In this document: one piece after another, positions 1-64,000 of the stretch
Layout: the number at the start of each line of letters is the position of its first letter
How positions within the stretch are numbered: the stretch's first letter is position 1
The notes under the pieces: model-generated
Told to the model about the DNA's origin: nothing
Databases searched by the model: none
What the model saw: only the letters and a program-made list of their open reading frames with translations
Assembly: GCA_028288165.1 (NCBI GenBank)
Contig: JAQBOG010000003.1
Location: 1-64,000 of the forward strand
Direction of reading: 5' to 3'
Source: Sphingobacteriales bacterium
GTDB taxonomy: Bacteria; Bacteroidota; Bacteroidia; Sphingobacteriales; Sphingobacteriaceae
Length of the DNA: 64,000 bases
Program-made: the position numbers and the translations under genes

Positions 1-351
1 AATTACACTGGTAAATTTTTAAGCGGAAAAGTTTTTGATACAAGTGTTAAAGCGATCGCAGAAAAAGAAGGGACATACAATCCACAACGCCCTTACGAAC
101 CAATGAAAATGCCTGTAGGTATGGGAGGTGCGATTCCAGGCTTTGATGAAGGAGTTACATTGTTATCCAAAGGTGGCAAAGCAACATTGATCATTCCGTC
201 TAAATTGGGCTATGGAGAGCAAGGTAATCAAGGAATTCCGCCTTTTACTCCTTTGGTTTTTGAAATCGAAATGGTAAACGTTATTAAAGGTAAACCAGGT
301 GCTGCACCGGCAATGCCAATGATGGCTCCGGGTGCACCACAACCGAGATAA
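1..351 (+). CDS. FKBP-type peptidyl-prolyl cis-trans isomerase, 5'-truncated by window edge
   Basis: Frame 1 is open from the first base to the stop at 349-351, giving the last 116 residues of an FKBP-fold prolyl isomerase, which speeds proline isomerisation during protein folding. Visible family motifs are YTGKFLSGKVFDTS near the visible start, then GAIPGFDEG, LGYGEQG and IPPFTPLVFEIEMVNV, which follow the usual FKBP order. The tail after residue 100 is rich in Pro, Met and Ala (GAAPAMPMMAPGAP) and probably disordered. The N-terminus lies outside the window, so a signal peptide or a second domain cannot be judged. A strong terminator follows 27 bases after the stop. Confidence 0.9.
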   Translation, partial: NYTGKFLSGKVFDTSVKAIAEKEGTYNPQRPYEPMKMPVGMGGAIPGFDEGVTLLSKGGKATLIIPSKLGYGEQGNQGIPPFTPLVFEIEMVNVIKGKPGAAPAMPMMAPGAPQPR

Positions 352-377
352 GCTCAAGTATATTTTTATAAGTATCA

Positions 378-410
378 AAAGCCTTCAGGATTGATCCTGA
401 AGGCTTTTTT
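378..410 (+). terminator. Rho-independent terminator after the FKBP gene
   Basis: A perfect inverted repeat AAAGCCTTCAGGA / TCCTGAAGGCTTT with a TTGA loop ends in a run of six T. It lies between the FKBP stop and the tatD start. Confidence 0.9.
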
Positions 411-425
411 GTGTATTTTTGCGCC

Positions 426-1214
426 ATGGTATTAACAGATACGCATACTCATTTATATTACGAAAAAGATCCAGATGCCCGCTGTGAATTAATGCAGAGA
501 TGTTTTTCTAATCAAATTGAAAGGTTATTCCTGCCAAATGTAAGTTCCAGATCAATCGATTTGGTTTTCGATTTAACTGATGCTTTTCCCGAAAATTGTT
601 TCCCCATGTTGGGCCTTCATCCTTGTGATGTAAAGCAAGAAGCTGAAAACGATTTAAATAACTTTAGGCACGAGCTCGATATGATATACAGTTATCTAGG
701 TCAGCGTAAAATATATGCAATTGGAGAGATTGGACTTGATCTATATTGGGACAAAACTACTTTGGAAATTCAAAAGGAAGCTTTTAGAATTCAAATTGCT
801 TGGGCAAAAACGCTTAATTTGCCGATTGTAATTCATTGCCGCGAAGCTTTTGATGAGATATATGGGATACTCTTAGAGGAGAAGGATGCCAAATTAAGAG
901 GGATATTCCACTGCTTTTCTGGCAACCTTGATCAGGCCCAAAAAATTATTGATTTAGGATTTTATTTGGGTATTGGAGGAGTAGTAACCTACAAAAATGC
1001 AGGATTGGATAAGGTAGTAGCCGAACTTGGCCTTGAAAGCCTGGTATTGGAAACGGATTCACCCTATTTAACGCCTGTTCCGTTTCGTGGTAAGCAAAAT
1101 GAAAGTAGCTATTTAGTATATATTGCCCAAAAGGTAGCTGATCTGCATCACACAACCATTGAGGAAGTTGCTCGTATTACAACTGATAATTCGAGGGTAA
1201 TTTTTAATATATAA
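426..1214 (+). CDS. tatD: TatD family metal-dependent hydrolase (DNase)
   Basis: The 262-residue product matches TatD-type amidohydrolase-fold nucleases, metal-dependent cytosolic enzymes linked to DNA 3'-end processing. Metal-ligand motifs appear in order: DTHTHL near the N-terminus, GEIGLD around residue 100, IVIHCREAFDE around 137, FHCFSG around 165 and LETDSPYL around 215. Length is normal for the family. I chose the ATG at 426 over an upstream in-frame GTG at 411 because 411 abuts the T-run of the preceding terminator. The asparaginase gene follows in the same direction after 110 bases, with a promoter-like element between, so the two may be separately transcribed. Confidence 0.93.
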   Translation: MVLTDTHTHLYYEKDPDARCELMQRCFSNQIERLFLPNVSSRSIDLVFDLTDAFPENCFPMLGLHPCDVKQEAENDLNNFRHELDMIYSYLGQRKIYAIGEIGLDLYWDKTTLEIQKEAFRIQIAWAKTLNLPIVIHCREAFDEIYGILLEEKDAKLRGIFHCFSGNLDQAQKIIDLGFYLGIGGVVTYKNAGLDKVVAELGLESLVLETDSPYLTPVPFRGKQNESSYLVYIAQKVADLHHTTIEEVARITTDNSRVIFNI

Positions 1215-1287
1215 ATAGCTTCTTCACACAATGTGGATATAGCTCTTTAAAAATAAACAGAAAACATCTTTTTAACAGATGAGATTT

Positions 1288-1295
1288 TAACTTTG
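1288..1295 (+). promoter_or_regulatory. Bacteroidota-type -7 element candidate before ansA
   Basis: TAACTTTG matches the TAnnTTTG -7 consensus of Bacteroidota and lies 29 bases before the ansA ATG. I see no clear TTG -33 partner, so the call rests on one element only. Confidence 0.4.
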
Positions 1296-1324
1296 CTACT
1301 TAACCACTATTTCTTAGAATTGTA

Positions 1325-2347
1325 ATGATCAATGTATTAATAATTTACACCGGTGGTACAATAGGGATGATCACAGACCCTGAAACGGGGGCACTTGTTC
1401 CTTTCAATTTTGAACAAATTACAGATAATGTTCCGGAATTAAAACGCCTTCAATATAAGTTAACGGTGCACTCATTTGATCCGTTGATCGATTCGTCAAA
1501 CATGGATCCAGAAATTTGGATTGAACTTGCACAACTCATTGAACGTGATTATGATAAGTTTGATGGCTTTGTAATTTTACATGGCTCTGATACCATGGCT
1601 TTCACAGCATCTGCCTTAAGCTTTATGTTAGAAGGATTAAGTAAACCCGTGATATTAACCGGATCACAATTGCCGATAAATGGTATCCGCACGGATGCGA
1701 AAGAGAACCTGATAACTGCTTTAGAAATTGCAGCGGAAAAAAGAAAAGGTAAAGCCAGAGTGCCAGAAGTTTGTATTTATTTCGATTATAAATTATTTCG
1801 CGGTAACCGATCTTTTAAATATAACTCCGCTAAGTTCGAGGCGTTTAGATCTCCTAATTACCCTGTTTTAGCTGAAGCTGGGGTATATTTAAAATTTTAT
1901 AGGAACGATATTCTAAAGCCAATTGAAGGTGATCCTTTGATTGTTCATACCAATTTAGATAGTGCTATTGGTGTTTTGAAGCTTTTCCCCGGAATTACAC
2001 CACCAGTTGTAAAAGCCGCATTAACGGCTGAGTGCAAGGCAGTAATTATGGAAACATTCGGATCTGGCAACACATCAACCCAAGAGTGGTTCCTTGACTT
2101 ACTGAAACAGGCAATTGCAGATGGGAAACTGATATTAGATATTTCACAGTGTAAAGTTGGTACTGTTGAATTAGGCGTTTATGAAACAAGTAAACAACTT
2201 AAAGAAATGGGTGTTGTAAGCGGGTACGATATGACGTTTGAGACTGCTGTTACCAAAACGATGTATTTACTTGGCTCGGGGAGGAGCAATTTAGAAATTG
2301 CTGAACTTTTAGAAACTGATTTAAGAGGTGAGCTAACTAAGAGTTAA
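1325..2347 (+). CDS. ansA: Type I L-asparaginase
   Basis: 340 residues matching cytosolic type I asparaginases, which hydrolyse asparagine to aspartate and ammonia. The N-terminal IYTGGTIGM carries the nucleophilic threonine. The second catalytic segment LHGSDTMAFTASAL, around residue 85, holds the Thr-Asp pair, and RTDAKENL around 120 holds the catalytic lysine. There is no signal peptide, which fits the cytosolic type I rather than the periplasmic type II enzyme. The start is the ATG directly after a -7-like promoter. A cupin gene follows after 9 bases and is probably co-transcribed. Confidence 0.93.
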   Translation: MINVLIIYTGGTIGMITDPETGALVPFNFEQITDNVPELKRLQYKLTVHSFDPLIDSSNMDPEIWIELAQLIERDYDKFDGFVILHGSDTMAFTASALSFMLEGLSKPVILTGSQLPINGIRTDAKENLITALEIAAEKRKGKARVPEVCIYFDYKLFRGNRSFKYNSAKFEAFRSPNYPVLAEAGVYLKFYRNDILKPIEGDPLIVHTNLDSAIGVLKLFPGITPPVVKAALTAECKAVIMETFGSGNTSTQEWFLDLLKQAIADGKLILDISQCKVGTVELGVYETSKQLKEMGVVSGYDMTFETAVTKTMYLLGSGRSNLEIAELLETDLRGELTKS

Positions 2348-2356
2348 CAAAAAATA

Positions 2357-2698
2357 ATGTATCATCCTTTCAGCCAAGCGTTTATAGATCATAATTCATT
2401 GCCATCTAAAGAAGTTGCTGATGGTGTAACCCGGCAAATTCTTGGTTACGATGCTAATATAATGACGGTTAAAGTTGCTTTTAAAAAGGAGGCAGTAGGC
2501 AAACTTCATCATCATCCACATACTCAAACCAGTTACATTATATCAGGAAGTTTTGAAGTAATAATAAATGGTGAAAGCCAAACATTAACTGACGAAGATT
2601 GCTTTTATGTGGCATCTAATTTAACACATGGTGTTGTCTGCCTGGAAGAAGGAGTCTTGATTGATAGTTTTACTCCCTGCCGGGAAGACTTTTTGTAA
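2357..2698 (+). CDS. Small cupin-domain protein
   Basis: A 113-residue single-domain cupin (beta-barrel fold). Metal-binding cupin motif 1 is visible as HHHPHTQTSYIISGSFEV around residues 50-67, and motif 2 as the LTHGVV histidine near residue 92. Such small cupins bind sugars or small acids or act as isomerases or dioxygenases; the substrate cannot be read from the sequence. It starts 9 bases after ansA and ends 16 bases before the glycosyltransferase, so it may sit in one operon with both. No signal peptide is seen. Confidence 0.8.
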   Translation: MYHPFSQAFIDHNSLPSKEVADGVTRQILGYDANIMTVKVAFKKEAVGKLHHHPHTQTSYIISGSFEVIINGESQTLTDEDCFYVASNLTHGVVCLEEGVLIDSFTPCREDFL

Positions 2699-2714
2699 TT
2701 GACCATCATTATTT

Positions 2715-4364
2715 ATGATTATACCTAAATCTTATCCTAAATATCTACCCGAACTACTAATTGTATTAATAGGTTCCATATTGTTTATTCCATTCATCGG
2801 TAAAGTTCATTTGTTTGATTGGGATGAGATCAATTTTGCGGAAGCTGCTCGTGAAATGCTTATTACCAAAAAATATAGCAGTGTCCAGATTGATTACCTG
2901 CCCTTCTGGGAGAAGCCACCTTTATTTATTTGGCTGCAAGCAATTTCGATGAAATTTTTTGGAGTTAATGAATTTGCTGCCAGGCTGCCTAATGCCCTTT
3001 GCGGGATACTAACTTTACTTTGCCTCTATCGAGCGGGAAAAAGGATATTCAATGAACAGTTCGGGGTGCTATGGGTTGTTATTTACTGCGGCACATTCTT
3101 AACTTTCCTGTACTTCAAGTCTGGCATTATTGATCCTGTTTTTAACTTACTTATTTTTTTAAGTGTCTACTACTTATCATTTACTAGCTTAAGAAGTTTC
3201 ACTAAACGGAATCAGTACCTTATTATTAGTGGTGTTTTTTTAGGTTTAGCGATCCTTACAAAAGGCCCGGTAGCGCTTTTGGTGTTAATTTTATGCGCTC
3301 TTGTCATTCTTATCCTTTCAAAATTTAAAGCCTACCTGTCTTTTAAAGAGCTTTTATTATTTGCCTTAATTGTTTTCCTTGTCGGGATGTCATGGTTTGG
3401 GATAGAGATATATCATAACGGCTTTTGGTTCATTAATACGTTCATTACTTATCAAATTCGGCTTTTACAAACTCAGGATGCTGGTCATGGTGGTCCATTT
3501 TTTTATCATTGGATCGTCCTTTTAATTGGTTGTTTCCCTGCTTCTATTTTTGCAATCAAAGGCATCGCGTCCAAACAAAACGGAACAGAAGAGCAAGTTA
3601 ATTTCCGGAAATGGATGCTGGTTTTGTTTTGGGTAGTTTTGATTTTATTCTCATTGGTTAAAACGAAGATTGTACATTATTCTTCACTTTGCTATTTTCC
3701 ACTAACATTTTTAGCGGCATATGCTATCCATTATATGCTCAAAGGATATACTCATTGGAAGAGAATTTATTCTATTGGAATTATCTTCTTCGGTGTAATT
3801 GTTAGTTCTGCTTTGATCGCTCTCCCTTATTTAATGATGATTAAGGAAAAGTTTATTCCATTAATCAAAGATCCATTCGCGGTAGCAAACTTGCAGGCAA
3901 AAGTTTCATGGAGCTTTTTAGACAGCATCGGGGGACTTATTTTACTGGCTGGAATACTTATTACTTTCGTGTTTGTAAAGCAAAAGAAGATCGAAATGGC
4001 TGTATTTACGCTTTTTGCTTCTGTTACTATTACCATGTATATCGCATCCGCTTTGCTGGTTCCTAAAATTGAACCTATCTCACAGGGCGCTGTAATCCGT
4101 TTTTATGAAAGTAAAAAAAATGAAGATTGTTATATTCAGGTAATGGGTTTTAAAAGTTATGCCCATTACTTTTATGCGGATAAAAAACCAGTAACCAATC
4201 CGACCTCCCGGGATGTGAATTGGCTGCTAAATGGGAAAAATGATAAAGTAGTATATTTTGTAACAAAAATACAATATACAGACAAGCTTGAACAGCTTTC
4301 CAGATATCAAAAAATCGGCGAAGAAAACGGGTTTGTATTCTTTAAACGCGAGGTTTATAAATAG
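2715..4364 (+). CDS. GT39/ArnT-like membrane glycosyltransferase
   Basis: 549 residues with about ten hydrophobic segments. The first loop contains DWDEINFAEAAREML, the acidic motif typical of polyprenyl-phosphate-dependent GT39/GT83 enzymes (ArnT, protein mannosyltransferases), and WEKPPLFIWLQ follows. These enzymes move a sugar from a lipid-phosphate carrier to lipid A, protein or another acceptor on the outer face of the inner membrane. The C-terminal 130 residues form a soluble periplasmic-type domain. The gene end overlaps by 23 bases the convergent GT2 gene, which could make the polyprenyl-phosphate sugar this enzyme would use. Confidence 0.85.
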   Translation: MIIPKSYPKYLPELLIVLIGSILFIPFIGKVHLFDWDEINFAEAAREMLITKKYSSVQIDYLPFWEKPPLFIWLQAISMKFFGVNEFAARLPNALCGILTLLCLYRAGKRIFNEQFGVLWVVIYCGTFLTFLYFKSGIIDPVFNLLIFLSVYYLSFTSLRSFTKRNQYLIISGVFLGLAILTKGPVALLVLILCALVILILSKFKAYLSFKELLLFALIVFLVGMSWFGIEIYHNGFWFINTFITYQIRLLQTQDAGHGGPFFYHWIVLLIGCFPASIFAIKGIASKQNGTEEQVNFRKWMLVLFWVVLILFSLVKTKIVHYSSLCYFPLTFLAAYAIHYMLKGYTHWKRIYSIGIIFFGVIVSSALIALPYLMMIKEKFIPLIKDPFAVANLQAKVSWSFLDSIGGLILLAGILITFVFVKQKKIEMAVFTLFASVTITMYIASALLVPKIEPISQGAVIRFYESKKNEDCYIQVMGFKSYAHYFYADKKPVTNPTSRDVNWLLNGKNDKVVYFVTKIQYTDKLEQLSRYQKIGEENGFVFFKREVYK

Positions 4365-5091
4365 TAATATTTGCCAAACCTAGCTTTTGAAAAAAATATC
4401 CGATAGAAACACGCAAAACCCCAAAGCCGTATTCCATACTTCTTTTAAAATTAATAGATGATGCATCTGGGAAATATTTTGTTGGGCAGGTAATTTCTGC
4501 CACATCGTAACCTGCATAACATATTTGGGCAATCATTTCGTTATCAAACACAAAGTCATTTGAGTTGATTGAGTAGTTTATTTTTTGTAGAACTTCTTTG
4601 CTGAAGGCACGATAACCAGTATGGTATTCAGAAAGTTTCTGATTCATTAGCAAATTCTGTGTAAAGGTCAAAAACCGGTTGGCAATATATTTATATAACG
4701 GCATTCCTCCTTTTAAAGCTCCTCTGCCTAAAATTCTTGAGCCCATTACTACTCCATACAAGTCATTGGCAATGATGCTGGCCATGGCATAAATGAGTTT
4801 CGGCGTGTATTGATAATCTGGATGAAGCATAATCACAACATCTGCATTCAGTTCTAACGCTTTGTTGTAACACGACTTTTGATTACCACCATATCCAGAA
4901 TTTTTTTCATGACGGATGATATGTTTTATACCAAGCTCTTTTGCTACGGTAACAGTTTCGTCTTTGCTCGCATCATCTACTAAAATGACTTCGTCTACTA
5001 TTTCGAATGGAATTTCGTCATAAGTTACTTTTAAGGTATTTGCGGCATTATAGGCAGGCATTACAACAACTATCTTCTTATTAAAAAGCAT
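4342..5091 (-). CDS. GT2 family glycosyltransferase (DPM1-like)
   Basis: 249 residues with a GT-A fold. VVMPAYNAANTL and EVILVDDASKDETV are the nucleotide-binding start, MLHPDYQYTP supplies the DxD-equivalent, and GSRILGRGALKGGMPLYKY plus YHTGYRAFS match dolichol/polyprenyl-phosphate mannose or glucose synthases. No C-terminal membrane helices are present, unlike many bacterial members. It faces the GT39-like gene and overlaps its 3' end by 23 bases. The pairing suggests it supplies the lipid-linked sugar donor, but this is inference. Confidence 0.87.
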   Translation of the reverse strand: MLFNKKIVVVMPAYNAANTLKVTYDEIPFEIVDEVILVDDASKDETVTVAKELGIKHIIRHEKNSGYGGNQKSCYNKALELNADVVIMLHPDYQYTPKLIYAMASIIANDLYGVVMGSRILGRGALKGGMPLYKYIANRFLTFTQNLLMNQKLSEYHTGYRAFSKEVLQKINYSINSNDFVFDNEMIAQICYAGYDVAEITCPTKYFPDASSINFKRSMEYGFGVLRVSIGYFFQKLGLANITIYKPRV

Positions 5092-5285
5092 GGATCACAG
5101 CAAAAATTGAGTATGGAGAATATTACGAACCAAAGGTAAATGCATTTTATTGTTTTAAAATCATTTTAGTACAGAAAATTACACTAGAGTCAGATTTGGC
5201 TGTAACATGTGCCTCATTCAAAAATCAAACCTTTCAAAAGTAAAATCAATTAGAAACCACACACACATTAAACCGCCAACAGTTT

Positions 5286-6527
5286 ATGCCTAAAACGAAC
5301 TATTCTCCTATTATAATTTTCGCCCTATTTTATCTAATAATTGATAGCTATGTAGTTAGCGGTATAAAAGTGCTTTTCCTAACCATAACAACAGAAAGTC
5401 AATTAGTTGTATATTTTTGGTGGGTCTTTTCGTTAAGTGTATTATTTTACTTTACCAAGGTATTTTCTAAAGCACTTTCAGATAGAAAAATGAATTCTTC
5501 CTTTCAGCTAGCTTTGAATATTTTCCTGGCGTTGCTGTTTAGTAAGCTTGTATTTATCGCTTTCTTATTCACAGAGGATGTTTATCGGGCTATTTTATAC
5601 TTCTCAAAATCTATTTTTCATCACCATATGTTGTTCCCTATGCGATCAATTTGGTTCAGCAGTTTGGGGTTTTTAACATCTTTATCCTCTTGCTTTGTTT
5701 TCATATTTGGTATAACCTCCGGTAAGTATCATTATAAGGTACACCATCAAACACTTTATTTTGATGATTTGCCGGAAGCTTTTGATGGTTTTACTATTGC
5801 CCAGATTTCTGATATTCATGCCGGAAGTTTTGACAATCCGAAAGAAGTTTTGAAGGGTATTCATCTAATCAATGCTCAAAAGCCTGATTTGTTCCTATTC
5901 ACTGGTGATTTGGTGAATAATAAGGCCTCAGAAATTGAACCTTATCTTGAATTATTTAAACAAATCAAAGCTCCTTATGGTTGCTTTTCAGTTTTAGGTA
6001 ATCATGATTATGGAGATTATATGGCATGGCCAAATCAACTTGAAAAGGACAATAATTTGAAGCTTTTGAAAACTTACCATCGAGAACTAGGATATGAATT
6101 ACTATTAGATGAACACCGTGTAATTCATAAAAATGGCCAACACATTTCGGTAGTTGGGGTCGAGAATTGGGGTCATGGCTTTGGACAAAGAGGCGATTTG
6201 GAGAAAGCCTTGAATGGTTTAAGGCAGGATGATTTTAAAGTTCTATTGTCGCATGATCCTTCTCATTGGGATGCTGAGGTAAAATCAAATCCCCTAAAAA
6301 TACATTTGACACTTTCGGGCCATACACACGGGATGCAATTCGGAATAGAAATTGGAAATTTTAAGTGGAGCCCTGTAAAGTACAGGTATCCAAATTGGGC
6401 AGGACTCGCCCATTTTAACGGTAGATATCTGTATGTGAATCGGGGATTTGGATTTCTTGGCTTTTCAGGACGAATAGGTATTTGGCCAGAAATTACAATT
6501 ATAAACTTAAAAAGGAATGATCGTTAA
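5286..6527 (+). CDS. Membrane-anchored metallophosphoesterase
   Basis: 413 residues. About four transmembrane segments occupy the first 145 residues, followed by a calcineurin-like phosphoesterase domain. All metal motifs are in order: QISDIHAGS (DxH), FTGDLVNN (GD), LGNHDYGD (GNHD), SHDPSHWD and LSGHTHGMQFG (GHxH). Proteins with this layout (YkuE/YaeI-like) cleave phosphodiester or phosphomonoester bonds at the membrane, sometimes in lipid A precursors; the substrate here is unknown. The gene stands alone, with 194 bases free on its 5' side and a convergent response regulator 9 bases after its stop. Confidence 0.9.
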   Translation: MPKTNYSPIIIFALFYLIIDSYVVSGIKVLFLTITTESQLVVYFWWVFSLSVLFYFTKVFSKALSDRKMNSSFQLALNIFLALLFSKLVFIAFLFTEDVYRAILYFSKSIFHHHMLFPMRSIWFSSLGFLTSLSSCFVFIFGITSGKYHYKVHHQTLYFDDLPEAFDGFTIAQISDIHAGSFDNPKEVLKGIHLINAQKPDLFLFTGDLVNNKASEIEPYLELFKQIKAPYGCFSVLGNHDYGDYMAWPNQLEKDNNLKLLKTYHRELGYELLLDEHRVIHKNGQHISVVGVENWGHGFGQRGDLEKALNGLRQDDFKVLLSHDPSHWDAEVKSNPLKIHLTLSGHTHGMQFGIEIGNFKWSPVKYRYPNWAGLAHFNGRYLYVNRGFGFLGFSGRIGIWPEITIINLKRNDR

Positions 6528-6536
6528 GTTTAATAA

Positions 6537-7001
6537 TTATGAAAGCAAACGTTGTCGCAACAAAAATTCTAACTGATCATTCGAAAGGGATAATTTCTCG
6601 TTCATTATTTTGGTTTCTAAGTTTTTCTGGTAAACTTCAAAAGCTCGTGCAATTGTTAAGTCAAGCTCTTCTTCATTCCAGGGTTTACTTAAGTAGTGAT
6701 ATATTTTACCTTTATTAACAGCGTCAATTACAGCATTCATATCTGCATAGCCAGTTAAAAGAATACGAATGGGATCAGGATATATCTGTAAAACTTTTTC
6801 TAAAAATTCAATGCCGGTAATATTGGGCATACGCTGGTCTGTAATGATAATTTCGATCGGTTTTTTTTCCAATATGGTCATCGCATCCTCTGCACTAAGA
6901 GCAATGTTCACATTATACTTAAACCTAAAATTCGCTTTAAATGATAACAGATTATTTTCCTCATCATCTACATAAAGTATATTTATTTTATTGTCGGCCA
7001 T
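6537..7001 (-). CDS. Single-domain response regulator with helical tail
   Basis: 154 residues: a receiver domain with the acidic pair in YVDDEENN, phospho-acceptor D55 in IIITDQRMP, the Thr in LLTGYAD and the lysine in LSKPW, then a roughly 35-residue helical tail (IARAFEVYQKNLETKI) with no output domain. The receiver is strikingly similar to the N-terminal receiver of the REC-kinase at 11689 (shared DQRMP, PDPIRILLTGY or PYPIRILLTGY, KPW), so the two are probably paralogues working in one pathway. It is divergent from the GNAT/methyltransferase/kinase run. It may relay phosphate between kinases or act through protein contacts. Confidence 0.9.
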   Translation of the reverse strand: MADNKINILYVDDEENNLLSFKANFRFKYNVNIALSAEDAMTILEKKPIEIIITDQRMPNITGIEFLEKVLQIYPDPIRILLTGYADMNAVIDAVNKGKIYHYLSKPWNEEELDLTIARAFEVYQKNLETKIMNEKLSLSNDQLEFLLRQRLLS

Positions 7002-7140
7002 GTGATGTAACTATTAAGATGAGATTTGACTATAAGGTATGATATAATAAAGTAATTGCTTCATTAAAGTTAATCTTTAATAAGGTAACTTATATACGTA
7101 AAACCTGACGAATTTGTTATAATCAAAGTAAGTATTTTTT

Positions 7141-7162
7141 TTAATAGTATCTTAATAGTATC
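7141..7162. repeat. Two perfect 11-bp tandem units in a promoter region
   Basis: TTAATAGTATC occurs twice back to back, one helical turn apart, 59 bases before the GNAT-like gene and on the other side of the response-regulator start. It could be a regulator-binding site, or simply AT-rich repetition. Confidence 0.4.
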
Positions 7163-7220
7163 TCAAGAATATAGTAAAATATGGTGATCCATTAGAGATT
7201 ACATAAAAATGTAGCCGAAC

Positions 7221-8030
7221 ATGGAAGAAAGTTTAAATAAAGACAATCCAAAAGTTAGACTAAGAGCATTTAGGGCCATTGATGATCCCGAAGCGTGTGA
7301 ACGTTTTATAGAAGGGCATACCCACGTTTTAACAAGCATTGGTGTTACTAAAGTAACATCATCTAAAAATGAATGGATGGCGAATCCGGCGGCATTTGTA
7401 TTAATTGTAGAATCTTTAGATGGTAAAAAAGTTTACGGAGGAGCCAGAATTCATGCCGCTGGAGGAACTCAGCCACTACCTATTGAAGAGGCAACAGGAT
7501 CACTAGATCCGGCGATTTACGACTTGGTTTGGAGATATGCACAAGAAGGTACCGGTGAATTATGTGGATTGTGGAATTCAAGGGAAATAGCCGGATACGG
7601 TGTTGGGAGTATATTTTTATCAAGAGCATGCGTCGCCATCGCAACACAAATCGGTTTAAAAACATTATTCGCATTATGTGCTCCATATACAGTTAATATG
7701 GGATTTAATTCTGGATACATAATCGAAACTAGTATCGGTAATGGTGGTACATTTTATTATCCCAAGCTGGATCTGATTGCAACAACCATGATTTTAAAAG
7801 ATACGGATACCTTAAGTCTGGCTATTGATGAGGAAAGAAATGCAGTTTTTTGTTTAAGACAATACTTAAATATAATAAGGACTGAAGTTCTAAGAAAAAA
7901 GGAAATAGAGATCCATTATAAAATTAAGATTCCGAACCTCGATCGATGGAATTTAAGGGAAGTAATTGCGAATTCACAAAAAAATAAAGTTAAGCAATCA
8001 ATAAATATAACAGACCTAAATCTTATGTAA
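7221..8030 (+). CDS. GNAT-like acyltransferase-fold protein (signal-synthase candidate)
   Basis: 269 residues, no signal peptide. The middle reads ELCGLWNSREIAGYGVGS followed by an amphipathic helix (FLSRACVAIATQIG) and a beta strand, resembling the acetyl-CoA pyrophosphate loop (Q/RxxGxG/A) of GNAT enzymes and the fold of acyl-amino-acid and autoinducer synthases. The C-terminal 70 residues are Lys-rich and not part of the fold. I do not recognise a named family, and the acceptor is unknown. It starts a co-directional run with a methyltransferase (34 bases on) and a 7TM sensor kinase. An enzyme that makes a small molecule for the kinase to sense is a hypothesis only. Confidence 0.5.
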   Translation: MEESLNKDNPKVRLRAFRAIDDPEACERFIEGHTHVLTSIGVTKVTSSKNEWMANPAAFVLIVESLDGKKVYGGARIHAAGGTQPLPIEEATGSLDPAIYDLVWRYAQEGTGELCGLWNSREIAGYGVGSIFLSRACVAIATQIGLKTLFALCAPYTVNMGFNSGYIIETSIGNGGTFYYPKLDLIATTMILKDTDTLSLAIDEERNAVFCLRQYLNIIRTEVLRKKEIEIHYKIKIPNLDRWNLREVIANSQKNKVKQSINITDLNLM

Positions 8031-8064
8031 GTTTATTGAATGTAATTCTACCTAACTATCATTT

Positions 8065-8829
8065 ATGTCTACGAAACATTACAATATCAAGTATCTTGAG
8101 AATACAGGTCAATTCCTGAAAAATCTAAAAGAATTTTCCTACAAACCTTTCACAACTTATCATCAAGGACTCATAGTTGATGTAGGATGCGGTACCGGCA
8201 TGGATGTAATTAATATGGCTAATCTGCTCGGCGAGCAAATAAATGTTTTGGGGATTGATCATGATCCTGTGATGATCCAAAAGGCAAATTCCTCAAAAGG
8301 GGATTTAAAAAATGTTGAATTCTCGGTTAGTGAAGTCAATTCCATCGCGTTAGCGGATGAATCTGTTACTGGTTTGCGGGCTGAAAGACTTATACAACAT
8401 TTAAAAGATCCTGAGCAAGCCGTCGCTGAAATGTATAGAGTTTTAAAAAAAGATCATCCTCTGGTTATTGTTGAAACAGATTGGGCTGGGCTTACCATTT
8501 ATAATGAACATACAGATGCCGCTAAGAAGTTAACCGACTATTTAACTGAAATAAAAATAAATAATGGTTACGCATCCAGGAAACTTACTTCATATCTTAG
8601 AGGTGCAGGATTTAATGACATTCGCATCAGTATATTTTCATTCGTATTAAAATCATTGAGCGAGGCAAATGAGTATTTGTGGCTTGAGCATATTCTGAAT
8701 GAAGCTACTGATAAAGGTTATTTATCAAAGGCAGAAAATGAGGAGTTTGTAAACTCACTAAAAACTTCTGATGAAAACGGTTATTTTGCATGCTGCTTAA
8801 ATATGGTTATAGCTAACTGCATTAAATAG
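8065..8829 (+). CDS. Class I SAM-dependent methyltransferase
   Basis: 254 residues with a Rossmann-fold methyltransferase domain. Motif I is IVDVGCGTGMD around residues 38-48, the acidic end of strand 2 is VLGIDHDP, and a motif II-like segment is followed by MYRVLKKDHPLVIVE, typical of Methyltransf_11/25 enzymes acting on small molecules (UbiE-like). The substrate is not evident. It lies 34 bases after the GNAT-like gene and 5 bases before the sensor kinase, which strongly suggests one transcript and a link to signalling. Confidence 0.88.
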   Translation: MSTKHYNIKYLENTGQFLKNLKEFSYKPFTTYHQGLIVDVGCGTGMDVINMANLLGEQINVLGIDHDPVMIQKANSSKGDLKNVEFSVSEVNSIALADESVTGLRAERLIQHLKDPEQAVAEMYRVLKKDHPLVIVETDWAGLTIYNEHTDAAKKLTDYLTEIKINNGYASRKLTSYLRGAGFNDIRISIFSFVLKSLSEANEYLWLEHILNEATDKGYLSKAENEEFVNSLKTSDENGYFACCLNMVIANCIK

Positions 8830-8834
8830 AAAAT

Positions 8835-11003
8835 ATGATAAAGAAAACCTGCCTGGTATTTATATTATTTTTAAATTTTATATCCAACAGTTATTCGCAG
8901 ATCATAGTCACAGATAGCTTAAAAAGAACCTTAATTGGTTCTCAAAGCTCTTATCTTATTACTTCAAAAGAAATTTCATTTAAAAAAGCCACATCGGCCA
9001 CTAATTTTAAACGAGTAAGTGGGAATGTGCCTAATCTGGGGGTACATGAACAAAGTATTTGGATAAAATTTAGCATTACAAACACAACGAACAATCCGAA
9101 TTTATTTTTAGAATTGGCTTATCCCATATTGGATGTAGTTGAGTTTTGGGCACCCGCCGCTAAGGGTGTTTACCGAAGTAAAATTCTAGGTGAGAGCTTT
9201 AGTTTTAATAAGAGAAAATATAAACAACCAAACTTTATATATGACCTAAGCATACCGCAGGGTGCCACAAACACTTATTATGTCAGAGTTAAAAGTGTTG
9301 AACAAATTATTTTGCCTCTATATTTAAGCCGTTCAACGCCAATATGGCAACACATCAGTGAAGACAGCGCCATTAACGGCATTTACTTCGGCATCGTGTT
9401 GATCATGTTTCTGTACAATCTTTTTGTTTTTTTCTCTGTTCGAGATAAAAGCTATTTATACTACGTATTCTACATAGCACTTGTGGGGCTTACACAGTTG
9501 GGCATAAAAGGATATACTTTCCAGTATTTATGGCCACAGAGCCCCCAATTTGCTTTGAAGGGTGTTATTATTCTAGCATCTTTGAGTGGTATTGGTGCCT
9601 TAATGGTCACTAAGAGCTTTTTACATATTAAAGTAAATACACCCAGATTAAATGTGGTGCTAACCGTACTCGTTTGCCTATTTATAGCAGCAATCGGTGT
9701 TACTATTGCTGGTGCCGAATTACTGGGCTTTACCATTATGCAAATAGTAACCAGTATCACCACCTTGTTTATTCTGGTTATTTCTTTTATGATTATGATA
9801 AAAGGGTACAAGCCTGCTGTATTCTTTTTCTCTGCCTGGTCGATATTGGTAGCAGGTGCAATAGTTTTTTTACTAAAGGATTATAATATATTACCGTACA
9901 ATACCTTTACAAGCTATTCAATGCAAGCTGCTTCAGCTATTGAAATGGCTTTGCTTTCTTTTGGTTTGGCCGATAGAATAAACACGCTAAAAAAGGAAAA
10001 AGAAGCTTCACAAGCAGAGTCTCTCCTAATTGCCAAAGAGAACGAACGGATAATTCGTGAACAAAACGAAATTTTGGAGGCAAAAGTTCATGAAAGAACG
10101 GTGGAGTTAATCGCTTCTAATGATGAATTGCATAAAACCTTAATAGACTTAAAAGAGGCTGAATCCCAATTGGTTGAATCCGAAAAAATGGCGTCGCTCG
10201 GTCAATTGACAGCTGGCATCGCTCATGAAATTAACAACCCAATTAACTTTGTAACGTCTAATGTGGGCCCGTTGAAGCGGGATGTAGAAATTTTACTGGA
10301 CATGATCGACACGATGGAATCTGTTGGCTTATCTGATAATCCGGTTAAGAAAAAGAAAGACCAGATTGAAAATTATAAAGAAGATATCGATTTTGATTAC
10401 TTAAAAATTGAAATTAGTAGTTTGTTAAAAGGAATAGGTGATGGTGCCTCTAGAACTGCAGAAATAATTAAAGGCTTAAGAATTTTTTCTAGATTGGATG
10501 AAGACGATCTTAAATATGCGGATATAAATGAAGGCTTAGATTCTACACTGATACTGGTAAATAATCTGCTCAGCAATAGTAAAATTGAGGTGAAACGTAA
10601 TTTGGGGAACATTCCTCAAATTGAATGTTACCCTGGAAAGTTAAATCAGGTGTTTCTGAACATCATTTCCAATGCGATATATGCAGTTAATAAACATAGC
10701 ACTAATAATCAGCGAGGGCTTTTGAAATTAACAACGGAAGTAGAAGGGGATAGTGTTTTAATTAGAATCGAGGATAACGGTATTGGGATGGATGAAAACA
10801 CGAAAAAGAAAATATTTGAACCGTTTTTTACCACAAAAGATGTAGGTGAAGGAACCGGACTGGGTATGTCTATCACTTATAACACCATCAAAAAGCACAG
10901 CGGCTTAATTCAAATAAACTCTACAGTTGGTGTAGGTACAGAATTTATCATTCAATTACCTATACTGCAAAAAGCAGGGAATCCAAGATCAATTAATGCT
11001 TAA
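8835..11003 (+). CDS. 7TMR-DISM sensor histidine kinase
   Basis: 722 residues. Signal peptide (ends NSYSQ), then a roughly 150-residue periplasmic beta-sandwich of the 7TMR-DISMED2 type (SIWIKFSITNTT, PILDVVEFW), seven membrane helices from about residue 180 to 375, a coiled coil, and a kinase core. The phospho-acceptor is H464 in GIAHEINNP, the N-box is FLNIISNAIYA, the G1 box EDNGIGMDE and the G2 box GEGTGLGMS. DISM domains are thought to bind carbohydrate-like or other small ligands. A rotted copy of its ATPase domain lies directly downstream, followed by a REC-kinase, so part of this region was duplicated. Confidence 0.93.
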   Translation: MIKKTCLVFILFLNFISNSYSQIIVTDSLKRTLIGSQSSYLITSKEISFKKATSATNFKRVSGNVPNLGVHEQSIWIKFSITNTTNNPNLFLELAYPILDVVEFWAPAAKGVYRSKILGESFSFNKRKYKQPNFIYDLSIPQGATNTYYVRVKSVEQIILPLYLSRSTPIWQHISEDSAINGIYFGIVLIMFLYNLFVFFSVRDKSYLYYVFYIALVGLTQLGIKGYTFQYLWPQSPQFALKGVIILASLSGIGALMVTKSFLHIKVNTPRLNVVLTVLVCLFIAAIGVTIAGAELLGFTIMQIVTSITTLFILVISFMIMIKGYKPAVFFFSAWSILVAGAIVFLLKDYNILPYNTFTSYSMQAASAIEMALLSFGLADRINTLKKEKEASQAESLLIAKENERIIREQNEILEAKVHERTVELIASNDELHKTLIDLKEAESQLVESEKMASLGQLTAGIAHEINNPINFVTSNVGPLKRDVEILLDMIDTMESVGLSDNPVKKKKDQIENYKEDIDFDYLKIEISSLLKGIGDGASRTAEIIKGLRIFSRLDEDDLKYADINEGLDSTLILVNNLLSNSKIEVKRNLGNIPQIECYPGKLNQVFLNIISNAIYAVNKHSTNNQRGLLKLTTEVEGDSVLIRIEDNGIGMDENTKKKIFEPFFTTKDVGEGTGLGMSITYNTIKKHSGLIQINSTVGVGTEFIIQLPILQKAGNPRSINA

Positions 11004-11262
11004 AAGAATCCTTTTCTAATATTCGAATTTAACAATTCACTCAAGGCGATTTAATATAACAAAATATATTGCGGCTCGTAAAGTAGCCACGGTAATGGTT
11101 AAGCATGTACAAAATCTACCTTGTATCTCTTGTGTTGCAACTACATTTTCATAAAAACCCCTTCAGTATCGCGAAGGAAATATTATTTTTATTTTTATTA
11201 TTGGTGAATATATTACTATTCCTGAAGATCCTACAAATGGCAAAGGATAAACGATGTAATAA

Positions 11263-11672
11263 AATCTAGAAATTTTATCACATCTAAAGTTAGTATTGAT
11301 CGAACATATTCCTGCTATTGAGTGTTATCCTGCGAAGCTGAATCAAGTTTTTGTTAATGTAATGTCAAATGCTATATACGCAAGTAATAAAAATGGTAAC
11401 AATTATCATCAAGGAGTAGTAAAACTAAAAACTGAGTTTGACGGAGTGAATATTTTGATTAGAATTGAAGATTAAGGCGTTTGAATGAATAAGTATACAA
11501 AGAAGAAAATATTAGAACCATTTTTTATCACCAAAAATGTAGGAGAAGGGACAGGTCTTGGCATGTCGATAACCTATACCATGATAAAAACCATAATGGA
11601 TCAATTCAAATAAACTCTACTCCTAGCGTCGGAACAGAATTTATCATATTGTTACCTTCTACAAAGACCTAG
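11263..11672 (+). pseudogene. Remnant of a duplicated histidine-kinase ATPase domain
   Basis: The DNA translates in pieces as a diverged copy of the last 130 residues of the kinase that ends at 11003: AIECYPAKLNQVF, MSNAIYASNK, LIRIED, then KKKILEPFFITKNVGEGTGL and GMSITY. The reading frame is broken by TAA at 11473-11475 (where the parent reads DNGIG), by a following TGA, and by a frameshift near 11590. Homology seems to begin at about 11263. The 250 bases before it show no recognisable coding. The order parent, remnant, REC-kinase suggests tandem duplication followed by decay. Confidence 0.85.
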
Positions 11673-11688
11673 AAAAGCATACACTCCT

Positions 11689-12765
11689 ATGAAAATAAAG
11701 ATATTATACATTGATGATGAAGTAAATAATTTAACAGGTTTTAAAGCATCATTCAGAATGGATTACAACATTCTGATTGCCCACAATACTATCCAAGCTC
11801 ATGATTTATTAATTAGAAACCCTGATATCCGGGTAATATTTTGTGATCAGCGGATGCCTGATAAAACCGGAGTTGAGTTTTTTAAAGATATTAAAAATGA
11901 GTTTCCCTATCCCATTCGGATTTTATTAACGGGGTATACCGATATTGAAGCGGTAATTAATTCAATAAACCATGGCAATATCTTTCGATATGTCCAAAAG
12001 CCATGGTCTGTGGCAGATATTATTGCCGCAATTAATGAAGCCCACAAGTTTTACATGCTTAATTCGATGCTTTCAATCAAAAATGGAGAGCTGAAAAAAG
12101 CGTATATCGAGTTAGATAAATTTGCTCACAGTGTTACACATGACATGCGTAGGCCTTTGATGGGGATACTTGGAGCTATTGAAGTTGCACAAGAAATTGA
12201 TGATATCGGTGAATTGAAGTCCATGTTAAATATGATGCTAGAATCTGTTAAAAACTTAGACGGATTTATACAAAGTACCCATGACTACTATAACCTTAAA
12301 CGGGGCGAATTAAAAATTGAAGAAATAGATTTTGAAGAGCTTATTAAAATTGAAGAAAAGTCTTTAAAGTCATCCATTGGGGAGGATATACGGTTTAATG
12401 CGAATGTACAACAGGAGGAAACTTTCCGATGTGATAAAGTATCTATGAATATTATTCTTCATAATCTGCTGACAAATGCTTTCAAATACCAAAAGAAAGG
12501 TAACGAAGATAAATTTGTTGAACTTGATATTAAGGTGGCCACTGGAATGGCTACTATCTGTATTAAGGATAATGGCATCGGAATTCCTGAAAATGATATT
12601 AATGATATTTTTGATATGTTTTACAGATCTGCATCTGAAGAACCAGGTTCGGGTTTCGGTTTGTATAACGTGAAAGATGCATTGCTGAAGTTAAATGGTA
12701 ATATTCAAGTAGATTCAAAAATTGATATAGGCTCCACTTTTAAAGTAACTATCCAAAATAAATAA
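11689..12765 (+). CDS. Hybrid receiver-histidine kinase (soluble)
   Basis: 358 residues without membrane segments. N-terminal receiver: acidic pair in YIDDEVNN, phospho-acceptor D53 in IFCDQRMPD, LLTGYTD, QKPW. A HisKA domain follows with H151 in HDMRRPLMG, then a HATPase domain (N-box HNLLTNAFKY, G1 KDNGIGIPE, G2 GSGFGLYN). This REC-HisKA-HATPase order lets an upstream kinase tune a second kinase. The receiver closely resembles the lone receiver at 6537-7001. The lone receiver at 12768 follows after 2 bases and is the obvious phosphate acceptor. Confidence 0.92.
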   Translation: MKIKILYIDDEVNNLTGFKASFRMDYNILIAHNTIQAHDLLIRNPDIRVIFCDQRMPDKTGVEFFKDIKNEFPYPIRILLTGYTDIEAVINSINHGNIFRYVQKPWSVADIIAAINEAHKFYMLNSMLSIKNGELKKAYIELDKFAHSVTHDMRRPLMGILGAIEVAQEIDDIGELKSMLNMMLESVKNLDGFIQSTHDYYNLKRGELKIEEIDFEELIKIEEKSLKSSIGEDIRFNANVQQEETFRCDKVSMNIILHNLLTNAFKYQKKGNEDKFVELDIKVATGMATICIKDNGIGIPENDINDIFDMFYRSASEEPGSGFGLYNVKDALLKLNGNIQVDSKIDIGSTFKVTIQNK

Positions 12766-12767
12766 TC

Positions 12768-13169
12768 ATGGATGGTGTTAAATATAATTTCATTGTAGTT
12801 GACGACAGCAAGCTCGATTGTTTTGTAGCCGAAAAGGTGATCAAACACTCTGGGAAGGCATTAGTGGTCAAGTCTTTTCTTGAGCCAATAAAAGCACTGG
12901 AATACATTAAAAGAAATGAAATTTTTAATACTTCTAAAACTATAATTATTCTTGATATTCAAATGCCTGTAATGACAGGGCACCAATTTGTTGAGGCATT
13001 TGAGCAGCTTTCTCAAGAAATTCAAGACCGTTACATCGTCTACATGATCTCGTCTTCTTCGAATGAATCTGATTTAAACCGAATTGCAAATTATAAGTCA
13101 GTGAGGAAATTTTCCAATAAGCCTATTAACAAGGAAATGATAAACGGCTTTTTGAGAGATCTTAAATAA
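12768..13169 (+). CDS. Single-domain response regulator
   Basis: 133 residues, receiver domain only: VVDDSKLD, D63 in ILDIQMPVMTG, ISSSSNESD with the conserved Ser/Thr, and the lysine in FSNKPINKE. CheY-like members of this type in Bacteroidota lack DNA-binding output. It starts 2 bases after the REC-kinase and probably takes its phosphate. It ends the signalling island; 21 bases further on a dispersed repeat begins. Confidence 0.9.
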   Translation: MDGVKYNFIVVDDSKLDCFVAEKVIKHSGKALVVKSFLEPIKALEYIKRNEIFNTSKTIIILDIQMPVMTGHQFVEAFEQLSQEIQDRYIVYMISSSSNESDLNRIANYKSVRKFSNKPINKEMINGFLRDLK

Positions 13170-13190
13170 GCAACGTTTTATGTTAAACTT

Positions 13191-13279
13191 GCTAGAGCGT
13201 TAGGGATAGAAGTGAAAATCCTTTTTGCCCATCTCCTGGGCAAAAAGATTGGAACGTAAAGCCCGCCCGAACGCCCAAA
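13191..13279 (+). repeat. Dispersed intergenic repeat, copy A
   Basis: Same layout as eight other copies in the window: GCGTTAGGGAT, AAGTGAAAATC, a self-complementary centre (CTTTTTGCCCA / TGGGCAAAAAG), AGATTGGAACG, AAGCCCGCCCGAACGCCC. The ends can pair (GCGTT with AACGC). Confidence 0.9.
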
Positions 13280-13435
13280 ACATTTTCTAATAGTTACTGC
13301 CGGGTTGTTAAACCTACTTGATCTTGTTATTTGGACTAAGAAAAGGAAAGTCTCAAAAAGCTGTTCATCTATACATAAGTCAGATTTACCGATACATACA
13401 GATGGAAAATCGCAAATATTTACTTGATTTGTAAT

Positions 13436-14665
13436 ATGTATCGTTCCAGAGCTACTTCGTTTTATATTCATACTAGCGGCTGGCTCATATTTCTTGGATT
13501 CCCTCTTTTATTCATGAATCGTACTCAGGATAATATTGGAAGCACCTATGAAATTATATTATCTCCCTATTACTGGCTTTTTTGTTTAACATACATTGTG
13601 ATGTTTTACTTAAATTCATGGTTCTTGATACCTGGATTGGTATTTAAAAAAAAATATGTTCAATATACCGGAGTAGTATTGCTCCTTTTTGGATGTGTTT
13701 ATTTTCTTCAACCATTTGATAATTTGCTGGGACACAATCTGAGAGAAAGCCCGAAAGTGATTACAACTACCTCTCCGCCTCAAGAAAACATCCTGTCTCA
13801 AACAGATCAACTTAATAACAACCCAGCAAGCTTGGATACTTTGATGCCAAGTGAAAGAAATCTTCCATTTGGGCCTTTGCCACATCAGGATTTACGAATG
13901 CAGGACGCCCGTTTTAAATCTACCCATAGTGTTGTTTTTATCCATCAAACCGGAAATGTTGATGTGGTTGGCCTATTGCTTTTTATGATGGTTATGGGTT
14001 TGAGCATTGCGGTAAGTACCGTACAACAATGGCAAAGTGCAGAACGGAAAATGGTAATTTCAGAAGCTCACAAGGTAAGTGCAGAAGCTGGCAAAATTAA
14101 TGCTGAACTGTCTTTTTTACGGGCTCAGATCAATCCGCATTTTTTATTCAATACGTTGAATAATATCTATACTCTCTCCGTAACAAATAGTGAAAACACC
14201 TCGGAAAGTATCATGAAACTATCAAATATTATGCGTTATGTTACCGATGATGTGGCAGAGGATTATGTTTCTCTACAAAATGAGGTTGATTGTGTTAATG
14301 ATTATATAGATTTACAACGGTTACGCTTAGGGAAAAAAACAAAACTTATTTTCGAACGAACCGGAACCATTTTTCAGCAAAGAATGGCTCCTTTGATACT
14401 CATTACTTTTATTGAAAATGTGTTCAAATATGGGGTCAGTAATCATCAGGAAACCACCATCCATATTAAAATATCAGTAGAGCCAAATGAGATTTATTTC
14501 TTTTGTCAAAATAGAATTTTCGAGAATAAATCATCGCATAAGCGCACTGGTATTGGTATTGCAAATACACGGAAAAGGTTGGATTATTTGTATCCCGATA
14601 AGCATACTTTGAAAATTACTAATCAAGATGGTCTGTTCACAGTAGACTTAAATCTTGAATGCTAA
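13436..14665 (+). CDS. LytS-type sensor histidine kinase (His_kinase family)
   Basis: 409 residues from the ATG at 13436; a TTG 12 bases upstream is also in frame. Four predicted membrane helices occupy the first 190 residues, with a long non-cytoplasmic Pro/Ser/Asn-rich loop between the third and fourth. A helical linker follows, then the His_kinase motif RAQINPHFLFNTLNNIY and a divergent HATPase (LITFIENVFKYG, GIGIANTRKRLDYLY). This class phosphorylates a LytTR partner, here the next gene, 9 bases on. The pair sits directly before the PqqD/ATP-grasp cassette and may control it. Confidence 0.92.
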   Translation: MYRSRATSFYIHTSGWLIFLGFPLLFMNRTQDNIGSTYEIILSPYYWLFCLTYIVMFYLNSWFLIPGLVFKKKYVQYTGVVLLLFGCVYFLQPFDNLLGHNLRESPKVITTTSPPQENILSQTDQLNNNPASLDTLMPSERNLPFGPLPHQDLRMQDARFKSTHSVVFIHQTGNVDVVGLLLFMMVMGLSIAVSTVQQWQSAERKMVISEAHKVSAEAGKINAELSFLRAQINPHFLFNTLNNIYTLSVTNSENTSESIMKLSNIMRYVTDDVAEDYVSLQNEVDCVNDYIDLQRLRLGKKTKLIFERTGTIFQQRMAPLILITFIENVFKYGVSNHQETTIHIKISVEPNEIYFFCQNRIFENKSSHKRTGIGIANTRKRLDYLYPDKHTLKITNQDGLFTVDLNLEC

Positions 14666-14674
14666 CATATAAAC

Positions 14675-15370
14675 ATGTCATTAAAATGTGTTGCCATTGA
14701 TGATGAGCCATTAGCTCTTGAACTGATCACAAAGTATGTGGCTTTATTTCCGGAATTACAACTCATTTATACATTTGAAGATGCCGTAAGCGGAGCAGAA
14801 TTCCTTGCAAAAAGCTCCGTTGATCTGTTGTTTATTGATATCAATATGCCTGATATCACCGGGCTTGACCTGGTACGTTCTTTAACTAAAAAGCCTATGG
14901 TGATTTTTGTAACCGCTTACAAAAACTTTGCTTTTGAAGGGTTTGAATTACAGGCGCTGGATTATCTCTTAAAGCCTATTGATTTCAAGCGTTTTTCTGC
15001 TGCGGTTACTAAGGCTATTGATTATTACAATTATAAAAATTCGGATAATTCTGAGTCGGATGAGAGTATTTATGTATACTCCGAATACCGAATGATTAAG
15101 ATTGAGCTGAAAGACATAGAGTACATAGAGAGTATGGAAGATTATATTAAGATTTATTTAACAAGTGCTCCCAAACCTGTACTCACCTTAATGACGCTGA
15201 AAAAAATGTTAGAAAAACTGCCAAACACAGGTTTTAGGCGAATCCATAGAAGTTATATTGTGGCTTTGAAAAAGATCAAAGTAATTCATAATCGCAAAGT
15301 TAAATTGGCTAATGCCGAGCTAACGGTAAGCGATAGTTATAGTGACTTTATCAAAGAGTGGTCTAAATAA
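14675..15370 (+). CDS. LytTR family response regulator
   Basis: 231 residues: receiver domain (AIDDEPLA, D55 in FIDINMPDITG, TAYKNFAFEGFE, LKPIDFKRF) followed by a LytTR DNA-binding domain (YIESMEDYIKIY, GFRRIHRSYIVALKKI). It forms a two-component pair with the LytS-type kinase 9 bases upstream. LytTR proteins bind pairs of short direct repeats; two 8-bp repeats lie 40 bases after this gene, before the PqqD-like gene. Confidence 0.94.
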   Translation: MSLKCVAIDDEPLALELITKYVALFPELQLIYTFEDAVSGAEFLAKSSVDLLFIDINMPDITGLDLVRSLTKKPMVIFVTAYKNFAFEGFELQALDYLLKPIDFKRFSAAVTKAIDYYNYKNSDNSESDESIYVYSEYRMIKIELKDIEYIESMEDYIKIYLTSAPKPVLTLMTLKKMLEKLPNTGFRRIHRSYIVALKKIKVIHNRKVKLANAELTVSDSYSDFIKEWSK

Positions 15371-15410
15371 ATTATGAACATCAAGTCTTCGAAAGTGGCG
15401 TGTCGCTATA

Positions 15411-15432
15411 CTCAATACGAACATCTCAATAC
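15411..15432 (+). promoter_or_regulatory. Possible LytTR-type operator before the cassette
   Basis: CTCAATAC occurs at 15411-15418 and again at 15425-15432, 14 bases apart centre to centre, ending 7 bases before the PqqD-like ATG. LytTR regulators bind direct repeats, but known spacing is usually longer, so this is a weak call. Confidence 0.22.
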
Positions 15433-15439
15433 TCGCTGA

Positions 15440-15682
15440 ATGAAAATTAAAAAGAATATAGCTACCAGTGAAAACGGGTTTATTTTTAACCCGTCAACTG
15501 GCGATTCATTTTCAAGTAATCCGATCGGAGCAGAAATTTTGTTGTTCATGAAGAGTGGGAAAACATCTTTAGAAATTAAGGAGATTATTCTGGAGAATTA
15601 TGAGGTAGAGCCAGCTCAACTTGAACGCGACTGGGAAGATTGGTTATTGCAATTGAAGGATGCTAATTTGCTTGATTTATAA
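15440..15682 (+). CDS. PqqD-like small protein (peptide-recognition fold)
   Basis: 80 residues matching the PqqD/RiPP-recognition-element fold: NGFIFNPSTGDSFSSNPIGA is the beta-hairpin part, and a three-helix winged region (EIKEIILENYEVEP, WEDWLLQLKDANLLDL) follows. PqqD-type proteins bind a leader peptide and hand it to a modifying enzyme. No radical SAM enzyme is encoded next to it; the neighbour is an ATP-grasp ligase 14 bases on. It is the first gene of a six-gene co-directional cassette. No obvious precursor peptide gene is seen around it. Confidence 0.75.
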   Translation: MKIKKNIATSENGFIFNPSTGDSFSSNPIGAEILLFMKSGKTSLEIKEIILENYEVEPAQLERDWEDWLLQLKDANLLDL

Positions 15683-15696
15683 TTTCGGACTAACAA

Positions 15697-16746
15697 ATGA
15701 TTGAACCCATACCTTACGTAATTGCAATAACTGCATTAAATGCGATTGACAGCCCTGGCCCCGGCCTTGCTGTTATCAGAGCTTTGCGGGAAGGTTTGGG
15801 AACTGGCTTGAGAATTATCGGATTATGTTATGAATCATTAGAGCCTGGAATTTATCTGCATGGTCAGGTTGACAAAACATATCAAATCCCTTACCCAACG
15901 GCAGGGGCGGGCCCGTTATTAGAGCGCCTGCAATATGTTCATGAAAAGGAAAAGCTTGATTTGGTTATCCCAAATTTCGATTCGGAGCTTTATAATTTCA
16001 TTAAAATAAGCGTAGACTTAAATAAACTAGGTATAAAAACCTTTCTTCCATCACACAAACAACTAGAAATCCGGGAAAAAATCAATCTTGCAAAATTTGG
16101 TAAAAAACACAATTTATTAGTTCCAGAAGATCGAATTATATTTAAGGCAGATGAACTTGAAAAAGTAGCAGCAGATTTAGGGTATCCATTAGTAGTAAAA
16201 GGGAAATATTACGAAGCTTCGGTTGTACATACGTTGGAACAAGCCTCGAAAGCATTTAGTTTGTTAAGCGTAAAATGGGGGCTTCCCGTTATTGCTCAGA
16301 AATTTGTAAAAGGCACTGAGATAAATATTGCGGCTCTTGGTGATGGAAAAGGAAACGCCATTTCGGTGATCCCGATGAGGAAATTATACATTACAGATAA
16401 AGGAAAAGCATGGGCCGGGGTTACCTTGGAAGATAATACCTTACTTGATTTGGGCAGAGATTTTATAAAAGCAACCCATTGGAAAGGTGGTTGTGAACTG
16501 GAAATTATGAAAGACGCGGCTGGAAAACTTTTTATAATGGAAATTAATCCGAGGTTTCCGGCATGGGTTTACTTAACGGCAGCAGCAGGGCAAAATCAGC
16601 CAGCTGCATTGGTAAAAATGGCGTTTGGCGAATTGGTCGAACCGTTTGATTCATACCAGCCGGGTAAAATGTTTGTTCGCTATGCCTGGGATCATATTAC
16701 AGATATTACTGAATTTCAACAAATTTCAGCACTTGGGGAACTTTAA
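15697..16746 (+). CDS. ATP-grasp ligase
   Basis: 349 residues. N-terminal pre-ATP-grasp Rossmann part (VIAITALNAIDSPGPGLAV), then the ATP-grasp core: LGYPLVVKGKYYEA supplies the ATP-binding lysine, a hinge region with IAQKFVKGTEIN follows, and the magnesium-binding motif is LFIMEINPRFPAW near residue 285. It resembles carbamoyl-phosphate-synthase-like ligases that join a carboxylate to an amine via an acyl phosphate. The substrate is unknown. It lies between the PqqD-like gene (14 bases) and a PLP decarboxylase (117 bases, filled by a 7-nt repeat array). Confidence 0.88.
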   Translation: MIEPIPYVIAITALNAIDSPGPGLAVIRALREGLGTGLRIIGLCYESLEPGIYLHGQVDKTYQIPYPTAGAGPLLERLQYVHEKEKLDLVIPNFDSELYNFIKISVDLNKLGIKTFLPSHKQLEIREKINLAKFGKKHNLLVPEDRIIFKADELEKVAADLGYPLVVKGKYYEASVVHTLEQASKAFSLLSVKWGLPVIAQKFVKGTEINIAALGDGKGNAISVIPMRKLYITDKGKAWAGVTLEDNTLLDLGRDFIKATHWKGGCELEIMKDAAGKLFIMEINPRFPAWVYLTAAAGQNQPAALVKMAFGELVEPFDSYQPGKMFVRYAWDHITDITEFQQISALGEL

Positions 16747-16747
16747 A

Positions 16748-16859
16748 GTTATAAGTTGTAAGTTATAAGTTGTAAGTCATAAGCCAAAGTCGAAAGCCAA
16801 AGTTTAAAATCTAAAATTCTCATATCTAACATCTCATATCTAACATCTCACATCTAAAA
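16748..16859 (+). repeat. Heptad (7-nt period) repeat array inside the operon
   Basis: Sixteen consecutive 7-mers read in strict phase: GTTATAA and GTTGTAA alternate, then GTCATAA, GCCAAAG, TCGAAAG, CCAAAGT, then TTAAAAT/CTAAAAT, then TCTCATA and TCTAACA alternate, then TCTCACA and TCTAAAA. The unit sequence changes but the period of 7 persists. The array fills the whole gap between the ATP-grasp and decarboxylase genes. Confidence 0.85.
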
Positions 16860-16863
16860 AAGA

Positions 16864-18216
16864 ATGAAGCTACGATACGAACGTCCTTATTTGAAGAAAA
16901 TGAACGTTGGTGTGATGAACAAATTCGGAAGCCGTTCAGATTTTCAACCAGTTAAATTTATTGATGGGGTTTCTGTAAAAAGCCTTACAGATAAATATGG
17001 TTCACCAGTTTTTGTATTATCCGAAAGACAAATCCGTAAGAATTATCAATCGGCTGTACGATCTTTTAATACCCGTTATCCAAAAGTTCAGTTTGCATGG
17101 AGTTATAAAACTAATTATATAAATGCCGTATGTAACGTTTTTCACCAGGAGGGCAGTTGGGCAGAAGTTGTATCTGGATTCGAATATCATAAGGCAATTG
17201 GGAACGGTGTAGCAGGAAATCATATTATTTTTAATGGACCTGAAAAAAAAGAGGCAGATTTAAAGCTTGCTATAGAAAACGATTCACTGATTCATATTGA
17301 TCATTTTGAAGAGCTATATAAACTCATTGATATTTGTGAAGCGCTTAATAAAAAGCCTAGAGTAGCCATCCGTGTAAACATGGATACAGGCATTTATCCA
17401 CTTTGGGATCGATTTGGTTTCAATTATGAAAATGGTCAGGCGTGGAATGCCATTCTGAAAATTGTTGGCTTAGGTAAAATGCAGTTAGTTGGGTTGCATT
17501 GCCATATAGGTACGTTCATGTTATCTACATCCGCGTATGCGATAGCCACTTCCAAACTTTGCGATTTGGCAATGAAATGTAAAAACCAGTTGCAAAATCC
17601 AATTGAGTATTTAGATCTTGGAGGAGGTTTCCCATCTACAAACACATTAAAGGGGTCATATTTGCCCGGTGTTGATACCGTACCACCCATTGATGATTTT
17701 GCAGAAGCAATCACGACAACTATTTTAGGCTATGGCTTTCAACAAAATGAGCTTCCGATGTTGATTTTAGAGACGGGAAGAGCACTAATTGATGACGCAG
17801 GGTATCTTCTCGGTTCTGTTATAGCAAACAAACAATTAAGTGATGGGCGCAGGGCAACCATTCTAAACTTTGGTGTAAATCTGTTGTTCACTTCTTTTTG
17901 GTACGATCACCACATCAGTCCGGCCCAAGATTTTACGCATTATACTGAAGAAACTATTCTTTACGGACCTATGTGTATGAACATTGATGTCATCCGCGAA
18001 AGCATAAACCTGCCATTGTTAAGCCCAGGAGATTTAGTGGTAGTACACAAGGTTGGAGCGTATAACATGACGCAATGGATGCAATTTATTAGCACAAGGC
18101 CCGCTGTAGTTTTGATTGATGAAACTGGTCAGACACATGAAATTCGCCAGGCTGAAACATTAAAATATATGGAAATTCCTGAAAGTGTTCCGGTACATCT
18201 TCAACACAAAAAATAA
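16864..18216 (+). CDS. PLP-dependent decarboxylase (Orn/DAP/Arg decarboxylase group IV fold)
   Basis: 450 residues, an alanine-racemase-fold barrel plus beta domain like diaminopimelate decarboxylase (LysA). PLP lysine K82 is in FAWSYKTN, followed by the HCHIGT histidine motif, the phosphate-binding DLGGGFPS, the ETGRALIDDAGYL arginine segment, GPMCMNID with the active-site cysteine, and VGAYNMTQ. It decarboxylates a D-centre amino acid or a related amine-acid substrate. Since the locus has no other lysine-biosynthesis gene, I think it is a dedicated enzyme of the cassette rather than LysA. The start may be one of several Met codons within the first 20 residues. Confidence 0.87.
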   Translation: MKLRYERPYLKKMNVGVMNKFGSRSDFQPVKFIDGVSVKSLTDKYGSPVFVLSERQIRKNYQSAVRSFNTRYPKVQFAWSYKTNYINAVCNVFHQEGSWAEVVSGFEYHKAIGNGVAGNHIIFNGPEKKEADLKLAIENDSLIHIDHFEELYKLIDICEALNKKPRVAIRVNMDTGIYPLWDRFGFNYENGQAWNAILKIVGLGKMQLVGLHCHIGTFMLSTSAYAIATSKLCDLAMKCKNQLQNPIEYLDLGGGFPSTNTLKGSYLPGVDTVPPIDDFAEAITTTILGYGFQQNELPMLILETGRALIDDAGYLLGSVIANKQLSDGRRATILNFGVNLLFTSFWYDHHISPAQDFTHYTEETILYGPMCMNIDVIRESINLPLLSPGDLVVVHKVGAYNMTQWMQFISTRPAVVLIDETGQTHEIRQAETLKYMEIPESVPVHLQHKK

Positions 18217-20413
18217 ACAAAAGCTGGTGATCAATAACCTGAAGGGACAAAAAGCAGTTAAAGAATTGGTAACCTCAGTTCTGCACAGCTATTCTGTTGT
18301 TTTTTTTTCTCAGAATAAAGTATTCGGTTTCTTGCTTTTAGTAGTGTCATTCCTTAACGTAAATGCAGGTATCGCCGGACTTGCCTGCGTAGTATTTTCG
18401 TTGACATTGGTTCACCTTTTGGGCTATCAAAAAGAAAATATCCGGATGGGGCTTTACAGTTTCAATAGCCTGCTACTCGGGATCGGTTTTGGTTCGTTTT
18501 TCCAACTTAACCCATCCTTCTGGATCTGGATTACCGCGGCGTGTTTTTTCGTGGTTATACTTACCATTGTGATTACCTCATTATTGGGTAAATATGGCTT
18601 ACCGGTGCTTACAATACCTTTTATTTTTACGTTTTGGATAGTTTTGTTGGCAGTAAATGGTTTTGCTACAATGGGATTACAGCAAATCAATAGCGTGTTG
18701 CTTAATGAAATGCAGAACACCAAGCCAGAAAGTATTACGGGGTTAATAAATTATTTTCAATCGGTAAAGGTGCCATACTACTTTGATTTGTTTTTCAGAT
18801 CATTGAGTGCCATTCTTTTTCAAAATAGTGTGTTTTGTGGGATGATAATGAGTGTCGGCTTGTTTTTACATTCCCGTATTACCTTCACCTTGATGGTACT
18901 TGGCTTTACGGTAGCTTGTGTTTTTAATTCTCTTACGGGGACGTACTTGAATGAGATTAGTTATTACCATTTAGGGAGCAATTTAATGATGGTGTCGACC
19001 GCTATTGGAGGTTTTTTCCTTATACCTTCCGTAAGATCATACGTGTGGGCAATCATTGCCGTGCCCATGACCATATTACTAATAAATGCACTCACTAATT
19101 TATTAGGAATTCCAAATCTCCCGATTTTTTCTATGCCATTTTGCATAGTCACATTAAGCCTGCTTTACTTTTTTATGCTGCGAATTAATCCGGGTAAGTT
19201 GGCACTCACACCTTTTCAGCATTATTCGCCTGAAGTAAATTTGTATCAATTTTTGAATGGGAAAGAACGATTGCATGATCTAAATTATCTGCGATTGAAT
19301 TTGCCATTTATGGGAAGTTGGACAGTTTCTCAGGGTTATAATGGTGATATCACACATAAAGGCGAATGGGCAAAAGCACTGGATTTTGTGGTTAAAGACG
19401 AGCTTGGCCATACTTTCATAAGCTCTGGAAGTAACTGTGAACACTATTATTGTTTTAATAAACCCGTTTTAGCATGTGCGGATGGTATTATTGAAGATGT
19501 GGTTGATCACGTGGATGACAATGAAATTAACGTGTTAAACACCGCCCAAAATTGGGGAAATAGCGTAGTGATTAAACATATCGGTGGATTGTATTCTAAA
19601 GTTTCACACCTGAAAAAAGCATCTATAAAAGTAAATGTTGGTGATTTTATAAAACAAGGTGAATTAATAGGTCTTTGTGGGAATTCAGGAAGATCACCAG
19701 AACCACATTTGCATTTCCAAACCCAGTTGGCACCGTATGTTGGCTCTAAAACGTTTGAATATCCGATGGCTTATTTTGTTAGCACTCAACCCAACTCAGT
19801 CCCTAAATTTAATAATTTTTGCGTTCCTGAAGAAGGAACTATTGTTCAAGCCCCGGTTATTAATGGTTCGTTAAAAAAGGCTTTTTCATTCCAGCCGGGA
19901 TACTCAGCAACGGTAAAATCGAATACTGGGCAAGAAGAAGTTTGGGAAGTTTTCACAGATGCATTAAACCAGTCCTATATCTATAGTCTAACGTCGGGTG
20001 CCACCGCTTACTTTGTTAATAACGGAACCGTATTCTATTTCACAAGTTTTTATGGTAGCCAAAATTCATTACTTTACTTATTTTATCAGTCAGCTTATAA
20101 AGTAATATTTTCATCAAAGTCATACGTAAAAGCATGTGATCAATTTCCTTTGCATCTGAGTAGCAACAAAGTTGAACTTTGGGTTCATGATATAGTAGCA
20201 CCTTTTTATCAATTCATAAAGCAAAAATTTGTAAGCGAATGTACCTATGAACAGGCTGGTTTTATGATCAAGTCAGAAGAATGCAAAGAACTTTTTGGAA
20301 GGAGTACGCAAGTAATGAGCGCCACGATACATGTAAAAGAGAACGCCATTAAAAGCTTTAGCGTGAGCTCAAAAGGAAAAGAAATTAATTTAATATGGTG
20401 TTCAGAAAGCTAA
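18185..20413 (+). CDS. Urea-transporter-like membrane domain fused to an M23 peptidase domain
   Basis: 742 residues. Residues about 25-335 form some ten membrane helices resembling the urea transporter family (LYSFNSLLLGIGFG, LPVLTIPFIFTFWIV, and a second similar half). A LytM/M23 domain occupies about 370-530: THKGEWAKALDF, NWGNSVVIKH, VSHLKKASIKVNVGDFI and PEPHLHFQ, so the HxH and first His/Asp ligands exist although the first motif is stretched. The C-terminal 200 residues are unassigned. The frame opens at a GTG at 18185 inside the decarboxylase gene; a GTG at 18227 would avoid overlap. Likely role: an inner-membrane channel with a periplasmic wall-acting domain. Confidence 0.75.
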   Translation: MFRYIFNTKNKQKLVINNLKGQKAVKELVTSVLHSYSVVFFSQNKVFGFLLLVVSFLNVNAGIAGLACVVFSLTLVHLLGYQKENIRMGLYSFNSLLLGIGFGSFFQLNPSFWIWITAACFFVVILTIVITSLLGKYGLPVLTIPFIFTFWIVLLAVNGFATMGLQQINSVLLNEMQNTKPESITGLINYFQSVKVPYYFDLFFRSLSAILFQNSVFCGMIMSVGLFLHSRITFTLMVLGFTVACVFNSLTGTYLNEISYYHLGSNLMMVSTAIGGFFLIPSVRSYVWAIIAVPMTILLINALTNLLGIPNLPIFSMPFCIVTLSLLYFFMLRINPGKLALTPFQHYSPEVNLYQFLNGKERLHDLNYLRLNLPFMGSWTVSQGYNGDITHKGEWAKALDFVVKDELGHTFISSGSNCEHYYCFNKPVLACADGIIEDVVDHVDDNEINVLNTAQNWGNSVVIKHIGGLYSKVSHLKKASIKVNVGDFIKQGELIGLCGNSGRSPEPHLHFQTQLAPYVGSKTFEYPMAYFVSTQPNSVPKFNNFCVPEEGTIVQAPVINGSLKKAFSFQPGYSATVKSNTGQEEVWEVFTDALNQSYIYSLTSGATAYFVNNGTVFYFTSFYGSQNSLLYLFYQSAYKVIFSSKSYVKACDQFPLHLSSNKVELWVHDIVAPFYQFIKQKFVSECTYEQAGFMIKSEECKELFGRSTQVMSATIHVKENAIKSFSVSSKGKEINLIWCSES

Positions 20414-21579
20414 TATTACTTTTACTAGTTGTTGCGCTTTCTGAAAACACCAAAGCGCAGCAAATTACTTATGATAAGGCAGACAGTATGACGTATGCGC
20501 AATATATGTTGGGTAACTGGAAAGATTTGAAAGCAACTGGAGAAAATGCACTTAAGCAAGGTGTAGATTTCCCTTATTTAAGGTTACGTATAGCCTATGC
20601 GAACTTTGTGGAAGGGAATTATAGTGCTGCTTTGAATCAGTATAAGCAGGTCTTGAAAAATGATTCTTTTAATGAGACCGCACGATTATATTCTTACTGG
20701 TGTTATGAATATTTGAATCGCAATGACGAAGCTTCTTATCATGCTTCTAAGCTCAGAGATTCATTCTTTATAAACTCAGGGATCAAGCCTTTTGGTTTAT
20801 TGCGAGTGGGTGTAGAAAGTAGTTACAAAATGCCTGATGATGTATTACGGAACCCCGGTGCTTACTATCGCTTTCATCTGAGTAACCGTTTATTTTTAAA
20901 ATTGAAGCTGGAACAAGCGATGTCCTTATATAAGCAACAATTAACCATTAGGTCTAATTTAAATTCAGGAAACCCGCGTCTTACTTTAAATGATAATCAG
21001 CAAGTAGAGTATTATGGCAAACTGAGCTATCCAATTAATTCCTCCTTAATACTACTGGGTGCTTACCATTATTTAAACAATGACTTCGGCGGAACAACCT
21101 ATCAAAATCATATTGGGTTGGGAGGTTTAACGTACTCTATGCCGTATTATGAAATACAAGGAGATGTAAATTTAAGCAGTTTAGCAGGTGTAAACGTAAA
21201 ACAGTACAATGCAGGGTTAACCATTTATCCTAAAGGGAATTTGAACCTGTATACGGTTTTACGAGTAAGTGTTCAAAATCAAGCGGCCTCAAACCAGATC
21301 GTTTTCACGCAAGTAGCTGGTTCAAAGATTGCTAAGTTTTTATGGCTTGAAGCGAATGTGACCTTGGGTAAACTTAATAATTACCTAGATGCAGATGCGG
21401 TGTACGTTTACAATTCCATTGATCCATCGCTGTTTAAGGCAGGTTCAACAGCATTTATTCCCTTAAAATTAAAGCTGCTTTTACATTTGAACTATACGTA
21501 TGAACAAAAAGAGAATGCATATGAGCTATATACATATAATCAACATTCGATAACCGGAGGATTAACATGGAAATTTTAA
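20395..21579 (+). CDS. TPR protein with outer-membrane beta-barrel domain
   Basis: 394 residues. Signal peptide ends SENTKAQQ. Residues about 35-125 form TPR-like helices (AQYMLGNWKDLKATGENAL, YANFVEGNYSAALNQYKQV). From about 135 on, alternating amphipathic strands lead to a C-terminal GGLTWKF, the terminal Phe signature of outer-membrane barrels. The layout resembles YaiO-type proteins. It overlaps the preceding UT/M23 gene by 19 bases and the next TPR gene by 13 bases, so translation is coupled. It could form the outer-membrane exit of the cassette. Confidence 0.8.
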   Translation: MVFRKLILLLLVVALSENTKAQQITYDKADSMTYAQYMLGNWKDLKATGENALKQGVDFPYLRLRIAYANFVEGNYSAALNQYKQVLKNDSFNETARLYSYWCYEYLNRNDEASYHASKLRDSFFINSGIKPFGLLRVGVESSYKMPDDVLRNPGAYYRFHLSNRLFLKLKLEQAMSLYKQQLTIRSNLNSGNPRLTLNDNQQVEYYGKLSYPINSSLILLGAYHYLNNDFGGTTYQNHIGLGGLTYSMPYYEIQGDVNLSSLAGVNVKQYNAGLTIYPKGNLNLYTVLRVSVQNQAASNQIVFTQVAGSKIAKFLWLEANVTLGKLNNYLDADAVYVYNSIDPSLFKAGSTAFIPLKLKLLLHLNYTYEQKENAYELYTYNQHSITGGLTWKF

Positions 21580-22190
21580 GAAGATTATATTATACGTCCA
21601 TTTTTGTGTTTTTTGTAAGTTATTCTTACGCACAATCAGATGCGGCACTGCAGAAAGCTTTCCGGAACAGCTACGCCAATGAAAACAAAAAAGATTACCA
21701 AGCTGCAATTGCCGACGTTGCGCCCTATTATTCAGAGAAAAGTTATGAAGTAAATATCCGCTTAGGCTGGTTAAATTATGTGAACAAGAACTATAATGCT
21801 TCTCAAACTTATTACTCCAGAGCAGTTAATCTGAAGCCAAATTCTATCGAAGCCAAATTTGGTTATGTAAAACCGCTTTCCTTTTTACAAAGTTGGGATA
21901 AGGTGTTGGCTCAGTATAATGACATTATCAAAATTGATCCGCAGAATACGCAAGCCAATTATTGGGCGGGGGTTATTTATTATAATCGCAAAAATTTTGC
22001 TGGGGCAATTAAGTTGTTCAAAGCGGTAGTTGATTTATACCCGTTTGACTATGATGGCAACCACATGCTGGGCTGGGCAAATTTGATGGCTGGTAAAAAG
22101 GCTGAAGCAAAAATGTATTTCAATAAAGCACTTATTATTAAGCCTGATGATTCTTCGAGCAATGAAGGCCTTAGCCGGGCAAATAGATAA
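21567..22190 (+). CDS. Secreted tetratricopeptide repeat protein
   Basis: 207 residues with a signal peptide (VSYSYAQ) and about four TPR units (for example LGWLNYVNKNYNASQTYYSRAV, split over residues 66-88, and YWAGVIYYNRKNFAGAIKLF). TPR solenoids act as scaffolds for protein partners, here probably in the periplasm. It overlaps the barrel gene by 13 bases and ends the cassette; a terminator follows 28 bases later. No enzymatic motif is seen. Confidence 0.85.
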   Translation: MEILRRLYYTSIFVFFVSYSYAQSDAALQKAFRNSYANENKKDYQAAIADVAPYYSEKSYEVNIRLGWLNYVNKNYNASQTYYSRAVNLKPNSIEAKFGYVKPLSFLQSWDKVLAQYNDIIKIDPQNTQANYWAGVIYYNRKNFAGAIKLFKAVVDLYPFDYDGNHMLGWANLMAGKKAEAKMYFNKALIIKPDDSSSNEGLSRANR

Positions 22191-22217
22191 TCTTAATAAC
22201 TTCCTTATAAAATTTTC

Positions 22218-22240
22218 AAGCCGGCTTCAGTCGGCTTTTT
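22218..22240 (+). terminator. Terminator after the PqqD/ATP-grasp cassette
   Basis: AAGCCG and CGGCTT flank an 8-base loop and are followed by a run of T. It lies 28 bases after the last TPR gene and marks the operon end. Confidence 0.75.
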
Positions 22241-22318
22241 GTTTTCAAGAAATCTAAGTTTGATTAAAGGGAATGAATAGGACTCAGGAAGACGTTATAA
22301 GAGGTATTTATGAAACTT

Positions 22319-22407
22319 GCTAGGTTTTGCGTTAAGGATTGAAGTGAAAATTCTTTTTCTTTCTCCAAGAAAAAGATTGTAACGAAAAGCCTGCCCGAAC
22401 GCCCAAA
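22319..22407 (+). repeat. Dispersed intergenic repeat, copy B
   Basis: GCGTTAAGGATTG on the left, centre CTTTTTCTT / AAGAAAAAG, right end GCCTGCCCGAACGCCC. Compared with copy A, the left GGG is AGG and the right GCCCG is GCCTG. Confidence 0.88.
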
Positions 22408-22704
22408 TCCATTTCTGAAACGGCGACAATAGAACGTAGGCGGCAATTAATTTTTCTAAGTTCTCTCGTCCTTGGTGATGAGTTGCCTGACAATAAGGGA
22501 AAAGTGGCTTTTGAGGCAGATAAGGCGGCTCGAAACCCAGTTGTCGATACAAGATCGCCGTTCATCGACACAATGTTTTTGGATGGAAGCTTTGTTTGCA
22601 CCTTTATACTGTTGGTTGAGAGTCGGCAATACTAAGGATTAAGCGATGATTCTCTGGTATAATTAAATCAAGAATAAGCGATATAACCTTTAAAATTTTA
22701 GAAA
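22408..22704. other. Unexplained gap with a GC-richer patch
   Basis: About 300 bases between repeat B and the PepSY-like lipoprotein. The part 22430-22635 looks richer in G and C than neighbouring spacers and several frames are open on both strands; one plus frame contains LPDNKGKVAFEADKAARN. None has a credible start and I recognise no family. It may be a relic or part of a larger repeat attached to copy B. Confidence 0.35.
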
Positions 22705-23664
22705 ATGAAAACTAAGCATTCAAACTATTTATTCCTGATCACGATCGGTGTTTTACTGTCGTTCGCATCTTGCAAAAAAGACACAGCTGTTACAGCAGAC
22801 CAAACTTCCTTATCTGCTTCGGAAGCGATAGCAATTGCTTCCACTAATTCTATAACCGGCAATACCAGCTCTACAGATTCGGTGTACGTGGTAGAAGGTT
22901 GCAAAAGAGGAAACGATAAAACAGAGGTTGCGAATGCGTCATTGAGTGCTGCAATTACAAGTTATTTAAGCACTAATTATGCAGGATATACCTTCAAAAA
23001 AGCGTTTAGTATTACTAATAAAACCACTAACACGCTCGATAGTTACATTGTTGCCATTTTATTTAACTCGAATCCAGTTGCCATCAAGTTTGATGCTTCG
23101 GGTAATTTTGTTAAAGTGATGGAATTAAGAGAAGGGCATGAATTTGATCCCGGTGATGATAAGGGACCTCATCGCGGAAAAGAGCATGATGGTGATGATC
23201 ATGGAAGACATTTAGGAGATCTTTTTGGCCATCGTGATGGATTGAACAGAGATACCATTGCAATCAGTGCTTTGCCAGCCGTAATTAAATTGTATTTCGT
23301 TGCTAATTATAGCGCAGATACTTTAGCGCATGCGGAAAAAAATCGTGATTCAAGTACCGTAGTAATAAGCAAGAACAACGGTTTGTATGCTACCATATTT
23401 AATAAAAGCAACGGATTTATCAGAAGAGACAAGTTGCCAGCTCCGAAAGGGAAAGATCAAGAAGTAACACTAACTTCTTTGCCAGCTTCTGCTCAAACAT
23501 ACCTTACTGATACATATCCAGCGTATGTATTCAAAAAAGCATTTAACGTTAAAAAAGACGGAATTAACCTAGGTTACCTGGTATTTATTGACGCTAATTT
23601 AACAAAGTACGCAGTACAATTTGACGCCAGCGGTAAGTTTATTACTGCAGTTGCGGTCCGATAA
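22705..23664 (+). CDS. PepSY-like lipoprotein
   Basis: 319 residues. The lipobox LLSFASC gives lipidation at about Cys23. Three copies of a PepSY-like (BLIP-like) unit follow, at about residues 73-145, 190-240 and 250-319, marked by TSYLSTNYAGYTFKKAF, IKLYFVANYSADTL and AQTYLTDTYPAYVFKKAF, each ending in an FDASGxF-type strand in copies 1 and 3. Between copies 1 and 2 lies an Asp/His/Gly-rich stretch (HEFDPGDDKGPHRGKEHD) that could bind metal. Such proteins are periplasmic and may be inhibitors; the target is unknown. It is a single gene closed by a terminator. Confidence 0.82.
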   Translation: MKTKHSNYLFLITIGVLLSFASCKKDTAVTADQTSLSASEAIAIASTNSITGNTSSTDSVYVVEGCKRGNDKTEVANASLSAAITSYLSTNYAGYTFKKAFSITNKTTNTLDSYIVAILFNSNPVAIKFDASGNFVKVMELREGHEFDPGDDKGPHRGKEHDGDDHGRHLGDLFGHRDGLNRDTIAISALPAVIKLYFVANYSADTLAHAEKNRDSSTVVISKNNGLYATIFNKSNGFIRRDKLPAPKGKDQEVTLTSLPASAQTYLTDTYPAYVFKKAFNVKKDGINLGYLVFIDANLTKYAVQFDASGKFITAVAVR

Positions 23665-23688
23665 TTTCCATGACAAGTGTGTGTGTTA

Positions 23689-23721
23689 GAGCCTGAGCGT
23701 TGATTCTCAGGCTCTTTTTTT
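23689..23721 (+). terminator. Terminator after the PepSY-like lipoprotein gene
   Basis: AGAGCCTGAG / CTCAGGCTCT perfect stem with a 7-base loop and a T-run. Confidence 0.9.
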
Positions 23722-23799
23722 GTGCCATTTTTTCTGAAGTTATGTAAATCACATCTATGTAAATCAGTACTTTTAGAGTCTGGTTATAAAACTTCATTT

Positions 23800-24279
23800 A
23801 TGAATTCCGAAATCACCCTTCAATTTTTAAGCGAGCCGAATGATGTAAATTATGGTGGCAAAGTTCATGGCGGAGTGGTGATGAAGTGGATTGATCAGGC
23901 CGCCTACGCTTGTGCCTCCCAATGGTGCCAATCGTATTGCGTAACGGTGTATGTAGGCGGAATTCGATTTATAAAACCTATTCACATTGGCTACATTGTA
24001 AAAACCCATGCCTACCTAATTTACACCGGCAACTCCAGCATGCACATTGCGGTTGATGTGTTCTCTAAAAATGTAAAGGCAGACGAGTTTGTTAAAAATA
24101 CCCACTGCATTGTAGTTTTCGTGGCTGTAAATAATGAATCGAACTCCATAGCTGTGAAACCATTTTTACCCGAAACAGCCAAGCAAGTTGCCTTGAAAGA
24201 ATACGCGGTGAAATTGATGGCTTTACGTAAAAACGTAGAAGATGAAATGAAGCCTTTCTTTGAGGATACTATTAGTTAA
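23800..24279 (+). CDS. Acyl-CoA thioesterase (hotdog fold)
   Basis: 159 residues from the ATG at 23800. An in-frame upstream start at 23722 would add an unrelated Cys/Lys-rich stretch overlapping the terminator T-run, so I reject it. The hotdog signature VNYGGKVHGGVVMKWIDQAAY and the helix-strand pattern match YciA/acyl-CoA hydrolase (BACH-like) enzymes that hydrolyse acyl-CoA in the cytosol. The conserved NxxGxxxGG with the Asp in WIDQA is present. It is a single gene with repeat copy C after it. Confidence 0.88.
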   Translation: MNSEITLQFLSEPNDVNYGGKVHGGVVMKWIDQAAYACASQWCQSYCVTVYVGGIRFIKPIHIGYIVKTHAYLIYTGNSSMHIAVDVFSKNVKADEFVKNTHCIVVFVAVNNESNSIAVKPFLPETAKQVALKEYAVKLMALRKNVEDEMKPFFEDTIS

Positions 24280-24316
24280 ATCGGGTATTTCAAGCTATTT
24301 ATTCGTATTGAAATAA

Positions 24317-24428
24317 TTTGGGCGTTCGAGCGGGCTGTCCGTTGCAATCTTTTTTGCCGCTCCTTCCACTTCGTTCCAGGGACGACAAAAAAGGATTTCC
24401 TCTTCCATCCCTAACGCAAAACCTAGCA
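24317..24428 (-). repeat. Dispersed intergenic repeat, copy C
   Basis: Read on the minus strand: GCGTTAGGGATGG, a self-complementary centre around CTTTTTTGTCG, then AGCCCGCTCGAACGCCC. The outer triplet is CTC instead of CCC, while the inner CCC is kept. A spurious 69-residue frame covers it. Confidence 0.88.
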
Positions 24429-24551
24429 AGTTTAATAAAATACATGCAATAACACCTTTCTTAGTCCGAACCGCGTTTTTCAAAATCGAACTCCAGGTAA
24501 ACACTGTTATTTCGATACGTGTTTAAAATAGATTTACATTTTTATTTTTTA

Positions 24552-24570
24552 AAGTGTAAAATAAACACTT
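24552..24570. promoter_or_regulatory. Putative AraR operator upstream of GH127
   Basis: AAGTGTAAAATAAACACTT is a palindrome with perfect 6-bp arms, ending 56 bases before the GH127 ATG. It fits the same 17-bp pattern seen before araA, araB and araR (AGTGT-n7-ACAC). Confidence 0.6.
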
Positions 24571-24626
24571 ATTTTTATTGCCAATAAACCTCCAAGTATT
24601 AAACCGATTATTAATCATCAATCTGA

Positions 24627-26651
24627 ATGAAGACTGGCAAATATTTAAGTCAATTATTAACAGGTGCACTTCTTTTTGCTTGCTTGCAAATACAGGCACA
24701 ACAAACTGATTATACCATTAAAGCAGTTCCGTTTACGCAGGTAAAATTTACCGATCAGTTATGGACATCGCACATAGAAACTAACCGGACGGTTACTATT
24801 CCGGCCTCATTTAAACGTTGTGAAACTACGGGCCGGGTGAAGAATTTTCAAATGGCTGCCGAAAAGAAAGATAAATTTTGCACCGTTTTCCCTTTTGACG
24901 ATACGGATATTTATAAAACAGTAGAAGGGGCATCGTTTTCAATGGCGGTTCATCCGGATAAGAAACTTGATAAGTATGTAGACTCCCTTATTGAAATAGT
25001 AGGCAAAGCACAAGAGCCCGATGGTTATTTATATACAGCCAGAACGATTGATCCACTGAACCCGCATGCTTGGGCCGGTAAAGACAGGTGGGTAAACGAA
25101 CACGACAATAGCCACGAAACATATAACTCTGGTCACTTGTTCGAAGCTGCGGCGGCTCATTTTCAGGCAACCGGAAAAAGGAATTTATTAAATATTGCTT
25201 ACAAAAATGCAGACTTGTTAGTCAAAACGTTTGGTAACGATAAACTCCATGTTCCCCCAGGCCACGAGGTGGTAGAAATGGGTCTGGTTAAATTGTATCG
25301 CATCAGTGGTAAAAAGGAATATTTAAATCTGGCTAAGTTTTTTCTTGATCAACGTGGGCAACGAAAGTACGATCCAAAAAGTGCCAACCCCTGGGAAAAT
25401 GGAAGTTACTGGCAAGATAATGCGCCGGTGATTGCGCAAAATGAGGCAGAAGGCCATGCAGTGAGAGCGATGTATTTATACTCGGCCATGGCCGATGTTG
25501 CTGCACTTACTGGTGATACCTCTTATTTATCTGCCATCGATAAAATTTGGAGCAACATGACAGGCAAAAAAATGTATGTCCAAGGAAGCATCGGCTCGAT
25601 TCCGTCTGGCGAACGTTTCGGTGGGGATTATGAATTGCCGAATTCAACTGCTTACAATGAAACTTGTGCTGCCATTGGCAATGCGATGTGGAATCAGCGA
25701 ATGTTTCAACTTCATGGCGATTCGAAATACATGGATGTACTTGAAAAAACCTTGTACAACGGCTTAATTTCGGGAGTAGGTTTAGATGGGAAATCGTTCT
25801 TCTACACCAACGCCATGGAAATAAAACACAGTTTCTCTCATTCGGCGATGGAACGTGAGCGTTCAGGATGGTTTGAATGTTCTTGCTGCCCAACAAATAT
25901 TGCCCGTTTTTTACCTTCGTTGCCGGGATATGTGTATGCGCAAAGTGGCAATTCGGTTTACGTGAATTTATTTATAAGCGGCTCTGCAGATATGACTGTA
26001 AATAGTAAAGCCGTAAAATTAGTTCAACAAAATAATTATCCTTGGGATGGAGGTTTACTATTTACTGTAAATCCGGCATCATCACTTGATTTCGCACTTA
26101 AAATCCGGATTCCGGGTTGGGCTCAAAATCAGGCGATACCTTCCGAACTATATAATTACAAAACCCGGTCGGATAGCAAAATTCAAATTAAGATAAATGG
26201 TACTCCTACCGAATACAAAATGGAGAAGGGCTATGCCGTATTAAATAGAAACTGGAAAAAGAACGATCGGGTAGAAGTGAATCTTCCGATGGAAGTTAAA
26301 CGGGTTGCCGCAACGGATAAGGTGGTAAATAATATCGGAAAAGTGGCCTTGCAACGTGGCCCGCTAATGTATTGTGCCGAGTGGAAAGATAATTATGGCC
26401 TAGCCTCAAATATTATCATCCCGGTAGGTGCTGCTTTTACAACTGAATTTAATAAAGAGCTTTTAAACGGCGTGATGACTTTAAAAGCCCCAGCAATATT
26501 TATAAATGTAGATGATGCCGGCAAAAAAATCAGCACAGAAGAAAAAAAGGTGACTATTATTCCATATTATTCTTGGGCGAACCGCGGCAAAGGTGAAATG
26601 ACGGTTTGGTTCCCCGAGAAGATAAAATATGTTGATTTGTTAAGTAACTAA
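24627..26651 (+). CDS. GH127 beta-L-arabinofuranosidase (DUF1680)
   Basis: 674 residues with a signal peptide (LQIQAQQ), so periplasmic or secreted. The (alpha/alpha)6 barrel carries the GH127 set: acid/base E329 in SGERFGG, zinc ligands in YNETCAA (E345, C347), and nucleophile/zinc cysteines C420-C421 in CSCCPTN. The spacing equals that known for the Bifidobacterium enzyme HypBA1. It releases L-arabinose from beta-linked arabinofuranosides. A palindrome shared with the ara genes lies 56 bases upstream, suggesting AraR control. It is a single gene, closed by repeat D and a bidirectional terminator. Confidence 0.93.
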   Translation: MKTGKYLSQLLTGALLFACLQIQAQQTDYTIKAVPFTQVKFTDQLWTSHIETNRTVTIPASFKRCETTGRVKNFQMAAEKKDKFCTVFPFDDTDIYKTVEGASFSMAVHPDKKLDKYVDSLIEIVGKAQEPDGYLYTARTIDPLNPHAWAGKDRWVNEHDNSHETYNSGHLFEAAAAHFQATGKRNLLNIAYKNADLLVKTFGNDKLHVPPGHEVVEMGLVKLYRISGKKEYLNLAKFFLDQRGQRKYDPKSANPWENGSYWQDNAPVIAQNEAEGHAVRAMYLYSAMADVAALTGDTSYLSAIDKIWSNMTGKKMYVQGSIGSIPSGERFGGDYELPNSTAYNETCAAIGNAMWNQRMFQLHGDSKYMDVLEKTLYNGLISGVGLDGKSFFYTNAMEIKHSFSHSAMERERSGWFECSCCPTNIARFLPSLPGYVYAQSGNSVYVNLFISGSADMTVNSKAVKLVQQNNYPWDGGLLFTVNPASSLDFALKIRIPGWAQNQAIPSELYNYKTRSDSKIQIKINGTPTEYKMEKGYAVLNRNWKKNDRVEVNLPMEVKRVAATDKVVNNIGKVALQRGPLMYCAEWKDNYGLASNIIIPVGAAFTTEFNKELLNGVMTLKAPAIFINVDDAGKKISTEEKKVTIIPYYSWANRGKGEMTVWFPEKIKYVDLLSN

Positions 26652-26666
26652 TTTTAAAAATATAGA

Positions 26667-26751
26667 TTTGGGCGTTCGGGCAGGCTTTCCGTTACAATCT
26701 TTTTTATGGAGAATAAAAAAGGATTTTCACTACAATCCTTAACGCACTAGC
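26667..26751 (-). repeat. Dispersed intergenic repeat, copy D
   Basis: On the minus strand: GCGTTAAGGATTG, centre CTTTTTTAT / ATAAAAAAG, right end GCCTGCCCGAACGCCC. It shares the AGG/CCT variant pair with copy B. Confidence 0.88.
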
Positions 26752-26801
26752 ATCGCACCTAAAACAGCTTCAACAGGTTAATTTGTAAGATTACATTTAA
26801 T

Positions 26802-26840
26802 AAAAAAGGAGTTTAGCCGATCAGGTTAAACTCCTTTTTT
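26802..26840. terminator. Bidirectional terminator between GH127 and DUF3347 genes
   Basis: AAAAAAGGAGTTTA / TTAAACTCCTTTTTT with an 11-base loop. A-run and T-run flank the stem, so it can serve both converging genes. Confidence 0.88.
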
Positions 26841-26868
26841 ATTCTAATACAAACTTGGTTCTTCTCAT

Positions 26869-27363
26869 TTAAGGAGCAACAGTATCAACAACTTTACCAC
26901 AAGTAAGCATAGTTTTCCCATAGTAAGGATTCACAATAATACTTTCTTTGCTTAGCCAATAGCTTCCATTCATTGGGCAATAATTGTAATATATGGGTTC
27001 GCTGGTCAGTTTTAAACCCTTAATCAATTGGTAAAAGTTCGTTGAAAGCGCAGAAAATTGTTCTCTCTGTTTCTTCAAATCTTTGCTTTCCAAAATATGT
27101 TTGGCACCCAACAGCAACTCATCATTCATGGGTAAATACAATCCTATTTCAGTAGCATTAAGTTTTTTACTGTCCACACCATTCATTACCTTCAAAAACC
27201 CTTTAGCTTCCAAACCTGCACCTCTCGCATCCGAATTCACCAAAGCATCTTTTATCCCATAATATGATTCAAGCAAAGGCTTCAACTCAGACGTGTGTGA
27301 TTCTTGCGAATAGCTCTGATTTACAAAGAAGCTTATAAAAATGATCAGGCCTACTTTCTTCAT
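26869..27363 (-). CDS. DUF3347 secreted protein, copper locus
   Basis: 164 residues from the ATG at 27363. The frame stays open upstream only because it runs through a 7-nt repeat array, so that extension is rejected. A signal peptide (VNQSYSQ) is followed by the DUF3347 fold (LLESYYGIKDALVNSDARGA, split at the YYG) and a C-terminal YNYCPMNGSYWLS...TMLTCGKV segment whose Cys and Met could bind copper, as in the CPM segment of CusB-like periplasmic proteins. It lies downstream of the AraC/HMA/CopA genes and probably serves periplasmic copper handling. Confidence 0.85.
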   Translation of the reverse strand: MKKVGLIIFISFFVNQSYSQESHTSELKPLLESYYGIKDALVNSDARGAGLEAKGFLKVMNGVDSKKLNATEIGLYLPMNDELLLGAKHILESKDLKKQREQFSALSTNFYQLIKGLKLTSEPIYYNYCPMNGSYWLSKESIIVNPYYGKTMLTCGKVVDTVAP

Positions 27364-27690
27364 TGTTGTGAGTTGTGAGTTGTGAGTGTTGTGAGTTGTG
27401 GGTTGTGGGTTGTGAGTTGTGAGTTGTGAGTTGTAGGTTTTGAGTTGTGAGTTGTGAGTTGTGAGTTGTGAGTTGTGAGTTGTGAGTTGTGAGTTGTGAG
27501 TTGTGAGTTGTGAGTTGTGAGTTGTGAGTTGTGAGTTGTGAGTTGTGAGTTGTGAGTTGTGGGTTGTGGGTTGTGGGTTGTGGGTTGTGAGTTGTAAGTT
27601 GTGAGTTGTGAGTTGTGAGTTTTGAGTTTTGAGTTTTGAGTTGTGAGTTGTGAGTTTTGAGTTGTGAGTTGTGAGTTGTAAGTTTTGAGT
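27364..27690 (-). repeat. Heptad repeat array, TCACAAC/GTTGTGA type
   Basis: About 46 units of GTTGTGA and its one-base variants (GTTGTGG, GTTGTAA, GTTTTGA) read on the plus strand. On the minus strand all three frames are open and encode permutations of a seven-residue repeat, QLTTHNS. It touches the ATG of the DUF3347 gene, so the number of units sets the promoter-to-gene distance. Confidence 0.93.
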
Positions 27691-27746
27691 TGTAAAAAAT
27701 CCCCCTTTTCCTTCAATCCTAAAATCCTGATCCAGACAAAAAATAT

Positions 27747-27846
27747 GTGAGTTGTAGGTTGTGAGTTGTTGGTTGGTATTCTTCATCTCCACTATGGACT
27801 ATGGCCTATCGACCATGGACTAATTAACCATTAACCATTAAACCTT
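27747..27846. repeat. Degenerate heptad repeats continuing to the AraC gene
   Basis: A short GTTGTGA-type stretch (27747-27766) and a second array at 27791-27846 reading ACTATGG, ACTATGG, CCTATCG, ACCATGG, ACTAATT, AACCATT, AACCATT, AAACCTT in 7-nt phase. The last units overlap the 3' end of the AraC-type gene. Confidence 0.7.
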
Positions 27847-28401
27847 ATCCAACGCCTTCCTATCTTTCCTTTTTTTGCTTTTATAAACACTCGGAGTAAT
27901 TCCGGTTACCGCTTTGAATTGTGACGAAAGGTGAGCACTACTGCTATATCCCATCTGGTATGAAATCTCATTTAAGTTCATCTCACCATATTCCAAAAGC
28001 TCCTTCACCTTTTCAATTTTCTGTTGAATGATGAATTTCTCAATGGTAGTGTCTTCAGAATCAGAAAACAAACGGCTTAAATAGGCATAATCTTTATTTA
28101 ACCGATTGGCAATTTGCTCCATCATATTCAAGTGGTTTTGACTTAAATCGGTATGATGAACCAATTCGACAATGACGTTTTTAATACGCTCAACCAATTG
28201 ATCTTTTTGCTTATCAATCAACTCAAAACCCAACACTTTTAAGTTAGAAGCGATGTCTTGAAGTTGTTTTTCGATAGGCTCTGGTTGTATTTCTACGGTA
28301 CCTAAAGAAATATCTTGAACGATAAAGTTTGATTGCTCTAGTTGCTGACGTACTACCATGATACATCTGTCGCACACCATATTTTTAATATGTAATAACA
28401 T
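27838..28401 (-). CDS. AraC-family regulator with metal-binding N-terminal motif
   Basis: 187 residues. An HMA-like N-terminus with MVCDRC (MxCxxC) in the first 15 residues looks able to bind Cu(I), a linker follows, and a C-terminal AraC helix-turn-helix pair runs from about residue 105 to 180 (LNEISYQMGYSSSAHLSSQF, GITPSVYKSKK). The layout suggests a cytosolic copper sensor that activates the nearby chaperone and CopA genes. It has its own TATCTTTG element 25 bases before the ATG. The last codons overlap a heptad repeat. Confidence 0.88.
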   Translation of the reverse strand: MLLHIKNMVCDRCIMVVRQQLEQSNFIVQDISLGTVEIQPEPIEKQLQDIASNLKVLGFELIDKQKDQLVERIKNVIVELVHHTDLSQNHLNMMEQIANRLNKDYAYLSRLFSDSEDTTIEKFIIQQKIEKVKELLEYGEMNLNEISYQMGYSSSAHLSSQFKAVTGITPSVYKSKKRKDRKALDKV

Positions 28402-28425
28402 GGAATTTTCTGTTTAGATGAACAT

Positions 28426-28433
28426 CAAAGATA
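28426..28433 (-). promoter_or_regulatory. -7 element before the AraC-type regulator
   Basis: TATCTTTG on the minus strand fits TAnnTTTG and lies 25 bases before the ATG at 28401. The same octamer precedes copA. Confidence 0.5.
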
Positions 28434-28461
28434 CGGAGAGAGAGTGCAGCATCATCAATAA

Positions 28462-28674
28462 TTATACTCTTTCAGCTTTATATCCAGCCTTTTCAAGAGA
28501 TTTGATAATATCATTTTCCTTTAAATTTTCATTCCCTTCCACTGTTAAAATCTTATCAGGATTTTGAGTATCAACTTCCCATTTATTAATCTCCGAAAGG
28601 TTGTTTAAAAAAGGAGTCACGGTAGCAATGCAGCCGCCACATTTAATATTTGTTTTGAATTTTAATTGTTCCAT
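28462..28674 (-). CDS. Heavy-metal-associated domain protein (CopZ-like chaperone)
   Basis: 70 residues, one HMA fold with the metal motif KCGGCIATV near residue 12. CxxC proteins of this size carry Cu(I) in the cytosol to P-type ATPases. It lies between the copper ATPase and the AraC-type regulator in the same direction. The motif lacks the usual Met before the first Cys (IKCGGC), a common Bacteroidota variant. About 195 bases with nested short duplications separate it from copA. Confidence 0.88.
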   Translation of the reverse strand: MEQLKFKTNIKCGGCIATVTPFLNNLSEINKWEVDTQNPDKILTVEGNENLKENDIIKSLEKAGYKAERV

Positions 28675-28706
28675 TTTGTTTTAAATATTAATTGTTTTAA
28701 TATCAC

Positions 28707-28857
28707 TTTGTCATCTCGCAGTGGTGAGATATACTCGGCTTTTATTTATTAAGGTTGCTATTTCCCAACCCTCGCACCAGATCTTTCCTTGGGGCGAAGT
28801 GATAAAGATAGGTTGCTATTTTTCAAGCACCTTGTCATCGAACTCAGTGGTTAGATA
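28707..28857 (+). repeat. Nested short direct duplications between copA and the HMA gene
   Basis: Segment X (TTGTCATC...CAGTGG.GAGATAT) occurs at 28707-28732 and 28830-28857, and segment Y (AGGTTGCTATTT..CAA) at 28751-28769 and 28806-28825, giving the order X-Y-Y-X, all on the same strand. No gene is seen here. Confidence 0.6.
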
Positions 28858-28869
28858 TGTTACCTATCT

Positions 28870-31104
28870 TCAATCTAGCTTTGCAATTTTTAATCGCAGG
28901 CTGTTAGCTACCACAGAAACTGAACTTAAAGCCATAGCTGCTCCGGCTATCATCGGGTTTAACAAAAAACCATTAACCGGATAAAGTAATCCAGCGGCAA
29001 TTGGGATGCCAATCAAATTATAAATAAAAGCCCAAAATAAGTTTTGTCGAATCGTTTTTACCGTTAGCCTTGATAGTTTTAAGGCTTTTGAAACCTGTTG
29101 TAAATCCGAGGAAACCAGCGTTATTTTCGCTACATCTATTGCAATGTCAGAACCTTTTCCCATGGCAATGGAAACATCAGCTTGCGCCAACGCCTGACTG
29201 TCGTTAATGCCATCGCCAATCATGGCCACCACTTTTCCTTCGGACTGTAATTTTTTGACAAAATCAGATTTATCAGAAGGCAAAACTTCCGCCTTGTATT
29301 TTTTTATTCCGGTTTGTAAAGCTACAGCTGCTGCGGTTTCATGATTGTCGCCGGTGAGCATATAAACGTCAATTCCTTGACTCATTAACTGTTCAATGGC
29401 TTTTTTCGAGCCTTCTTTTATCCGGTCTGTAATGGCTACAATCGCTAAAACTTGCTTCGTATCTGCAAAGTAAATAACAGTTTGTGCTTGTTTTTGTAAT
29501 TCTGTAACGTGATTTTGAAGGTCAGACGAAACAGAAATTTGTTCATCAGACAAAATTTTGTGACTTCCCGCCCAATACTTATTGCCATCCAATTCAGCTT
29601 TCACACCTTTACCAGTAATACTATCAAAATCAGTAACAGCTACAGCATTTGTTTTTCCGCCTCTTAAATATTGAACAATTGCGGCAGCTAGTGGATGTTC
29701 TGATTGTTGTTCCAACGATAGTAGAATTCCGCTAAGAGTTTGCTGATTCAAAGGTAAATTAGCATCCCAAATCAATTCAGTTACTGTTGGTTTACCTTCA
29801 GTAATGGTTCCGGTTTTGTCTAATATAATCGCATTTACCTTATACCCGGATTCTAAAGCTTCTGCATCTTTAATTAATATTCCGTTTTCTGCGCCTTTGC
29901 CAATCCCAACCATGAGTGCGGTGGGTGTCGCTAATCCTAAAGCACACGGACAAGCAATTACCAAAACCGTAACCATCGCTAACAAGCCTTGCGTTAACGC
30001 ATTTTGACCACCAAATACAAGCCATACAAACAATGAAAGAATTGCAATTCCGATAACAATTGGGACAAAAATCCCAGCAATTTTATCAACCAGTTTTTGT
30101 ACAGGTGCTTTAGAGCCTTGCGCATCCTGAACCAGTTTAATAATTTGTGCCAGCATCGTTTCACCACCTACTTTGTCGGCTGTAAAACGAAAACTGCCTT
30201 TTTGATTTATGGTTCCAGCGAATACGGTGTCGCCCATATCTTTTAACACAGGGATAGGTTCGCCAGAAATCATACTTTCATCCACAAAAGAGTTGCCTTC
30301 GTAAAGCTTACCATCAACAGGAATTTTTTCACCCGATCTCACTAAAATGCGGTCACCAATACGTACCTCAGCAACCGGAATTTCTTTCTCTCCGTTGTCA
30401 GTGATCAGTAATACCGTTTTTGGCTGCAGCCCGATTAATTTTTTAATAGCTGATGAGGTATTTGATTTTGCCCGTTCTTCCAAAAGTTTACCAAGCATAA
30501 TAAACACGATCACCACGGCAGCAGCTTCATAATACACATGCGAATGCAAGCCTCGGTTATGCCAGAACTCAGGATAAAACGTATTGAATAAACTAAACAA
30601 ATAGGCGATGCCAGTACTCAAGGCCACCAATGTATCCATATTGGCTTTTCTGTGGGAGGCCTGCTTCCAGGCATTTATAAAAAAGCTTTTACCAAAAACA
30701 AAAATTACCGGTGTGGATAAAGCCAGCATATAATAATTCGCAAAGCGGATATTCATGAAAAACATTCCGATGATCACAATTGGAGCGGTTATAATCGCTG
30801 CGGCTATAAAATGGTTTCGTAACGTTTGGTGATTTTTATATTGTAAAGCTTCTTGTTTTTCTTTGCCAGATTGTGTGTCTACAATCAGATCATAACCAAT
30901 GGATTGGACTGCTTTTTGAAAACCTTCAGGCTGCACAACATCTGGATGGAAGCTCACTTTTACCGATTGCGTTGCATAATTAACTTCCGATTTTTCTACG
31001 CCCACCTGTGCCTGAATCATTGATTCTACACTCGTAGCACAGGATGCGCAAGTCATGCCTATCACAGGAAATGTTTCTGTTTCGATATTATTGAAGGTTG
31101 CCAT
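28870..31104 (-). CDS. copA: Copper-translocating P1B-type ATPase
   Basis: 744 residues. One N-terminal HMA domain ([10 protein letters not shown]), eight membrane helices, the ion-path motif [10 protein letters not shown], the phosphorylation motif DKTGTITEG, the actuator SGEPIPV, the nucleotide-domain HP in EHPLAAA, the hinge GDGINDSQA, and a last helix with [15 protein letters not shown], which matches Cu(I) exporters (MxxSS). It pumps Cu(I) out of the cytosol using ATP. A TATCTTTG promoter lies 20 bases upstream, and two GTTTATAA direct repeats lie further up as possible binding sites of the AraC-type sensor. Confidence 0.96.
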
Positions 31105-31123
31105 GTTGTCTGATTTAACAACA

Positions 31124-31131
31124 CAAAGATA
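31124..31131 (-). promoter_or_regulatory. -7 element of copA
   Basis: TATCTTTG on the minus strand, 20 bases before the copA ATG, fits TAnnTTTG. Confidence 0.55.
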
Positions 31132-31150
31132 GTTTCGACGTTCTGCCTGA

Positions 31151-31181
31151 GTTTATAAGATTCTGATAAAAGTTTATAAAA
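31151..31181 (-). promoter_or_regulatory. Candidate activator site upstream of copA
   Basis: GTTTATAAGA at 31151 and GTTTATAAAA at 31172 are direct repeats exactly 21 bases apart (two helical turns), placed 20-50 bases upstream of the -7 element. This is the expected geometry for an AraC-family activator. The regulator at 27838-28401 is the natural candidate. Confidence 0.45.
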
Positions 31182-31211
31182 TTTCGAGAGGTAGAATTAC
31201 TAATTCAATAA

Positions 31212-31520
31212 TTTATTGCCAGCTTTAACGATTATGAACCTCTCACTAGGGTTGTCTCACATCAACGAACTCACTTTGTTGATATTGGACCGAATAGAGA
31301 AGAATTTAAGTCTACTTATATAGGATTACCGTATGAGTTTACAATTAAGTGGTTTAAAAAAGATAAAGAAAGATACCGGATTTACGGCCTGATCCCGGTA
31401 GGAAGACCCACCGGGTTAGGAGGTAGTTTTGGGCTTAAACTTTATGGTAATATCTCAAAAAACAGTTATGCTGCAGTTGGGATAGCTTCCGGTTTTGGCT
31501 ATCATAAAAGGTATTATTAA
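31212..31520 (+). pseudogene. 5'-truncated gene fragment
   Basis: A frame of 102 codons with no start codon runs from just after a TAA to a stop at 31518-31520. Its translation looks like real protein (HFVDIGPNREEF, IGLPYEFTIKWFKKDKERY, GLKLYGNIS, GIASGFGYHKRYY) and may be the C-terminal part of a secreted or barrel protein. I do not recognise the family. It converges on the short gene at 31525, only 4 bases away. Confidence 0.55.
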
Positions 31521-31524
31521 ACTA

Positions 31525-31737
31525 CTAGTCATCTGTTTTAAATGAATCAACCGGCTTGGTTAAAGTCCCGTCGCCGATTTCATCTAATTCCTTTTCGTAA
31601 AATCGTTTTGCATCCGTATCACTAATCTTGTAGATGTAAGTATAAAAGCTGCTTTGTCTGCTGGAGGATAATCTAGTTTGCGAAAAACCTTGAAAGGCAA
31701 GGAACAGAAATAGTATTGACGGTATAACTTTTTTCAT
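31525..31737 (-). CDS. Short secreted hypothetical protein
   Basis: 70 residues with a clear signal peptide (FLFLAFQGFSQ), leaving about 50 mature residues: polar, with SSFYTYIYKISDTDAKRFY and a C-terminal Asp/Lys-rich tail. It is possibly a truncated relic of a longer envelope protein because it abuts a gene fragment on the other strand. No family is recognised. Confidence 0.5.
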   Translation of the reverse strand: MKKVIPSILFLFLAFQGFSQTRLSSSRQSSFYTYIYKISDTDAKRFYEKELDEIGDGTLTKPVDSFKTDD

Positions 31738-31877
31738 TCACGCGTTTTAAATGTAGATGAAAGTAAAAAAAAAATTCCATAAAAGATTAACAAATTGTTT
31801 TAGTGATAATTTGATATTTAATTATAACCCTCTGTAATTGAATGAAAAGCGATGTGGAATTAGTTTAATTGAATGTA

Positions 31878-31985
31878 CTAGGCTTAGCGTTAGGGATGGA
31901 AGAGGAAATCCTTTTTTGTCATCCGGAGCGTAGCGCAGGACGAACAAAAAAGATTGGAACGAACAGCCCGCCCGAACGCCCAAAT
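31878..31985 (+). repeat. Dispersed intergenic repeat, copy E
   Basis: GCGTTAGGGATGG, centre CTTTTTTGTC ... GAACAAAAAAG, right end AGCCCGCCCGAACGCCC. Codons read through it give a spurious peptide like those at copies C and H. It lies between divergent genes, so it is not limited to operon ends. Confidence 0.9.
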
Positions 31986-32374
31986 TATTCTAGAACTTTA
32001 CTAGTAATGAGGTCTTTTTTACAGGAAGATATAATAGCTTATGTAGCAACCGGTAAGATGATTTTTTTTCATGAGCAGGTTAGTAGTTCTTATATAGTAC
32101 TGTACTTTACTGTACGTAACTTAAAATATAACGCTACAATAATTTATTTTTTGAGGCAATAAATGCATTGGAATAGTCGGAAAAAACCAAGCTAGATTAT
32201 ATTAATGAAGGTTGGCGTTTATTACTTTAAGTTAAACGCATATAGTGCAGTAGCTCTCGAGAAAATTTAATACCCGTTTCGGTAAAGCACAATTTTTTAG
32301 AGGCTAGTATCTATAAATATAATACTAACTTTAAAAATTCATTTTTTTTAAGTTCTCCTCAAACAATCTTATAA
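31986..32374. other. Intergenic region before the stressosome operon
   Basis: About 390 AT-rich bases. I see no gene, RNA or clear operator. TAACTTTA at 32325-32332 resembles a -7 element but lacks the final G. It probably holds the promoter of the stressosome genes. Confidence 0.4.
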
Positions 32375-33241
32375 ATGCAAGATAATATTTTTCAAATCCT
32401 ACAAAAAAAGAAAGATCAAATTCTGGAAGTATGGATAAAAACACAAATTAATAGCCCGGATTTAAGGGATGAGTTAATCAGTAATGAAGATCTTCGTTCT
32501 TCATGTGAAGAGTTGATTAACAACTTAATGTCTTCACTTAATGAAGAAAATATAAATAATCCTCACTCTCCTGATTTTGATGGTGTAAACGAAATATTAG
32601 CTGGTATTTCATTTTCTCAGGCAAAAAAAGGGTTCAATCCAAGAGAAACTGCTTTTTTTATCATTGGTTTAAAAGAAGCACTCATCCATGTACTTCAAGA
32701 GGAAGTTTCGGATCCGCAAATTTTATTTAGTGAAAGTTTGAAGTTAACGAGGTTGATGGATAATTTCAGTATTATCACTTTTGAGACTTTTATAAGAGGA
32801 CGTGAAGAAGTTATTTTAAGACAAACAGACGAGATATCAGAAATTTCTACACCTGTAATACGCATTTGGGACGGAATTTTAGCCTTGCCAATTATTGGTA
32901 CGCTGGATAGCTCACGTACGCAGATTGTGATGGAAAACTTACTTCAAGAGATTGTTGAAACAGGAAGTAGCATTGCCATTTTAGATATTTCTGGAGTGCC
33001 TGCTGTTGATTCATTGGTTGCGCAACATTTAATGAAAACAGTAAGTGCAACCCGCTTAATGGGTGCTGAATGTATTATAAGTGGTATCAGGCCAGAAATT
33101 GCCCAAACCATTGTTCATTTAGGGATAGATTTATCTAATATCGTTACCAAAGCCACATTAGCCAGTGCATTAAAGTTTGCTTTTAGAAGTATGAGATTAG
33201 AGGTAAAAGCAGTAGTAGCCAAAGAGAACAAAAATAGTTAA
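32375..33241 (+). CDS. RsbR-like stressosome sensor protein
   Basis: 288 residues. N-terminal helical RsbRD-type domain (about 1-150; LEVWIKTQINSPDLRDEL), then a STAS domain with ISGVPAVDSLVAQHL and TKATLASALKF, which correspond to the two phospho-sites of RsbR (one Ser, one Thr). RsbR and RsbS build the stressosome shell that holds the kinase RsbT. It is the first of five tightly packed genes and lies 5 bases before the RsbS-like gene. The N-terminal input domain differs from the globin-like domain of Bacillus RsbRA. Confidence 0.9.
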   Translation: MQDNIFQILQKKKDQILEVWIKTQINSPDLRDELISNEDLRSSCEELINNLMSSLNEENINNPHSPDFDGVNEILAGISFSQAKKGFNPRETAFFIIGLKEALIHVLQEEVSDPQILFSESLKLTRLMDNFSIITFETFIRGREEVILRQTDEISEISTPVIRIWDGILALPIIGTLDSSRTQIVMENLLQEIVETGSSIAILDISGVPAVDSLVAQHLMKTVSATRLMGAECIISGIRPEIAQTIVHLGIDLSNIVTKATLASALKFAFRSMRLEVKAVVAKENKNS

Positions 33242-33246
33242 GTTAA

Positions 33247-33648
33247 ATGGATAGAATACCAATTCTCAGAATGGGCCACTTTTTATTAGTGACCATCCAA
33301 GTGGATTTATATGATAGGTTAGCATTAAATCTGGAGGCAGATTTAGTACAAATGGTTAGCAAAACATCTGCACAAGGGGTTTTAATAGATATCTCGGCAG
33401 TTTCCATTGTAGATTCCTTTATGGGCAGAATTATTGGAAACATTGCTAGCATGTGTAAAATAATGGATGCACATACCGTAGTTGTCGGCATGCAACCAGC
33501 TGTGGCCATCACTTTAATAGAACTAGGTCTTCCGCTAAAAGGTGTTTATACAGCACTTGACGTGCAAAAAGGGATGAACCTTTTAACCTCCATGATCGGT
33601 TCGCAGGGCGAAGACGAAGATGAAGAGGAAGACGATTTCGACTCCTAA
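33247..33648 (+). CDS. RsbS-like STAS scaffold protein
   Basis: 133 residues, a lone STAS domain: ILRMGHFLLVTIQVDLYD, LIDISAVSIVDSFMGRI with the presumed phospho-Ser57, and GLPLKGVYTALDVQKGM. The C-terminus is very acidic (EDEDEEEDD), which is unusual for RsbS. The protein would be phosphorylated by the RsbT-like kinase encoded 2 bases downstream, releasing it. Confidence 0.92.
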   Translation: MDRIPILRMGHFLLVTIQVDLYDRLALNLEADLVQMVSKTSAQGVLIDISAVSIVDSFMGRIIGNIASMCKIMDAHTVVVGMQPAVAITLIELGLPLKGVYTALDVQKGMNLLTSMIGSQGEDEDEEEDDFDS

Positions 33649-33650
33649 AA

Positions 33651-34064
33651 ATGCTAATCACCTTATCGAAAGATAGAATGCAAGTTGAAAAGGATCAGGA
33701 TGTGGTTCCTTTCAGAAATCGTGTAAAAGAGTTTGCAGTAAAAATTAAGATGGGCTTGGTAAATCAAACCAAATTAATTACAGCAGCAAGTGAACTAGTT
33801 CGTAATATGTTGAAATATGCCAACGGTGGTGAAATCGAAATAGAAATCATTTCACGGGGAAGAGACAATGGCGTTAAGCTAACATTTAAAGATAAAGGGC
33901 CAGGAATACTAGATATAAAACTGGCGATGCAAGACGGATACTCTACTGGGAAAAGTTTGGGTTTAGGTTTGCCAGGAGCTAAAAGGCTGGTAAGCGAGTT
34001 TGATATAAAAAGTATCCTTGGCCAAGGAACAACCATAACAGTGATAAAATGGGCGAATGGTTGA
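33651..34064 (+). CDS. RsbT-like serine kinase
   Basis: 137 residues, a GHKL ATPase/kinase domain: ASELVRNMLKYANGG (N-box), FKDKGPGILDI (G1), TGKSLGLGLPGAKRLV (G2). It is the switch protein that phosphorylates RsbS and RsbR and leaves the stressosome under stress. It overlaps the following gene by 8 bases, so translation is coupled. Confidence 0.93.
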   Translation: MLITLSKDRMQVEKDQDVVPFRNRVKEFAVKIKMGLVNQTKLITAASELVRNMLKYANGGEIEIEIISRGRDNGVKLTFKDKGPGILDIKLAMQDGYSTGKSLGLGLPGAKRLVSEFDIKSILGQGTTITVIKWANG

Positions 34065-35070
34065 TGCTACTCATATAAGTTTTAGAGCAGATGATCGGAG
34101 CTATTTTGCAATTTTAAAAAAGGGAATTCATAAGCAAGCGGTTGATTCTGGCTATAGTGCAAATAAAATCGCCCAAATAGATATTATTGTATCAGAGCTA
34201 ACCTCCAATTTGCACAAGCATGCATCCGGTGGCGAAATTCTTTTTGCCAATATTCAGGAAAGCTCAAAAGAATATCTGGAAATTATCAGTATTGATAATG
34301 GCCCGGGAATAAACGATTTGCCACGTATGTTGCAGGATGGGGTATCCACCACGAAAACTTTAGGACAAGGTTTAGGAAGTTTAAAAAGACTTTCTGATAC
34401 GTTTGATATATATACGCAAAGAGATTGGGGTACCATTGCCTTAAGCAGAGTATATAAAGATAGCGCCGCATCTCGCATCAACACTGATTTTGAAATAAAA
34501 TCTATCATTGTTTCTAAACCCGGTGAAACTGTGAGTGGGGATGGAACGTACTACAAAGTAACAAAGGATTATTTTAAAATATTGGTTGCCGATGGTTTGG
34601 GGCATGGCCCTGAAGCAAATAGAGCGGTGAATGAAGCGGTTAATGCTTTTAAGGTTTGCCCATTTCATACACCGGTAGAAATTTTACGATTTCTGCATGC
34701 AGCTATACTCAAAACACGAGGTATAGTAGGCACCATTATAATTTATAATTTTAATGATAAAACATGGAGTGTTGCAGGTATAGGCAACATTGCTTGTAAA
34801 TTAATGAATGGATTGAGCTATAAAAATGTAATGTCTTATAATGGGATAATCGGGCACAATATTCCGAACAGAATGGATAATCAAAGTTTTTCACAAGACG
34901 ATTACTTTCAATTTATGGCTTGTTCTGACGGTTTAAAATCACGATGGGAAGCCGCCAAATATAATTCAATTCATAAATGTGATCCAACAATTTTAGCGGC
35001 GGCCATCTATAAAGATTATGCTCGTAAAACGGATGATATGTCTATTGTTATCGGCAAAATAAAAAATTAA
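34057..35070 (+). CDS. RsbT-like ATPase fused to SpoIIE/RsbX-type PP2C phosphatase
   Basis: 337 residues. The N-terminal 130 residues form a second GHKL domain (VSELTSNLHKHASGG, IDNGPGINDL, GQGLGSLKRL). The C-terminal 190 residues form a PP2C domain with metal-binding Asp in VADGLGHGPEA, ACSDGLKSRWE and TDDMSIVIG. It would dephosphorylate the STAS proteins and reset the stressosome, as RsbX does. Fusion to an anti-sigma-type ATPase is an added regulatory part found in many non-Bacillus modules. Confidence 0.9.
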   Translation: MVDATHISFRADDRSYFAILKKGIHKQAVDSGYSANKIAQIDIIVSELTSNLHKHASGGEILFANIQESSKEYLEIISIDNGPGINDLPRMLQDGVSTTKTLGQGLGSLKRLSDTFDIYTQRDWGTIALSRVYKDSAASRINTDFEIKSIIVSKPGETVSGDGTYYKVTKDYFKILVADGLGHGPEANRAVNEAVNAFKVCPFHTPVEILRFLHAAILKTRGIVGTIIIYNFNDKTWSVAGIGNIACKLMNGLSYKNVMSYNGIIGHNIPNRMDNQSFSQDDYFQFMACSDGLKSRWEAAKYNSIHKCDPTILAAAIYKDYARKTDDMSIVIGKIKN

Positions 35071-35071
35071 T

Positions 35072-36283
35072 ATGATTGAGATTGTTAGGATTACCCTCGA
35101 AAATGAGATGGATTTAGTTCTGGCCCATAAAAAAGCGGTAAGCTTAGGTGAAAATTTACAGTTAACCTTAACTACACAAACTGTATTTGCGGCTGCTATT
35201 TCAGAAATTGCCCGAGAAGTTATTGAAAGAACAAATACCGGAGTAATTATTCTTGGCTTATTTAAAGAAACAAGTACTTATTCTTTACAAGCTAAAATTG
35301 AGTGTGGAGATAAAGATTGTTGTAATTCTAAGGAGACTGGATTTTTATATGCGCAGAAACTGGTTCCCTCTTATACGGAGTCTATCGTAGAACATAAAAG
35401 GATTATTGAGCTTAAAATAAAAATCCCAACCTCCATCAAAATAACTCCTGCCAGTATTGCCAAGTTGATTAACCATTTTGAGAATATATTGCCTTTTACC
35501 CCTTATGAAGCGGTTAAACGGAAAATGAGTTCTATGGATCAATTAACCAAGCAGCAGGAGGAAGAGTTAAGGCATTCTAAATATCTGGATGAAAAAAAGA
35601 ACGATTTCATCTCGATGGCAAGTCATGAGCTAAAAACTCCGGTAACCATCATCAAAGCGTATGCACAATTAGCCAAATCATCCGGTAAGGAAAATTGTAG
35701 CGCCCTGGTTCAAAATTTCATTAGTAAAATTGAAGATCAGGCGGGCAAATTAAATTCCCTAATAAAACAACTGTTAGATGTTTCTAAACTGGAACGTGAT
35801 AAGCTGGATTATAAGATGGAATTGCTAAGTGTAAACACATTCGTAGAGGAAGTTGTTACTTTGATACGGCATGCAGTGCCTAAACATAAAGTGAAACTGG
35901 TTTTAGGGGAAGATGCACTTGTTTCCTTAGATACTTTCAGAATGGAACAGGTTTTCTCCAATATTTTAGGGAATGCTGCAAAGTATTCTCCAGATTCTGA
36001 TCAGATAACCGTTAAAACTACCTTATCTAAAGAAAAAGGAATTACTATATCCATCAAAGATGAAGGTCTTGGAATGTCAAAAGAAAATATCCAAAAGGTA
36101 TTTGAAAAGTTTCACCGCAATGATGAAGTAGTATTGAGCTACGCCGGATTGGGTTTGGGATTATATATTTCTTCGAAAATCATCAATGAACACGGTGGTG
36201 AAATATGGGTAGAAAGCGAAATCGATAGGGGCTCTACTTTTCACTTTTCTATTCCAGTTGCAGAAAGCAGAGTCGCCGTTTAA
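35072..36283 (+). CDS. Sensor histidine kinase ending the stressosome operon
   Basis: 403 residues, soluble. The N-terminal 150 residues form a GHKL-like non-kinase domain (FAAAISEIAREVIERTNTG), a helical linker follows, then HisKA with the phospho-His in MASHELKTPV, the N-box FSNILGNAAKYS, G1 KDEGLGMSK and G2 YAGLGLGLYIS. It starts one base after the phosphatase gene. A histidine kinase as the last gene suggests the stressosome output goes to a two-component pathway rather than sigma-B, which I do not see here. Its response regulator is not in the window neighbourhood. Confidence 0.9.
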   Translation: MIEIVRITLENEMDLVLAHKKAVSLGENLQLTLTTQTVFAAAISEIAREVIERTNTGVIILGLFKETSTYSLQAKIECGDKDCCNSKETGFLYAQKLVPSYTESIVEHKRIIELKIKIPTSIKITPASIAKLINHFENILPFTPYEAVKRKMSSMDQLTKQQEEELRHSKYLDEKKNDFISMASHELKTPVTIIKAYAQLAKSSGKENCSALVQNFISKIEDQAGKLNSLIKQLLDVSKLERDKLDYKMELLSVNTFVEEVVTLIRHAVPKHKVKLVLGEDALVSLDTFRMEQVFSNILGNAAKYSPDSDQITVKTTLSKEKGITISIKDEGLGMSKENIQKVFEKFHRNDEVVLSYAGLGLGLYISSKIINEHGGEIWVESEIDRGSTFHFSIPVAESRVAV

Positions 36284-36291
36284 AACTCCTA

Positions 36292-36942
36292 TTATTTTAT
36301 TATTTCTTTAGGGCTGTACCTATAAACCTGGTCTAGATGGGCAGAACTATTTATAGAGCAATTCAAGTCGTCAATTAAGCCAGTTCCTAAGGTGTAAACC
36401 CAGCCATGGATATAGGGATATTCGCCTTTATCCCATTCTTCTTGGATAAAAGATACCATAGACAGGTTGTTTACTTGCTCTTTCACGTTTAACTCAACAT
36501 ATCTTCTCGCTCTTTCAGTTTCATCTTCAATTGCATCTAATTCTGATTTATGCAAGCGGTAAACATCTTTGATATGAACCAGCCAATTATCTAAAAAGCC
36601 AAAGTGTTCATTACTCATAGCAGCAAGAATTCCGCCGCATCCGTAATGGCCACAAACAATTATATGATTCACTTTCAACACCTTAACAGCGTAATGAACT
36701 ACGCTCAATAAATTTGAATCAGTATGTATCACCATGTTAGCTATATTCCTTTGTACGAATATAGATCCTGGTGAAGAATTGGTAATCTCGGTTGAAGGAA
36801 CACGACTATCTGAGCAGCCTATCCATAAAAATTTTGGAGATTGGCCTTTTTCAAGTTTCGAAAAGAAATCTGGATTTGCTTCCAGGGATTTTTCAACCCA
36901 ATCTTTATTTCCTTTCAGTAGTTCGGATATAGTTTCGGCCAT
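36292..36942 (-). CDS. Beta-class carbonic anhydrase
   Basis: 216 residues. Zinc ligands: Cys in IGCSDSRVPST, and His/Cys in VCGHYGCGGI. The Asp-Arg dyad is in CSDSR. This is the usual length for bacterial beta-type (Can/CynT-like) enzymes, which interconvert CO2 and bicarbonate in the cytosol. It converges on the stressosome operon with 8 bases between stops. I leave the symbol blank because two paralogue names are used in the family. Confidence 0.94.
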   Translation of the reverse strand: MAETISELLKGNKDWVEKSLEANPDFFSKLEKGQSPKFLWIGCSDSRVPSTEITNSSPGSIFVQRNIANMVIHTDSNLLSVVHYAVKVLKVNHIIVCGHYGCGGILAAMSNEHFGFLDNWLVHIKDVYRLHKSELDAIEDETERARRYVELNVKEQVNNLSMVSFIQEEWDKGEYPYIHGWVYTLGTGLIDDLNCSINSSAHLDQVYRYSPKEIIK

Positions 36943-37398
36943 AATTTAAAATATTTTAACTGATTGCTTTTACCCCGATTTAATGGATATTTAACAATAG
37001 AAAATTAGTATAAATAATCTGTCAAGGGCTAAAAGTAGTAAAAAAATAGTTTCCTAAGTGTTGAATTCAATTGTTTAAAGCTGTTTTTTGATTAATTTAA
37101 ATCTAAGTCTAATCGATATGTAGCCTTTTGATGTGATTCGCCCTTCTTATCTAAATGTCCGTCTAAAATAGTCATCGATACTGACAAAAATGACTACAAA
37201 CAAATTGTCTATAGTTCATTTTTTCCCTAATTGTTTGACGTCACTCAATTGTTACATTGTCAATATGTCCATGCACTTGTCTAATGAACAGTATTTTTTC
37301 ACAACCAGTAAAAGTTACATTGTAACAGGTACTTGTTTAAAGGTTTGGTTTGATAAATGCTTAAGACTGATGCCTGTAAAAAATTAAAAGAAGACACA
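36943..37398. other. Divergent intergenic region
   Basis: 456 bases between the carbonic anhydrase start and a small orphan gene. It is AT-rich with no recognised RNA or repeat; it should hold both promoters. Confidence 0.4.
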
Positions 37399-37632
37399 AT
37401 GAACTCTTTAACAGTTAATTACCACAATCAGACCATTCCTGTAAGAATAGGTTGTTTAGAAGATGATAACAAAGGATCTGTGTATTTGTGTTGTTTGCCG
37501 AGATCTAAAACATTTGAAATGGAATACGATTATTTAGCCGGGAGCTGGTATAAAGTTCAAGGCTGCGAAGTTGATGAAGAACTGGTTAAAGAAATCGGCT
37601 TTAAGTATCTCGATTTACTATCTCAAAACTAA
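37399..37632 (+). CDS. Small orphan protein of 77 residues
   Basis: From the ATG at 37399 (an in-frame TTG at 37357 is less likely): a compact, acidic, soluble protein with two beta-hairpin-like stretches (TVNYHNQTIPVRIGCLEDDN, split by turns; SVYLCCLPRSKTFEMEY) and a C-terminal helix. Three Cys lie near the middle. No family is recognised. It stands alone between large spacers, which suggests individual regulation. It looks coding because of its balanced composition and clean frame. Confidence 0.55.
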   Translation: MNSLTVNYHNQTIPVRIGCLEDDNKGSVYLCCLPRSKTFEMEYDYLAGSWYKVQGCEVDEELVKEIGFKYLDLLSQN

Positions 37633-38060
37633 TCGTCCTCTTTCTGTAAATTTCCATAACCCCTAACCGAGACTGATAGCTCTTCGCTTAGGTAGCATAT
37701 GATGTTATATGGTATTGCTGTGAATAGAAGCAAAGACATGAATTCGTTGTCTTTCTCGGCAATGTGTCTTGACATGCAATTAGTTTCTGGTCTATTGATA
37801 ACTTCTTAAATAGTTGCATGGACTTTCTTAAACGGTTAAAAAATAATATTCCACGTGTATTTCCGTTAAAACGGTTGTTTATTAACGTATTAGCTTAAAT
37901 ATTCTGCCTGTTCGGGCAAGATCTGAGGAGTTAATTTCACCACTTATTTTCTCATGTTATAATCTTATCTTTCGACCCGATATCTTTATAAGATTAATAT
38001 TTACAGGTTGACTAAACATCAGCAAAAGAGCAGTGCTACTATTAGCACCAATAACCATTC
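37633..38060. other. Intergenic region before the hydrolase gene
   Basis: 428 bases, no gene, RNA or clear repeat found. TATCTTTA at 37980-37987 lies about 75 bases before the ATG and may be a promoter fragment. Confidence 0.35.
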
Positions 38061-39374
38061 ATGAAAAAAATATTTTTAGTATTAATCGCCTTATTTTATG
38101 CTACGGCGTCATTTTCTCAAGGAATCCTAAACCTTTTTACCAAATCTGATGAATTCTTTCAGTTGATGAAAGAAGAAAGGTTTGTGGATGCCCAGAGCTA
38201 TTTCGATGAAAGCGTGAAAGCGCAGATTGAACCTGCAAGTTTGAAATTATTATGGACCCGCTTAAGTGTTGGTCTTGGCGACTTTACCTCCATAGACATT
38301 AGCCAGAATAAAAAACAGGGCGAACTAAGTATCGTAGTTTTAGAGGGAATATTTACCAAGGGTACTCAAGGGTTTAATTTAGTATTTAACGAACAGGAGA
38401 AGCTGGTTGGACTGTTTTTAACGCCTAAAACAAATGTAGTATCCTATCAAAAGCCTTTGTATGCAGATTCAGCGTTATACAATGAGAAAGAGATCTATGT
38501 GTCATCAGGCAATCATAAATTGGTAGGCTTATTAACCACTCCTAAAACCGGGACTAATTTTCCAGTAGTTGTTTTGGTTCATGGATCAGGCCCTGCAGAT
38601 ATGGATGAAACAATTGGGGCAACAAAACCTTTTAAAGATCTTGCCGCAGGCCTTGCCGCAAAGGGTATTGCCACCGTTAGATATGTAAAACGAACTATGA
38701 TCTACCAAGGGGAATTCGGTGGAGTATTTACCGTAAAAGAAGAGGTATTAGATGATGCCCTGGCTGCTGTCAATCTAACGAAAACCATTACAGAGGTTGA
38801 TAAAAAACAAATTTATTTAATGGGGCATAGCCTTGGCGGGATGCTAGCTCCGAAGTTGGCAACCATTGTTCCAGATATAAAAGGGCTTATTTTTGCCGCT
38901 GCTCCGGCCAGAAAACTAACAGACTTAATGGTTGAACAAAACAGATACTTTTTTGAACGTTCAGGTGATACCTCAAAAGCAGGCAAAGAACAATTGGAAA
39001 GTGTATTACAACAAATAGAAAAAACCAGGATATCTAAAATTGGAAATTTAAAGGCTGACTCTTTACTGTTGGGGATACCTGCTGCTTACTGGGTAGATTT
39101 GAACCAATATGATCAGGTAAATACGGCCAAAAAATTAAGTCAACGCATGTTATTTATACAGGGAGGATTTGATTCCCAAGTATCGGTTCAGGATTTCAAT
39201 ATTTGGAAAGCAGGATTAGTGAAAAACAAAAATGCCAGCTTTAAACTTTATCCTGAATTAAATCACTTGCTCACTGCGCAAACAGAAAAAGGTAACGTGG
39301 CTCAATATCAGGTTCCAGCCAATGTGTCAAAAGCCCTAATTGATGACATAGCTTTCTGGATAAAAAGTAAATAG
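38061..39374 (+). CDS. Secreted alpha/beta hydrolase with DUF3887 domain
   Basis: 437 residues. Signal peptide (YATASFSQ), a DUF3887-type N-terminal domain (about 25-125), then an alpha/beta hydrolase: VVLVHGSGPADMDE, nucleophile Ser in LMGHSLGGML, and the catalytic His in YPELNHLL. Such proteins are periplasmic serine esterases or peptidases; the substrate is unknown. The rhodanese-like gene starts 3 bases after its stop, so they share a transcript. Confidence 0.88.
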   Translation: MKKIFLVLIALFYATASFSQGILNLFTKSDEFFQLMKEERFVDAQSYFDESVKAQIEPASLKLLWTRLSVGLGDFTSIDISQNKKQGELSIVVLEGIFTKGTQGFNLVFNEQEKLVGLFLTPKTNVVSYQKPLYADSALYNEKEIYVSSGNHKLVGLLTTPKTGTNFPVVVLVHGSGPADMDETIGATKPFKDLAAGLAAKGIATVRYVKRTMIYQGEFGGVFTVKEEVLDDALAAVNLTKTITEVDKKQIYLMGHSLGGMLAPKLATIVPDIKGLIFAAAPARKLTDLMVEQNRYFFERSGDTSKAGKEQLESVLQQIEKTRISKIGNLKADSLLLGIPAAYWVDLNQYDQVNTAKKLSQRMLFIQGGFDSQVSVQDFNIWKAGLVKNKNASFKLYPELNHLLTAQTEKGNVAQYQVPANVSKALIDDIAFWIKSK

Positions 39375-39377
39375 ATT

Positions 39378-39851
39378 ATGAAAGTTATAATAGCACGTAT
39401 TTCATTTACATTTCTGATGGTGCTTTTCGGGTTTTTCGTAAAAGCTCAAATTCCGTCGTTACAGCAAAAAACATTGCAAGCTAATCCATGGGCTGAAAGT
39501 CAAGTAATTCAGCCTGCTAGCTTAGCAGCTATTATAAAAGATCCTCAAGCAGCAAAGCCGTTGATTTTTAATATTGGTGTAGTTGAAGATATTAAAGGAG
39601 CTATTAAACTTGGCGCAGCAAGTGAAAAAGAAAACCTGGCTTTGCTAAAGAAGAAACTTAAAGATTTGCCTGCTAATAGTTTCATCGTTTTTTATTGCGG
39701 ATGTTGCCCGTTTAGCAAATGCCCGAATGTACGCCCGGCATTTACAATGTTGAAGGATATGGGCTTTACAAATGCCAAATTGCTGAACCTCGAAACAAAC
39801 ATCAAAACTGATTGGATCAGTAAAGGATATCCCCTTGCAAAAGATAAATAA
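39378..39851 (+). CDS. Secreted rhodanese-like protein
   Basis: 157 residues with a signal peptide (FFVKAQ). The rhodanese fold is visible as PLIFNIGV, IKGAIKLGAAS and IVFYCGCCPFSKCPN. The active-site loop has an unusual set of four Cys within 9 residues, so it may bind metal or form disulphides instead of transferring sulphur. Co-transcribed with the alpha/beta hydrolase. Confidence 0.8.
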   Translation: MKVIIARISFTFLMVLFGFFVKAQIPSLQQKTLQANPWAESQVIQPASLAAIIKDPQAAKPLIFNIGVVEDIKGAIKLGAASEKENLALLKKKLKDLPANSFIVFYCGCCPFSKCPNVRPAFTMLKDMGFTNAKLLNLETNIKTDWISKGYPLAKDK

Positions 39852-39959
39852 ATCTGAGATTAGGAGTAAGCATAATGTTTTAGAGCGTTCGGTATATTGA
39901 CCAATTAAAAATAGGTTTGTGAAGATCGTTTACCAATCTTTATAACCTGAAATGATTAA

Positions 39960-40661
39960 ATGACCTATTATAAACATTATTCATTCGATCTGTGGTTAAC
40001 GCTAATCAAATCGAACCCCCTTTTTAAAAAAGAACGGACCAAAATTTTTCATGAGCGCTTTAATCCTCATACAAAGTCATTGGATGAGGTAGCTTTGATT
40101 TTTAGGCAGGTAGATTTGATGGTTAATGCTATCAACGAAAGAACTGGTAAAAATATCGATGCCGATGAAATGTACTTGATGGTCATTAACATGATATCAA
40201 ATTTTTCAAACGATTTTAAGACAGTAGATATCGAACTGGTTTACGAAGAAATGGAGGAGTTGTTGTTTAAATACATGCCAATAATTTATTCGGATGAAAC
40301 AATCAGCACCTTAGCGCATCTAAAGAAAAATGTGGCTTGTACCATCAATATATTAAGTAATACCGGCTTCATAAGAGGAAGAACATTGAGAAAAATTTTA
40401 AAGCAAATTGGACTGTCTGAGTTTTTTGACTTTCAACTATATTCTGATGAAGAGGGATTATCAAAACCCAATACTGAATTATTTAAGTTGATGCTTCAAA
40501 GAGTTTCAGGGCTTGGAACCAACTGCTCCTTGACCGATGTTTTACATATTGGTGATAATCCAGAAGCGGATATCAAGGGAGCAGAGATTGCTGGAATACA
40601 TGGCTTACTCATTAATTCAAATAATGTATCTATCAACACTTTAATATGCCAACAGCCTTAA
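39960..40661 (+). CDS. HAD-superfamily hydrolase of the ter island
   Basis: 233 residues. HAD motif I is FDLWLTLIKS, motif II LSNTGF, motif III SKPNTELF and motif IV GDNPEADIKGAE. The first motif has Trp where the second Asp is normally found (DxWxT), which would weaken acid/base catalysis. It is the first gene of the ter island and overlaps the phosphoribosyltransferase gene by 16 bases. Ter-associated HAD and phosphoribosyltransferase pairs have been proposed to make a nucleoside-like metabolite. Confidence 0.85.
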   Translation: MTYYKHYSFDLWLTLIKSNPLFKKERTKIFHERFNPHTKSLDEVALIFRQVDLMVNAINERTGKNIDADEMYLMVINMISNFSNDFKTVDIELVYEEMEELLFKYMPIIYSDETISTLAHLKKNVACTINILSNTGFIRGRTLRKILKQIGLSEFFDFQLYSDEEGLSKPNTELFKLMLQRVSGLGTNCSLTDVLHIGDNPEADIKGAEIAGIHGLLINSNNVSINTLICQQP

Positions 40662-41485
40662 CATATTCGCTACACAAAATTAAAGATTCGGTTAATTTTG
40701 GGTTTAGTCCTCAAGATTATAGCAGATTTAAATTTGGTGATGATGCCGTTTCAAAATCGTTTGGGATAAATCTGGCAGACGGTTTCATTCAAGAATATTT
40801 AAAGCTTAATCCTATTAATAAACAAATTGTAGTTATATCAAGCCCGTATTCTTTTATACCAACAGCTACCTTTGCTATGAAAAATTATTTTGTTTTTCAT
40901 CTGAACCGGTGGTTAGCAGAACATGGTTTTCCGGTAGTTCAGGAAGCTAAAGTTCATAGAACAGTAACGTATAAAGAAGATTATGGGGAACTGGATGCAG
41001 AGCAGCGGATTAATTTGATCAGTAATGATTCCTTTCAGATTGATAAGGAATTTTTGGTTGGTAAAACATTGATTTTTTTAGATGATATCCGCATTACTGG
41101 AAGCCATGAAAGAATGATTTTAAAGATGGTTGATGAGTATCAGTTGCAAAACGATATTCACATGTTATATTTTGCAGAATTGGTGAATAATGCAATCCAT
41201 CCGAACATTGAGAACCATTTAAATTATTTTGATGTAAAGTCGGTTTTTGATTTGGAGGATATTATTGAAAGCGGCAACTTTAGCATCAATACCCGGATAG
41301 TGAAGTACATACTAAATACAAATGCCGAGAGCTTTTTAATATTCTTAAATAATCAAACAGATCAATTTATAAATCTGTTGTATAATATGGCACTTGGGAA
41401 TAGCTATCATACGATTGAAGCTTATGCAAATAATCTTAATTTGATTAAAAAACAGTTAAACGTAAATAATTATAAATTAGCATAA
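40646..41485 (+). CDS. Phosphoribosyltransferase-like protein of the ter island
   Basis: 279 residues. The PRPP-binding motif IFLDDIRITGSHE around residue 148 defines a type I phosphoribosyltransferase fold, with an N-terminal hood (VVISSPYSFIPTATFAM). The base it accepts is not visible. It overlaps the HAD gene and ends 1 base before terD, so the four genes are one transcript. Confidence 0.85.
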   Translation: MPTALTYSLHKIKDSVNFGFSPQDYSRFKFGDDAVSKSFGINLADGFIQEYLKLNPINKQIVVISSPYSFIPTATFAMKNYFVFHLNRWLAEHGFPVVQEAKVHRTVTYKEDYGELDAEQRINLISNDSFQIDKEFLVGKTLIFLDDIRITGSHERMILKMVDEYQLQNDIHMLYFAELVNNAIHPNIENHLNYFDVKSVFDLEDIIESGNFSINTRIVKYILNTNAESFLIFLNNQTDQFINLLYNMALGNSYHTIEAYANNLNLIKKQLNVNNYKLA

Positions 41486-41486
41486 T

Positions 41487-42041
41487 ATGGCAATTAACTT
41501 GCAAAAAGGGCAGCGTGAAGCTATTAATGCCCCGAAGTTTACAATTGGTTTAGGTTGGGATACCAACACGTCGTCCACAGGATCAAGCTTTGATTTGGAT
41601 GCATCGGTGTTTATATTAGGAGAGAATAAAAAGCTCCTTACAGATGAGCATTTAGTATTCTATAATAATTTGAAATCTCCTGACGGTGCAGTGGAACATA
41701 CGGGTGATAATTTAACTGGTGATGGTGCTGGTGATGATGAGCAAGTTTTGGTAGATCTTTCAAAAATTTCTGATTTAGCAACGGAGATTTGTGTGGTAGT
41801 AACCATTCATGATGCAGAAACCCGGAAGCAAAATTTTGGACAGGTAAGAAATTCGTTTGTACGGGTTTTTGATTCTGTGACGAATGAGGTAGTTCTTAAA
41901 TACGAGCTTGAAGAAGATTTTTCAATAGAAACCGCTGTAGAATTCGGAAGAATTTACAAACGTGAAGGTAAATGGAAATTTGAAGCAGTTGGTGTGGGAA
42001 TGAAAGGTGGCTTGCAAGATTATTTGAATAAATATAATTAG
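41487..42041 (+). CDS. TerD family calcium-binding stress protein
   Basis: 184 residues. The TerD fold shows GLGWDTN, FDLDASVFIL, HTGDNLTGDGAGDDEQ with its Ca-binding Asp residues, and RVFDSVTNEVVLKYEL. TerD proteins bind calcium and belong to tellurite, phage and stress resistance islands, possibly scaffolding at the membrane. A dispersed repeat sits between this and the second terD-type gene. Confidence 0.93.
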   Translation: MAINLQKGQREAINAPKFTIGLGWDTNTSSTGSSFDLDASVFILGENKKLLTDEHLVFYNNLKSPDGAVEHTGDNLTGDGAGDDEQVLVDLSKISDLATEICVVVTIHDAETRKQNFGQVRNSFVRVFDSVTNEVVLKYELEEDFSIETAVEFGRIYKREGKWKFEAVGVGMKGGLQDYLNKYN

Positions 42042-42059
42042 ATTTTAACACGTAGAAAA

Positions 42060-42173
42060 GGTTTGCGTGAGGGATTGCAGTGAAAATCCTTTTTTTGTCA
42101 TCTTGAGCGCAGTCGAAAGGCGACAAAAAAAGATTGAAACGAAAAGCCCGACCCTCTTGGGACACGTCCAAAA
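42060..42173 (+). repeat. Dispersed intergenic repeat, copy F (variant ends)
   Basis: GCGTGAGGGATTG on the left, centre CTTTTTTTGTC ... GACAAAAAAAG, right end ACCCTCTTGGGACACGTCC. Left GCGTG pairs with right CACGT, replacing the T:A pair of other copies by G:C. It lies inside the ter operon. Confidence 0.88.
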
Positions 42174-42194
42174 CTATATTTAACTTAACAAAAA

Positions 42195-42809
42195 ATGGCA
42201 ATAAATCTTCAAAAAGGACAACGTATAAATCTTGAAAAAAGTAACGGGAGCAAGCTGCAAACAGTTTGTGTTGGTATAAATTGGGGTGCAATTGAGAAAA
42301 AAGGATTATTTGGTTTTGGATCAAGCAAAGAAGCGGTTGATTTGGATGCAAGTTGTGCTTTGTTCAATGATTCGAAACAACGGGTTGATGTAGTATATTT
42401 CGGTAACTTAAAATCGAAAGACGGTGCAGTAAAACATAGTGGTGATGATTTAACCGGCGATATGGGAGGCGATGATGGTTTGGATAATGAAGTAATTACG
42501 CTTGATTTTTCGACTTTAAATGCATCAGTGTCTTACGTGGCTTTTGTTTTAAACAGCTTTCGTGGACATGATTTTGGCACCATTCCATTTGCATCCATTC
42601 GCATATATGAAGGTACTCCTAAACGAGTGAATGAAGTTTTCGCTACATATGACATTGCAAAAGGAGCGGGTTTCGCAGGCCATACTTCTATGGTATTAGG
42701 CGTTTTTTATAAAAAGAACGGCGACTGGAAATTTAATGCAATAGGAGAGCCTACAAAAGACAAAAAATTAGAAGAAACCATTAACACAGTGGGTAATCAA
42801 TACTTGTAA
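42195..42809 (+). CDS. Second TerD family protein
   Basis: 204 residues. TerD motifs: INWGAIEKKGLFGFG, VDLDASCALF, HSGDDLTGDMGGDDGLDNE, ITLDFSTL, and FRGHDFGTIPFA. The N-terminus shares MAINLQKGQR with the first TerD, a clear tandem duplication. It resembles the TerE/TerX subgroup with the longer Ca loop. It is followed by the TelA gene after 71 bases. Confidence 0.92.
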   Translation: MAINLQKGQRINLEKSNGSKLQTVCVGINWGAIEKKGLFGFGSSKEAVDLDASCALFNDSKQRVDVVYFGNLKSKDGAVKHSGDDLTGDMGGDDGLDNEVITLDFSTLNASVSYVAFVLNSFRGHDFGTIPFASIRIYEGTPKRVNEVFATYDIAKGAGFAGHTSMVLGVFYKKNGDWKFNAIGEPTKDKKLEETINTVGNQYL

Positions 42810-42880
42810 AACACTAATGAGCATTGTTGTGGATGTTTATCTACTAAAAGCTTGTTTCAAATCAATAATCAGTAAACAAA

Positions 42881-43984
42881 ATGGAACCGAATTCAATGAG
42901 TAACATTCCGGCACTTACTCCGGTAAAGGTGGATAAAGATGGGAATGTTGATTTAACGTCAATTACTCCAGAAGAAAAACAGAAGTATGGGGAACTTAGC
43001 AAAGAACTGGTTCCGTCTGATGTAAATTCTGTTTTAAATTACGGCGTTGAAGTGCAGAATTCAATGGAGAAGTACAGTAACGAGTTTTTAGCCTCTGTAC
43101 GTACCTTTAATTCTGGTGAAGTAGGCACCTTGATTAATGATTTGCTGAGCGAGCTAAATTATATTGACGTTGATGAATTAGAGCAAGGAACTTTTAAGCA
43201 AATATTGTCCAAAATACCTTTCTTAAATAAACTGGTTATTGATACCAAAAAGCTTTTCCAAAAGTATGATACGGTAGTTGGTAACATTGATAAAATTACG
43301 ACGAAAATTAAGTCGGGCCGCTTAAATTCTATTAAAGATAATAGTTCCTTGCAAACCATGTTTGATAGTAATGTGAGTTACATCAAACAAATGGAAGATT
43401 TAATTATATCTGGTCAGTTAAAATATAATGAGCTTTCAGAGCAATTGGCTCAAATGGAAGCGAACCCGTCGGCACATAATGATTATGAAATTGCCGATTT
43501 AAGAGATTTTACCATTCGGGTTGACAAGCGTTTGGCCGATATGAAAATTGTGCGCTTTATCATGATGCAATCTCTGGCTCAAATAAGAGTTGTTCAAAAC
43601 AATAATACTTCTATAGCCGAAAAGGCTCAATCAATTATTTCTACTACCATTCCGGTTTGGAAAAATCAGTTAACCATTGCTGTAGCTTTACAAAGGCAGA
43701 AGGCTAATGTAGAAATGCAGAAAAAAATATCTGATACTACAAATACCATCCTGCAAAAGAATGCGGACATGCTGAAACAAAACAGCATAGATGTTGCGAG
43801 AGAAAATGAAAAAACGGTGGTTTCGGTAGAAACGTTGAAACGGACAACCCAATCGTTAATTGAAACGTTAAACGAGGTTAAGAAGATTCACGAGGAAGGA
43901 ACCCAAAGCAGAAGGTTATTGGATACCGAATTACAATCTCTGGAAACAGAATTGAAAAAAAACGTGACGAGGATCAATGGATAA
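42881..43984 (+). CDS. TelA-like toxic anion resistance protein
   Basis: 367 residues, mostly alpha-helical and coiled coil, matching the toxic anion resistance (TelA/KlaA) family: FKQILSKIPFLNKLV, a long helical bundle, VWKNQLTIAVALQRQKA and a C-terminal coiled coil. It is cytosolic with no membrane segment. The family is linked to tellurite resistance and cell-wall defence; the mechanism is unknown. The next gene starts 7 bases on. Confidence 0.9.
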   Translation: MEPNSMSNIPALTPVKVDKDGNVDLTSITPEEKQKYGELSKELVPSDVNSVLNYGVEVQNSMEKYSNEFLASVRTFNSGEVGTLINDLLSELNYIDVDELEQGTFKQILSKIPFLNKLVIDTKKLFQKYDTVVGNIDKITTKIKSGRLNSIKDNSSLQTMFDSNVSYIKQMEDLIISGQLKYNELSEQLAQMEANPSAHNDYEIADLRDFTIRVDKRLADMKIVRFIMMQSLAQIRVVQNNNTSIAEKAQSIISTTIPVWKNQLTIAVALQRQKANVEMQKKISDTTNTILQKNADMLKQNSIDVARENEKTVVSVETLKRTTQSLIETLNEVKKIHEEGTQSRRLLDTELQSLETELKKNVTRING

Positions 43985-43991
43985 ATAACGA

Positions 43992-44954
43992 ATGGATGAA
44001 TATCTGTTAAATGTTCTTAATGAATCAACTAGAGTAATCAGCAAACTGCAGATTCTGTCGAATTATTTCGAAGACGATGTGGTTTACAAAATCTATTTAA
44101 GAACCCAGGTGATCCATGATTTATTTGAAACCAACCCTGAAATAAGCGCTAGTAAACTGGAGTTGTTCCATCTTCAGTTTACGCAAAGCGTAATTGATCT
44201 GTTAAAAAGGATCAAAAAGAACAATGAGAAAAATGTAAGTCTGGTGTATGATGAAATTCAATTAAACAATGATTTAATTGATAAAATGAACGAAAGCGTA
44301 TATACAGAAAAGCATTTTAACCTGGATAAGCAAAGGCAAACCCTTAAAATAAATACCTCATTAAGGCGATTGTATCAGGTGCTTTCGGATGATTCTACCG
44401 ACTTTCCGTTCTCTAAAAACATTTTATCATTCAGTTCCAGATACGCAAAGGATTTTTTTTACGAGGTATCTCCTGAGCTTTTTGATGAGTTGGTAACCTA
44501 TAGCCATGAGGAGGTTTATACTAACACGTATGCGCTTATTGAAAAAAAGCTGTTAGGGAAATTATGCAAGTATGATTTTAAAACCGATTTCTATTGTGGT
44601 TTAAAAGCTGGGAATGTGATTGTAGAGGTCTATAAGTTTCAAAACACGGACAGCTACTTTCTTTTTTTACCATCTAGAAATCTCTTTTTATTCTTTGATC
44701 CTGTAAAAATATCTGAGCTTGATTTGGAAACCACAATTTCGAAGAAATCAACAATTATTCAGGAATTACGATATAAGTCAGACAGGCTTGAAAGCTCTAT
44801 ACTCGGGTTAAAAACATATATTCCACCAGATATCAGGGCTTTGTTGCAGGAGAGCTATCATAAAATCTCTGATATTAGTTTTTTAGATACGATTAGCAAT
44901 GCTGATGTTCAGGCGAATGTTTTAAAAACGATGCTTAGAACGGATATGATGTAA
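43992..44954 (+). CDS. Unknown protein of the ter island
   Basis: 320 residues, soluble, helix-rich N-terminus (about 1-110), then a mixed alpha/beta part with CKYDFKTDFYCGLKAGNVIV and NTDSYFLFLPSRNLFLFF. No known domain is recognised. It is 7 bases after telA and 86 bases before terC in the same direction, so it is probably a ter-linked scaffold or sensor. Its preserved place between telA and terC would be worth testing in other genomes. Confidence 0.75.
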   Translation: MDEYLLNVLNESTRVISKLQILSNYFEDDVVYKIYLRTQVIHDLFETNPEISASKLELFHLQFTQSVIDLLKRIKKNNEKNVSLVYDEIQLNNDLIDKMNESVYTEKHFNLDKQRQTLKINTSLRRLYQVLSDDSTDFPFSKNILSFSSRYAKDFFYEVSPELFDELVTYSHEEVYTNTYALIEKKLLGKLCKYDFKTDFYCGLKAGNVIVEVYKFQNTDSYFLFLPSRNLFLFFDPVKISELDLETTISKKSTIIQELRYKSDRLESSILGLKTYIPPDIRALLQESYHKISDISFLDTISNADVQANVLKTMLRTDMM

Positions 44955-45040
44955 TAATTGTTTTGAATAATAACACAGTAACAGGTTATAGATAATGAAA
45001 CATTTCCGAAGAAGGAATCACTAATAATTACATAAACACG

Positions 45041-45856
45041 ATGGATTTTTTACACACAATATTTGGTAATGACATAAATGCGGGCTTACTAATAATTTTA
45101 AATTTAATAGTAATTGAAAGTTTATTGTCAGTTGATAATGCTGCGGTTTTAGCAACCATGGTAATGGATTTGCCCAAAGACCAACGGAAGAAGGCACTAA
45201 AATATGGGATTATTGGAGCTTATGTTTTTAGAGGGATATGCTTGTTTTTAGCAGCTTGGCTTGTTAAAATTTGGTGGCTTAAACCATTGGGCGGTTTCTA
45301 TTTACTGTACCTGGCGTTTGATTATTTTAAAAGCAAAAATGCAGATAAAGAAGAGGAGGAAGTGGATAAAAACAAAAGCTGGATTTATCGTACTACAGTA
45401 GGAGCAATGGGTACATTCTGGGCTACAGTTGCATTGGTAGAAGTAATGGATTTGGCGTTTTCAATTGATAACGTGTTTGCTGCAGTAGCTTTCACAGATA
45501 ATATTTATTTAATATATATCGGTGTGTTTATAGGGATTTTGGCCATGAGGTTTGTTGCTCAGGCTTTTGTAAACCTAATGGAAAAGTTTTCTTTTCTAGA
45601 GACAATTGCCTTTATTGTAATAGGAGTTTTAGGCTTAAAGTTGTCCGCTTCATTGATCACACATTTTTATGCTGAAAGTTCTGTTGCCAAAGTTCTTGAT
45701 AGCGAAGCTACAGATCTATTTATTTCGATTTTTACAGTCGCTATTTTTGTTATCCCTGTAATCACTTCTTTGCTGTTTAATTTTCCACGTAAATCAGTTT
45801 CGGCAGCAGAAACGCCTGTATCACACCTTGCGGAAGATGTGTTAGATAAAAGTTGA
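45041..45856 (+). CDS. TerC family integral membrane protein
   Basis: 271 residues with about seven membrane helices. TerC signatures: ESLLSVDNAAVLATMV in helix 2 and DLAFSIDNVFAAVAFTDN around residue 145, both with the conserved Asp of the LysE/TerC fold. Family members export metal ions (Mn) or partner TerB/TerD at the membrane. It is the last gene of the island; a perfect hairpin follows 59 bases later. Confidence 0.93.
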   Translation: MDFLHTIFGNDINAGLLIILNLIVIESLLSVDNAAVLATMVMDLPKDQRKKALKYGIIGAYVFRGICLFLAAWLVKIWWLKPLGGFYLLYLAFDYFKSKNADKEEEEVDKNKSWIYRTTVGAMGTFWATVALVEVMDLAFSIDNVFAAVAFTDNIYLIYIGVFIGILAMRFVAQAFVNLMEKFSFLETIAFIVIGVLGLKLSASLITHFYAESSVAKVLDSEATDLFISIFTVAIFVIPVITSLLFNFPRKSVSAAETPVSHLAEDVLDKS

Positions 45857-45915
45857 TTAATTGTTATATTAAAAAAATATTTGTTTAATATAGAATTGTT
45901 TCCTTAACTTAAGGA

Positions 45916-45967
45916 CGATTGTATGAGAAAAAATATTTTTTTTGAAATATTTTTTCTCATACAATCG
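45916..45967. terminator. Perfect 23-bp inverted repeat after terC
   Basis: Arms 45916-45938 and 45945-45967 are exact reverse complements (CGATTGTATGAGAAAAAATA and three further bases) with a 6-base loop. It is unusually long for a terminator and lacks an outer T-run, so it may also be a palindromic mobile remnant. Confidence 0.75.
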
Positions 45968-45979
45968 GTTAGTCTTCAA

Positions 45980-46050
45980 GGTCGGATGGCTGAGTGGTTA
46001 GGCAAGGATCCGCAAGATCCTTTACATTGGTTCAAATCCTTTTCCGACCT
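45980..46050 (+). tRNA. tRNA-Cys(GCA)-like gene with degenerate features
   Basis: A cloverleaf can be drawn: 7-bp acceptor GGTCGGA/TCCGACC with discriminator T (usual for Cys), D-arm GCTGAGTGGTTAGGC, anticodon stem AGGAT/ATCCT with loop CCGCAAG (anticodon GCA), 4-base variable region and T-arm ATTGG-TTCAAAT-CCTTT. Position 33 is C instead of U and the T-stem has two T:T mismatches. It may be a weak second tRNA-Cys or a pseudogene. Confidence 0.7.
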
Positions 46051-46384
46051 CTATTTTCTCCAAGTGATTGCCACGTACTGATGCACCGTAATTGTTGAGC
46101 AAAAACCCATAGCTTCTTCCACTAATTACGCAGCTTAATATTCGGAGAATCCTCGTCGAGAGTTGTTCTCGATAGGGTTTTCATCCAGTTTTAACAAAAT
46201 CGTTAAGATTAAATGAATCCATCCGTTTCGTTTAAATTGCCCCATATGTAACAGCTTAAATGCGCTAGTAAATAATATTCAAGTATCTACGTTGTTATTA
46301 TTACTTTAGAATTTTATGTCTATGTCTTTAAATGCCACCACTCTTAAAAACCTTATCCTATAAATCAACATCCAATCGGGTCAA
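46051..46384. other. Intergenic region before GH95
   Basis: 334 bases. TCGAGA and TCTCGA around 46158-46175 form a short hairpin followed by TTTTC and may terminate the tRNA transcript. Nothing else is recognised. No AGTGT-n7-ACAC palindrome is present, unlike the ara genes. Confidence 0.35.
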
Positions 46385-48841
46385 ATGAATTTCAAAAAGT
46401 TAGTCCATCAACTAAAATTAAACCGTTTACGTTCTTTTGTTATCGCATGTGTTATAACAATTAGCGTAACAACACTTAATGCTCAAACTAATTCTTCCTT
46501 TATAATCCCTGCTCGTGGTTTTTCTAGTGGGTCTCCAGCATCAATTTGGGAAAATTCTTTAATTACCGGAAACGGAACCATGGGAGCCCTTGTAATGGGT
46601 CAGCCGTATAATGAGACGGTGATTTTAAGTCATGCTAAATTATATATACCCCTGAACGAGCCAAAACAACTCATTAATCAGGCGAGCCGATTAACGGAGA
46701 TCCAGACTTTATTGCTAGAAGGTAAATATCAGGAAGCGGCCAAAATTCCCACTCAGCAGCGTGATATTGAAGGGTTTAATATTGGAAGAGATCCATTCAT
46801 TCCGGCTTTTGATATTAAAATTGAACAACCGGCTTCAACTATCAAAAATTATTTGCGAACGGTTAATTATGAAAGTGGTGAGGCAAACGTGAACTGGACG
46901 GATAGTACCGGCACTTTTAAACGAACTGTTTTTGTATCCAGGCCCGACAGCGTGATCGTACTATCTATTAAAGGAAATGGGAAAATAAATTGTTCTATCA
47001 GGTTTAGTCAGCGCCCCATTGAAGCTAAGCAAGTTCAGTTTGTTAGTCAAGGCATCGCAAATATGCAAACCAATGCAAGTAGCCAATGGCTAACTTATCG
47101 TAGCGAATTCAAAAATAAATATACTGGGGGGTTACAAGGATACGAGGGAGTTGGCCGCATCATATTGAAAGGTGGTAAAACAAGAGTAGAACAAGGGAAA
47201 CTGGTTATTTCACAAGCAGATGAGGTCTTGCTTCTGGTCAAAATAAATCCATCCTACAACTACAGCACTTCGCAAATCCCATTATTGAAGGCAGAATTAT
47301 TAGCAAAATCAACTAATTACGACGAATTGTTAACTCGCCATGCTCAAATACATGGTGAACTATTTAATAGAGCCAAGCTTGATTTGAGCAGTGCTGATTC
47401 TGATAAAGTATTAAATACCGAAGAGATGCTTTTGAAAGCAAAAAAGCAAGTTCCTTTAGCGCAAATCGAAAAGATGTTTGATGCCGGTAGATATAATATT
47501 ATTAGTGCGATGGGTACTAATCCGCCAAACTTGCAAGGGATTTGGAGCGGTACGTGGACAGCACCATGGTCTGCAGATTTTACACATGACGGAAATGTGC
47601 AATCTGCAATTGCCAGCGTTTTAAGCGGAAATATGCCCGAGCTGATGTCGGCGTATTTCAATTACCATGAACGGAATTTAGCTACCTACCGGGATAATGC
47701 ACGACTGTTGTTTGGAACGAGGGGAATACACGTTCCAGCACACACAAGTACAACGGGAACGGATACCGATTTTGGAGAAATATGGTGTTTGTCCTTATGG
47801 ACAGGCGGAGCCGGTTGGACTGCCAATAGCTTTTATGATTACTACCTATATACTGGTGATCATGAGTTTTTAGCCAAACACGCATATCCTTTTATGAAAG
47901 AAGCTGCTCAATTTTATGAGGATTTTCTGAAACCAGGAAAAGATGGCAAATTGGTATTTAATCCTTCGTACTCACCTGAAAATAATCCATCTAACGGAAC
48001 ATCGCAAGCAGCCATCAATTCAACAATGGATGTAATGATAGCAAGGCAGCTATTACGTAATTGCATTGTGGCAGCACAAGCTTTAAACATAGATGAAGGT
48101 GAGATTGGTATATGGAAAAAAATGTTGTTGAAACTTCCTGAATACAAAGTTGCCACAGATGGAACATTACGGGAGTGGCTTTGGCCGGATTTAGAAGAAA
48201 ACCATAAACACCGTCATTCGTCTCAGTTGTATGCTTTGTTTGATGTTGCTGACCCACTTATTATTAATTACCCACGTTTGGTAAATGCAGTAAATCGTAC
48301 CATTGATGAAAAAATGAAATTTCGGATTGCAGAAGATGGCGGTGAAATGTCTTTCGGCTTGGTTCAATTAGGTTTGGCTGCCGCACACATCGGGCAAGCA
48401 GAAAAAGCGAATCAAATCGTAAAATGGCTCTCAAGTAAATATTGGTCTACCGGTATGGGCTCATTTCATAATGTAGGGAATTTGTTCAATACAGACATTA
48501 GCGGTGGGCTACCGGCTGTAATTATACAAATGTTGGCGTATTCAGAACCTGGCCTGGTTTCATTAATACCAGCGTTGCCCAAAGAATGGAATAAAGGAAA
48601 AATAGAAGGAGTGCTGCTTCGTGGCCAAATTCAGGTTAAATCTTTAAGCTGGAATGGAAAACATGTAGAAGTGGTATTGAAATCTGCCGTAGCGCAAAAT
48701 ATCGATTTGAAATTTCCTAAAAGCATCGAAAGCATTTCTGCTGATAGAATAAAAAAAGCCAAATATCCTGCTCATCCAGAAAGATATATGTTATCCTTAC
48801 CTGCAGAAGAAGAAGTTAAAATTATTGTGGAGTTAGAATAA
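46385..48841 (+). CDS. GH95 family glycoside hydrolase (alpha-L-fucosidase/galactosidase type)
   Basis: 818 residues. Signal peptide (TTLNAQ), N-terminal beta-sandwich (WENSLITGNGTMGALVMG), then the (alpha/alpha)6 barrel with NLQGIWSGTWTAPWSAD, HDGNVQSAIAS and WTGGAGWTANSFYDYY, and a C-terminal sandwich. These are GH95 hallmarks. The enzyme would remove alpha-L-fucose or alpha-L-galactose from plant or host glycans in the periplasm. It stands alone without a SusC/SusD pair in the window. Confidence 0.88.
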   Translation: MNFKKLVHQLKLNRLRSFVIACVITISVTTLNAQTNSSFIIPARGFSSGSPASIWENSLITGNGTMGALVMGQPYNETVILSHAKLYIPLNEPKQLINQASRLTEIQTLLLEGKYQEAAKIPTQQRDIEGFNIGRDPFIPAFDIKIEQPASTIKNYLRTVNYESGEANVNWTDSTGTFKRTVFVSRPDSVIVLSIKGNGKINCSIRFSQRPIEAKQVQFVSQGIANMQTNASSQWLTYRSEFKNKYTGGLQGYEGVGRIILKGGKTRVEQGKLVISQADEVLLLVKINPSYNYSTSQIPLLKAELLAKSTNYDELLTRHAQIHGELFNRAKLDLSSADSDKVLNTEEMLLKAKKQVPLAQIEKMFDAGRYNIISAMGTNPPNLQGIWSGTWTAPWSADFTHDGNVQSAIASVLSGNMPELMSAYFNYHERNLATYRDNARLLFGTRGIHVPAHTSTTGTDTDFGEIWCLSLWTGGAGWTANSFYDYYLYTGDHEFLAKHAYPFMKEAAQFYEDFLKPGKDGKLVFNPSYSPENNPSNGTSQAAINSTMDVMIARQLLRNCIVAAQALNIDEGEIGIWKKMLLKLPEYKVATDGTLREWLWPDLEENHKHRHSSQLYALFDVADPLIINYPRLVNAVNRTIDEKMKFRIAEDGGEMSFGLVQLGLAAAHIGQAEKANQIVKWLSSKYWSTGMGSFHNVGNLFNTDISGGLPAVIIQMLAYSEPGLVSLIPALPKEWNKGKIEGVLLRGQIQVKSLSWNGKHVEVVLKSAVAQNIDLKFPKSIESISADRIKKAKYPAHPERYMLSLPAEEEVKIIVELE

Positions 48842-49109
48842 GTTTCATATTTGTTAGTATATATTATCAAAAATTTAATTATTTTCTTTTTAGTTTTCTG
48901 TTTTTTGAACGAATTTTTAATTTTATGCGCATTAGGGCCCAATTAAATTCAAAATAAATTATCTAATGTTTGCTCATGATCGATTATTTTATCTATTAAT
49001 TAATGGATAAATTGTGAAATCTATATGATGTTTAACTTTTTATAAAATTTCTTAAACAAATGTTTTGTTTGTTGGTAGTGTAGGTATCAAACTAAAAACT
49101 ATTAACATT

Positions 49110-49709
49110 ATGAAAAAAGCGTTCTCAAGAAGTTTAATTGCCGTAGCTACAGTTGTAACTGTATTTTTTGCATGTCAAAAAGATGAATCTAAAACCAGCT
49201 TGAAAGCTGAGAAATTGGTAGCCCAAAAATGCTTGCAGGAAACTAAAGGGGTATCTACCTCAAGTGAATCTCCTTACAATGTTTATTTATACAAAATCAC
49301 CGACAATGGAGATGGATCATTTACCTGGGAGTGGCGAGTTAGGAATTTAACTCCTGGAAATGGTAAGAACAATGGTACTGTTCAAGATCTAAGCCATTGG
49401 AATATCGATTTAGGAGAATGTATTACTTCTGATGATATAAAAAGTGGTGCAACTAGCACAGATGGTATTACCTGGACTCCAATTGCAGCAGGAGATTTAG
49501 TAGTTAAGCAAGACAAAAGCCAAGATTGCTATACCGATCCAATCTTTAAATTTGATCTGGGTACAACAGGTTCTAACATTTCTTACTACCGTTTAACAAT
49601 TGACAAAAATGTTTCTCATACAGCCGTAACAGCCGTATACAAATCAGGAAAAAACACTGGCTGTGGTGTGTTTACTACTTGTGGTTTCGGCTGCCCAGCT
49701 ACATTATAA
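49110..49709 (+). CDS. Small lipoprotein of unknown function
   Basis: 199 residues from the ATG at 49110, chosen because an upstream in-frame start would place 15 extra residues before the signal peptide. The lipobox is TVFFAC. The mature part has SPYNVYLYKITDNGDGSFTW and an immunoglobulin- or cellulose-binding-like beta pattern, with four Cys in the C-terminal half (GCGVFTTCGFGC). No domain is recognised with certainty. It ends at the first of two tandem 24-base units and is followed by a strong terminator. Confidence 0.75.
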   Translation: MKKAFSRSLIAVATVVTVFFACQKDESKTSLKAEKLVAQKCLQETKGVSTSSESPYNVYLYKITDNGDGSFTWEWRVRNLTPGNGKNNGTVQDLSHWNIDLGECITSDDIKSGATSTDGITWTPIAAGDLVVKQDKSQDCYTDPIFKFDLGTTGSNISYYRLTIDKNVSHTAVTAVYKSGKNTGCGVFTTCGFGCPATL

Positions 49710-49747
49710 CTATCCTCTTTAAATACATTATAACTATCCTATTTAAA
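49700..49747 (+). repeat. 24-bp tandem duplication spanning a stop codon
   Basis: Two copies of a 24-base unit beginning TACATTATAACTATCCT differ at one position. The stop codon of the lipoprotein lies in the first copy; the second holds another stop in the same frame. Confidence 0.85.
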
Positions 49748-49754
49748 AAAGCAA

Positions 49755-49786
49755 AGCCGGCATCAAATTTTGATGCCGGCTTTTTT
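49755..49786 (+). terminator. Terminator after the lipoprotein gene
   Basis: AGCCGGCATCAAA / TTTGATGCCGGCT forms a near-gapless stem followed by six T. Confidence 0.92.
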
Positions 49787-49847
49787 GCTATATATTAAAA
49801 CTTATTCTTTATCAGGTTGTTAGGTTCTTAGATATCTCTCACTAAGA

Positions 49848-49973
49848 ATGAAAAAGTCCACCTTACAGATTTTGTTTTTTATCACTCTGATTTTAGGGAC
49901 TTACTTATCTGTGGCGAAGTTTCCTGATACTGTCGGAAGCTATAAAATGGACCGAGTCTCGAAGCTTAAATGA
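49848..49973 (+). CDS. Possible 41-residue membrane-anchored peptide
   Basis: ATG to TGA gives a peptide with a basic start (MKKSTLQ), one hydrophobic helix (ILFFITLILGTYLSVA) and a short polar tail (KFPDTVGSYKMDRVSKLK). It lies after a terminator and ends 35 bases before the stop of the convergent MFS gene. It has the form of a small membrane protein or a truncated signal peptide; nothing shows that it is expressed. Confidence 0.4.
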   Translation: MKKSTLQILFFITLILGTYLSVAKFPDTVGSYKMDRVSKLK

Positions 49974-50008
49974 GTTTTCAATTTAATAATTTCCCATTAA
50001 ACTGGTCA

Positions 50009-51541
50009 TTAAGCCGCATTTTGGGTATTACCTATTGAATTAATCTTTTTCTTAATTGAAACACTTACGGGGTTGGTAGCATATAAATACTGAACGCTTC
50101 TGCTCTGTATCCCTCTTTTGAGCTTTTTACCAAAACTTTTCCGCATAACGATAAAAACAACCTCTTTTCCGATCTCGCCGTTTTCCTTAACCGACTTTAG
50201 AAACCGCAATGAGAACATAGCTAAGATGCCGCCAATCAGAAAGAAGAAGTTCCAACCTTGAAGCTTTATTAAAGGAATTAACGAAATCGAACCTGAGCTA
50301 GTCCATTCTATATTCCAAACTAGCTCGTGTGAAGCAAAAAAGTCGGCCATTAAACCACCGATCATTGGTGCTACAGCAGAGAATAAAGCCACAATGATGT
50401 TCCGTGCCGATAAGTAAACCATTCCTTCTTCTTTTGGAGCTAGCTTAATACCAATATGGGTTATGGCTAAATTAATTCCGGATGTAGCAATACCACTAAA
50501 GATATTAATCACCGCTAGTAAACTTAACACGGCATAATTGCTCGTAGGTAAGGTGACAAATGCCCAGGCAATTAGACAACAAACGTAAATTGGCGCACAA
50601 ATATTAATGATCGTTTTGTTGCTGTATTTGTCGGAATATCGACCCCAAATTTTTATCGAAAATATAGTACTTAACTGACCAAGTAAACCCAACGCGATTA
50701 CATAAGATAGTGAAAGTCCGAGCGTTTTCATCATGTAAACCGTGAAAAAAGGCGTGGCTAAATTCAAAGCAAATGACCAAAACGAATTAAATATCAACAG
50801 GCTCCTGAAGTTTTTATCTTTCAGTGGCCTATGCATTAACTTAATTACGTTTTCATAACCAATATTCGCTTTTGGTTCCGGCGTTTTACTTAAAAAATAT
50901 ACCGCTAATAATCCTAAACTTCCTCCTACTATAAACAAAAGAGAGTAAGCGGTTATTTCGTATTGTGGAAAGTGAATTTGAATATAATCAACCGAAAAGG
51001 CTGTTAAAAGACTTAAACTAACATTTAAAATTTGCGCTAAACGACCTCGATGCGAAAAGTAGGTTCCGAGTATTTTTTCGGGTACTAAATCTTTCATCCA
51101 TGAATTCCAGCTGGCGCCACCTATTGCACCAAAAAAATAATGAAAAAACAACAAGTAAATCATTACCGACAAACTGGTCTCTTTTGAAAACAAAAAAGGT
51201 AAAAAACCAATAATGAGTAATGGAAACCGGGCAGAGAAATTACCTAATACAGAAATTGCCCTTCGATTTTTAAATTTATGTACCAGCCAAACGGAAACAA
51301 GTTGAAACACACTGGTGAATGTGGGCATGGCCGCAAGTAAACCTAGCTGAAAGTTGGAAGCTCCCAGATGTATGGCAATAGCGACTAGAAAGGTGCCTGC
51401 AGTTAATGCAACCATCGCCTCGGTAGCCACTCCATCGGCAACAACAAGGTTTAAACCGGATCTAATTTGTTTGGTAGTTAATTTGTCGGAAGGAGAAAAG
51501 TTCATTTTAAATTGTAATGCTGTGTTAATAGAATCCAGCAA
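50009..51541 (-). CDS. Major facilitator superfamily transporter
   Basis: 510 residues with about twelve membrane helices in two halves: ATEAMVALTAGTFLVAIAI, MPTFTSVFQLVSVWLVHKF with the cytosolic basic loop FKNRRAISV, and a second half with IWGRYSDKYSNKTI (motif A-like). The substrate is unknown. The C-terminal 60 residues are a basic cytosolic tail, unusual in length. Start at 51541 or at the Met codon at 51505. The ChrB-AraC fusion gene lies 413 bases upstream in the same direction and might regulate it. Confidence 0.85.
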   Translation of the reverse strand: MLDSINTALQFKMNFSPSDKLTTKQIRSGLNLVVADGVATEAMVALTAGTFLVAIAIHLGASNFQLGLLAAMPTFTSVFQLVSVWLVHKFKNRRAISVLGNFSARFPLLIIGFLPFLFSKETSLSVMIYLLFFHYFFGAIGGASWNSWMKDLVPEKILGTYFSHRGRLAQILNVSLSLLTAFSVDYIQIHFPQYEITAYSLLFIVGGSLGLLAVYFLSKTPEPKANIGYENVIKLMHRPLKDKNFRSLLIFNSFWSFALNLATPFFTVYMMKTLGLSLSYVIALGLLGQLSTIFSIKIWGRYSDKYSNKTIINICAPIYVCCLIAWAFVTLPTSNYAVLSLLAVINIFSGIATSGINLAITHIGIKLAPKEEGMVYLSARNIIVALFSAVAPMIGGLMADFFASHELVWNIEWTSSGSISLIPLIKLQGWNFFFLIGGILAMFSLRFLKSVKENGEIGKEVVFIVMRKSFGKKLKRGIQSRSVQYLYATNPVSVSIKKKINSIGNTQNAA

Positions 51542-51954
51542 TACAATCCGTCAAAAAATCTGAATGGTATGCTTTTCTAATTGAAAGAAGTGCATTTTTT
51601 TGTTGGCTTCTTCCAGGTACTTGGAAATCTATGGTCATTACGGAGAATAGGGAGCAACGGTTACGTGTAAGAATGATATTTATATAAGATTTTGTGAGGT
51701 ATATTCCGGCCTTGGGTTACACAGAGATAAGAGGAGGGAAGGCACAGAGATTGAGGGAAGGCAACAAATGTAATTATCAGAAGATAAGAGGATGGGAGGC
51801 AGAGAAATTGATAGAGATTAGATGGATACCTTTTACGCATTAACCTCCGTGTATCTCTGTGAAACCTCGGTGAATCTCTGTGTAATTCTTGCGTATGCCC
51901 TAGAGATTAGCTTCTATCACATTTCCGTGAATCTCTGTTTCATAAACCGATAGT
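51542..51954. repeat. Intergenic region with CACAGAGAT / ATCTCTGTG words
   Basis: From 51719 to 51940 the words ACAGAGAT (left) and ATCTCTGTG (right, three times, spaced about 20-23 bases) recur with CCTCCGTG/CCTCGGTG between. The left and right words are complementary, so the region can fold. No gene is seen. Confidence 0.6.
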
Positions 51955-52800
51955 TCATTTCACTTTAAAAACCGATTTGCGATATTCGGACGGCTTCATA
52001 CCCATGTTCTTTTTAAAAATTCGATTGAAATGGCTTTGGTCAGAAAATCCGGTTAAATAAGCAATTTCGGACAGGGAGTAATTGGAAGTTTTCAAATAGG
52101 AGAGTGCCTTTTCGATCCTTAATTTGCGGATGTATTCACCAAATGATAAATCGTCAAAATACTTGGAAAATTCCCTGGATACATAAGCTGGATTAATATT
52201 TAGATCGCTGGAAATGGCCGTTAAACTCAACGATAAATTGGTGTCTATTTGATCTTGAATAATAATTTTAAGCTCTTTCGCCCAGTCAGGCATTTTTACT
52301 TTTCCTGGTTTTTGTTTTAAAAACGAATTGAAAACTTGTAGTAAAAGATGTTCTGTGGGGTTCTGAGTGTGTTTTACATCTTGCAAATGTTTTGCCCAGC
52401 TATAAAGTGCATCATAAATTACCATGCCCATCTCCAAAAGTTCGTAATCATCTTTAATGTTGTGTGCCAAGCCTGCGGATATGGCCCATAAACCGGATGC
52501 CTGACTTGCAATATGATGCTGGTCGGTATCAGCGCCTCGAACAATTACCGCCAGAGTCTCAATCGCCGGATCATCTAATTCATATTTCGACACCAAATAA
52601 TCAAAGGAACAGCGGTCTTCATAGTGCGTGATTTCTACATCAGGCACATCAAAAGGAGTCGCATTTAATTCAATCGCTTTTTCTTTAACTTCCGCAAAGG
52701 GCACATAAAAAAAACGAGCCTCTTTGTCAATAAACTTTTTTATCAACCAAGGACAGGCAATACGGTCAATTTTCGGTCTTTCTCTTGTAATCCAGTTCAT
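51955..52800 (-). CDS. ChrB-like domain fused to AraC-type DNA-binding domain
   Basis: 281 residues. Residues 1-150 match the chromate-resistance ChrB C-terminal domain: WITRERPKIDRIACPWLIKKF, FYVPFAEV, FDVPDVEITHYEDRCSFD, IVRGADTDQH. Residues 180-281 form an AraC helix-turn-helix pair (NINPAYVSREFSKYF, LSEIAYLTGFSDQSHFNRIF). In proteobacteria the ChrB domain senses chromate; here it seems to serve as the input of an AraC regulator. No ChrA transporter is near; the neighbour is an MFS protein. Confidence 0.85.
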   Translation of the reverse strand: MNWITRERPKIDRIACPWLIKKFIDKEARFFYVPFAEVKEKAIELNATPFDVPDVEITHYEDRCSFDYLVSKYELDDPAIETLAVIVRGADTDQHHIASQASGLWAISAGLAHNIKDDYELLEMGMVIYDALYSWAKHLQDVKHTQNPTEHLLLQVFNSFLKQKPGKVKMPDWAKELKIIIQDQIDTNLSLSLTAISSDLNINPAYVSREFSKYFDDLSFGEYIRKLRIEKALSYLKTSNYSLSEIAYLTGFSDQSHFNRIFKKNMGMKPSEYRKSVFKVK

Positions 52801-52960
52801 AGAAACTTTCGTGTTGAATACTCAAAATTGCGTATTACGATTGGCAAATAGTTGAAATTTAAAATAAACTCAAATAAACCAATTGTAGAAACTAAATTGG
52901 GATTGTATTTAGTAAAGCTGCTCTTATGAAAATCAAAAATTGCAGCGTTATTAAAATAAT

Positions 52961-53061
52961 TTGGGCGTGTCCCAAGAGGGCCAGGCTTTCCGTTCCAAGT
53001 CCTCGCACCGATGGAGAATCGGTGCTGTGGGCTTTGCACTTCAATCCCTCACGCAAACGCC
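52961..53061 (-). repeat. Dispersed intergenic repeat, copy G (variant ends)
   Basis: On the minus strand: GCGTGAGGGATTG, centre GCACCGATTC / GATCGGTGC-type hairpin instead of the T/A-rich arms, right end CCCTCTTGGGACACGCCC. Left GCGTG pairs with right CACGC, as in copy F. Confidence 0.85.
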
Positions 53062-53136
53062 ATACCCCCTCAAGACATCGATCATGAAACTTCTTTAGAT
53101 AGCTATTCAGATCTCACAACTTACAATCCCCAACAG

Positions 53137-53640
53137 TCAAAGACTTCCATTCTTAATTTCTTCTTTTTCCTCATCACTTAAAGCAAGCCAAGTTTCAAAT
53201 GATAATATTGCCTTGTTAGGAAGCAATCTTTTAAACGAAACTATACGTTCGTTTATTCCTTTACCAATCTCTTCATAAAGGAATGTGTCGCCAAAGCCAG
53301 CCCATTCGGCATCTATTTTTGTGTTTCCATAATAAACCAACGAAATTTTTGACCAGTAAATGGCGCTCAAACACATCGGGCAAGGTTCACAGCTACTGTA
53401 TAAAATACACCCTTCTAATACCGAAGTTTTCAATTTTTTGCAAGCCATACGGATGGCGTTTACCTCCGCATGTGCAGTCGGGTCATTGTCAATATTTACT
53501 GTGTTCCCAGCTTGAGCTATAATCTTACCATCCCGGGTAATAATTGCACCAAACGGACCACCTTTTTTGCTTAACATATTTTTATTGGCCATATTAATGG
53601 CCTTCTGCATAAATTCAGTATCCTGATCTTGTTTTGCCAT
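53137..53640 (-). CDS. guaD: Guanine deaminase-like cytidine-deaminase-fold enzyme
   Basis: 167 residues. Zinc motifs HAEVNAIR and SSCEPCPMCLSAIYW, and KGGPFGAIITRDG at the start. The whole layout follows Bacillus subtilis GuaD (about 156 residues), which deaminates guanine to xanthine, more closely than the tRNA enzyme TadA. It is cytosolic and monocistronic. Substrate assignment is from family resemblance only. Confidence 0.87.
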   Translation of the reverse strand: MAKQDQDTEFMQKAINMANKNMLSKKGGPFGAIITRDGKIIAQAGNTVNIDNDPTAHAEVNAIRMACKKLKTSVLEGCILYSSCEPCPMCLSAIYWSKISLVYYGNTKIDAEWAGFGDTFLYEEIGKGINERIVSFKRLLPNKAILSFETWLALSDEEKEEIKNGSL

Positions 53641-53734
53641 GGATGTATGTTGACGTTCTTATTAACCTGAGTTCGACTCTACAATTAAATGTTCAGCACT
53701 CAGAAATTTGTTCTATAAAGGCTTTATTAAACAT

Positions 53735-53842
53735 GCTAGGTTTTGCGTTAGGGATTGAAGTGAAAATCCTTTTTTGTCATCCTGATCGGAGTCGAAGGGC
53801 GACAAAAAAGATTGTAACGTAAAGCCCGCCCGAACGCCCAAA
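53735..53842 (+). repeat. Dispersed intergenic repeat, copy H
   Basis: GCTAGGTTTTGCGTTAGGG, centre CTTTTTTGTC ... GACAAAAAAG, right end AAGCCCGCCCGAACGCCC. This copy is closest to the family consensus. Confidence 0.92.
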
Positions 53843-53877
53843 ATCATCTTTTAATATTTATACTCGAACTTACATTA

Positions 53878-54549
53878 TTAATCGGTTTCCCAGTTAGGAG
53901 CATCTACTGGTTTAGATTCAGGCGAACCATATTGCCTTAAGTAGATAGAAAGGAACACAATAGCTGCTACCGATAGAAATTCACTCTGCCAGTTTTGAAA
54001 AGATTCAAACCATAACTTCGAACCAACGATAAATTCAGACATGGTTTCTGTGGGTAAACCCTTCAGTTTTTGTTCTACATTATAATTCGCTAAACTCCCA
54101 TAGGCATGCAAGGCGAAACTAATGAAGAATAGAATGATGAATGCCAGTGATAATGAATTCTTATAAAGAGTTAAAATGAAACCACCTTTTTTAACTGGCC
54201 ATGGGGCATCTGCATGGGGTTTTGGTTCTCGGTCAACTTCTTCTTTTTCGCCTAATTTTTTAGATTCTGACGAACCTAACTGTCGAAGCTTGACTGTCAA
54301 AATCACATACATAGCCATTTGAAGAAACTCACTTTCCCAATTTTCAAAAGTTGCTTCAATAAAGTGCCCGGTGGTTAAATATTCAGAAAATTTGAGTTCG
54401 TGGCTATGTTCTTCAGCTAATTCTTTATTATGTTCTTTCCAACCGGAGTAAGCCTGTCCAAGTAATGAAAAAATGGTTAAAGTAATAAATACGAGTGTTA
54501 GGCCGTTTTTATAAAAGAAAGAATAATTTTTTATTTCCTGTTTTTTCAT
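53878..54549 (-). CDS. DUF6766-like membrane protein with internal duplication
   Basis: 223 residues from the ATG at 54549; an upstream Met would add 18 polar residues. Four membrane helices occur in two similar halves: FENWESEFLQMAMYVILTV then LRQLGSSESKKL, and FQNWQSEFLSVAAIVFLSI then LRQYGSPESKPV. The FxNWxSEFLQ signature fits the DUF6766 family. Function is unknown; probably an inner-membrane protein. It is divergent from the desaturase gene, so the two may share a promoter region. Confidence 0.8.
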   Translation of the reverse strand: MKKQEIKNYSFFYKNGLTLVFITLTIFSLLGQAYSGWKEHNKELAEEHSHELKFSEYLTTGHFIEATFENWESEFLQMAMYVILTVKLRQLGSSESKKLGEKEEVDREPKPHADAPWPVKKGGFILTLYKNSLSLAFIILFFISFALHAYGSLANYNVEQKLKGLPTETMSEFIVGSKLWFESFQNWQSEFLSVAAIVFLSIYLRQYGSPESKPVDAPNWETD

Positions 54550-54689
54550 GGGTGTTAGGATGCTAGGTATCTGATGGTCACGTTTGTGTCTTGAATTGAA
54601 CAAGTTTAGGGCAGCTGCTCCAAATTTCGTAATATTGCAATTATTCTATTTTTTATATCTGGCTTCTGAATCAGCCCCTTAACTATTAT

Positions 54690-55418
54690 ATGTACATTTT
54701 AATTTTCTTTTTTGCCCACTGGTTTCTCTCTCTCTTTACCCAAACATTCTTTCTTCATCGGTACTGTTCACATAAAATGTTCCAATTGAATAAATTTTGG
54801 GAAAAAAGCTTTTATCTAATGACATTCCTTTTCCAGGGATCTTCCTTTTTAAACCCAAGAGCCTACGCAATTTTACATCGCATGCACCATGCGTATAGTG
54901 ATACCGAAAAAGATCCTCACTCTCCCCACTTCTTCAAAGATGTGTTTGGAATGATGATCCGTACCAAAAACGTGTACATAGCGTACCTTAAACATCAAAT
55001 AGAACCTGAACCTGCTTTTCGTGATAGATATCCGACATGGCCTTTAATTGATCGGATAGGTGATCATTGGGCAAGTAGAATAGGCTTCGGTTTATTATAC
55101 ATTGCGTTTTATTGTTTCTTTGCTCCACATTGGGCTTGGTTCTTTTTACTGCCAATCCATTTTGTTATGGGACCATTGCATGGCGCTATTGTAAATTGGT
55201 GCGGTCATAAATATGGTTATTCAAACTATGATAATGATGATCATAGCAAGAATATGTTGCCATTAGACTTTTTGATGATGGGAGAATTATTTCAAAATAA
55301 TCATCACAAAAAACCGAACGATGCAAACTTTGCAAAAAGATGGTTCGAGTTAGATCCTACTTATCCGATAATCAGAACCCTGCATTTCTTGAGAATTATT
55401 CGACTTCGAAAACTTTAA
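54690..55418 (+). CDS. Membrane fatty acid desaturase
   Basis: 242 residues. The three His boxes of acyl-CoA/lipid desaturases are present: HRYCSH, HRMHHAYSD and NNHHKKPND, plus NWCGHKYGYSNYDN. At 242 residues it is somewhat shorter than delta-9 desaturases. Membrane helices flank the boxes. It would place a double bond in membrane acyl chains using two irons and oxygen. A strong terminator lies 17 bases after the stop. Confidence 0.9.
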   Translation: MYILIFFFAHWFLSLFTQTFFLHRYCSHKMFQLNKFWEKSFYLMTFLFQGSSFLNPRAYAILHRMHHAYSDTEKDPHSPHFFKDVFGMMIRTKNVYIAYLKHQIEPEPAFRDRYPTWPLIDRIGDHWASRIGFGLLYIAFYCFFAPHWAWFFLLPIHFVMGPLHGAIVNWCGHKYGYSNYDNDDHSKNMLPLDFLMMGELFQNNHHKKPNDANFAKRWFELDPTYPIIRTLHFLRIIRLRKL

Positions 55419-55434
55419 TACACAATATTGCGAT

Positions 55435-55471
55435 AGCCGGTTTGTAAATTTCAATTACAAACCGGCTTTTT
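55435..55471 (+). terminator. Terminator after the desaturase gene
   Basis: AGCCGGTTTGTAA / TTACAAACCGGCT, 13-bp perfect stem, 7-base loop, then T-run. Confidence 0.92.
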
Positions 55472-55515
55472 GTTTAATAATTGGGTTTATTACGAATGTT
55501 TTTAGAAAGAGGCGT

Positions 55516-55605
55516 TTTGGGCGTTCGGGCGGGCTTTCCATTCCAATCTTTTTGCGAAGGGTGCAAAAAGGATTTTTACTTCAATCCCTAACGCAAAACC
55601 TAGCA
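55516..55605 (-). repeat. Dispersed intergenic repeat, copy I
   Basis: On the minus strand: GCGTTAGGGATTG, centre CTTTTTGC ... GCAAAAAG with a short loop, right end AAGCCCGCCCGAACGCCC. Confidence 0.9.
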
Positions 55606-55673
55606 GGTCTATAAGTTCCTTTAGTAAAACGTCGATCTAAACCAAGTCATACATTAAATTTACTATTTTACCA

Positions 55674-56339
55674 ATGAACCCTTCAAAAAAAGCCTTTTTA
55701 TTCGATTTAAACGGAACCATGATTGACGATATGGAATTTCATGCAAAAGCCTGGTACCGTATCTTAAACAATGACTTAGGAGCCGAACTGACTTATGAAG
55801 AAGTAAAAAATCATATGTATGGTAAAAACAGTGAATTACTTGTTCGGATATTCGGGAAAGATCATTTTACAGATGAGGAGATTACAACCTTGTCTATAGA
55901 AAAAGAGAAAGGCTATCAAAATGAATATTTCCCTCATTTAAGGTTAATTGATGGGCTTGACGGGTTTCTAGAAAAGGCGAAGGAACATCAAATCCAAATG
56001 GCTATCGGTTCTGCAGCCATTCCTTTTAACATCAACTTTGTGGTAGATAATTTGAATATACGCCATTACTTGGGAGCCATTGTTAGTGCAGATGATGTAA
56101 AAGATAGCAAGCCCGACCCAGAAACATTTTTGAAAGCAGCAGAACTTCTAAAGGTCGATCCATCAAATTGTATTGTGTTTGAAGATGCACCAAAAGGAGT
56201 AGAGTCTGCTCAAAATGCAGGAATGAAATGCGTGGTCCTTACAACCACACATGAGGAGCAAGAATTTAGCCAGTATAATAACGTGTTGTTTTTTGTGAAG
56301 GATTATACGGAATCGATAAAGCTTGAACAGTTGTTTTAA
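55674..56339 (+). CDS. Beta-phosphoglucomutase-like HAD phosphatase
   Basis: 221 residues. HAD motif I AFLFDLNGTMID (DxN instead of the usual DxD), motif II IGSAAIPFN, motif III SKPDPETFL and motif IV VFEDAPKGVESAQNAG. The helical cap matches beta-phosphoglucomutase or sugar phosphatases (YcjU/PgmB-like). The Asp-to-Asn change at the second position removes the general acid, so activity may be altered. Monocistronic. Confidence 0.87.
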   Translation: MNPSKKAFLFDLNGTMIDDMEFHAKAWYRILNNDLGAELTYEEVKNHMYGKNSELLVRIFGKDHFTDEEITTLSIEKEKGYQNEYFPHLRLIDGLDGFLEKAKEHQIQMAIGSAAIPFNINFVVDNLNIRHYLGAIVSADDVKDSKPDPETFLKAAELLKVDPSNCIVFEDAPKGVESAQNAGMKCVVLTTTHEEQEFSQYNNVLFFVKDYTESIKLEQLF

Positions 56340-56389
56340 GTTTCAACCGACCATTTTATAGAATACGCTAATTACTCTTATCTTACGAT

Positions 56390-57103
56390 ATGAAAGTTTT
56401 TGTTCTTCTTTTTGTCCGCTATCTTTTCCCTGCATTAGTTATTCCGGTAAGTCAGGAAAATAGGGTTATTCAATTTGATTTACGATCTATACTTAATGCC
56501 CGACCTGTTACCACCTTAACAAATAACAAATTAGTAATCTGGAAACAGGGGATTGATGGAGGTGGAAAAGCCGACGGATATTTAACACATGCCGCTGCGA
56601 TATTTAATGGCGATGTGGATCCTTTGGCCTTGCCAGACAATTCGCTTTTTCCCGCAAATGAATACCATCCAGAAATTAAATTGCATTATTCTAATAAAGA
56701 TACTTCACACAATCAGGCATACAGTTTAGCCGGTGCCAGTGTGGTAAGTTTTGCGGTTCCTGCAGCTAAGTATTCTGATGTCTACTTAGCTTTAACGAGT
56801 TCAGAAGGTGCCTCATTTCTTGAAATTCAATACACCTATACTGATGGAATTGAAACTAGGCGATTTGAAGTTCCAGATTATTACCAAGATTTATCAGCAA
56901 GTGATCCTGACTTTTGTTACCTGGCACATAACCTGGCTAAGTGGGGAACTAAGAATAATATGACAGAGAAAGATCATCATAATATAGATCTGCTGAATAT
57001 CCATTCCGATGCTAAACGTACACTTAAGGGACTGAAATTGACAAAAAACGAATTCGGTTATCTTGTACTATGGGCTGCAACCGGTGTAATTAAATTAAAG
57101 TAG
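56390..57103 (+). CDS. Secreted protein of unknown function
   Basis: 237 residues with a likely signal peptide of about 20-23 residues (FPALVIPVSQ). The mature part has beta-sandwich-like features (FDLRSILNARPVTTLTNNKL, LEIQYTYTDGIETRRFEVPDY) similar in style to carbohydrate-binding or lectin folds, but no family can be named. A terminator follows 44 bases after the stop. It is near the ara genes but on the opposite strand. Confidence 0.7.
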   Translation: MKVFVLLFVRYLFPALVIPVSQENRVIQFDLRSILNARPVTTLTNNKLVIWKQGIDGGGKADGYLTHAAAIFNGDVDPLALPDNSLFPANEYHPEIKLHYSNKDTSHNQAYSLAGASVVSFAVPAAKYSDVYLALTSSEGASFLEIQYTYTDGIETRRFEVPDYYQDLSASDPDFCYLAHNLAKWGTKNNMTEKDHHNIDLLNIHSDAKRTLKGLKLTKNEFGYLVLWAATGVIKLK

Positions 57104-57147
57104 TTTCCATCCGTGGAGTGGCTTCAGAGAAAGAAAATCAAAAAAAA

Positions 57148-57173
57148 AAGCGGGTCCCCTTAAAACCCGCTTT
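57148..57173 (+). terminator. Terminator-like hairpin after the secreted protein gene
   Basis: AAAGCGGGT / ACCCGCTTT with an 8-base loop, preceded by an A-run of eight and followed by TTTC. Confidence 0.75.
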
Positions 57174-57453
57174 CAAACCTTACTTAACTTTAATTAAAAA
57201 ACCCCGAAGGATCGTTTACCAGAATTTACATAAATTGTGGTTAAGAGTAATATCGTTATCAATATTAGAACCATCGTAGAAGGTTCTACCTTAAACATCG
57301 TCTTATCAAGTTCAATTGGTTCTGGATTATTTTTTGGTCAGACTAAACGCAATACCACCGTTACAATTAGAAAATTTACTCATATTGGTTTATAAAGAAA
57401 TGGTCAGAATACAGTCGGACTAAACCCCAGAATAGCCCAACTGGTAGTCCAAA
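57174..57453. other. Intergenic remainder before araA
   Basis: About 280 bases. GTAGAA-GG-TTCTAC forms a small palindrome around 57277-57290. No gene, tRNA or repeat copy is seen. Confidence 0.35.
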
Positions 57454-58956
57454 TTAAGATTTGTTGACTTGGTAATATATTTCGCTCCACTTCAATTCAT
57501 TTCGGAGCTGATCTAACTTGGTATCTTTACCAATACGAACAAATTCAATTTCTGCCATCTCTGCAAAATCGCGAAGGTGTTCAGCCGTTAAATTTTGACT
57601 ATAAGCTGTATGGTGTGCTCCGCCTGCATAAATCCAGGCTGCGCAACCCGTTTTCATATCCGGATACGGTTTCCATAAAACACGTGCTACCGGAAGATGA
57701 GGGAGATCGTTTTGCGGCTCAACAGCTTGAACCTCGTTAATAATTAAGCGAAAACGATTGCCCATATCAATGATGGAAGCATTTAATGCTTCGCCACCAG
57801 CAACATTAAATACCAACCTTACAGGGTCTGCTTTGCCACCAATTCCTAATGGATGAATTTCTACCGAAGGTTTTCCTGAGGCAATAGATTCGTCGATTTC
57901 GAGCATATGTGACCCTAAAACCAAGGAGTTATTAGGATCGAAATGATACGTATAATCTTCCATGAAAGCATTTCCACCAGGTAAACCGGCTCCCATCACT
58001 TTACATGCACGTACTAAAGCTGCGGTTTTCCAATCTCCTTCCCCTGCAAAGCCGTAACCTTCGTTCATTAAACGTTGTGCAGCCATGCCCGGAAGTTGAA
58101 TCATACCGTGTAAATCTTCGAACGTATCAGTAAAGCCTTTGTATCCACCTTGTTGTAAGAACGTTCTTAAACCAATTTCAATTTTTGCAGATTCCCTTAA
58201 CGATTCATGTTGAGCTCCACCTTTTTTTAGGGAGTCTACAATGTTATATTGTTGCTCGAATTCGCTGATTAGGCTTTCAATTGCCTCCTCAGTTACCTCG
58301 TTAATTACTTGAACCAAATCACCAATGCCATGTGTGTTTACCGAATAGCCAAATTTCATTTCAGCTTCTACTTTATCACCATCGGTTACGGCTACATAAC
58401 GCATATTGTCGCCAAAACGAACAAACTTTGCACCTTGCCAATCGTTCCAGCCCGCTGCTGCCCGTGTCCAAGCCCCAATTTGTGCTAAAGCCTCCGGATC
58501 TTGCCAATGACCAACCACTACTTTACGGTTTAAACGCATTCTTGATACAATAAAGCCAAACTCTCTGTCACCATGTGCACTTTGGTTTGTATTCATAAAA
58601 TCCATATCAATAGAATCCCATGGAATATCACGGTTAAATTGAGTATGGAAATGTAATAATGGCTTTTTAAGGATGCTTAAGCCTCTGATCCACATTTTTG
58701 CAGGAGAGAATGTGTGCATCCATGCAATTAAACCAATGCATTTTGGTTCTACATTGGCATCCAGTATTACCTGGTAAATTTCATCGGGCGTTTTTACAAC
58801 CGGTTTGAAAATTACACGTACCGGTATTTGATTTGCGTTGCTTAACGATCCTGCAATTTCTTGTGAATGTTCTGCTACTTGTCTTAACGTTTCTTCTCCA
58901 TATAAGTGCTGACTCCCGGTAATGAACCATACTTCAAGTTCTTTTAAATCTATCAT
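57454..58956 (-). CDS. araA: L-arabinose isomerase
   Basis: 500 residues, the usual length. Conserved segments: [14 protein letters not shown] near the N-terminus, [48 protein letters not shown] with catalytic Glu/His surroundings, and [11 protein letters not shown]. It converts L-arabinose to L-ribulose with Mn in the cytosol. An AraR-type palindrome lies 35 bases before its ATG. It is the third gene after araB-araD but has its own operator, so it can be expressed separately. Confidence 0.97.
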
Positions 58957-58990
58957 TAGTATATTGTTTTATTCCTGATCGACAGTTATT

Positions 58991-59007
58991 AGTGTTATTT
59001 TAACACG
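58991..59007. promoter_or_regulatory. araA: Putative AraR operator before araA
   Basis: AGTGTTATTTTAACACG, a 17-bp palindrome with TGTTA/TAACA arms, 35 bases upstream of the araA ATG. A degenerate second site (GTGTCA-n7-AACGTG on the minus strand) overlaps it. Confidence 0.6.
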
Positions 59008-59054
59008 TTAAATTTTTGACACACAAATTGGCTATGAATATTTCTCTTTAAAAA

Positions 59055-59753
59055 TTATTGTCCGTAATATGAATTTGCACCGTGCTTGCGCTCATAATGT
59101 TTCTGAATCAAACTAGCTTGTAGTCTAGGTACATCAGGCCTGATTTGTTCCGTGAGAAAAGCCATTTTTGCTATTTCTTCTACCACAGCACTATTATAAA
59201 CCGCTTTGTCAGCATTTTTCCCCCAGGTAAAAGGGGCATGATTACCAACCAGGATCATTTCTATTTCTTCGTAAGTTAAACCCTTATTTAGCAAGCAATC
59301 CATAATTTGAAAACCGGTTTCGTACTCATAATTGCCTTGAATCATTTGGTCATTCATAGGCTGGGCACATGGAATATCGGCTGTAGTATGATCAGCATGT
59401 GTGGTTCCGTAAATTGGGATATCTCTTTGCGATTGTGCCCAGGCAGTTGCGTAACTACTATGTGTATGCACAATGCCTGCTACTCCTTTCCAATGTTTAT
59501 ATAAAACAGCATGTGTTTGAGTATCAGATGATGGGCGAAGATTTCCGTCAACTGTTAAGCCATCGAAATTCACAATCACCATTTTATCAGGAGATAAATC
59601 TTTGTATGGAACGCCACTTGGTTTTATAGCAAATACACCTTGATTGGGATCTGCAGCGCTCACATTACCAAAAGTAAAAAGCACCAAACCAAGTTCTGGT
59701 AGTTGCATATTGGCTTCATATGCTTCCTCCCGAATGTATTTATACGAGCTCAT
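59055..59753 (-). CDS. araD: L-ribulose-5-phosphate 4-epimerase
   Basis: 232 residues, class II aldolase fold. Zinc His residues are in HTHSSYATAWAQ and YGTTHADH; GNVSAADPNQGVFAIKPSGV is the phosphate-binding region. It converts L-ribulose-5-phosphate to D-xylulose-5-phosphate. Its start overlaps the araB end by 14 bases, so the two are translationally coupled. Confidence 0.97.
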   Translation of the reverse strand: MSSYKYIREEAYEANMQLPELGLVLFTFGNVSAADPNQGVFAIKPSGVPYKDLSPDKMVIVNFDGLTVDGNLRPSSDTQTHAVLYKHWKGVAGIVHTHSSYATAWAQSQRDIPIYGTTHADHTTADIPCAQPMNDQMIQGNYEYETGFQIMDCLLNKGLTYEEIEMILVGNHAPFTWGKNADKAVYNSAVVEEIAKMAFLTEQIRPDVPRLQASLIQKHYERKHGANSYYGQ

Positions 59754-61440
59754 ATTCTGATTCTATAGAACTTGATTGACTTTCAATTGATTTTCCGAAC
59801 TCTTTATATTTAAGATAACGTGATGAGTAGATCTCGGTCATTTCTGGATTTGGAAAGTATTCGGCATCAAAACCGTGCCCCATTGCTTTCATAGCATCCT
59901 CTACTTTCGGATATATCCCGGCAACGGTAGCAGCAAACATAGCAGCGCCAATAGCACATGTTTGATCTGATTTGTGGATGCGTAACGGCATGTTTAATAC
60001 GTCGGCCATCATTTGCATGACAAAAGGCGATTTTTTAGCAACACCACCTAACCCAATAATGCCCTTAACGGGGATACCCTGTTCAATAAAACGCTCTACA
60101 ATGCTTTTTGCACCGAAGCAGGTTGCTTCAACACATGCCCTGAATAAAGCAGGTGCATTTGAACCGAGGCTCAAATTGCTTAAAGCGCCTTTTAACTCTT
60201 GATTGGCATCTGGCGTACGACGGCCGTTTAACCAATCAACAGCTAATTCTGTATTTTCAGTTACCTTAATTTTAGCAGCTTCTTTGCTAAGTTCAGGTAT
60301 TAATTTATGTGAAATTTCTTTGATTAAAGCGTCCGCAGTTTCTTTGCAAATAAGCTCGGTTTGTGCTAAAACACTTTTTAATGGCCAGCTTATTATGTTT
60401 TTAAACCATGCATAGGTATCGCCGAAGGCAGATTGTCCTGCCTCCATCCCAACCATTCCTGGGATGACAGATCCATCAACCTGACCGCAAATGCCTTTTA
60501 CTAATGTTCCCGCTATTTCATCTGCCGGAGCTACCAGCATATCGCAAGTAGAAGTACCCATTACCTTACTTAGGTGATACGGCTCAATTTGGCCGCCGAC
60601 TGCACCCATATGTGCGTCAAAGGCACCAATTCCAACCAATACATCGGTTGATAAGCCTAAACGTTTAGCCCATTGTTCGCTTAAATTTCCAGCTGATTGA
60701 TCAGAAGTAAACGTATCAGTAAATGCGACGTTTCTAAACCCGGCTAATAGAGGATCAAGCGTGGTGAAAAATTCTTCAGGAGGTAATCCGCCAAACTCGG
60801 CAGACCATAAAGCTTTGTGACCAGCAGAACAACGGCCCCTTTTTATTTCGGATGCGTGTTTTCCTCCGGTTATCATAAATGGAAGCCAATCACATTGCTC
60901 TACCCAAGAATAACAAGCCTCGCGTACTTGTTCGTCTACTCGTAAAACATGTAATAATTTAGACCAGAACCACTCCGAAGAATAAATACCGCCAACATAT
61001 TGAAGGTAGTTTATATCAAACTTAGTTGCATGCTCATTAATTTGAGAAGCTTCTTTAATGGAAGTATGATCTTTCCATAATACAAACATTGCATTCGGAT
61101 TGTATTCGAATTCCGGTAACAAAGCGAGGGGAACGCCACTTTCATTAACGGCTACAGGAGTGGAACCTGTAGTATCTATGGTTATTGCTTTAACTGCGCT
61201 GGCAACCGTTTTTCCAGCTTTTGAAATTACTTGTTTTACGGTTATTTCAAAGCCCTCAATATAGTCTAAGGGATGTTGACGAAATTGATTTTCTGTCGGA
61301 TTGCAAAATAATTCTTTCTGCCAACGCGGATATGCATAAACAGCTGATGCTATTTCCTCACCATTGCTGGCGTTTACTAAAACTGATCTCACTGAGTCCG
61401 TTCCATAGTCTACTCCGATAACAAACATGTCTTCTCTCAT
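59740..61440 (-). CDS. araB: Ribulokinase
   Basis: 566 residues, FGGY carbohydrate kinase family. VIGVDYGTDSVRS begins the ATPase core, TIDTTGSTPV and GIGAFDAHMGAVGG lie mid-protein, and GLGGVAKKSPFVMQMMADV in the second domain is the adenosine-binding part. It phosphorylates L-ribulose. An AraR-type site lies 6 bases before the ATG at 61440; an ATG 12 bases downstream is the other possible start. Confidence 0.96.
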   Translation of the reverse strand: MREDMFVIGVDYGTDSVRSVLVNASNGEEIASAVYAYPRWQKELFCNPTENQFRQHPLDYIEGFEITVKQVISKAGKTVASAVKAITIDTTGSTPVAVNESGVPLALLPEFEYNPNAMFVLWKDHTSIKEASQINEHATKFDINYLQYVGGIYSSEWFWSKLLHVLRVDEQVREACYSWVEQCDWLPFMITGGKHASEIKRGRCSAGHKALWSAEFGGLPPEEFFTTLDPLLAGFRNVAFTDTFTSDQSAGNLSEQWAKRLGLSTDVLVGIGAFDAHMGAVGGQIEPYHLSKVMGTSTCDMLVAPADEIAGTLVKGICGQVDGSVIPGMVGMEAGQSAFGDTYAWFKNIISWPLKSVLAQTELICKETADALIKEISHKLIPELSKEAAKIKVTENTELAVDWLNGRRTPDANQELKGALSNLSLGSNAPALFRACVEATCFGAKSIVERFIEQGIPVKGIIGLGGVAKKSPFVMQMMADVLNMPLRIHKSDQTCAIGAAMFAATVAGIYPKVEDAMKAMGHGFDAEYFPNPEMTEIYSSRYLKYKEFGKSIESQSSSIESEYELV

Positions 61441-61445
61441 AAATT

Positions 61446-61463
61446 CGTGTCAAATTAACACTT
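61446..61463. promoter_or_regulatory. araB: Putative AraR operator at the araB start
   Basis: CGTGTCAAATTAACACTT (minus strand: AAGTGTTAATTTGACACG) ends 6 bases before the araB ATG. The position suits a repressor. Confidence 0.6.
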
Positions 61464-61504
61464 AATTATTTATTTATAAAAATATTTTTCAAATTAAATT
61501 GGTT

Positions 61505-62212
61505 CTAAAGCATCGCGTGAGTTGGAATCGGGATAAAGTTTAAGAATGCCTGAAAGTTTTCGGCATATTTTTCTTTATCAAGAATGTAGTAATAGGCTCC
61601 TTTTTTGGAGTTAAGCTTATCTTTTTCGCTTTGCTTTATCAATAAGTTGGTAGAAAGTACTTTTCTGCTGAAATTTCTTTTATCAATATACGTATCGTAT
61701 ATGCCTTCATACAAGCTCTGCAACTGCGGGATTGTAAATTTACCAGGAAGCAATTCAAATAAAATTGGATGTAGCGCAGCTTTATAACGCAATCTTTTTT
61801 GGGCCTCTCTTACCATTTCTTTATGGTCGAAAATCAAGTTGGGCATATCTTTTAACAAAAACCATTCAGCGTGGTAATTGTCATTTAATTGAGTTTCATA
61901 CTGATGAATATCAATTAGAGCGAAGTAAGCAACGCATATAGTTCTTTCGATAGGATCTCTCTTGGGGTCACTGAAAACTTGTAGTTGTTCCATATACACT
62001 CCCTCAAGTCCTGTTAATTCTTTAAGAATCCGATTCGCCGCAATATCAGTGCATTCATGGGGTTGTATAAATCCACCCATCAAACTCCATTTCTTTACTT
62101 CTGGCTCGAATCCTCTTTGAATAAGTAAAAGTTTGAAGTGCTCCCCATCAAATCCAAATATGATGCAATCCACTGCAACAAGAATGCGTGTTTGCCCAGA
62201 ATATCTAATCAT
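61505..62212 (-). CDS. araR: Nudix-fold arabinose regulator, AraR type
   Basis: 235 residues. An N-terminal Nudix domain with a degenerate Nudix box (GGFIQPHECTDIAANRILKE: the R and paired Glu of REx2EE are replaced), then a winged helix-turn-helix domain with FTIPQLQSLYEGIYDTYIDK and FSRKVLSTNLL. Bacteroides thetaiotaomicron has a Nudix-type AraR that represses arabinose genes and is released by L-arabinose; this gene sits in the same context. Loss of the catalytic Glu pair supports ligand sensing instead of hydrolysis. Confidence 0.9.
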   Translation of the reverse strand: MIRYSGQTRILVAVDCIIFGFDGEHFKLLLIQRGFEPEVKKWSLMGGFIQPHECTDIAANRILKELTGLEGVYMEQLQVFSDPKRDPIERTICVAYFALIDIHQYETQLNDNYHAEWFLLKDMPNLIFDHKEMVREAQKRLRYKAALHPILFELLPGKFTIPQLQSLYEGIYDTYIDKRNFSRKVLSTNLLIKQSEKDKLNSKKGAYYYILDKEKYAENFQAFLNFIPIPTHAML

Positions 62213-62569
62213 CTACTGTTAATTATTAACCTATTGTAATGTTAGCAAAAATAAATTTTTAAAGAGAATTGGCTTAAAACTGTTGCTATAAATATACAAT
62301 AAACTTTTAAGTGTCAATTTTACAGCAAAAGAAATAAATAAATTGTATAATTGACAATTGATTAACGATGATGCATCAAACAAACAGACTTACACTGCAT
62401 CTTGGCTTGAATTGAATACAGCAATAGCTTTACCGATAAGGTGGTAGTTCAAAAGGTCTGGATTGAGAAAATAAGGAAGCAACCGTTATTTATACTGGCT
62501 TAAAAATAAAGGTACCAATGTTTGGGGTAGAAAAAAATAGTATATGAGCATCAAACACATACAATTCTG
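62213..62569. other. Divergent promoter region of araR and GH43
   Basis: 357 bases holding one AraR-type palindrome at 62310-62326. No gene is seen. Confidence 0.6.
62310..62326. promoter_or_regulatory. araR: Putative AraR operator between araR and GH43
   Basis: AGTGTCAATTTTACAGC fits the same 17-bp pattern; the right arm has ACAG instead of ACAC. Confidence 0.5.
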
Positions 62570-63535
62570 ATGAATCAGCTTAAGATAATATTTCTTAGTG
62601 TTTTAACACTAGCTGCTTTGGGCAAACCTGCAATTGCTCAAACGGACGGTAACCCAATTATTAAAGATAAGTACACAGCCGATCCAGCAGCAATGGTTTA
62701 TGGGGATACTGTTTACTTATATGCGGGGCATGATGAAGCGCCCGCACCGAAAGACGGCTACATGATGCATGAATGGCTATGCTATACTTCTACGGATATG
62801 GTTAACTGGAAAGAACGCTCTATACCATTGAATGTAAAGGATTTTGCATGGGCCAAAGCAGATGCCTGGGCATCACAAGTAATTGAGCATGATGGAAAAT
62901 TTTATTGGTATGCGGCAGTTGAACACGGCACTATTCGAGGCAAGGCTATTGGTGTAGCGGTTTCAGACAATCCGATTGGTCCTTTTAAAGATGCTCGTGG
63001 CAGCGCCCTTATTACCAATGATATGACTACCGCATCCAAAAGTTTTTGGGATGATATTGACCCATCTGTTTTTATGGATGTAGATGGTCAGGCATATTTG
63101 TATTGGGGAAACAGTAAATGCTACTGGGCAAAATTGAAGAAAAATATGATCGAATTGGATGGAGAAATTCATACGTTGGAGCTACCTAACTTCACAGAAG
63201 CACCGTGGATTCATAAGCATAAAGACTGGTATTACCTTTCTTTCGCCATTCAGTTCCCGGAAAAAATCGCCTATGCAATGAGCCGGAAAGCTACTGGCCC
63301 TTGGATTTATAAGGGCATTTTAAATGAAGTAGCTGGAAATTCAAATACGAACCATCAGTCAATTATCGACTTTAAAGGTAAATCTTACTTTATTTACCAC
63401 AATGGAAGTTTGCCTGGTGATGGTGGAAGTTTCAGACGTTCAGTATGTGTAGATAATTTATATTACAATGAAGACGGTTCCATTAAACGAATAATCATGA
63501 CCACCGAAGGTATTCAACCGTCTAAAAAATTATAA
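62570..63535 (+). CDS. GH43 family arabinan/xylan-acting hydrolase
   Basis: 321 residues. Signal peptide (GKPAIAQ), then a five-bladed propeller with the GH43 triad: base Asp in YTADPAAMVYG, pKa Asp in DDIDPSVFMDVDGQ, acid Glu in NFTEAPWIHK. It would be an arabinofuranosidase or xylosidase in the periplasm. Next to GH51 and the ara genes, it likely releases L-arabinose for AraBAD. Its start shares the region with an AraR-type site. Confidence 0.93.
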   Translation: MNQLKIIFLSVLTLAALGKPAIAQTDGNPIIKDKYTADPAAMVYGDTVYLYAGHDEAPAPKDGYMMHEWLCYTSTDMVNWKERSIPLNVKDFAWAKADAWASQVIEHDGKFYWYAAVEHGTIRGKAIGVAVSDNPIGPFKDARGSALITNDMTTASKSFWDDIDPSVFMDVDGQAYLYWGNSKCYWAKLKKNMIELDGEIHTLELPNFTEAPWIHKHKDWYYLSFAIQFPEKIAYAMSRKATGPWIYKGILNEVAGNSNTNHQSIIDFKGKSYFIYHNGSLPGDGGSFRRSVCVDNLYYNEDGSIKRIIMTTEGIQPSKKL

Positions 63536-63561
63536 GCCAACTATTAAAATTTACCGAAAGA

Positions 63562-64000
63562 ATGAGAATTAAAAACTGGATTGTAGGAACTGCTTTGACT
63601 ATTTCAATGCTTCCTGTAGGACTAAACGCTCAAACGAGAAAAATATTTACTGTAAAAGCGAACGAGTTAAAGGCGAAAATCGAACCTACTATGTGGGGTG
63701 TTTTCTTTGAAGACATCAACATGGGAGCCGATGGGGGAATTTATGCTGAATTGGTAAAAAACCGATCATTCGAGTTTTACAAACCATTAATGGGTTGGAC
63801 GGTTGCGCAACCTAATGAAGGTGATTTGCTAGTACTTAACAGGAAAGCTGAAAACTCTGTGAACCCTCGTTATTTGCAAGTAACCGCCAACAATCCTGCT
63901 AAAGGAAAACTCTCGATGACCAATGAAGGCTTCCGGGGTATGGGTATCCGTAACGGGCTTGATTTCAATTTTTCGGTAATGTACAGGCAAGCTGCTCCAG
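63562..64000 (+). CDS. GH51 alpha-L-arabinofuranosidase, 3'-truncated by window edge
   Basis: The first 146 residues: signal peptide (SMLPVGLNAQ), then IEPTMWGVFFEDINMGADGG and YAELVKNRSFEFYKP, the conserved N-terminal strand of GH51 arabinofuranosidases. Catalytic Glu residues lie beyond the window. It follows GH43 by 26 bases and is probably in its operon. It would cleave terminal alpha-L-arabinofuranose from arabinan or arabinoxylan. Confidence 0.92.
   Translation, partial: MRIKNWIVGTALTISMLPVGLNAQTRKIFTVKANELKAKIEPTMWGVFFEDINMGADGGIYAELVKNRSFEFYKPLMGWTVAQPNEGDLLVLNRKAENSVNPRYLQVTANNPAKGKLSMTNEGFRGMGIRNGLDFNFSVMYRQAAP

Follow-up and report, generated by a model that had tools for sequence, protein, structure and literature searches.

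The window analysed here, a stretch of 64,000 nucleotides from a Sphingobacteriales bacterium (contig JAQBOG010000003.1), contains a cassette of six co-directional genes, which all lie on the plus strand as described in the first-pass annotation, with a LytS/LytTR pair on the 5' side and a terminator on the 3' side (Table 1). The spacing along the six ORFs amounts to +14, +117, -32, -19, and -13 nt, and the single larger gap, located between the ligase and decarboxylase genes, contains the tandem arrays, which are not conserved at other loci, where this gap is often shorter than 50 nt or replaced by an overlap. The PqqD and Orn/DAP decarboxylase families and the UT and M23 domains are recognized above their Pfam cut-offs, and ATP-grasp more weakly.

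Table 1. Features of the cassette and its flanks, with positions in the window.
Feature	Position	Strand	Basis
LytS-like sensor histidine kinase, likely regulator, lineage-specific neighbour	13424..14665	+	Pfam His_kinase 8.9e-26
LytTR response regulator, lineage-specific neighbour	14675..15370	+	Pfam LytTR 8.2e-19, Response_reg 1.5e-17
PqqD-fold (RRE-like) protein, 80 aa	15440..15682	+	PF05402 1.5e-10, 41.6 bits (cut-off 23.4)
ATP-grasp ligase, carbamoyl-phosphate-synthase-like group, 349 aa	15697..16746	+	profile matches and conserved family motifs
Pair of short tandem arrays (7/14 bp) in the ligase-decarboxylase gap	16746..16859	+	arrays at 16746-16783 and 16805-16859
Alanine-racemase-fold PLP decarboxylase, 450 aa, own clade, GP(L/M)C-M-N-I-D specificity loop	16864..18216	+	Pfam Orn/DAP decarboxylase, tree
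UT-M23 fusion protein, 742 aa, GTG start	18185..20413	+	PF03253 6.2e-53, PF01551 3.4e-15; model pLDDT 87.5
Urea-channel-fold domain (residues 30-328), altered filter	18272..19168	+	Foldseek match 3k3g (TMt 0.84)
M23 zinc-peptidase domain (residues ~379-534), predicted on the cytoplasmic side	19319..19786	+	invariant zinc/catalytic residues, LytM-type matches, topology
Outer-membrane protein, 394 aa: signal helix, TPR helices (26-128), 14-strand barrel (134-393)	20395..21579	+	model pLDDT 93.4
TPR protein, 207 aa, N-terminal signal-like segment, predicted periplasmic	21567..22190	+	Pfam TPR_2 3.9e-16
Terminator-like hairpin at operon end	22218..22237	+	8-pair stem, then T run

The six-gene block is a real, co-inherited system. 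Its core order is retained in about 70 loci of two phyla (Pedobacter, Hymenobacter, Bacteroidales-type, Ignavibacteria-like, and Cloacimonadota loci), which bears out the initial claim of a dedicated cassette, and the ligase, the decarboxylase, and the UT-M23 protein are encoded in an identical set of 27 of the 296 sampled Bacteroidota genomes, where their genes are adjacent every time. Homologues occurring mostly alone, which the first-pass annotation had named as the sign of unrelated neighbours, are therefore not what is found (27/27/27), and a chance grouping is excluded because of the order conserved in about 70 loci together with the identical phyletic patterns. The pairwise identities of the cassette proteins also correlate with each other over 27 loci (r 0.62-0.84). 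The carriers include many soil, water, and sediment bacteria. An apparent fusion of ATP-grasp ligase and decarboxylase in locus L068 was discarded, because the joined ORF crosses masked bases (X) and hence gives no evidence of a fusion. An anti-phage defence system was rejected, as none of the six proteins matches a PADLOC model at E 1e-5.

The flanking genes are far less constant. A LytS gene lies directly upstream in Pedobacter (loci L041-L044 and L058) as well as in L040 and L077, while other lineages carry genes for AraC, Crp-like, or ECF sigma regulators at the place taken by LytTR here; the LytS/LytTR pair should accordingly be regarded as lineage-specific and not as a fixed part of the cassette. 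A T9SS-type secreted protein encoded 5' of the PqqD gene in 14 loci of two lineages was likewise rejected as a core partner, because it is missing from the window and from many other loci.

The decarboxylase reaches 211 bits against the TIGR01048 lysA model with its cut-off of 297.9, whereas the true LysA encoded elsewhere in the same genome scores 394 bits. In the tree, the cassette enzymes form their own clade, which is split from LysA by a branch with a support of 100/98; the grouping with LysA that had been proposed as a second sign of unrelated genes did not appear. LysA contacts DAP at its distal amino acid end with two residues, the Glu of the CESGD motif and an Arg on the 3-10 helix (PMC7857480, PMC8277567), which are Met and Thr in the cassette enzyme. 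The corresponding motif reads CM(N/Q)ID in 37/37 of the cassette enzymes listed and CE(S/T)(S/T)D in the LysA of Bacteroidota. By score, residues, and tree, the cassette decarboxylase is not LysA. Its best-scoring characterised relative is FigC/FslC, the N-citrylornithine decarboxylase of the rhizoferrin pathway, which falls on the cassette side of the tree on a very long branch, its exact place not being claimed. In both enzymes, the catalytic Cys is followed by a Met, and the 3-10 helix carries the same Thr and Tyr; given these common pocket residues, the cassette enzyme probably acts on a conjugated amino acid. The likeness of the family to FigC nevertheless appears only partial: the pocket residues of FigC include the citrate-binding H357, R387, and N389 (PMC7857480), which are Ile, Gln, and Met here, and the 211 bits compare with a cut-off of 500 bits for the FslC model NF041039.

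The motif FxFxPxxGxSxxxN of the PqqD-fold protein is conserved over an alignment of 52 loci, and the supposed absence of this protein from L089 was dismissed after a profile search had recovered it there; in the ligase, the motifs RKxxITDKGKAWxG and EINPRxPAWxYL are conserved across the family. The search for precursor peptides covered ORFs of 18-130 aa in the cassette surroundings of diverse loci, with a cluster defined by its presence in 3 or more of them. No conserved small-ORF cluster was detected in the searched surroundings, and a control of the same size was recovered in 54/55 loci. A classical RiPP pathway is not supported, because no precursor peptide is linked to the cassette, and neither is, in the RiPP sense, the modified peptide suggested initially. 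Of the peptide- or amino-acid-modifying pathway ascribed to the first three genes, the ligase-plus-decarboxylase part is supported, and the RiPP-type peptide is not. A RiPP pathway with the precursor gene located elsewhere is unlikely as well. In such a pathway, the PqqD-fold protein would bind the leader, ligase and decarboxylase would introduce the modifications, and the M23 domain would cut the leader at the channel mouth in the manner of peptidase-ABC exporters. The PqqD/RRE fold over the Pfam cut-off and the presence of all needed parts, namely a ligase, a decarboxylase, and a membrane channel with a fused peptidase putatively on the cytoplasmic side, agree with this scheme, but the protein scores far under all curated RiPP PqqD models, the urea-channel fold is too narrow for a peptide, and the precursor search with its working control speaks against it, too.

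The same three part types, an ATP-grasp ligase, a small protein, and an alanine-racemase-fold decarboxylase, are combined in one pathway by BtrJ/BtrI/BtrK of butirosin biosynthesis, and BtrK is a detectable relative of the cassette decarboxylase. By analogy, the PqqD-fold protein might be a carrier which is loaded with an amino acid by the ATP-grasp enzyme, the decarboxylase acting on the loaded form. This is regarded as highly improbable, given that the PqqD-fold protein shows neither an invariant attachment residue nor a conserved C-terminus in the 52 loci and that Pfam detects no phosphopantetheine carrier-protein domain in the cassette proteins. Unlike the butirosin pathway, the cassette has a PqqD-fold protein instead of an acyl carrier, is devoid of aminoglycoside genes, and contains a different membrane part.

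The UT domain of the fusion protein matches PF03253 with 180 bits and reaches 126 bits against the urea_trans_yut model, the cut-off of which is 274.6. The filter of the urea channel dvUT is formed by Q24 at the inner and E187 at the outer site, both of which are Gln in mammals (PMC4357013). The position of E187 is occupied by A or S in 24/24 aligned members, and that of Q24 by V, I, M, Q, or S (Q in 9/24). The filter is thus changed and no longer seems to be that of a urea channel, which speaks against assigning urea transport by homology. In the M23 domain, residues H391, D400, H475, H508, and H510 are invariant (24/24 sequences), leaving the zinc and catalytic site intact. Because both ends of the UT fold lie on the same side, and because of a charge bias with a positive C-terminal side of the UT domain and an acidic inter-repeat loop, the M23 domain is predicted from urea-channel homology to reside on the cytoplasmic side and not in the periplasm, where the first-pass annotation had implied it to be. 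Some M23-only relatives bear signal peptides, which counts against this placing. The split UT and M23 genes of L083, with an M23 ORF without signal peptide, were not accepted as proof of the topology, since a frameshift is possible, and lend it weak support only.

The predicted location also bears on a peptidoglycan or muropeptide pathway, in which M23 would cut wall peptides, ligase and decarboxylase would process DAP fragments, and channel and barrel would move them. M23 domains usually cleave peptidoglycan, the decarboxylase is distantly related to DAP decarboxylase, the weak matches of the ligase include ATP-grasp D-Ala-D-Ala ligases, and envelope regulators or Spy-like proteins are encoded near some loci. 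Such a pathway is still considered quite unlikely: the decarboxylase has lost the Glu and Arg contacts to DAP, the ligase by profile matches carbamoyl-phosphate synthase and not Ddl, and an M23 domain on the cytoplasmic side would have no access to the wall, which argues against an action on peptidoglycan.

The outer-membrane protein is not assigned to any barrel family by HMM searches. Its modelled barrel is closest to the FadL type (Z 20.5, rmsd 3.0 over 245 residues), followed by OmpG (Z 17-18); it is a 14-strand barrel of FadL geometry. FadL-family channels have an N-terminal hatch domain that plugs the barrel; in the model, TPR helices precede the barrel. BcsC is among the Foldseek matches. 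Slam was rejected as the closest relative, with just two members matching the Slam TPR model (E 0.005); no Slam structure is among the structural matches listed, which does not exclude Slam. The separate TPR protein is conserved in 44 loci. The resemblance to FadL-type uptake pores would fit a system for uptake and use, in which a small amide enters through barrel and channel, is hydrolysed by M23, and is processed by ligase and decarboxylase; urea channels are passive and usually supply a cytoplasmic hydrolase. Barrels with fused TPR domains, however, are described chiefly for exporters, a breakdown pathway would not be expected to contain a ligase, and no catabolic neighbour genes are conserved around the cassette loci, making this alternative very improbable.

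The reading we favour, with a probability of about 0.4, is that the cassette forms a self-contained system which makes a small decarboxylated amide and exports it; we infer substrate, product, and transport direction alike. The ATP-grasp ligase would couple an amino acid, through the side chain, to a further carboxylate or amine, and the PqqD-fold protein would be its partner or docking subunit. The PLP decarboxylase, as its active-site residues suggest, would then strip the free alpha-carboxylate from the conjugate in the manner of N-citrylornithine decarboxylase, yielding an amine or amide. The M23 domain may cut the conjugate at the cytoplasmic face, the small product crossing the inner membrane via the attached pore of urea-channel fold, and the TPR protein and the TPR/14-strand barrel may carry it over the periplasm and the outer membrane. 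Of the earlier proposal that the locus makes and exports, or anchors to the envelope, a modified peptide or amine, this retains the ligase/decarboxylase pathway and an envelope-spanning export part, but not the RiPP-type peptide. The modelled barrel, for which pores of the FadL and OmpG types that serve uptake or diffusion give the best alignments, would speak against export, and a bulky product is hard to reconcile with the passive, narrow urea-channel fold. It is rather doubtful, though conceivable, that the cassette represents a new class of biosynthesis-coupled exporter, in which a urea-channel fold has become a product channel with a cytoplasmic-side zinc hydrolase; a PqqD-guided ATP-grasp ligase and a decarboxylase of the conjugate type would supply this channel, and a TPR-barrel in the outer membrane would be its outlet.

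Roughly every eleventh Bacteroidota genome of the sample contains the block, which also occurs in Cloacimonadota and pairs enzymes of known chemistry with an unusual membrane protein, a UT fold with an attached zinc peptidase that is predicted to face the cytoplasm. We know of no characterised system with a membrane protein of this kind. The six-gene cassette had not been recognized as a described system in the first-pass annotation, and no prior description was found in the open-access literature searched. If true, the proposed function would extend the known exported metabolites by one family and couple enzymatic release to membrane passage in a new manner. The residue-level evidence would also correct two likely annotation errors, since it argues against both "diaminopimelate decarboxylase" and "urea transporter" as names given by similarity.

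A comparison with known systems shows partial likeness in each case. The PqqD-dependent RiPP systems (PQQ, mycofactocin, and lasso peptides) have the PqqD/RRE fold, modifying enzymes, and a zinc peptidase in common with the cassette, which in contrast contains no linked precursor peptide, radical SAM enzyme, cyclase, or ABC exporter. In the TPR-barrel exporters BcsC, PgaA, and Slam, TPR helices in the periplasm precede a barrel in the outer membrane, as in the model of the cassette protein, but BcsC and PgaA have 16 strands, whereas the cassette barrel has 14 and only about three TPRs, and neither a polysaccharide synthase nor a surface lipoprotein cargo is encoded near the cassette. The fold and two-repeat architecture of dvUT (3k3g) recur in the cassette UT domain, which differs in its fusion to M23, in the Ala or Ser replacing the outer filter Glu, and in an often hydrophobic residue in place of the inner Gln. 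The substrate of FigC, finally, is a conjugated amino acid that a ligase has formed; this ligase is an NIS synthetase in that pathway and an ATP-grasp enzyme in the cassette.

The locus consists of six co-directional ORFs, and Pfam and NCBIfam assign a PqqD-fold protein, an ATP-grasp ligase, a PLP decarboxylase of the alanine racemase fold, a fusion of a urea-transporter and an M23 peptidase domain (UT-M23) and a TPR protein. No barrel family was found by HMM for the fifth protein; its AlphaFold2 model (25 homologues, pLDDT 93.4) begins with a signal helix, followed by TPR helices and 14 strands. The first-pass annotation had described the locus accurately, as judged from the ORF, Pfam/NCBIfam and AlphaFold2 evidence, and this anatomy is the directly observed part of our model. 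A secreted PepSY-like protein is encoded just 3' of the terminator, outside the conserved core, and two copies of an interspersed repeat bracket the block of LytS/LytTR genes plus cassette.

Coordinates of features in the window and in related loci of other genomes
Sequence	Feature	Position	Remark
Window	Six co-directional ORFs	15440-22190 (+)	successive gaps +14, +117, -32, -19, -13 nt
Window	Two short 7/14-bp tandem arrays	within the +117 nt gap	sole larger gap of the cassette
Window	Terminator-like hairpin	22218-22237	
Window	PepSY-like protein	22705-23664	319 aa; histidine/aspartate-rich stretch
Window	Interspersed repeat, ~100 bp	13177-13296, 22307-22416, 24311-24467, 26643-26752, 31886-31985, 53695-53860, 55514-55633; fragments near 42062-42153	40 scored matches in own genome (247 first-look candidates)
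L051	Two PqqD copies, one contig	842-1090, 6355-6615	first copy ~5.5 kb 5' of cassette
L089	UT-M23 ORF (reversed locus)	9593-11191	532 aa
L136 (Thermus thermophilus plasmid)	Transmembrane helices plus M23 domain	2641-3600	M23 of the cassette subtype, ~40% identical
L137 (Rhizobium plasmid)	Ligase-decarboxylase pair	3914-6323	GPLCTPLD loop

Orthologues of the ligase are present in just a few of 60 relatives. In a draw of 296 genomes from the phylum, ligase, decarboxylase and full UT-M23 each occur in 27, which form an identical set (22 of 139 genera) with the genes adjoining in every member; additional UT-M23 matches at a loose threshold are M23-only proteins. Scanning 84,980 species genomes gave 43 loci. 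When the six proteins were mapped on 52 loci and then on 20 more, the order PqqD, ligase, decarboxylase, UT-M23 was kept throughout, save at contig ends. The TPR protein and the barrel follow 3' of UT-M23 in nearly all loci extending far enough; exceptions include L083, L088 and L089, where locus mapping revealed no downstream TPR protein, and the sole barrel-like match of L083 lies several kb off. In a distant Ignavibacteria-like group (e.g., L094, L095, and L101), the barrel is located 3' of the TPR protein and has no TPRs of its own, and profile comparison links the two barrel forms (97% probability, E 3.8e-11). The pairwise identities of the cassette proteins are correlated over 27 loci (r 0.62 to 0.84), as expected from co-inheritance, with shared species history contributing. 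The cassette occurs in Pedobacter, Hymenobacter, Cyclobacteriaceae, and Bacteroidales and Lentimicrobiaceae MAGs, as well as in Cloacimonadota (43-44% identity). We regard the six genes as a functional unit with a probability of about 0.97; no description of the set was found in the open-access papers searched.

LytS/LytTR genes immediately precede the cassette in the Pedobacter loci and also in L040 and L077. In other lineages, AraC-type, Crp-like or ECF sigma genes accompanied by a Spy-like protein lie there, or a secreted protein ending in a T9SS-type C-terminal domain is encoded immediately 5' of PqqD. Since the upstream genes differ around a constant core, regulation appears to vary by lineage. 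The secreted protein (~263-292 aa) is co-directional in L063, L065, L066, L068, L069, L071, L073, L094-L096, and L100-L102, with the T9SS-type domain in most of them. L036, L051 and L067 encode Spy/CpxP-like periplasmic proteins 5' of PqqD and ECF sigma genes further 5', a hint of envelope-stress control in these lineages.

The ligase is nearest by profile to ATP-grasp proteins of the carbamoyl-phosphate-synthase type and retains family-specific motifs. A RiPP role of PqqD would predict a small conserved ORF nearby. The comparison covered ORFs of 18-130 aa free of overlap with known genes, over an interval reaching from about 4.5 kb ahead of the decarboxylase to 6.5 kb beyond it in non-redundant loci, and gave no cluster spanning at least three loci; 40-aa PqqD pieces, used as control, were recovered in 54 of 55 loci. 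A precursor might yet be encoded elsewhere in the genome. L051 contains a second PqqD copy, and in L137 a different type III PLP decarboxylase adjoins a sugar-transfer-associated ATP-grasp gene.

The UT-M23 model (pLDDT 87.5) matches two kinds of structure separately: urea transporters, both bacterial (dvUT) and mammalian, at TMt about 0.8, and M23 domains of the LytM type. At the urea-channel filter positions (PMC4357013), all 24 sequences have Ala or Ser in place of Glu187, and Gln24 is kept in 9, the remainder being mostly hydrophobic. His391, Asp400, His475, His508 and His510 are invariant in these 24 sequences, indicating an intact M23 zinc site. Both ends of the UT fold lie on one side of the membrane, which is cytoplasmic in mammalian UTs. 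Basic and acidic residues average 1.2 and 3.2 in the inter-repeat loop and 7.0 and 3.2 at the UT-M23 junction, a pattern consistent with a cytoplasmic M23 domain. In L083, UT and M23 are split and the M23 ORF has no signal peptide, but a frameshift may account for the split. Signal peptides are present in some M23-only relatives in Bacteroidota. The L136 protein, in which several transmembrane helices at the N-terminus precede an M23 domain of the cassette subtype, is possibly a second membrane-anchored cytoplasmic M23. Considering these signal peptides, the Thermus form and the L083 caveat, the predicted cytoplasmic topology is rated as likely. The UT-M23 of L089 stops after the M23 domain, suggesting that the C-terminal part (window residues 541-742) is dispensable or lineage-specific.

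In structural alignment, FadL- and TodX-type 14-strand channels (Z 20.5, rmsd 3.0 over 245 residues) are the best matches of the barrel, together with OmpG at Z 17-18. Exporters such as BcsC, itself present in the Foldseek list, typically have TPR helices preceding a barrel, and by this analogy the arrangement weakly favours export. As the best mechanism, held tentatively and at somewhat below even odds, we infer that ligation would come first and decarboxylation second, that the M23 domain may release the product at the channel, and that the TPR-barrel might export it.

The first-pass annotation had considered a grouping of the decarboxylase with LysA as a sign of unrelated neighbours, but bit scores, relatives, tree and residues all place it outside LysA. 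The genome has a separate LysA elsewhere (394 bits), and the cassette enzyme reaches 211 bits against the curated cut-off of 297.9. Among 26 relatives searched, LysA exceeds the cut-off in all but one and the cassette class occurs only together with the cassette; a 65-protein tree separates the two classes, with support 100/98 at the dividing branch. As judged from sequence, the enzyme is not LysA.

In LysA of Thermotoga, the distal end of DAP is bound by Glu315 at its amino group and by Arg285 at its carboxylate (PMC8277567). The N-citrylornithine decarboxylase FigC has Met355 and a 3-10 helix with Thr327 and Tyr331 in place of these contacts (PMC7857480). FigC is the best-scoring characterised relative (192 bits), and has been grouped with SbnH, AcsE, MccE and BtrK, whose substrates are conjugated or carrier-bound, and with DAP and D-ornithine decarboxylases (PMC7857480). 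In the alignment, the cassette enzyme has the Thr and Tyr of FigC and also its Met next to the catalytic Cys (the loop reads CMNID, or CMQID in two distant members), whereas the citrate contacts His357, Arg387 and Asn389 of FigC are Ile, Gln and Met; we infer that its substrate may be a conjugated amino acid without a citrate-like charge.
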